A DNA stretch of 22,648 nucleotides from a virus. Shown piece by piece: positions 1 to 22,648 of this stretch. The stretch spans positions 1 through 22,648 of IMG/VR virus record IMGVR_UViG_3300049847_000065. The stretch is one strand, 5' to 3'. Position numbers and translations under genes: made by a program. A model generated the notes under the pieces. That model was not told the DNA's origin, ran no database searches, and was given only the letters and a program-made list of their open reading frames with translations. Position 1 is the first letter of the stretch. Each line of letters starts with the position of its first letter.

Positions 1-472
1 GGAGATTATTCAGGCGTTCCAGAGTCAGGGAATTTACGACCCTTCTTCTCAGACGATTCGGTTTGACAAGTCTGCGATACAGGGTGATTTTGACGTTTCG
101 ATCAAAGCGGGTTCGACGTTGCCATTGAACAAAGAGGGTCGAGAACAGATTCTGAACAGCGTCTATCAGATGTCGATACCACTCGCGTCTGCTCCGTCGG
201 TGCCGCCGTTCATTGGCGAGATCGTGAAAGAGCTTCTGAAGGACTACGAAATCAAGGGTCTTGAGCAGGCCTTTGACCAACAGCAGGCGGCCGTAGCGCA
301 AAAAGAACAGATGGCGCAGGCTCAGGCTGATATTGAAGACCAGAAGACGCTATCTGAAACCGCCAAGCGCAACGCACAGGCTCAGAACGTGCAGATTGAC
401 ACGATCATAAAAGGTGTTCAGGCGCAAGGCAAAGCGACGGGTGTTTTAGGGCCGGAGGAATCGCTGACATGA
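1..472 (+). CDS. Portal protein, C-terminal part (5' end outside window)
   Basis: The reading frame is open from base 2, so the gene begins upstream; an internal TTG at 119 is not the start. The visible part is about 156 residues. It begins with a beta-rich stretch ending in GDFDVSIKAGSTLPLNKEGR, a pattern typical of the wing/stem end of portal proteins of short-tailed phages. Then comes a helical part and a Gln/Ala-rich coiled-coil-like tail (QQQAAVAQKEQ, AQAQADIEDQK). The portal is the dodecameric ring through which DNA enters and leaves the head and to which tail proteins attach. Position supports the call: small genes, scaffold and capsid protein follow directly. The stop overlaps the next start as ATGA. 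The call rests on motif resemblance and gene order; the N-terminal core is not visible. Confidence 0.75.
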   Translation, partial: EIIQAFQSQGIYDPSSQTIRFDKSAIQGDFDVSIKAGSTLPLNKEGREQILNSVYQMSIPLASAPSVPPFIGEIVKELLKDYEIKGLEQAFDQQQAAVAQKEQMAQAQADIEDQKTLSETAKRNAQAQNVQIDTIIKGVQAQGKATGVLGPEESLT

Positions 473-867
473 TTTGCCGGACGTGCAACAACAAACACGC
501 GTACCACGTTCGTACGGTGATTGAAGACGGTCAACCGATTGACCTTTGTGACAGCAAGGACTGCGGCGATTTGAGCATGTCTGACGTGTACAGCCCGGAC
601 GTGTACCTGGTGCGTGCGGGACAGACTTTTAAGAATTTGACGGACAAGAATGGTGTACCGATCCCGATTCAGAGCAAGCGGCACAAGAAGCAGGTGATGG
701 ATGAGTTGGGAGTGCAAGAGGCTGGGAATACGATCAATGGGGCGCGGTACGGATCGAAATCGTGGATTGAAGGATCTAGGGAATACCGCAAGAAACAATT
801 TGAGAATGACAGGCCTAAGATCCAGAAGATTTATCGAGAGTGGAGGGAACGCAATCATGGCAGATAA
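469..867 (+). CDS. Hypothetical protein with N-terminal CxxC zinc-ribbon-like motif
   Basis: A 132-residue protein whose ATG overlaps the portal stop (ATGA), which implies translational coupling. Residues 3-6 are CRTC, and a second cysteine pair (C27, C32) follows after a short beta-hairpin-like stretch, so a small zinc ribbon at the N-terminus is plausible. The second half is highly charged and probably helical (SREYRKKQFENDRPKIQKIY) and ends in Arg/Glu-rich residues. I do not recognise the family. Its place between portal and scaffold fits a small accessory head or packaging protein, but that is positional inference only. Its 3' end overlaps the next gene by 11 bases. Confidence 0.7.
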   Translation: MICRTCNNKHAYHVRTVIEDGQPIDLCDSKDCGDLSMSDVYSPDVYLVRAGQTFKNLTDKNGVPIPIQSKRHKKQVMDELGVQEAGNTINGARYGSKSWIEGSREYRKKQFENDRPKIQKIYREWRERNHGR

Positions 868-1039
868 CCCGTTGATTCAGGCGTTAAGAAGCAAGGTGCA
901 AGGCCAAGCGGCTGATCCGCAGGCGTTACTCGATTTCATTTTGTCTCATTACGATCTTACGCCGAAGGGCGAGGACGAAGGGGAAGAATCTGATGATAAG
1001 CCCGATATGGTGATGACGCAGGAATCACACGCGCCATGA
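857..1039 (+). CDS. Small acidic hypothetical protein (60 aa)
   Basis: The chosen start is the ATG at 857, because GGAGGG lies about 9 bases upstream (842-847) and the gene then overlaps the previous stop by 11 bases in the style of its neighbours. The frame is open further upstream, but that part only shadows the preceding gene. The product has a short helix (NPLIQALRSKVQG) and a very acidic middle (DEGEESDDKPD), then ends in TQESHAP. The next small gene ends in nearly the same residues (TQESHRP), which hints at a local duplication. Function is unknown; small acidic proteins near the scaffold can be head-assembly accessories, but nothing here proves it. Confidence 0.6.
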   Translation: MADNPLIQALRSKVQGQAADPQALLDFILSHYDLTPKGEDEGEESDDKPDMVMTQESHAP

Positions 1040-1170
1040 CAGCGGCAGATCAGACGATCATTAATATGTTGATGCAGATCAACAACAACCTCGTTCGGCT
1101 GACACTACTTTTGCAGAAGATGGACAGGCTGGGAATCAACGTCAGGACACAAGAGTCACACAGACCTTAA
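1036..1170 (+). CDS. Small helical hypothetical protein (44 aa)
   Basis: This short ORF starts with an ATG overlapping the previous stop (ATGA), has AGGAA about 11 bases upstream, and stops just before the ribosome binding site of the scaffold gene. It fills an otherwise empty gap, which favours a real gene. The product is a single predicted amphipathic helix (ADQTIINMLMQINNNLVRLT and onward to about residue 32), with a regular Leu/Ile/Met spacing compatible with a coiled coil. The C-terminus TQESHRP matches the end of the gene before it. Function unknown. Confidence 0.55.
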   Translation: MTAADQTIINMLMQINNNLVRLTLLLQKMDRLGINVRTQESHRP

Positions 1171-1183
1171 AGGAGAAACCAAT

Positions 1184-2095
1184 ATGGCAGAAGGGCAAGC
1201 AGTAGAGAACAATTCAGCGACCGCCGTAGCAGAACCCGCCGCAAGCGGACAATCTGCCGCGCCGTCTGTTGGAACTCTCGAAGGCCAGAGCGGACAAGCG
1301 AGTAATCAGGGACAGAGCGCACCCGCCGAGGAAAGTTTTAGTTCTATCGACCCCAAAACTCTACCTCCTGAACTGCAGGCGTTGCATAAACAACTGCAAG
1401 CGGACTACACGAAGAAATCGCAGTCTATCGCGGAAGTACGGAAAAAAGCTGAGGCGTTCGATCGGGTATCCAAGGATCAAAGGTTCACAGATTACTGGAA
1501 CGGCCTGAATCGGACGCAGAAGGCTGATTTCAAGGAACAGAAGGCTGAAGCGGAGAAAACGCTGGGGCAAAAGATCTCGGATGATCGGTTCAAGCAGGCG
1601 TTTGAATCGAAGGACGGGTTTCTGGAGCTTCTGGCTGAGGTGACGAAGGAAGTCAGTGCCAAAGATCGAAAAGAGATCGAAGAACTCAAGCAATATAAAA
1701 CGGTGAATGAGGCCACGAATATTATTGAGAAATTCGCTACGGAAATGGGGAAAGACGGGAAACCCGTTCGGCCTGATTTCTATTCTCTCGAAGAGGACAA
1801 GTTGATTACGGGGTATTTACAGCTTTCGGTTGACCCTTCCAAGGGTGTCTCGCCGGAAGAATATTCCTCGAAGCTCAATGAAGCCTATGGATGGGCGAAA
1901 AGTCTCTCTCAGAAGTATTACGAGAAGGGCCGTCAGGAAGCTCTGGCGCGTATCCAGCAGAAGGCGGCGACTTCCTCTGAACCTCCGACGCAGGCCGCAA
2001 AAGGCGCATATACGGGCCCTGATCCTAAGAAAATCACTCCTTCTGAGGCGTTTCAGCTTGCCAAGAAGGGCATCCGCGTACCGCGTGACGACTAA
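1184..2095 (+). CDS. Probable capsid assembly scaffolding protein
   Basis: A 303-residue protein with AAAGGAGA 7-12 bases before the ATG. Its make-up is that of a scaffold: a disordered Ala/Gln/Ser-rich N-terminus (residues 1-55), a long charged helical middle (about 65-190, rich in Lys, Glu and Gln, with few hydrophobic residues), and a flexible linker before a short basic C-terminal helix (SEAFQLAKKGIRVPRDD). In known phage scaffolds such a basic C-terminal helix binds the coat protein. The gene lies immediately before the capsid gene, with 14 bases between them, the normal place for a scaffold. Scaffolds diverge fast, so the call rests on composition and order rather than on a motif. Confidence 0.8.
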   Translation: MAEGQAVENNSATAVAEPAASGQSAAPSVGTLEGQSGQASNQGQSAPAEESFSSIDPKTLPPELQALHKQLQADYTKKSQSIAEVRKKAEAFDRVSKDQRFTDYWNGLNRTQKADFKEQKAEAEKTLGQKISDDRFKQAFESKDGFLELLAEVTKEVSAKDRKEIEELKQYKTVNEATNIIEKFATEMGKDGKPVRPDFYSLEEDKLITGYLQLSVDPSKGVSPEEYSSKLNEAYGWAKSLSQKYYEKGRQEALARIQQKAATSSEPPTQAAKGAYTGPDPKKITPSEAFQLAKKGIRVPRDD

Positions 2096-2109
2096 CAAGG
2101 AGAATTAAC

Positions 2110-3084
2110 ATGGCGGCACCATCTACACAAAATTACGGCCCCGGAAATGTTGACGAGCTACTGACTACGTCATTGGTCAACATGATTCCTGGTATTAGAG
2201 ACAACATCTTTAAGTCCAACCCTGTCTTCAAGTGGCTTTACGAAGGCAAGGGCGGCGGAAAGATGCGCAAAAAAGGCGGCGTGGCTCTTTCTCATGCGGA
2301 AATGTATGCGAAGAACACGACTGCTCTGGCGTATCAGCGTTACGATCAACTCGACGTTACTCCGCAGGATGGACTTACAAGAGATCAATGGTTATGGGCG
2401 CAGTATGCGGCTACAGTCACGATTGACGGATTCTCGGAACGCGTGGCGAATGCTGGCGATTCGAAACTGGAGGATCTGATGGAAGCCAAAAAGATGCAGG
2501 CCGAAGAAAGCCTGTCTCTCTTGCTCGAACAGGATATGTTCGCGGCTTCTGCGGTTTCCAAGCACATCGAACCCTTGACGACCATTGTGGCCACTTCCGG
2601 CACCGTGGGCGGCATTAATGGCACCACAAACAGCTGGTGGCAGGCTTGCGCGGCGACCGCTTCTGGCTCGTTCGCGGCTCAGGGACGTTCGGACATGACA
2701 AATGCGTGGAATCTGATCTCTGTTCAGAACCCCATCGGTGGTCCGGAGATGATCGTCTCGGATCAGACTTCGTTCCAAGCGTATGAATCGTCCTTGGTTG
2801 CTCAGGAACGTTTCACCGACAACAAAATGGTCGATATCGGAATTGAGAATCTGAAGTTTAAATCCACTCCTTGGACGTGGAGCCCTCAAGCCACCTCCGG
2901 CGTGATTTATCTTCTGCATTCAAAGGGTATTGAATTCATTGTCAACTCTGACACTGACTTCCTCACCACTCCATTCGTGACTCCGACGAACCAGGACGCG
3001 CGGACTGCCAAGATTCTGTTGGCTTGCTCGCTCACTACTGGAAATCGGCGCAAGAATGCGAAACTGACTGGCGTTACCGCCTAA
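2110..3084 (+). CDS. Major capsid protein (probable HK97 fold)
   Basis: A 324-residue protein behind a strong AAGGAG site. The N-terminal region (about residues 10-50) runs DELLTTSLVNMIPGIRDNIF and then a Gly/Lys-rich loop (GKGGGKMRKKGG) like the flexible E-loop of HK97-type coats. A long helix around residues 115-145 (SKLEDLMEAKKMQAEESLSL) matches the spine helix, and the C-terminal half has the mixed alpha/beta pattern of the P- and A-domains (GPEMIVSDQTSFQAYESSL, KFKSTPWTW). Length is in the usual 300-350 range. The scaffold just upstream and small decoration-type genes just downstream support the call. It forms the icosahedral shell. The exact coat family cannot be fixed without a search. 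Confidence 0.85.
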   Translation: MAAPSTQNYGPGNVDELLTTSLVNMIPGIRDNIFKSNPVFKWLYEGKGGGKMRKKGGVALSHAEMYAKNTTALAYQRYDQLDVTPQDGLTRDQWLWAQYAATVTIDGFSERVANAGDSKLEDLMEAKKMQAEESLSLLLEQDMFAASAVSKHIEPLTTIVATSGTVGGINGTTNSWWQACAATASGSFAAQGRSDMTNAWNLISVQNPIGGPEMIVSDQTSFQAYESSLVAQERFTDNKMVDIGIENLKFKSTPWTWSPQATSGVIYLLHSKGIEFIVNSDTDFLTTPFVTPTNQDARTAKILLACSLTTGNRRKNAKLTGVTA

Positions 3085-3096
3085 AGGAGGTCGTTT

Positions 3097-3333
3097 ATGG
3101 CATCACTAAGAACTCCAACACCTAGAGACGGGGGACAGGGAATCGCTACGATTCTCAAGATTCCGGCTTGTGTGACAGGGGATACGGTTACTTATAAAAA
3201 CGCGGTCAAGGGATGGCAGGTGGTCAATCGAACAACGGCAGATGCGGCTACGGCAACGTACAGCCCTACTACTAGTTTGTTCACGATCACTGTGGCAAAT
3301 ACGCCAGATGTTGACCTCTACGTTTGGGGATAA
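3097..3333 (+). CDS. Small probable virion protein (78 aa)
   Basis: This gene follows the capsid gene by 12 bases and has an AAAGGAGGT site ideally placed before the ATG. The product is Thr/Ala/Val-rich with an alternating pattern predicted as beta strands (TGDTVTYKNAV, GWQVVNRTTA, LFTITVANT), so it is probably a small all-beta domain. Small beta proteins encoded right after the coat are often capsid decoration or stabilising proteins. I see no family motif; the role is inferred from position and composition. Confidence 0.65.
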   Translation: MASLRTPTPRDGGQGIATILKIPACVTGDTVTYKNAVKGWQVVNRTTADAATATYSPTTSLFTITVANTPDVDLYVWG

Positions 3334-3334
3334 A

Positions 3335-3396
3335 TGCCTGACCGCCGCGAAGGACTGGTGGAGGTTAATAGCCTTCCAAGTTACAGCGGGTCAGCA
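3335..3396 (+). other. Possible two-stem RNA hairpin just before the next ribosome binding site
   Basis: The 77-base gap between two coding genes can fold as a nested hairpin. The outer stem pairs TGC (3335-3337), TGACC (3339-3343) and GC (3344-3345) with GC (3386-3387), GGTCA (3389-3393) and GCA (3394-3396), with one bulged base on each side. An inner stem pairs GAAGG (3349-3353) with CCTTC (3372-3376). The next gene's AGGAGA site begins at 3400, so the fold could affect translation of that gene. It has no U-run, so it is not a typical terminator. Pairing was found by eye; chance is not excluded. The same stretch also reads as a 24-codon ORF (3334-3408), which I consider less likely. Confidence 0.3.
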
Positions 3397-3410
3397 TTAA
3401 GGAGATAAAA

Positions 3411-3866
3411 ATGTTAATTCAGCAACTCAATAGAACAGACGCGGAAAAGATTCAGATCGTAGTGAAGAACGTCGACGGTGGCGGTTCCATCACGACTGGC
3501 TTGGGCGCGGCCCTTGTCCAGACGGGTGCTTCCATTGACGGCATCAGCGCTGTCCGATCCACGGCGGCCCTTTGGAAGGGGTTTGTCGGAGTGTCTCAGC
3601 AGGACATTGCGATCAACGGGTTCGGCCTCGTGACGGCATGGGGATTTGCCAACTCAGTGGCGATCTCTAACGTGGGAACTTCCATCACTGTGACGGCTGG
3701 CGATTACCTTCGCCCCGGCGCGGCGGCTGGTACGTTCTTCAGCGGTCAAGCGGCGGCTGAAACCCTGTCGACTCTTCTCTATCGTTACGTTGTGGGAGCT
3801 ACGACGGCTGTAGCGATCTCAGCGGTGACTGATGGTGGAGTGTCTGGGTTTGTCCGAGGTCTGTAA
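3411..3866 (+). CDS. Probable capsid decoration or other small virion protein (151 aa)
   Basis: The ATG is preceded by AAGGAGAT at the right distance. The product is rich in Ala, Gly, Val, Thr and Ser, almost free of charged clusters, and shows repeated short beta strands (EKIQIVVKNVDGG, AISNVGTSITVTAGDYL, LSTLLYRYVVG). The phrase around GDYLRPGAAAGTFF resembles the kind of surface-exposed beta-barrel seen in head decoration proteins. It lies within the head gene block and is followed directly by the next start codon. The specific role is inferred; I do not recognise a named family. Confidence 0.65.
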   Translation: MLIQQLNRTDAEKIQIVVKNVDGGGSITTGLGAALVQTGASIDGISAVRSTAALWKGFVGVSQQDIAINGFGLVTAWGFANSVAISNVGTSITVTAGDYLRPGAAAGTFFSGQAAAETLSTLLYRYVVGATTAVAISAVTDGGVSGFVRGL

Positions 3867-4130
3867 ATGACAAAGGCCGAAATCGTGAACGCGGTGATGA
3901 AGGGTCTGGGGATGCGACCGACAAGGTACCTCTTGCGGTGGTCTCCCACGCTTCGGAACCCGTTCCATTTCGACCTTCTGGAAGTTATGCGGTGTGATTC
4001 CGACGGGGAGCTGATGACCTATAAAAAGGCTCAGTCTCCCCTCGGAAATCACGCCTCACATCGAATCAAAAGCCCCGGACGTTACAGTCTCTTGGAATTG
4101 CTGATGGTGCAGTTAAGAGTTATTCAATGA
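3867..4130 (+). CDS. Hypothetical protein (87 aa)
   Basis: The ATG abuts the preceding stop (TAAATG), has GAGGT about 6 bases upstream, and the stop overlaps the next start (ATGA). These junctions argue for a translated gene. The product begins with a short helix (MTKAEIVNAVMKGLGM) and is then Arg/Leu-rich and basic, with no clear domain. It differs in composition from the beta-rich virion proteins before it and from the enzymes after it. No function can be given. It marks the border between the head genes and the first sugar cassette. Confidence 0.6.
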   Translation: MTKAEIVNAVMKGLGMRPTRYLLRWSPTLRNPFHFDLLEVMRCDSDGELMTYKKAQSPLGNHASHRIKSPGRYSLLELLMVQLRVIQ

Positions 4131-4912
4131 ATCCAAAAGTAAACGCAGAGCAGTTAGAGCCAAAAGAAGAAGGCGTGATCCGCGTTCTGATTGGATTGCC
4201 TCATGAGGGCATGACGGGATCGGAAGCATACACGAACCGTTTGCACAACTTCATGCACTTGGGGAAATTGGAAGAGCGTGGCAGGATCAACAAGGAAACA
4301 CCCCGATTTGAGTTTATTCAGTACACCTGCGGACGGATGCACGTTTTCTTCGCGCGGGAAGAGATGGCGAAACAGGCGATTGCGGCTGATTGTGATTATC
4401 TCTACATGATTGACGACGACATGATTTGCCCGGATGATATGTTCGAGAAGCTTTACGCTGACGACAAGCCGATTGTCGCTCCGCTCGCTTTTACACGCAA
4501 CTTTCCACACAAGCCTGTCGTTTACGCCTGCATCGAGGGATGGGACGCGGTATCGAAGAAGGACTACTTCTCGAACTATGCGGTGATGAACTACCCCAAG
4601 AACAAGCTTCAGGAAGTGGACGCTGTGGGGTTTGGAGCGGTTTTGATTAAGACGGAAGTTTTGAAGGCTGTTGCGACTCCTCGGTTTATGTCGACGTGCG
4701 GGACGGGCGAGGATATTCTGTTTTGCTATAAGGCAAAAAAAGCAGGGTTTTCGACGTGGGTAGACACGCGCGTGAAGCTGGGCCATATCAGCCATCCGCT
4801 GATTGTGACGGAAGATTACGTAAACGCGCAGTGGAAAGCGTATGGAATGGAAGTTGAGAAGAATTACGGCGAACTCAAATCTAAAGAGCCTGTTTTGGTT
4901 CTAGGGGACTAG
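4127..4912 (+). CDS. Glycosyltransferase, GT-A type (261 aa)
   Basis: Probably transfers a sugar from a nucleotide-sugar donor. Residues 18-24 (IRVLIGL) form the first strand of the GT-A fold. DYLYMIDDDM contains a DDD (96-98) in the place of the metal- and nucleotide-binding DxD. VDAVGFGAVLIKTEVL (about 164-179) is the usual acceptor-side strand and helix, followed by GTGEDILFC with the catalytic-type ED at 195-196. The domain ends in WVDTRVKLGH (211-220), whose His is a common metal ligand. Length fits a single domain without membrane segments, so a cytoplasmic enzyme. It overlaps the previous gene by 4 bases and directly abuts the next. A glycosyltransferase at 20626 has the same order of motifs. 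Donor and acceptor are unknown. Confidence 0.85.
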   Translation: MNPKVNAEQLEPKEEGVIRVLIGLPHEGMTGSEAYTNRLHNFMHLGKLEERGRINKETPRFEFIQYTCGRMHVFFAREEMAKQAIAADCDYLYMIDDDMICPDDMFEKLYADDKPIVAPLAFTRNFPHKPVVYACIEGWDAVSKKDYFSNYAVMNYPKNKLQEVDAVGFGAVLIKTEVLKAVATPRFMSTCGTGEDILFCYKAKKAGFSTWVDTRVKLGHISHPLIVTEDYVNAQWKAYGMEVEKNYGELKSKEPVLVLGD

Positions 4913-6202
4913 ATGAATCCAATTGTCAGCGTCATCATACCGACATGGAACAATCCGCAGTTTCTCACTCCTTGCGTGAATTCCATCATAGCGACGGGAT
5001 TTCTGGATGGCCTTGGCGAGATCATCATCGTCAACAACGGCAAACAGCCAATCAAAGAAGAATTTGGACACATCGAAGGAATCACTGTTCTTGATCCCGG
5101 CGAGAACTTGGGATGGGAAGGTGGCCTTGCGCTTGGAGTAAAACACGCAAAAGCACCGTTTCTTTGTTTCCAGAACGACGACACGCACATCCCTGCGGCA
5201 AATGCCAACTTCTACAAAGAGCTTTTATATCCATTCCAAAATGCAAACGTAGCGGCGGTCGGGCCGACAACGACGGTCGCGGCGGGATGGCACAGCATCT
5301 ATCAGCGGTATCCCATACGGGAGCGGATCGAAGTGTCTTACCTCATTTTCTTCACGGTGATGGTGAGACGATCTGATTACGAGGCGTTGGGTGGAATTGA
5401 CACGTCCTGTCCAGGCGGAGACGACATCGATATGTCGATGCGGTTCAGGAAGGCCGGGAAGCATCTTGTGATTACTCCCCGCGCGTTCCTGATTCATCAT
5501 GGGTTTAAGACAGGCGAGCGCATGAACGGCGGGGCGCAAGTCGACGGCGGCTGGAACTCTTTGCAGATGCGCGACCGCACGAACCAGTATTTGATCCAGA
5601 AGCATGGATTCAAGTTCTACTGGGAAACGATTCGAGGCCTGAGCTACGGAACGCCTGAACCTTTAAAGGATTTAGAGGGCGACGTTGTGGCTTCGATGGT
5701 CAAAGGCGACGCTGTGCTTGAGTTGGGGTGCGGATACCGAAAGACGGTTCCGCAGTCGGTAGGCATGGACATCACGCCGAAAGGCGAACCCATCCCACAC
5801 GTTCCGGGCGGTGTTTCTGTCGCTGACGTGGTGGGTGACGTGTCTAAACCTCTTCCGTTCGACGAGATGTCGCAGGACACGATCATTTCACGGCACATTT
5901 TGGAGCATTGCGTAGATTCCGCTGAGACTTTGAAGAACTGGAACCGAGTCTTGAAAATCGGCGGTCGCATGATTATTGCGGTTCCGAATCAGGACATCGG
6001 GAACATGATCCCGCTAAATCCTGAACATGTACACGCTTTCACGCCGGCATCTCTTAAGAGCCTGATGGATCTGTGCGGGTTCAAGCAGATTGATTGCGTT
6101 GATCCGAAGAACGGCGTGTCGTTTGTCGGGTGTTACGAGAAGGTTCTGCACATGGATAGCGAATTAAACTGGAATGGCGTAGAGGTATCCGTTGGACATT
6201 GA
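4913..6202 (+). CDS. Fusion of GT2 glycosyltransferase and SAM methyltransferase
   Basis: A 429-residue two-domain enzyme. The N-terminal GT2 domain (about 1-220) has VSVIIPTWNN (5-14), GENLGWEGG (63-71), the DxD-like QNDD (87-90), a GIDTSCPGGDDIDMSMRFRK segment (161-180) in the place of the catalytic ED, and IHHGFKTG (194-201). The C-terminal class I methyltransferase domain (about 262-415) has the SAM motif VLELGCG (268-274), a GDVSKPLPF acidic-loop region (308-316), RHILEHC (327-333) and VLKIGGRMIIAVPN (346-359), which is Methyltransf_11-like. Such an enzyme could both add and methylate a sugar in a growing chain. The start abuts the previous stop, with AGGGGA upstream. No membrane segments. 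The frame is continuous, so the fusion is genuine in this sequence. Confidence 0.85.
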   Translation: MNPIVSVIIPTWNNPQFLTPCVNSIIATGFLDGLGEIIIVNNGKQPIKEEFGHIEGITVLDPGENLGWEGGLALGVKHAKAPFLCFQNDDTHIPAANANFYKELLYPFQNANVAAVGPTTTVAAGWHSIYQRYPIRERIEVSYLIFFTVMVRRSDYEALGGIDTSCPGGDDIDMSMRFRKAGKHLVITPRAFLIHHGFKTGERMNGGAQVDGGWNSLQMRDRTNQYLIQKHGFKFYWETIRGLSYGTPEPLKDLEGDVVASMVKGDAVLELGCGYRKTVPQSVGMDITPKGEPIPHVPGGVSVADVVGDVSKPLPFDEMSQDTIISRHILEHCVDSAETLKNWNRVLKIGGRMIIAVPNQDIGNMIPLNPEHVHAFTPASLKSLMDLCGFKQIDCVDPKNGVSFVGCYEKVLHMDSELNWNGVEVSVGH

Positions 6203-6839
6203 CAGATTTCTAAAAGGGTATCTAAACGTCCTGCTAGAGGATAAGAAGGACTCTAAATTTGAGACTTTGCGTGTACTTTTTAACGGTCTTTCTGGAATAC
6301 GAACAGCGAAGCTCATCAATTTTGCTTCTTTGTGCATGGACGGCAATAACGAATTTTATTGTGAGATCGGGACATATAGGGGATACACGTTGCTGAGCGC
6401 GGGGTACGAGAACAGGTCTACGGTAGTAGGAATCGATAACGAGAAGCCTGAGTGGTGTTCGCCTGAACTCATGGATGTCAATGGATTACCAGACAGAATG
6501 AATAAGTATGAGCGCGTCAATTACAGATTTTTCAAGGAAGATTTCAGGAATGTAAAACTATCTCCCAATGTTGGAGTCCTATTTATTGACGGAGATCACA
6601 ACGCCAAAGAAGTCAAAGATGCGTTGGAATGGGCCAAGCCTTGTTTAGTGAAAGATGCTGTCGTGATTTTTGATGATGTGAATGTCCGTGATGTTGGGGA
6701 CGCGATTTTGGACTGGGCGAAGAACAATCCTAATGACGAGCTTATTTTTTACTCTAAGGCTTTTGAGTCGGAACGTGAAGGAACCATTACAAATCACTAT
6801 CTAGCGAACGGAATCGCAATTATGAGGCATCATGCTTAG
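6192..6839 (+). CDS. SAM-dependent methyltransferase (Methyltransf_24-like), TTG start
   Basis: A 215-residue class I methyltransferase. The SAM-binding motif is EFYCEIGTYRGYT (54-66), then VVGIDNEK (78-85), LFIDGDHNAKEV (130-141) with the DGDH typical of this family, and VVIFDDVN (157-164). It is related to enzymes that methylate sugars in glycans and antibiotics. The start is TTG at 6192: a stop in this frame at 6180-6182 leaves no room for an earlier start, and the first in-frame ATG would fall after the N-terminal helices. AGAGGT lies about 6 bases before the TTG, and the gene overlaps the fusion gene by 11 bases, so it is translationally coupled. Target unknown, presumably the same glycan as its neighbours. 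Confidence 0.8.
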   Translation: MDIDRFLKGYLNVLLEDKKDSKFETLRVLFNGLSGIRTAKLINFASLCMDGNNEFYCEIGTYRGYTLLSAGYENRSTVVGIDNEKPEWCSPELMDVNGLPDRMNKYERVNYRFFKEDFRNVKLSPNVGVLFIDGDHNAKEVKDALEWAKPCLVKDAVVIFDDVNVRDVGDAILDWAKNNPNDELIFYSKAFESEREGTITNHYLANGIAIMRHHA

Positions 6840-7860
6840 AATCGGAAACTACTTTGAGTCAAGGCTAGGCCGAAACGACGGGAACCCTCTTTATGTTCAG
6901 GCCTGTCTCAAGCGGATGCAGTATTACGGGCAGATTCTGCGTGGCGGGCCAGTCGATCAGGGGCTTTTGAGTTGGTTTGCTTCTAAAGAGCTTGATCCGA
7001 GAGCAGAAAAAGCCGCTAAAGACCTCTATAATAAGCGTGGCGAGACAGTCGAAGTCGATCACATCTACCCCGTCGGAGACATTTCTCCGTTTGGAATGTA
7101 CGATTTGAACATCCATGTCGACTGGGGAGAGGATGGACTGACTGGAATTCTGCCTTATACGCCATTTGAGACACCGAAACCGTTTGCGTATTGGGCTTCC
7201 GACACGCATATCAAGACGGGATCGATTGACAGCTACGATTACCGCTGTTCCGTCGCAAAGAAGGCTGATTTTGCCTTTGTAGCGCAGAAGAACGCGGTTG
7301 AACGCATGAAAAACGACGGTGTTGCCAATCCGATCTGGCTTCCCCACGCTGTAGAGCCGCAAGCCTACCCCAAAATAGAGCTTTTGACGAAGAAGTACGA
7401 CGTTTGCTTTGTCGGACACGTCAGTTCTCTCAATCGTGTTGATGCGCTAGACCGTCTTTTCAGGGAATTCCCGAATTTCTACTACGGACAGCGTCTTTTT
7501 GACGAAGCGGCGCGGAAGTTCGCGGAATCCAAGATCGTTTTCAACATCGCCATGACGGACGATATCAATATGCGCTGTTTTGAGGTGCTGGCAACGGGTT
7601 CTTTCCTTTTGACCAACTGGATACCTGGCATTGAGGACGTTTTCGAGGATGGGAAGCACATGGTTTTCTATCGGTCGTTGGACGAGATGGTGGAGAAGGC
7701 GAAATACTATCTGGCGCACGATGACGAGCGTGAAAAGATCGCGCAGGCGGGGTACGAAGAGGTTATTTCTAAGCACACCATCCAGCACAGAGTCAATCTG
7801 ATCTTGGATGAGTATTTAAAGACAAAACAGCCCGAGGAGGTTATCAATGCAGGCGTTTAA
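6832..7860 (+). CDS. GT-B glycosyltransferase, CgeB-like
   Basis: A 342-residue protein with two Rossmann-like halves, as in GT-B enzymes. The N-terminal half includes FAYWASDTHIKTG (118-130), a pattern seen in CgeB-family and GT4-like proteins. The C-terminal half starts at KYDVCFVGHVSSLNRVDAL (188-206). It contains the conserved donor-site segment DINMRCFEVLATGSFLLTN (244-262), with the Glu-containing FEVLA, and then a typical closing helix series (DEREKIAQAGYEEVISKHT). The start overlaps the upstream stop by 8 bases and GAGG precedes it; the 3' end overlaps the next gene by 14 bases. It completes the first sugar cassette with a fold different from the GT-A enzymes. Donor and acceptor are not predictable. 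Confidence 0.8.
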   Translation: MLRIGNYFESRLGRNDGNPLYVQACLKRMQYYGQILRGGPVDQGLLSWFASKELDPRAEKAAKDLYNKRGETVEVDHIYPVGDISPFGMYDLNIHVDWGEDGLTGILPYTPFETPKPFAYWASDTHIKTGSIDSYDYRCSVAKKADFAFVAQKNAVERMKNDGVANPIWLPHAVEPQAYPKIELLTKKYDVCFVGHVSSLNRVDALDRLFREFPNFYYGQRLFDEAARKFAESKIVFNIAMTDDINMRCFEVLATGSFLLTNWIPGIEDVFEDGKHMVFYRSLDEMVEKAKYYLAHDDEREKIAQAGYEEVISKHTIQHRVNLILDEYLKTKQPEEVINAGV

Positions 7861-8392
7861 GTTGGTCAATGCTGGATTCGTGGATAAGGTCATTATTTTC
7901 AATTCTTTGCCTGATTATCTGACGAAGAACATCCAAACCAGAGGGACGGACGGATTCCCCAGAGCATGGCCCAGGTTCTTAGCTGACATTGGAAGCACCC
8001 GGAAGGTCTACAAGACGGAAGATAGCGTTGATATGTCTCGTAATTGGACGACCAAAAAGACTCCGATTGGCGATGAGCCTTGTTTTTACGTTCTGCACTA
8101 CACCGACATCAACGCTGACAAAGAGGCATGGAGAGCGATCTGCGATTATCTCCGGGCTACAGTTGGGCCGGAAGTGCGTCTGAAAGAGAAGATTGAGGAT
8201 ATGGCGGTTGTTCTAGCGTCTGACCCGACTCAGCCCTTGTCCATCGATCCCGAAGATATCCCTGTGATTCCAGTCAAGACTGAAGCGGAAGCTCCAGTGA
8301 CGGAGACGGTGAAGCAGGGTGAAGTTATTCTGGTCAATGAAGCGGCTCCAAAGCGTCGCGGACGACCCAAGAAAGTAGCAGTGGAGGCATAA
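7847..8392 (+). CDS. Hypothetical protein with C-terminal AT-hook-like motif
   Basis: A 181-residue protein with GAGGAGG at ideal spacing before its ATG, inside the end of the glycosyltransferase gene. Residues 1-115 look globular, with mixed helix and strand (FKLVNAGFVDKVIIFNSLPD, EPCFYVLHYTDINADKEA). The rest is an acidic Pro/Val/Thr-rich linker (about 125-165) leading to a basic end with PKRRGRPKK, a match to the AT-hook core that binds the DNA minor groove. I do not recognise the globular part. It could be a virion protein touching packaged DNA or a DNA-binding accessory; the Pro-rich linker with a basic tail supports binding of nucleic acid but does not prove it. Confidence 0.65.
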   Translation: MQAFKLVNAGFVDKVIIFNSLPDYLTKNIQTRGTDGFPRAWPRFLADIGSTRKVYKTEDSVDMSRNWTTKKTPIGDEPCFYVLHYTDINADKEAWRAICDYLRATVGPEVRLKEKIEDMAVVLASDPTQPLSIDPEDIPVIPVKTEAEAPVTETVKQGEVILVNEAAPKRRGRPKKVAVEA

Positions 8393-8393
8393 C

Positions 8394-8744
8394 ATGGCAG
8401 ATAATAAGTACCGATTAACACAAGGAGTAGGAACAGTATCCAATGGCGCGGCGACGATTACTCTTATTGCCGCTCCGGGTGCGGGGAAAAAGCTACGCGT
8501 AACGTGGGGTTCTATTGGCGTGACTGTGGCGGCAACGGGTGGTGGTGGGAACGTTGTCTTAAAAGATGGTTCCAATAGTATCATCATCGCTTTTCCTGCA
8601 AGTTCCGTAGACAGTCACTACGTTGAATTCGGAGATGACGGGATTGTATTGCCTGAAAACAGTGCTTTACAGCTTGTGGCTGAGAGTGCTGTCACGGCTC
8701 AATGCACAGCTTATGCGGCAATCTCGGCGTTCATCATAGGCTAA
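8394..8744 (+). CDS. Small beta-rich virion protein (116 aa)
   Basis: GGAGG precedes the ATG, which lies one base after the previous stop. The product is a glycine- and valine-rich all-beta protein: TVSNGAATITLIAAPGAGKK, then KLRVTWGSIGVTVAAT, a Gly-rich turn, NVVLKDGSNSIIIAF, and GIVLPENSALQLVAES. This succession (value-added gas-like repeats of strand, turn, strand, with 'APGAGK' and 'LPENSALQL') is a common pattern of small phage structural proteins of unknown detailed role, often near decoration, connector or fibre genes. The stop overlaps the next start as TAATG. The virion location is an inference. Confidence 0.65.
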   Translation: MADNKYRLTQGVGTVSNGAATITLIAAPGAGKKLRVTWGSIGVTVAATGGGGNVVLKDGSNSIIIAFPASSVDSHYVEFGDDGIVLPENSALQLVAESAVTAQCTAYAAISAFIIG

Positions 8745-9673
8745 TGGCAACCTTCCTTACACTTCAGCAGGAACTGGCGGCGCAGTGTGGAATGGACGTG
8801 GCGATATCCAATGAAGCCACGCTGTTGAAACGATGGCTGAACAACTCACAGCAAACCATTTTGCGCTCGTTTGAGTGGCCTTTCCTCCGTAGTCCTACTC
8901 CCTTGGTCATTCAGACTGTGCCTGACATTACCTCTGGGACTGTAGCGACTACGGCGGGGAGTACGTCGATCACGTTCAGCACGACTCCTGTGGATTCCAA
9001 CGGGGCGAATGTGTCTGTGAGTGGGCGGTTCATTCAGACTTCATCGTCGAAGGATTTCTACAAGATCACGGCACACACATCAGGGACGACAGCGGCGACG
9101 CTTGAGATTGCGGCGATTTACACAGCGGCGGCGGCGACGTATACGGTACGGAAGCAGTATTACTCAACTTCCTCCAGTGTGGACAGAATCATTCAGGTTT
9201 TTCAGGACATTCTTCCGTATCAGCTTCAAGAAACAACGCCGGAATACTTCCAGTCCTTCAACCCCGGATTTCTGGCTAGTGGTACTCCGCGGATCTACTG
9301 CATGGCGGGTGTTGATTCTTCCGGGTATCCACAATTCCGGCTTTGGCCAAATCCTGACGCGGTGATTAACCTCCGAATTGATTATCTGACGGTCGCTACG
9401 GATATGTCTGCGGATGCGGACGTTTCGGTAATCCCCGCCAAGTGGCATACGACGGTTTTGATTGAAGGGGCGAAAACTCAGGCGTTTTCGTTCCTTGACG
9501 ATACGCGTGTTGTTGAGTCACGAAAAGCATTTGCGGATGGTATTGACGAGATGAAAACGGAGTATGAAAACAGTCTCCATCGTCATCGGGTGATGACATC
9601 GGCAGACAATCAGCCCGTTGGTGGGAATCTGGGGTATATGCCTTTACCCTTCAACTATCCAAGGAACAGCTAA
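8744..9673 (+). CDS. Head-tail adaptor protein (SU10-adaptor-like)
   Basis: The start chosen is the ATG at 8744, which overlaps the preceding stop (TAATG); the frame is open a little further upstream but only as a shadow. The 309-residue product begins with helices (LTLQQELAAQCGMDV, LLKRWLNNSQQTILRSFEWP). It has a beta-rich insertion (about 60-145, Thr/Ser-rich, SGTVATTAGSTSITFSTTPV) and ends in helices with IPAKWHTTVLIEGAKTQAF and a Glu/His-rich final helix. Helical ends with a beta insertion and a WP near residue 45 match adaptor proteins that bind under the portal in SU10-type short-tailed phages. The probable nozzle gene next to it agrees. This ring joins portal and tail. Confidence 0.75.
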   Translation: MATFLTLQQELAAQCGMDVAISNEATLLKRWLNNSQQTILRSFEWPFLRSPTPLVIQTVPDITSGTVATTAGSTSITFSTTPVDSNGANVSVSGRFIQTSSSKDFYKITAHTSGTTAATLEIAAIYTAAAATYTVRKQYYSTSSSVDRIIQVFQDILPYQLQETTPEYFQSFNPGFLASGTPRIYCMAGVDSSGYPQFRLWPNPDAVINLRIDYLTVATDMSADADVSVIPAKWHTTVLIEGAKTQAFSFLDDTRVVESRKAFADGIDEMKTEYENSLHRHRVMTSADNQPVGGNLGYMPLPFNYPRNS

Positions 9674-11196
9674 TGGCGGCTAGAGGCCAAAACATCGAGT
9701 TTACGGACTTCTCGGGTGGACTGAATACATTTGACCCTGAGTACAATTCCGACTTGAACCAATCCCCAGACTTGGACAACATCGTCATTCTGGATAAGGG
9801 ATTCAAAAAGCGAAACGGTGATTCCGAATGGAACTCGACGGCAATGGCTTCTGGTGCTTCGGCTGTGACGGGGTTGGGATATGTCAAATACAACTCTGGG
9901 TCTGAGTTTCTAACAGCGGTTTCAGGAACAAAGTTCTATTCTGATTCTGGATTGGCTGGAACGATGTCTGATGTGACTGGTGCTGTTTCGATTACGGCAG
10001 GCAACAACAACCTCTGGACTCCCGTTAAATACAACAATCTCCAGATTTGGTTCGGCGGTGCGCCGGATGCGCCTTTTAAGTATTCAGGGACGGGGAATGC
10101 GGCTTCTTTGGGCGGTACTCCACCGTCTGCGTACACTGGATTTGCGGCAAATAACAGAGTTTTCGCTTTATCGACAGCGGCGAACCCCAGTCGAATCTAT
10201 TGGTCGGTTTTGAGCGATCCCGAAGACTGGACTGGAACTGGCTCTGGTAATGATTACATCTCCAAATCGGACGGCGATTCCCTGCAATGCGGGGTTGTGC
10301 TTGGGACTGACACAGCGTTACTTTTTAAGGATAACAGCACCCATTTGATGCCATTGACCCGTGCCCCATTTCCTACCTATCATCTCCAAAGTGGTATCGG
10401 GATAGCGGGTCGCAATGCGTACGCTCAGGTGAACGGAGAAGTGTTTTTCATCACTCCCGGAAAGCGCATGAAATCAACGACTGACGGCGTGAACTTCAAG
10501 AGCTATCCCAACGACATCAACGACCTGTTTGACAACATCAACTCAAGTCGTGTGGCATACATCCAAGGCGTCTATTACCAAAATCTTAATTGGATTATGT
10601 GGATTGTTTCGATGGGGACAAGCTCAACGAACAACTACTGCATTATTTGGGATTTGGAACATGAGTGTTTTCTCAGGTGTACGACGGGGTTTAAGTCGAA
10701 TGTGCTCGCGTTAGTGCAGAATCGTCGTCTTTTCGGTGGGAACTACAGCGGAAAGATTTACGAGAAACTCAAAAGCACCGTATTTTCAGACGCTTCGGAG
10801 GCTACACCATACGCCATTGATGGGTATTGGAGAAGCGCATATAAAAACCTTGGAGAGGGTCTGGACACTACGGCGCATCCCCTATACATAAGCATTTCGG
10901 CTTTGAGCGAATCGGCTTCAACGCTTGATGTCACGACGGGATTCGACTTTGTAGCTCCGGTCAACACCCAAACCTTCACCTTGGCGGCGACTGGTGCCCA
11001 GTGGGATGTTGATAGTTGGGATGTAGGAATGTGGGGCGGTCAGAACGCCATTATCTTACGTAAGTATATTTACGGGCGCGGGAATCTGTTCAGCTTTAAG
11101 TTAAGGAATGCGACGGCTTCACAGGGATTCACGATTCAGGGGTGCAGTATCCGATCTCGCACGGACAAGGCGAGACGAGTGTTTACAGGAGTCTAA
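9673..11196 (+). CDS. Probable tail nozzle / tail stabilisation protein
   Basis: A 507-residue protein starting at TAATG, coupled to the adaptor. The N-terminus IEFTDFSGGLNTFDPEY (9-25), followed by a segment ending FKKRNG, is typical of phage tail proteins related to P22 gp10 and T7 gp12, which form a tube or nozzle below the adaptor. The body shows repeated strands separated by short turns, as in a beta-propeller (GLGYVKYNSGSEFLTAVSG, NNRVFALSTAANPSRIYWSV, GEVFFITPGKRM, VYYQNLNWIMWIVSM, CIIWDLEHECFLRCTTG). Trp- and Tyr-rich strands are frequent. The C-terminus is again beta-rich. Gene order adaptor-nozzle-fibre fits a short tail. Confidence in a tail role is high; the exact family is less sure. 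Confidence 0.75.
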   Translation: MAARGQNIEFTDFSGGLNTFDPEYNSDLNQSPDLDNIVILDKGFKKRNGDSEWNSTAMASGASAVTGLGYVKYNSGSEFLTAVSGTKFYSDSGLAGTMSDVTGAVSITAGNNNLWTPVKYNNLQIWFGGAPDAPFKYSGTGNAASLGGTPPSAYTGFAANNRVFALSTAANPSRIYWSVLSDPEDWTGTGSGNDYISKSDGDSLQCGVVLGTDTALLFKDNSTHLMPLTRAPFPTYHLQSGIGIAGRNAYAQVNGEVFFITPGKRMKSTTDGVNFKSYPNDINDLFDNINSSRVAYIQGVYYQNLNWIMWIVSMGTSSTNNYCIIWDLEHECFLRCTTGFKSNVLALVQNRRLFGGNYSGKIYEKLKSTVFSDASEATPYAIDGYWRSAYKNLGEGLDTTAHPLYISISALSESASTLDVTTGFDFVAPVNTQTFTLAATGAQWDVDSWDVGMWGGQNAIILRKYIYGRGNLFSFKLRNATASQGFTIQGCSIRSRTDKARRVFTGV

Positions 11197-11198
11197 CT

Positions 11199-12212
11199 AT
11201 GGCTATCAACTTTACAGTCAGCTACACCTTTACACCTAATACGGTCATTTCATCGTCTCAGGTGAATACAAACTTTTCTGATAACTCAAACGTCTGGACG
11301 GGTCTTGAAGCGAAGACGAAATCATTTTCCGCCTTGGTTGTTGATGCTACGCCGACGAGTGCGACGGACGTCGCCATCAAGAGCTACGTGGACAAGCTGA
11401 ACAATTACCGCAGACCTGTTTTGCAGTATTCAAGTGTGACGGTTGTGAATTTGGAGACGGGGATTAACGGGACTTCCGGGCAGGCGCAGATTCTCTTCCC
11501 TGACGGGACGCTTCGGACAGATTCGACGGCCTCACGGATCAACTTTGACATCACTCGAAATTGCGCATTGTCCGGGTCTGCTCAATCTGGCCTAAGGGCA
11601 ACACTTTCCGAGGCGGCAAATACCCGATATGCGCTTTATGCCGTGAAGGTGTCTGATTCCAGCACAAACTTTGTTGTTGTTGGAGACACAGTTTTCCCGA
11701 TTCAGGCAAACTACACGACTTTGAATTCGAATTTTGGATCAAATTCATGGATCTATCTTGGGTATGTCTGGAACGGAAACGGACAGGCAGGGAATTCCGA
11801 CATTGTTAAATTCGTTCAATCTGGCAACATGACTACTTTTTATAACGCGAATGCGGTTTCTGTTATTACTGTTTCTGGGATTCAAATGGCAAGCACGGCT
11901 GGAGCTGTTACGTTGACTTACACCTATTCCGCCGGGAGTACTTCTGCGGATATTCCTAACACGATTGGTCAGGTTTTATGGCAGGTGTCTTATGCGGCGG
12001 TGAACGATCAGGTCATTGCGGAAGATTCTGCGGCGGCTTTCAAGTATCGTCAGGTGATGGCGAGCAATAAGATAAATTCCGATCGTTTTTGGGGTGTGGC
12101 AAATCAGGGGATAAAGCTCTCTAATGCGGCGGCGTCTTCGATTGCTTACGACATTTTGGTGGCTGGGTATGTGGACACGGCATTAGGAGTCGGGGCGAAT
12201 CCCTTACTGTGA
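11199..12212 (+). CDS. Tail or fibre structural protein (337 aa)
   Basis: The start chosen is the ATG at 11199, two bases after the previous stop and with ACAGGAGT upstream; the frame is open upstream but only inside the nozzle gene. The N-terminal segment (NFTVSYTFTPNTVISSSQVN then NTNF and a helix with VWTGLEAK) resembles the N-terminal attachment region of many phage tail fibres. A region near residues 50-75 (ATPTSATDVAIKSYVDKL) is the common fibre motif in which a shaft joins a following domain. The rest is beta-rich and low in charge, like a fibre tip or tail-side protein. Probably an appendage near the nozzle. Receptor unknown. Confidence 0.7.
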   Translation: MAINFTVSYTFTPNTVISSSQVNTNFSDNSNVWTGLEAKTKSFSALVVDATPTSATDVAIKSYVDKLNNYRRPVLQYSSVTVVNLETGINGTSGQAQILFPDGTLRTDSTASRINFDITRNCALSGSAQSGLRATLSEAANTRYALYAVKVSDSSTNFVVVGDTVFPIQANYTTLNSNFGSNSWIYLGYVWNGNGQAGNSDIVKFVQSGNMTTFYNANAVSVITVSGIQMASTAGAVTLTYTYSAGSTSADIPNTIGQVLWQVSYAAVNDQVIAEDSAAAFKYRQVMASNKINSDRFWGVANQGIKLSNAAASSIAYDILVAGYVDTALGVGANPLL

Positions 12213-12224
12213 GGTAGGGTTGAA

Positions 12225-12410
12225 ATGAGCGAGAAGAACATCTTAACGCGTCCGATCATTGTTGGAGATATCGTCCTTGCGTCTCCTGCTACTCAAACGA
12301 CGGTCGGTGCGGCTGGTGGAGCGAGTGCGCTTCCGGCTACTCCGACAGGGTATCTGACGATCATGGTGGGGAACACGCCGTATGTGATTCCCTACTACGC
12401 GGTGTCATGA
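12225..12410 (+). CDS. Small hypothetical protein (61 aa)
   Basis: A short gene with GAGGTAGGG before its ATG; its stop overlaps the next start (ATGA). The product has an N-terminal strand (ILTRPIIVGDIVLASPA), a Gly/Ala-rich flexible middle and a final hydrophobic strand pair (GYLTIMVGNTPYVIPYYAV). The end of the sequence, with G-x-x-Y-V-I-P-Y-Y, resembles short phage proteins found next to fibre genes. Function unknown. Confidence 0.55.
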   Translation: MSEKNILTRPIIVGDIVLASPATQTTVGAAGGASALPATPTGYLTIMVGNTPYVIPYYAVS

Positions 12411-12922
12411 TTGAAGCTCAAGCCATCATCGACAGCCCCCTCTTCAAGCCAAAGTCTCAGGTTCGCTTTGAGCTGTTCAAGGAGATCCCGCTTGGACTGG
12501 CCCATTCGATTGAAAAGGCGGTTCAGGACTTCATTGAAACGTCGCATTTGCCGGAAGGCGTTGACGCTAAAGGGTTCTACTACCAGACGCTACAGGCCAT
12601 CGCCAACGCGTCGGTTCTGCGTGGGACTGGGGATTTGTGGCTGGGTGTGCTTGACGGGGAGTTAGTGAGCTATGTTCTGGGGAATGTGAACAACGACTAC
12701 GACGGACGTCTTAACTATCTCGTTACTCAGGCGTGGGTGCGGAAGGATCAAAGAGGTCAGAAGTGGGTGAAGTTAGCGTGGGCGAAGATTCGGGAACGGG
12801 CAAAGGCGTGTCTTTGTCAGCACTTCTCGATCATTTCAAGCAGGGGCATGACGGCGGCGTATTGCAGATTTCTCGGTAAAGGGTTCAGGCCTTACGCCGA
12901 AATATTGAAAGCGGAGATTTAG
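12407..12922 (+). CDS. GNAT-like acetyltransferase
   Basis: A 171-residue protein coupled to the previous gene. It has the GNAT layout: the middle strand region WLGVLDGELVSYVLGNV (78-94), then strand beta4 with AWVRKDQRGQKWVKLAW (109-125). In that segment V-x-x-x-x-R-G-Q-K-W matches the acetyl-CoA pyrophosphate loop (Q/R-x-x-G-x-A/K). It ends with FLGKGFRPYAEIL (155-167), equivalent to the 'GF' strand common at the end of these enzymes. A GNAT gene beside tail or ejection genes is seen in several phages, where the target is usually unknown. An acetylated virion protein or a host protein are both possible. The fold assignment is moderate; the target is not inferable. Confidence 0.65.
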   Translation: MIEAQAIIDSPLFKPKSQVRFELFKEIPLGLAHSIEKAVQDFIETSHLPEGVDAKGFYYQTLQAIANASVLRGTGDLWLGVLDGELVSYVLGNVNNDYDGRLNYLVTQAWVRKDQRGQKWVKLAWAKIRERAKACLCQHFSIISSRGMTAAYCRFLGKGFRPYAEILKAEI

Positions 12923-12931
12923 GGAGGGTTT

Positions 12932-13639
12932 ATGGGTGGATCAGTCGGTGGTGCGCTTAAAAAAGTCGGGAATGTGGCGAAGTACGCAAATCCGATCGGA
13001 TACATCGGGGCGCGTGGCCTGTATTCTGGCGTTACTGGAAGCAACCCAGTTAGAGACGTAGCCAATGACTATTTCCCCGGCGTTGGCGGTCAGGATAACC
13101 CATACGTTGCTGGCCCTTTTAGCCTAGACCCAAACCAAGTAGCAGGAGACAAAGCTGACATTTTGGGTCTTGGAAACAAGCAGTATTCAGACACTCTGGC
13201 AGGGATTGACGAGTACGGAGCCGCTCAGACCAAAAGAGCGCGGGATATGTTTGGTCAGATGTTGCCCGATATCGCCGAGAACTCACAGGCGGCACATCTC
13301 TACGATTCGACTGGGTACGGACAGGAAGTGGCGAGGCAACAGGCCAATATCGCTTCTCAGGTAGCGGCAGACGAAGCGGCGCAGAGACTTGCGGCATTGA
13401 ACGGCAGACAGGGCTTTGAGTCTGGGGCTTTGCAGAGGGGACTGAGCCTTGAAGATTTCATCAATCAGGCGAATGTTGCTAAGACTATCGGGGCGCAGAT
13501 GGCTCCGCAACCTGCAACAGGAAAGCAGAACTTCGGTACAGTGGCGCAGGGGGTTGGCGCGATGGCTCCTTGGGCTAAAGTGGGAAAATCGAGTGGTGCT
13601 GATAATTATTATAACGCACTAGCAAAAAAGGTGGGGTAG
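12932..13639 (+). CDS. Probable internal virion / DNA ejection protein 1 (235 aa)
   Basis: AGGGAGGG precedes the ATG. The N-terminus is Gly-rich and weakly hydrophobic (GGSVGGALKKVGNVAKYANP, GYIGARGLYSGVTGSNP), followed by a long helical region rich in Ala, Gln, Arg and Glu (AAQTKRARDMFGQMLPDIAE, RQQANIASQVAADEAAQRLA) and a short C-terminal tail. That combination of Gly/Ala-rich N-terminus plus long amphipathic helices is typical of ejection proteins, which are packed in the head and form a conduit through the cell envelope. Two similar genes follow, as in P22-type phages, which have three. The assignment is by composition and order only. Confidence 0.6.
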   Translation: MGGSVGGALKKVGNVAKYANPIGYIGARGLYSGVTGSNPVRDVANDYFPGVGGQDNPYVAGPFSLDPNQVAGDKADILGLGNKQYSDTLAGIDEYGAAQTKRARDMFGQMLPDIAENSQAAHLYDSTGYGQEVARQQANIASQVAADEAAQRLAALNGRQGFESGALQRGLSLEDFINQANVAKTIGAQMAPQPATGKQNFGTVAQGVGAMAPWAKVGKSSGADNYYNALAKKVG

Positions 13640-13644
13640 ATAAA

Positions 13645-14469
13645 ATGCCTGATTTCAGAATGCAACCAAACGCCTTCCCAATCGCCTCAGTCATTGATGC
13701 GGCTCAGAGAAACAACGCTCTTCAGCTTCAAGCCCGTACGCAAGGACAACAGTCCCTGATTGAAGGCATGAAAGCTATCGGACAGGTCGGGCAGTCGCTT
13801 TACGACCAGAAAATGCGCATAGCGCAAGCGTTAGCTCAGGCTGACATATATAAAAAGAATCACCCAGAGCTTTTCAACAAAGTTGAAACAGTAACTAAAA
13901 GCCAAGCTCCAATCAATAGAAACGAAACTGCGTCTTTTGATCCATCCACAGGAGCAGTTACACCTAATACTGGAATGTCCGGGGTTGCTGGACAAGTTCC
14001 ACTAACCAGAAGAGTGGAATCTAACGGTAGTTTCTCTATTCCAGACAAGACGCTTCAAGATGCGTTTATGGGGATGACTGCGAATGACTTCTTTGACAAC
14101 CAGGTGCAGAACCGTGCGGCTAAAACTGGAGAGGCTGACCTTGCCTTCAAAGAAAAGTATAAACCGCAAGAGCTTGCGATTGATGCTAAAAGGGCTAGTA
14201 CTGACGAGATGCTCCGAATGATCTTGGCGAATATCGAAAGTGGGAAGGCTAAAGAAGATAAAGCGAAGAATAAAGTAGATGAAATTAATTCTCTTCTTAA
14301 GACAAAAGCAGACCTTACGAAGATGGTTTCTACTGGCTTCTTTAGTAACGATCAATCAGACCTAGCAAAATCACAAATTAAAGAAGTCGATCAGAAACTA
14401 GCCACTCTTGGGTACGGGGCTTCTCATCTTTCCACTCAAGAATTATTGGATATCGTAAATGGTAAGTAG
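13645..14469 (+). CDS. Probable internal virion / DNA ejection protein 2 (274 aa)
   Basis: GGTGGGG is upstream of the ATG, five bases after the previous stop. The N-terminal third is a long helix rich in Gln and Ala (NNALQLQARTQGQQSLIEGM, QSLYDQKMRIAQALAQADIY). The middle is disordered (SFDPSTGAVTPNTGMSGVAG), and the C-terminal half is again helical and charged (KAKEDKAKNKVDEINSLLKT). There is no membrane segment or enzyme motif. The pattern and position between two similar proteins suit an ejection protein. Compared with the upstream tail genes this gene looks richer in A and T at third positions, which could reflect a different origin. Function inferred. Confidence 0.6.
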   Translation: MPDFRMQPNAFPIASVIDAAQRNNALQLQARTQGQQSLIEGMKAIGQVGQSLYDQKMRIAQALAQADIYKKNHPELFNKVETVTKSQAPINRNETASFDPSTGAVTPNTGMSGVAGQVPLTRRVESNGSFSIPDKTLQDAFMGMTANDFFDNQVQNRAAKTGEADLAFKEKYKPQELAIDAKRASTDEMLRMILANIESGKAKEDKAKNKVDEINSLLKTKADLTKMVSTGFFSNDQSDLAKSQIKEVDQKLATLGYGASHLSTQELLDIVNGK

Positions 14470-15910
14470 AGAAGAAGCACTAGCGGAGTTACAGAATAGA
14501 GGTGTTGATCCCTCTGCGCCCCCTCCGATACAAAAAAGTTCTCCTATTTCAAAAGAAGAGGCAATAGCAGAGCTTAAATCTAGAGGTATTGATAAAAGCG
14601 AGGGAGTTTTTGGTTCATTGCTCCGTGGCATGGGGAATAATATGCCTCTTGGCAATCAATTCTCTGCCCTCGTATCTCCAGGTAAGTATTCAGACAATAT
14701 GGCGGCAATCAACGAAGCCACTGCTAATGACAAGGCGGCTCATCCTGTTGCTTATGGATCTGGAGCCGTTGCTGGAACATTAGCCCCCGCCCTAGTCCCT
14801 GGTGTTGGGCCTATGATGGCCGCAAACCCACTAACGACTGGCGCATTGATGGGCGGCACAAACGCCATATCCAATACAGATATCCAACAGAACCCATTAG
14901 AGGCGGCGAATCAAGCAGGAACGGGAGCGTCAGTGGGTGCCCTTTTTAATGGACTTTTAGCGAAGATTGCTCCTCCAACTCAAGCGGCTCTTGAATACAA
15001 ATCAAACAAACTGGCTAATAAGTCTATTGATATGCCAAAGGGATTCTTGGGAGATATGACGGAAGCAGAACAACAGGCGCAAGGGTCTGCATTACGCAAG
15101 GCTGGAGTTGTTACGAAGGACAAGGAAGTGGCCCTAGACAATGCGAAAGCACTCTTAAATAACTATGGGAAGAAGATAGGCTCAATGGAATCTATGGCCC
15201 AGAAAGAGGCTTTGACTGCAAACCCAGATCAACATTATGGGTTCATTTCTAACCTTTTGGATAAAGCGCAACAATTTAAAGGATCTGCCAACAGACTGAA
15301 TAAGGCTATCGGTAGGGATTACGAGGCAGGAGCCATTGACATTGCAAAACTAGGAGATAACCCTAGTTGGTCTGCTATTCAAAATCTGAAGGAAACCTAC
15401 GGAGAGCTTGCCTTTAAGAATAATGCGACAAAGGGACAAAAAGATACCTATTTCGCTCTAGCGAATATGCTCAAAGGCATAGCAGATAGGGCAAAAAATA
15501 GCGGAATAGCGCAGGAGTATAAAGACGCTCTATCTGGATATTCGCAGATGTCCCCAATTGTTGAAGGATTACGCGGGGCGGTAGATGCTGAATTGCGCGG
15601 AACTGGGACGCATGGGCATAACATTATGGCCCTTGTTAGAAGTCTCTCTGACCCAGCGCGATATGCGGCAGGAGCTGTTGCCGCCGTTACTGGGCATCCG
15701 ACTATTGCAATGGCAACGGCAATCCCTGAGATTTTAAACCCTGCTATTCAATCCCAAGTAACTGGTGGGCTTGCGAAGGCAATGCCACAGATACAGGCGA
15801 TGGCTGGACAGGCCGCAACCATTGGCGGGTCTAATGCTAAGACGCAAGAAAAAGTGAGCGACCTTATTCAGAAGCTAAAGGCCATGTATGACAAGCGAAG
15901 AGATTTTTAG
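14459..15910 (+). CDS. Probable internal virion / DNA ejection protein 3 (483 aa), N-terminal repeat
   Basis: The ATG at 14459 lies within the end of the previous gene (11-base overlap). Residues 3-17 (SREEALAELQNRGVD) and 31-46 (SKEEAIAELKSRGID) are near-identical helical repeats, separated by a Pro-rich linker. The central part (about 90-150) is hydrophobic and Gly/Ala/Pro-rich (GSGAVAGTLAPALVPGVGPM, NPLTTGALMGGTNAISNT), suited to membrane contact. From about 175 on it is helical (VALDNAKALLNNYGKKIG, NRLNKAIGRDYEAG), and a second hydrophobic stretch lies near the C-terminus (AAGAVAAVTGHPTIAMATAI). Such membrane-prone, helix-rich proteins are normal as ejection proteins. I see no lysozyme or transglycosylase motif. 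The role is inferred from composition and from the two preceding genes. Confidence 0.6.
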   Translation: MVSREEALAELQNRGVDPSAPPPIQKSSPISKEEAIAELKSRGIDKSEGVFGSLLRGMGNNMPLGNQFSALVSPGKYSDNMAAINEATANDKAAHPVAYGSGAVAGTLAPALVPGVGPMMAANPLTTGALMGGTNAISNTDIQQNPLEAANQAGTGASVGALFNGLLAKIAPPTQAALEYKSNKLANKSIDMPKGFLGDMTEAEQQAQGSALRKAGVVTKDKEVALDNAKALLNNYGKKIGSMESMAQKEALTANPDQHYGFISNLLDKAQQFKGSANRLNKAIGRDYEAGAIDIAKLGDNPSWSAIQNLKETYGELAFKNNATKGQKDTYFALANMLKGIADRAKNSGIAQEYKDALSGYSQMSPIVEGLRGAVDAELRGTGTHGHNIMALVRSLSDPARYAAGAVAAVTGHPTIAMATAIPEILNPAIQSQVTGGLAKAMPQIQAMAGQAATIGGSNAKTQEKVSDLIQKLKAMYDKRRDF

Positions 15911-16017
15911 GGTAGTTTTCTGAGCAATGCGCCCAACTGCTTGCTAATAAAGGCAAGGTAGCAGAGGATGAAAAAGAGAAGCAGAAGTGCTAGTTCCATA
16001 CCTAAAGCGTACCCCAT
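15907..16017 (-). CDS. Candidate antisense micro-protein with one membrane segment (36 aa)
   Basis: This is the only minus-strand reading frame with a plausible protein. ATG is at 16017-16015 and TAA at 15909-15907. The product begins MGYALGMELALLLL and continues as one strongly hydrophobic run to about residue 24, then a basic end (SKQLGALLRKLP): a clear membrane helix with a positive tail, as in small holin or spanin-type proteins. Against it: no ribosome binding site is visible before the ATG, all neighbours are on the other strand, and a competing + strand ORF overlaps it. It could be a chance reading of the reverse strand. Confidence 0.25.
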   Translation of the reverse strand: MGYALGMELALLLLFFILCYLAFISKQLGALLRKLP

Positions 16018-16066
16018 TTTGGCGGGTTTTTCAATGGGTCTTTTAGCTGAAAGTAGAGGGATTTAA
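15968..16066 (+). CDS. Candidate small basic protein (32 aa)
   Basis: A 33-codon ORF that ends in TAATG, exactly overlapping the start of the next gene, the same junction style as elsewhere in this operon. AAGG lies about 9 bases before its ATG. The product starts with a basic patch (KKRSRSASS) followed by a short hydrophobic stretch (YPILAGFSMGLLA), suggesting a small membrane-associated peptide. It fills most of the only sizeable gap in this region. It is too short for a family call, and it contains a weak hairpin (16013-16018 with 16033-16038) followed by TCTTTT that could also be a partial terminator. Confidence 0.4.
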   Translation: MKKRSRSASSIPKAYPILAGFSMGLLAESRGI

Positions 16067-16338
16067 TGGCTATAGCTTACAACGCAGTAACCGTCAGCTC
16101 GACAGCAACACTTATCAAAGGCGCAAATAACGCCAGACGTGGGATTCAGGTCTACAACAATGGGAACAATATCGTTTATGTTGGGCCTGACAGCAACGTT
16201 ACGATTTCTACAGGTATTCCAATCCTTCCTCAATCGCTCTATGAAACATCGGGAGAAAAGCAGGGATGGCGCGGGAGTGTTTACGGGATAACTGCCGCTT
16301 CAACCTCGGATTGCAGGTTCTTTGAATGGGAAAACTAA
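16066..16338 (+). CDS. Small beta-rich phage structural protein (90 aa)
   Basis: The ATG overlaps the stop of a short upstream ORF (TAATG). The protein shows a known small phage pattern: VTVSSTATLIKGANNARRGI, then QVYNNGNNIVYVGPDSNVTI, a Gly/Pro turn (STGIPILPQSLYET), then GWRGSVYGITAASTSDCRF. The alternation of strands with N-N-G-x-x-x-V-Y-V-G-x-D and a final Trp/Glu gives a small beta barrel found near tail and fibre genes in many phages. Exact role unknown. The 3' end overlaps the large fibre gene by 13 bases, so both are likely made together. Confidence 0.65.
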   Translation: MAIAYNAVTVSSTATLIKGANNARRGIQVYNNGNNIVYVGPDSNVTISTGIPILPQSLYETSGEKQGWRGSVYGITAASTSDCRFFEWEN

Positions 16339-19300
16339 AAAGACTTCTTTCTATTGGGTGCTGTTTAGCGACCCTCACGACACCCCTTTGGGCACCTATC
16401 TCCAATAGATTAAATATCAGATCCGAGAATGGGGTTGTAGACACATACCCATATCAGGCTAGGTTCACAAACGGGACAGTAACGGACAATGGTGACGGGA
16501 CTGTTTCCATCAATACGGCAGGATCTGGTGGCGGTGGTGGTTCCTCCTCTCTCCAAGTCACACGGTCTGGGACACAGATCTCAAGTCCTACAGCTTCTAT
16601 AAACTTTTACAGCGGAGACTTTTTATTGTCTTTGGCAGGAAGCGCGACCTCGCAGATATATCTAAATCCAGCCACAACGAACTATATCCAGAACACTTCT
16701 GTTCTCCAATCCGGCGCAACCTTCTACGTGTCGAGTGGGACGGTGGCAGGTCTTTTTACAGCTTCTACGGAAACTGTTAATGGTCAACTCAATGTAGGAG
16801 GCCCCATTGTAGGGAATGGCGCATATCTTCAGAACGTTCCAATCATGTCGCCATCATCGACGGCTCCATTCCCCGGACCTACTGCCGGATATTTGGACAT
16901 AACACAGTATTACAACACTGTCACAGGCGCAACGGGTGGATTTCGAGTGGGTGGAACTCAGACGCTTTCAAGGCAAGGAAGCACGATTTTAGTTGGGAAT
17001 GCTGGTTCTGGTGTAGGGGCTTCAAGCACGATCTGCATAGGGGATAGCTCTTGCTCAAATCTTGATGCTGGCGGGCTTCGTTCGACAGTCATTGGGGCTG
17101 TAGCGGCTCAGGCCGATTTAGCAGAGGATAATACCTGTATCGGTTACAACGCTTGCGGTGATACTACGGCCAATCGACAAACTCTAATCGGTGCTTTTTC
17201 TGGGGCTTCGCTTACTAGCGGGAGTGCCAATACTGGTATAGGATTCAATACTATCCCCATAGCGACTACAGCCGATTCCAATGTTTGTATAGGAAACAAC
17301 GCCTGCGACCTTTTAACTACGGGTTCAGAGAACATGGTTATGGGGAATACCGCTGGGGCTGATATTACAGTTGGCGTTAGGAATACGTGCCTAGGTGGTG
17401 GTACCGGATCAGTTCAGTCGTGTACAGGGATTATTACAGGATCAAGCAATACGGCTGTAGGGAATGGGTCTTTAGGGAACATCCTATATACAGGAGCGGA
17501 GTCAGCTAATACCACAATCGGCTATAAAGCGGCCGTCAGTGCAGGGGTGAATAATGCCGTTGCTATCGGGTACAACTCTGTAGCTACTTCCTCATATACG
17601 ATGATGTTAGGTGGGACTGGGAATGATGGCGTTCGCGTCATTATGACGACGATGACAGTTTCCAGTGGATCGGTGTCTAGTCTTTATGTTCCTACGCTTG
17701 CCTCCGGCCAATGCGTTCAAACAACTACTGGCGGTCAATTAACAGTTACTGGTTCAGCTTGTGGCTCTGGTGGCGGTATGACTGCCGGAGCAACTTACTA
17801 TGTTCAGGTCAGAGACACGCTCCAGACTGGTGCGACCTTCTATGTTTCAAGCGGTACTGTTCAATCAGAACTTAATATCGGAGATGGGGTTCACGACGGC
17901 CTTGGAACCTTCTCGTTTGGCGGGAATACCTATAACATTCTTGGTTCCAGTACTCCCGGTTCAGCTGGCCAATTCCTCGTGCTTTCCAGTACGCGAACTT
18001 TTACTTACACCTCAAATGTTACTGCCGCCGGGGATAACCTTGGCAATGGAACAGGATCGTATGGCGTAGCAACAACGACAGGCGGATTTACTGGTGCGGC
18101 AGGTGTAAACGTCACCTACGGAATCGCCGTGGGTTCAATGACGGCCTCATCCGCTACGGTGTCAGGTCAGATCGTTACAACGGGCATTACGGTAAATGAA
18201 TTGACCGCTTCAAGGCCCGTCGTTTCGGACTCCAATAAGAAGCTGGCGACTGGCCTGATTGACCTCGCAAGCGCAAATTATGTCGTAAATAACCTTCCCG
18301 TCACAAACCTAAACAGCGGGACAGGGGCTACCAGCTCAACTTTCTGGCGCGGGGACGGGACATGGGCTACACCGGCAGGGGGAGGCGGATCGTCTTCTCT
18401 AGCGGTGGCGAACGGAATCTCGACTTACGCCGGGCCTACGGTATCGAGTCCTACCGCCATCATCAACTTTGACAACGCCACATTCGTCGGAGCGTTGACG
18501 GGGAGCGCGACCGCGTTCATGACGCTAAACAACTCATCAGTCACGTTGCAGGGCAATCAATTTAACACGGCGAACAAGCTCGTCCAACTCAATGGTTCAA
18601 CTCAACTCCCGGCGGTATCAGGGGCCTTGGTCACGAGCCTAACGGGAGCTAACATCGCTACAGTCATTCCGTCCGCGGTGCTTCCTTCCACGGTGGCTTT
18701 TATCACGTCAACGCAGACTTTTAGCGGGGGCAATAGCTTCATCAGTCCTAGTGGTGTGGCTGTCACGTTCGGGGTCACGGCTTCGAGTGCGGCCTTGTCG
18801 TCTGCGACGATATCGGGTCAAACGGTCACCACCGGAATCACAGTCAATGAATTGACAGCCTCTCAGTTCGTGGTATCGGATGCCAATAAGAAGCTCGCCA
18901 GTTCATTAAACGGTGCCACGCTCACGACGCTGACAGGCGCGAATATCGCCACCCAGATACCGTCTACTGTCCTGCCTTCGACAATCGCTTATACAGTCTC
19001 CACGCAGACTTTTAGTGGATATAACAACTTTGTCGGCTCTTCAACGTTTACAGGGAGTGTCTGGGTTTCCACCTCCATCCTATTAAGTGGAGCCATCGGC
19101 ACAAATGGACAGGTCTTAACTACGGGTGGGCCGGGAACAATCCCGACTTGGACAACTCCAACGGCTTCCGCATCGCCCGGTGGTGTTAAAGGGAACGTCC
19201 AATACAACGACGGTTCTGCCATTCAGGGAGCCACGATGTTTAATGTGTGGACTTCCTCTATCGTTCTTTCTACGGGTGGAGCGGCCAGTCAGGAAGTCTA

Positions 19301-19685
19301 TACTTCAACGCTGAACGTGAAAAGCTCATTTACGATCACAGGAATCAGTGCCGTTGTCACAAATTCTTCCTTTACGTTCCTTGCCACTTCCCCTGCTCAA
19401 TTTGTTGCTAATCAAAACGATTACGCCATAGGCATGGGAGTATTTTTCAGACTCAGCACGGATGCCCAGCGGGATTTGACAGGGATTTCGGGTGGGTCTG
19501 ATGGTCGGATGATTATCATTTCAAATGTGGGATCTTTCAATCTGGTCATTAAAAATCAGAGTGCGAGTAGCGCGGCGGCCAACAGAATTATCACAGGGTT
19601 TGGGGCGGATTACATCATGGCCCCAGACGATACAGTTCAGTTTATTTATGACAACACGACGCAACGGTGGAGGTTCTTAGAATGA
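16326..19685 (+). CDS. Large tail fibre / adhesin with signal-peptide-like N-terminus (1119 aa)
   Basis: Probably a trimeric receptor-binding fibre. Residues 1-23 look like a signal peptide: basic start (GKLKR), hydrophobic core with CC (LLSIGCCLATL), then TPLWA. A Gly/Ser linker (about 68-75) is followed by a beta-rich module. Residues about 239-440 carry repeats such as NTCIGYNACG, NVCIGNNACD and NTAVGNGSLG, spaced like the head of YadA-type trimeric adhesins. Around 669-683, SSTFWRGDGTWATP is a hallmark of phage fibres. Two modules are duplicated (593-644 with 810-861; 772-801 with 869-898). The last ~110 residues (DLTGISGGSDGR, NVGSFNLVIKNQSAS, TQRWRF) match a common C-terminal fibre domain. 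I see no S74 chaperone. Its start lies in the end of the previous gene. Confidence 0.8.
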   Translation: MGKLKRLLSIGCCLATLTTPLWAPISNRLNIRSENGVVDTYPYQARFTNGTVTDNGDGTVSINTAGSGGGGGSSSLQVTRSGTQISSPTASINFYSGDFLLSLAGSATSQIYLNPATTNYIQNTSVLQSGATFYVSSGTVAGLFTASTETVNGQLNVGGPIVGNGAYLQNVPIMSPSSTAPFPGPTAGYLDITQYYNTVTGATGGFRVGGTQTLSRQGSTILVGNAGSGVGASSTICIGDSSCSNLDAGGLRSTVIGAVAAQADLAEDNTCIGYNACGDTTANRQTLIGAFSGASLTSGSANTGIGFNTIPIATTADSNVCIGNNACDLLTTGSENMVMGNTAGADITVGVRNTCLGGGTGSVQSCTGIITGSSNTAVGNGSLGNILYTGAESANTTIGYKAAVSAGVNNAVAIGYNSVATSSYTMMLGGTGNDGVRVIMTTMTVSSGSVSSLYVPTLASGQCVQTTTGGQLTVTGSACGSGGGMTAGATYYVQVRDTLQTGATFYVSSGTVQSELNIGDGVHDGLGTFSFGGNTYNILGSSTPGSAGQFLVLSSTRTFTYTSNVTAAGDNLGNGTGSYGVATTTGGFTGAAGVNVTYGIAVGSMTASSATVSGQIVTTGITVNELTASRPVVSDSNKKLATGLIDLASANYVVNNLPVTNLNSGTGATSSTFWRGDGTWATPAGGGGSSSLAVANGISTYAGPTVSSPTAIINFDNATFVGALTGSATAFMTLNNSSVTLQGNQFNTANKLVQLNGSTQLPAVSGALVTSLTGANIATVIPSAVLPSTVAFITSTQTFSGGNSFISPSGVAVTFGVTASSAALSSATISGQTVTTGITVNELTASQFVVSDANKKLASSLNGATLTTLTGANIATQIPSTVLPSTIAYTVSTQTFSGYNNFVGSSTFTGSVWVSTSILLSGAIGTNGQVLTTGGPGTIPTWTTPTASASPGGVKGNVQYNDGSAIQGATMFNVWTSSIVLSTGGAASQEVYTSTLNVKSSFTITGISAVVTNSSFTFLATSPAQFVANQNDYAIGMGVFFRLSTDAQRDLTGISGGSDGRMIIISNVGSFNLVIKNQSASSAAANRIITGFGADYIMAPDDTVQFIYDNTTQRWRFLE
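18102..18257 (+). repeat. Fibre repeat A, copy 1
   Basis: A 52-codon unit (residues 593-644 of the fibre) that matches the unit at 18753-18908 without any gap. Shared core: TTGITVNELTAS, then VVSD, then NKKLA. Both copies have exactly 156 bases. The DNA has diverged mostly at synonymous positions, so the duplication is old or under protein-level selection. Confidence 0.75.
18639..18728 (+). repeat. Fibre repeat B, copy 1
   Basis: A 30-codon unit (residues 772-801) starting LTGANIAT and ending STQTFSG. It matches 18930-19019 with no gap and only a few amino acid changes (VIPSA versus QIPST; VAFI versus IAYT). Confidence 0.75.
18753..18908 (+). repeat. Fibre repeat A, copy 2
   Basis: Second copy of the 156-base unit A, at residues 810-861. 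It lies between the two copies of unit B, giving the order A, spacer, B, A, B. This suggests that a larger A-B block was duplicated and that the stretch between A1 and B1, with the RGDGTW motif, was inserted or retained. Confidence 0.75.
18930..19019 (+). repeat. Fibre repeat B, copy 2
   Basis: Second copy of the 90-base unit B at residues 869-898, directly after repeat A copy 2, with the same 30-codon length as copy 1. The nearly shared end ACGCAGACTTTTAG(C/T)GG is conserved even at DNA level. Confidence 0.75.
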
Positions 19686-20626
19686 TTAGAGGGCTTGGCG
19701 TATCGAATCTTGGTAACACGTCAGGGAATAGCGGGACTCAGATCGGGACGTACGTTCTCCAGGGAGGGAACAACGTTACTCTTTCTCAGGTCACAGGGGC
19801 TTCTGGCACAAACACAGTTATTATTTCAGCTGGCGGCCCGATGGGGAGATACTATAGCAACCTCCCTGTTTATGACAATTCTTCAACCATTGCTTATTTG
19901 CAATCCACTTCCCATGTTGTCCCTTTCGTTGTTAACGAACAGCTCTCATGTGATTTCATAAGGATTTTTTGGGTTGGGAACGTTCTTGCAGCATCTACTA
20001 CTGCGGCTACGACAGGAGCGGCAACTTTCAGTTGTGGGTACACGAAAACGCACAACTTTGTTCTTTACTCTAGAGGATCAGGAGCAAATTCTTCGTCTTT
20101 GCAGTACTACTATTCAACTAGCTTCGTGGAACAGTTCTCAAACAATATCGCTTGTGCCGCTAACAGCACTCAATTTAGTTATTCCAATAGATACACATAC
20201 CCATGCAGCACAGGAAGCACATTGTTTACAAACGACTATTCATCTAGTGCGGCATCCATTAACCAGAATTCGGCAAGCGCAACCGCTTATACAGGTACAA
20301 AAATGATTGATTTCCAGTTTGCTACGACGCTGGCAGCGCAGGGATGGTGGCTTGCTTATGGTGGATCAACGAGCACAGCTACCCAGTCTGCAGGAACAAC
20401 AATTGGTCTGCGTAATGCTGTCACGTTTAATCCTGTATTTTTGACTCAGACTGCTCTGTCTATAGGAGTCCTCGGAGCGGCAACGACAAACAACCTAATG
20501 CCCCAGTATGGAGTAGGTTCATTCACAACGGCTGGCGGCGGAACAACGTCTAGCATTCCGCTCGCCAATATTACGCATAGTGCAAATCATCCGATTATGT
20601 ATTTCCAGTTAATGAGAACGAACTGA
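19682..20626 (+). CDS. Receptor-binding / fibre-associated protein (314 aa)
   Basis: The start chosen is the ATG at 19682, which overlaps the fibre stop (ATGA) and has GGAGG about 8 bases upstream; an earlier GTG at 19667 lies before that binding site and is unlikely. Residues 19-53 (GTYVLQGGNNVTLSQVTG, then ASGTNTVIISAGG) are a pattern common in tail adhesins. The remainder is beta-rich, with many Ser, Thr, Tyr and Asn (SSLQYYYSTSFVEQF, WWLAYGGSTSTAT) and few charges, like a surface-exposed tip. Six or more Cys residues occur, more than usual for a fibre. The two proteins are co-translated, so this could be the tip or a partner of the large fibre. No enzyme motif is seen. Confidence 0.7.
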   Translation: MIRGLGVSNLGNTSGNSGTQIGTYVLQGGNNVTLSQVTGASGTNTVIISAGGPMGRYYSNLPVYDNSSTIAYLQSTSHVVPFVVNEQLSCDFIRIFWVGNVLAASTTAATTGAATFSCGYTKTHNFVLYSRGSGANSSSLQYYYSTSFVEQFSNNIACAANSTQFSYSNRYTYPCSTGSTLFTNDYSSSAASINQNSASATAYTGTKMIDFQFATTLAAQGWWLAYGGSTSTATQSAGTTIGLRNAVTFNPVFLTQTALSIGVLGAATTNNLMPQYGVGSFTTAGGGTTSSIPLANITHSANHPIMYFQLMRTN

Positions 20627-21366
20627 TGAAGCCAGAGCTAATTATTCAGGACATTAAAGGGTCGAATAATGCGCAGATGGAGAAAACGATTGCCCGTCTT
20701 ATAAAAGGCGGCTCGTGGAAGAAACAGAGGATAATCGTTATTATCCCATCGGCTGATATGATTTCAGCCAAGGTCGCTCTATCTCTATGGAATCTAGCTT
20801 TCCCTCCGAACAATGGGATTGTCAGGATATTGGCGCAAGGTCTAGAAGTTGGCGATGCCTATTCCTCGGCGATTGAAAGTATTCTGGAGCATCCGGAGCT
20901 TAAAAACTGGGAATATGTTCTGACCGTAGAGTCGGATAATATGCCCCCATCTGATGGCGTAATTCGATTGGTCGACCGGATGGAGAACCACCCAGAGTTC
21001 GCATGTATTGGTGGTCTTTACTTTACGAAAGGTGCCGGAGGAGTTGCCCAGATATGGGGAGATCCTAATGATATGCCACTGAATTATCGCCCACAGATCC
21101 CGGATCCGAATGGCGGACTAAAGGAATGTTGTGGGACAGGGATGGGGTTTAATCTATGGCGATTGTCCATGTTCAAGGACAAGAATATCGCAAGACCACT
21201 TTTCGAGACATTTAATGGCAAAGACAACAAGGGTCTCGGGACTCAAGACCTTACATTTTGGACAAAGGCGAGGAAGTTCGGATATCGATGCGCCATTGAT
21301 TGTTCTGTTCGCGTAGGACATTACGACATGAAAGGGGATTTCGGGCCTCCTGACACGCTTTGGTGA
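20626..21366 (+). CDS. Glycosyltransferase, GT-A type (246 aa), similar to the one at 4127
   Basis: The ATG overlaps the previous stop (ATGA). GT-A features in order: RIIVIIPSADM (35-45), VLTVESDNMPPSDG (98-111) with the metal-site ESDN at 102-105, CIGGLYFTKG (127-136), CCGTGMGFNLWRL (168-180), LGTQDLTFWTKARKFGY (204-220) with the QD in place of the ED catalytic pair, and CAIDCSVRVGHYDM (222-235) with the GH at 231-232. The same order and spacing occur in the enzyme at 4127, so the two probably share ancestry. There is no membrane segment. It begins the second sugar cassette; a methyltransferase follows after the HNH gene. Substrate unknown. Confidence 0.8.
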   Translation: MKPELIIQDIKGSNNAQMEKTIARLIKGGSWKKQRIIVIIPSADMISAKVALSLWNLAFPPNNGIVRILAQGLEVGDAYSSAIESILEHPELKNWEYVLTVESDNMPPSDGVIRLVDRMENHPEFACIGGLYFTKGAGGVAQIWGDPNDMPLNYRPQIPDPNGGLKECCGTGMGFNLWRLSMFKDKNIARPLFETFNGKDNKGLGTQDLTFWTKARKFGYRCAIDCSVRVGHYDMKGDFGPPDTLW

Positions 21367-21383
21367 CCATATAGTAGTATAAT
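21350..21383 (+). promoter_or_regulatory. Possible promoter for the HNH gene
   Basis: A perfect -10 hexamer TATAAT lies at 21378-21383 in an A/T-rich spacer just after the glycosyltransferase stop, 25 bases before the HNH ATG. The -35 is poor: CTGACA at 21350-21355 is too far (22-base spacer) and TTGGTG at 21360-21365 too near. A weak or phage-polymerase promoter is possible. It would let the endonuclease be made without the operon transcript. Confidence 0.35.
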
Positions 21384-21407
21384 GCTCATATTCATTAGGA
21401 GGTGGAT

Positions 21408-21881
21408 ATGGGTAAATATAAGCCACACCAACAGGCGTTTGATGAGAAGATCGTTAAAACAAATGAAGGATGTTGGAGATGGAATGGAGCTAAAAACCAT
21501 GATGGTTATGCAATGCTCAAAGACGAGATCGCACATCGGTGGAGTTACCAAAGATATATCGGGCCACTTGTTCAAGGTCTTGAGATCGACCATGTTTGCG
21601 GAGTGCGTGACTGTGTTAACCCGAAGCATTTGGAGCAAGTTACGCATCTCGTCAATATCCGACGTGCCATTGCTAAGGGGTCTTATGATAAATGCAGGAA
21701 CTATCTCGGAGATTTTCAGTCTCGTAAAAAGCACTGCAAAAGAGGCCACCCTTACTCTGGAGACAACCTTAAAATTGAGATTTATAAAGACATCGTTGCT
21801 CGGCGTTGCAGAACCTGTGAAGATATGAAATTCAAGAAATACAAGAGGAGTATTCGTGAAAAAGAAACAGAAAGAACCTGA
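21408..21881 (+). CDS. HNH endonuclease (free-standing)
   Basis: The start chosen is the ATG at 21408, five bases after a perfect AGGAGG (21397-21402); an upstream in-frame GTG at 21402 overlaps that site and is rejected. The 157-residue product has the HNH core LEIDHVCGVRDCVNPKHLE (58-76) with DH at 61-62, N71 and H74. A helix AHRWSYQRYIGPL (42-54) precedes it, and a second metal site is formed by C110-x3-H114 and C134-x2-C137. These are the marks of the HNH_3-type enzymes, which cut DNA and are often mobile homing nucleases in phages. It has an apparent -10 box, looks richer in A and T than neighbours, and overlaps the next gene by 26 bases. It may be an insertion in the second sugar cassette. 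Confidence 0.85.
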   Translation: MGKYKPHQQAFDEKIVKTNEGCWRWNGAKNHDGYAMLKDEIAHRWSYQRYIGPLVQGLEIDHVCGVRDCVNPKHLEQVTHLVNIRRAIAKGSYDKCRNYLGDFQSRKKHCKRGHPYSGDNLKIEIYKDIVARRCRTCEDMKFKKYKRSIREKETERT

Positions 21882-22398
21882 ACTGCTTAAACTCGACCTT
21901 GGCGCAGGGGATAACCCATCACCGGGGTTCAAAGGGGTTGATAAATATGCTGAGAAGGCTGATTACAAGTTTGATCTTTTCAAGTTTCCATGGCCTTTCA
22001 AGGATGGTTCTGTGGATGAACTCCACTCAAACCAGTTCTTCGAGCATATCCCCCAAAATCTCCGAATCCCATTCATGGACGAGTGTTACCGGGTTCTTAA
22101 AGTAGGGGCGAAGTTCACTGTAATCGCTCCCTATTACACGTCGATGCGGGCGATCCAAGACCCGACGCACGAATGGCCCCCGATCTCTGAGGCGACGTTT
22201 CTTTACTTCAACAAGAAGTGGCGTGAAGACAACAAGCTGACGCACTATCTGGGCAAATGCGACTTTGACTTCACGTACGGGTACAACATTTCGGCTGAGT
22301 GGAACGCACGAAACGATGAGGCCAAGATGTTCGCCATCAAACATTACAACAACGTCGTGACGGATATTCAGGTTGTTCTGACGAAAAGGGCGAAATGA
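21856..22398 (+). CDS. SAM-dependent methyltransferase (Methyltransf_11-like), GTG start
   Basis: A 180-residue protein starting at GTG with AGAGGAG five bases upstream, inside the end of the HNH gene. It shows the class I methyltransferase motifs LLKLDLGAGDN (10-20), VDKYAEKADYKFDLFKFPWP (28-47), NQFFEHIP (59-66) and VLKVGAKFTVIAPYY (80-94). It is the same class as the C-terminal domain of the GT2 fusion at 4913. The rest contains Trp-rich aromatic segments (DPTHEWPPISEA, KKWREDNKL) that may bind the acceptor. It is probably the methylation half of the second sugar cassette, with the glycosyltransferase at 20626. Target unknown. Confidence 0.8.
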   Translation: MKKKQKEPELLKLDLGAGDNPSPGFKGVDKYAEKADYKFDLFKFPWPFKDGSVDELHSNQFFEHIPQNLRIPFMDECYRVLKVGAKFTVIAPYYTSMRAIQDPTHEWPPISEATFLYFNKKWREDNKLTHYLGKCDFDFTYGYNISAEWNARNDEAKMFAIKHYNNVVTDIQVVLTKRAK

Positions 22399-22648
22399 TA
22401 AAGAGGGTAATCGCCATCCTGCTTCTGTCTATTCCGAGTTTCGGGGCAATCACAAGGGTAAACACGCTCCATCAATACATTGCTTCATCCGGGACGGGGT
22501 ATTCTTTAGGAACTGTCACAGCAGGGAACTTGATTATCTGCAAAGTATCGTCAGGAAACAACGGGACGGTATCGCTTTCTGGTTCAGTCAATGGGGCTTA
22601 TACGCAACTGACCCAGCGCATCTTCGACACGAATTTCAGCCACGATAT
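22395..22648 (+). CDS. N-terminal part of a secreted or tail-associated protein with signal peptide
   Basis: The ATG overlaps the previous stop (ATGA) and the frame stays open to the window end, so the gene is cut at its 3' side after about 84 residues. Residues 1-18 (MIKRVIAILLLSIPSFGA) are a classic signal peptide: two basic residues, hydrophobic core, and a cleavage-type SFGA. The mature part (HQYIASSGTGYSLGTVTAGN, then LIICKVSSGNN and VSLSGSVNGAYTQL) follows a beta pattern seen in bacterial and phage surface proteins with a jelly-roll or lectin-like fold. Export would be unusual for a virion protein. It could be a surface or host-interaction protein. Confidence 0.65.
   Translation, partial: MIKRVIAILLLSIPSFGAITRVNTLHQYIASSGTGYSLGTVTAGNLIICKVSSGNNGTVSLSGSVNGAYTQLTQRIFDTNFSHD

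What the first reader, a model, noticed from the sequence alone, without database searches (positions are those of the whole stretch)
4127..7860. Sugar-enzyme cassette (GT-A, GT2-methyltransferase fusion, methyltransferase, CgeB-like GT) inside the late structural operon
Seen: four genes with clear transferase motifs, joined by abutting or overlapping starts, placed between head genes and connector genes that are usually adjacent in short-tailed phages. Known: late genes are usually made when virions assemble. Inference: the cassette may make a methylated glycan on a virion protein (capsid, decoration or fibre) or on the host surface late in infection. Three different enzyme folds for one job suggest a multi-sugar chain rather than a single sugar. 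This is my best candidate for an undescribed system.
Basis: partly seen in the sequence, partly recalled or inferred. Interest (0 to 1): 0.8.

Follow-up and report, generated by a model that had tools for sequence, protein, structure and literature searches.

The report
Phage kit for sugar-coating its capsid
A large group of uncultured phages carries a block of sugar-transferring and methylating enzymes that is inherited together with one capsid surface ("decoration") protein, so these phages probably build a methylated sugar chain on the outside of their own heads.

Summary
Window 4127-7860 encodes a GT-A glycosyltransferase, a GT2-methyltransferase fusion, a Methyltransf_24 protein and a CgeB-like GT-B, with abutting or overlapping starts, between head and connector genes. 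The functional unit is larger: it starts with the gene at 3411-3866, whose predicted structure matches phage capsid decoration proteins. About 90 IMG/VR contigs share the order MCP - decoration - GT-A - GT2(-MT) - CgeB-GT. In searches by MCP or decoration protein alone, nearly every contig reaching past the decoration gene carried a glycosyltransferase there. The three glycosyltransferases are near-constant; methyltransferases come and go. Decoration protein and glycosyltransferases evolve as one block (r 0.81-0.90), while MCP follows the adaptor gene on the other side of the cassette (r 0.91). Two contigs carry a second enzyme set (GT4-like GT-B, MT, GT-A) with a second decoration type (67% identical to each other although their MCPs are 33%). 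The GT-A resembles the STIV glycosyltransferase A197. Best reading: a mobile decoration-plus-glycosylation module that puts a short, variably methylated glycan on the capsid decoration protein. No glycan has been seen; acceptor, sugars and host are unknown. Virion glycosylation by viral enzymes is known; this is a new variant.

The parts
3411..3866 (+). Capsid decoration (cement) protein, 151 aa; proposed glycan acceptor and left end of the module
   Evidence: AF2 pLDDT 86.9; matches are phage decoration/cement/head-fibre-base proteins: HFTV1 8qsy Z 11.4, T1, Sf11, FCWL1, TW1, XM1, Pam3, phi29 gp8.5. Co-evolves with the GTs. No PHROG match in the window copy or other members tried.
3867..4130 (+). 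Small conserved ORF, 87 aa, function unknown; overlaps the GT-A start
   Evidence: 11 aligned relatives, mean column identity 68%; found in about 35 contigs, often with the decoration gene but not always
4127..4912 (+). GT-A glycosyltransferase (GTA1), proposed initiating transferase; DDD 96-98, GED 194-196 and H220 conserved
   Evidence: AF2 pLDDT 90.8; STIV A197 2c0n Z 18.0, rmsd 2.3 over 163 residues, 23% id; LH3, COLGALT1, mimivirus R699; motifs in 81-82 of 82 homologues
4913..6202 (+). GT2 glycosyltransferase (about residues 1-240) fused to class I SAM methyltransferase (about 265-410)
   Evidence: Pfam above cut-off for both halves; NDD 88-90 and GDD 169-171 in all 65 full-length homologues; about 12 contigs have the GT2 without the MT domain, one has the two as separate ORFs
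6192..6839 (+). Methyltransf_24 protein, optional accessory methyltransferase
   Evidence: Pfam 5e-12; absent in L003, homologues at other positions in L018, L053, L057, L094, L101, other Methyltransf_24-type proteins in L002, L010, L019, L039
6832..7860 (+). CgeB-like GT-B glycosyltransferase
   Evidence: PF13524 Glyco_trans_1_2 1e-30; present in nearly all contigs long enough
2110..3084 (+). Major capsid protein; upstream neighbour, evolves separately from the module
   Evidence: phrog_9953 7e-43; profile matches solved MCP 6j3q; correlation with decoration 0.48-0.56, with adaptor 0.91
7847..8392 (+). Conserved ORF of unknown function just downstream of the module
   Evidence: homologues in 27 contigs in the same place; also kept in L176, where the cassette is replaced
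8759..9673 (+). SU10-type adaptor (connector) protein; right-hand flank
   Evidence: PF24175 2e-12

Best explanation
The region is a capsid 'decoration plus glycosylation' module. The decoration protein (3411-3866) sits on the MCP shell (inferred from fold and gene position). Soluble phage enzymes, using host nucleotide sugars and SAM, glycosylate it in the cytoplasm: GTA1 most likely adds the first sugar to the protein, the GT2 domain and the CgeB-like GT-B extend the chain, and the fused and accessory methyltransferases cap hydroxyls. The three-transferase backbone is conserved and methylation varies. The likely role is a variable coat on the phage head, for sticking to surfaces or matrices or for hiding from recognition. 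Shown here: gene content, folds, intact catalytic motifs, conserved synteny, co-inheritance of decoration protein and cassette. Inferred: enzyme activity, order of addition, sugar identity, acceptor residue and benefit.
For: Fold of the 3411-3866 product is that of phage decoration proteins. GTA1's closest compact fold match is STIV A197, and collagen-modifying GTs and mimivirus R699 also match; STIV's MCP is glycosylated and A197 is essential (PMC10551542). About 90 contigs share the block. Of contigs found by MCP or decoration protein alone, all that reach well past the decoration gene have a GT there. On 20 contigs with all six genes: decoration-GT correlations 0.84-0.90, MCP-adaptor 0.91, cross-block 0.53-0.64; on 53 contigs partial correlations given MCP 0.63-0.69, none of 300 permutations as high. 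L031 and L052 group in the decoration (99*) and GTA1 (96*) trees, while the MCP data reject it (lnL 412 worse). The second cassette class (L176, L200) carries a second decoration class: 67% id between their decoration proteins, 47-54% for the enzymes, 33% for MCP. Cultured or named relatives by MCP (Mx8, BUCT555, ppBjS10J-1, ctMlz233) have no annotated GT between MCP and connector genes.
Against: No glycan, mass shift or enzyme activity has been observed. Decoration gene and GTs are neighbours, so co-transfer can reflect linkage, although MCP is about as near on the other side and does not follow. CgeB alone does not reject the MCP grouping (p 0.29). The decoration fold resembles domains of fibre and tail proteins too. 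No acceptor residue can be named. The second class rests on two contigs.
Confidence: 0.6

Rival explanations
1. The cassette glycosylates another virion protein (MCP, the 87-aa protein, the 7847-8392 product, or a tail fibre); the decoration gene is only carried along by linkage.
For: Mycobacteriophages glycosylate capsid and tail tube proteins (PMC12363180); STIV's glycosylated protein is the MCP (PMC10551542). The small ORF 3867-4130 lies inside the module.
Against: MCP and adaptor follow each other and not the GTs; the 87-aa ORF is not detected in many contigs that have the GTs; 7847-8392 stays in L176 where the cassette is replaced.
Confidence: 0.22
2. The enzymes modify a host surface glycan late in infection (superinfection exclusion or release of progeny).
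For: The GT2 part resembles bacterial polysaccharide and teichoic acid GTs; phage conversion cassettes for surface glycans are known (own knowledge).
Against: No transmembrane or flippase partner in the cassette (hydropathy maxima at most 1.57); position and inheritance tied to a capsid gene; decoration type and cassette type switch together.
Confidence: 0.1
3. The enzymes modify phage DNA (glycosylated or methylated hypermodified bases).
For: Phage GTs acting on hydroxymethylated bases are well known (PMC9614988).
Against: No thymidylate synthase/hydroxymethylase family (PF00303) in 18 contigs of 38-44 kb that carry the cassette; cassette lies in the structural region beside a decoration gene. 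Other hypermodification routes were not searched.
Confidence: 0.04

Closest known systems
STIV (Sulfolobus turreted icosahedral virus) A197 glycosyltransferase
   Same: Viral GT-A enzyme with nearly the same fold (Z 18.0, 2.3 A, 163 residues, 23% identity); proposed to glycosylate the coat protein in the cytoplasm (PMC10551542).
   Different: Archaeal virus, single GT, no methyltransferase reported in what I read; unrelated capsid type.
Mycobacteriophage virion glycosylation (Che8, Corndog, Myrna; Freeman et al. 2023, read only as cited in PMC12363180 and PMC13313380)
   Same: Phage-encoded GTs that glycosylate the phage's own capsid and tail proteins; a methyltransferase is mentioned beside a GT in related Rhodococcus phages.
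   Different: No tblastn match of the GT2-MT or MT24 proteins to any INPHARED phage; enzyme set and link to a decoration protein not described in the text I could read.
Chlorovirus PBCV-1 A064R (GT-GT-MT) and A061L
   Same: Virus-encoded GT domains and O-methyltransferase in one polypeptide, plus a second methyltransferase, building a methylated glycan on the capsid protein (PMC9614988).
   Different: Eukaryotic giant virus, two GT domains plus MT, N-glycan on MCP; homology was not tested.
Manatee Spring phages ctyzp037 / ctvy9321 (MW202711, MW202496)
   Same: A GTA1 relative (hhalign probability 99.5%) just after MCP and a small ORF, before tail genes.
   Different: Only one GT, no annotated methyltransferase or CgeB-like gene next to it; the small ORF is not detectably the same decoration family.
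Phage capsid decoration proteins (phi29 gp8.5 base, HFTV1, TW1, T1, Pam3)
   Same: Same fold; here the gene lies next to MCP.
   Different: No detectable sequence family; attached glycosylation cassette.

Membership tests
Virus-encoded virion glycosylation systems | Virus-encoded glycosyltransferase with intact active site | tested here: met
   GTA1 DDD/GED/H, GT2 NDD/GDD conserved; folds and Pfam
Virus-encoded virion glycosylation systems | GT gene linked to virion structural genes | tested here: met
   Next to MCP and decoration gene in about 90 contigs
Virus-encoded virion glycosylation systems | A virion protein carries the sugar | not testable with these tools
   Needs virions and mass spectrometry
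Phage capsid decoration proteins | Decoration fold and gene beside MCP | tested here: met
   Z 8.5-11.4 to decoration/cement/head-fibre-base chains; position
Phage capsid decoration proteins | Protein present on the outer capsid | not testable with these tools
   No virion available
GT-A glycosyltransferases (STIV A197-like) | GT-A fold with DXD-type metal site | tested here: met
CgeB-like GT-B (Glyco_trans_1_2) | Score above Pfam cut-off | tested here: met
   107 bits, cut-off 25
PBCV-1 A064R-type enzyme | Two GT domains plus MT in one chain | tested here: not met
   One GT plus one MT domain; it may work alike but is not filed as a member
Phage DNA-base glycosylation | Virus-encoded hydroxymethylase/thymidylate synthase homologue | tested here: not met
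   0 of 18 relatives of 38-44 kb; window itself is a 22.6-kb fragment
Surface-glycan conversion cassette (Gtr type) | Membrane flippase or multi-membrane-span GT | tested here: not met
   No strongly hydrophobic 19-residue segment in any cassette protein

The most novel reading that the evidence does not exclude
An exchangeable 'glyco-decoration' module: phages swap, as one unit, a capsid decoration protein together with the enzymes that build its specific glycan, with a fixed three-transferase backbone and interchangeable methylation giving serotype-like variation of the phage head; at least two separately composed enzyme sets are each tied to their own decoration type.
Probability: 0.45. Interest if true: 0.75.

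Novelty: new variant of a known kind. Interest (0 to 1): 0.62.

Why it matters
Glycosylated phage particles are known from few systems, and what the sugar does in nature is unclear. Here a whole group of uncultured phages keeps a three-transferase cassette almost without exception, tied to one decoration protein. That gives a named acceptor candidate, two natural enzyme sets and natural variation in methylation, so the purpose and chemistry of phage-head glycans become testable. It also names an unannotated decoration family and a GT-methyltransferase fusion not found in the bacterial genomes scanned.

Tried and rejected
Host locus: a genome-contig scan (84,980 species) with the fusion alignment gave only about 24-33% partial matches, mostly to generic GTs; rejected, and it gave no host. 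DNA modification: PF00303 search negative in 18 relatives. Homology of the decoration protein to the proteins after MCP in Mx8, ctMlz233, ppBjS10J-1 and BUCT555: hhalign found none (single sequences on one side, so weak). Sequence relatives of the decoration protein in the PDB: only chance-level hits. Deep alignments A7 and A9 could not be used for collection scans, so closer alignments were used. Scans for more members of the second class gave one further contig. The Freeman 2023 paper is not held. Paper searches for a glycosylated phage cement or decoration protein found nothing relevant, which is weak evidence given the library's limits.

Full report
WHAT IS THERE. The window is one IMG/VR virus record of 22,648 bases, a fragment with all main genes on the + strand. 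The order is portal end, scaffold-like gene, MCP 2110-3084, a small gene, the 3411-3866 gene, an 87-aa gene, then the four enzymes 4127-7860, then 7847-8392, a small gene, the SU10-type adaptor and a phrog_3287 virion protein. The first, weak in Pfam, was confirmed as a GT-A fold by structure prediction.

THE UNIT. A scan of IMG/VR with the MCP gave 15 contigs; every one that extends far enough has GT-A, GT2-MT and CgeB-like genes in the same place. Scans with the fusion and with the CgeB-like protein raised this to 87 contigs: GT2 in 84, GTA1 in 83, decoration gene in 79, CgeB in 78, MCP in 76, many contigs being cut at an end. Because that set was gathered through the enzymes, I also scanned with the decoration protein and the MCP: every contig reaching well past the decoration gene has a GT there, none lacks it (one contig, L177, stops just after the decoration gene). 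The three GTs are near-constant. The separate Methyltransf_24 gene is optional and moves: absent in L003, before GT2 in L018 and L057, after it in L053 and L101, and after CgeB in L002 and L010. The methyltransferase domain fused to GT2 is missing in about 12 contigs and is a separate ORF in L067. Extra GT-like or formyltransferase-like genes occur in some contigs, and HNH-like endonucleases in others. So a sugar backbone is fixed and its capping varies (inference).

THE PARTNER. The 151-aa product of 3411-3866 has no Pfam or PHROG family. Its model (64-row alignment, pLDDT 86.9) matches phage capsid decoration proteins: HFTV1 Z 11.4, T1 10.3, Sf11 10.3, TW1 8.9, XM1 8.9, Pam3 8.8, phi29 head-fibre base 8.7. 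The same fold also occurs in fibre-like proteins, so 'decoration' rests on fold plus its place next to MCP.

CO-INHERITANCE. On 20 contigs with six genes, pairwise identities fall into two blocks: MCP with adaptor 0.91; decoration, GTA1, GT2-MT, CgeB 0.81-0.90 among themselves; 0.53-0.64 between blocks. This holds although the cassette lies between MCP and adaptor. On 53 contigs the partial correlations of decoration with the GTs given MCP are 0.63-0.69 (0 of 300 permutations), and of decoration with adaptor only 0.18. L031 and L052 pair in the decoration and GTA1 trees; the MCP data reject it by 412 log units; conversely decoration and GTA1 data reject the MCP grouping of five contigs (p 0.0008, 0.003), while CgeB does not decide (p 0.29). 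These test groups were chosen after seeing trees, so the p values are indicative.

A SECOND CLASS. L176 keeps an MCP 51% identical to the window's, but its decoration protein is only 27% identical and the cassette is GT4-like GT-B, separate methyltransferase, divergent GT-A. L200 has the same set with a very different MCP (33% to L176) yet a decoration protein 67% identical to L176's and enzymes 47-54% identical. Decoration type and enzyme type switch together; MCP type does not. Only two contigs show this.

HOW IT MAY WORK. GTA1's compact structural match is A197 of STIV (Z 18.0); collagen hydroxylysine GTs, mimivirus R699 and Mnn9 also match. STIV's coat protein is glycosylated and A197 is essential, its acceptor unproven (PMC10551542). 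By analogy GTA1 is the best candidate for the first, protein-linked sugar; GT2 and the GT-B would extend, the methyltransferases cap, as A064R and A061L do for PBCV-1 (PMC9614988). Order and specificities are inference. Conserved Ser/Thr/Asn positions of the decoration protein (N20, T28, S41, N69, S82, S86, T93, S111, S137) are only candidates.

KNOWN OR NEW. Phage virion glycosylation is known in mycobacteriophages (PMC12363180, PMC13313380) and viral methylated capsid glycans in chloroviruses (PMC9614988). New here: the enzyme set, the GT2-MT fusion (no match in 50,697 phage records; none in the genome scan), the tie to a decoration protein and the two-class exchange. I rate it a new variant of a known kind.

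LIMITS. No host is known. No glycan is shown. Contigs are metagenomic. Linkage explains part of the co-inheritance. Counts of contigs are not counts of independent events, and some contigs may be near-duplicates.

Noticed in passing
window 20626-22398: A second GT-A-like gene (20626-21366, weak phrog_1574) and a Methyltransf_11 gene (21856-22398) flank an HNH endonuclease (21402-21881) after the fibre genes; GC 46% against 50% for most of the window. In 18 relatives the matches to this GT are weak and appear to lie at the GTA1 position.
   Followed up: partly
window 16326-19685: 1119-aa repeat-rich fibre-like protein starts with what looks like a signal peptide (MGKLKRLLSIGCCLATLTTPLWA) and has YadA-head-like repeats; L176 ORFs at 11108 and 11488 also start like secreted proteins. 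L012 has relatives of 16066-16338 and of this protein before the adaptor.
   Followed up: no
window 12407-12922: Weak GNAT acetyltransferase match (PF00583, below cut-off); MCP relatives ppBjS10J-1, BUCT555 and ctMlz233 have an annotated GNAT/acetyltransferase at a similar place after the tail stabilisation gene.
   Followed up: no
L012 10001-11164, L013 3153-4316, L016 4641-5204: MCP reading frame is split into two ORFs with about 180 bases between them in L012 and L013 (L016 shows the same first piece); small insertion, intron-like element or frameshift not worked out.
   Followed up: no
window 3411-3866: The decoration protein family matches no PHROG or Pfam family in any member tried, although it is present in about 80 contigs.
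   Followed up: yes
L062 8247-8885: Formyltransferase-like gene (PF00551, 2e-11) inside the cassette, hinting at formylated sugars in some relatives.
   Followed up: no
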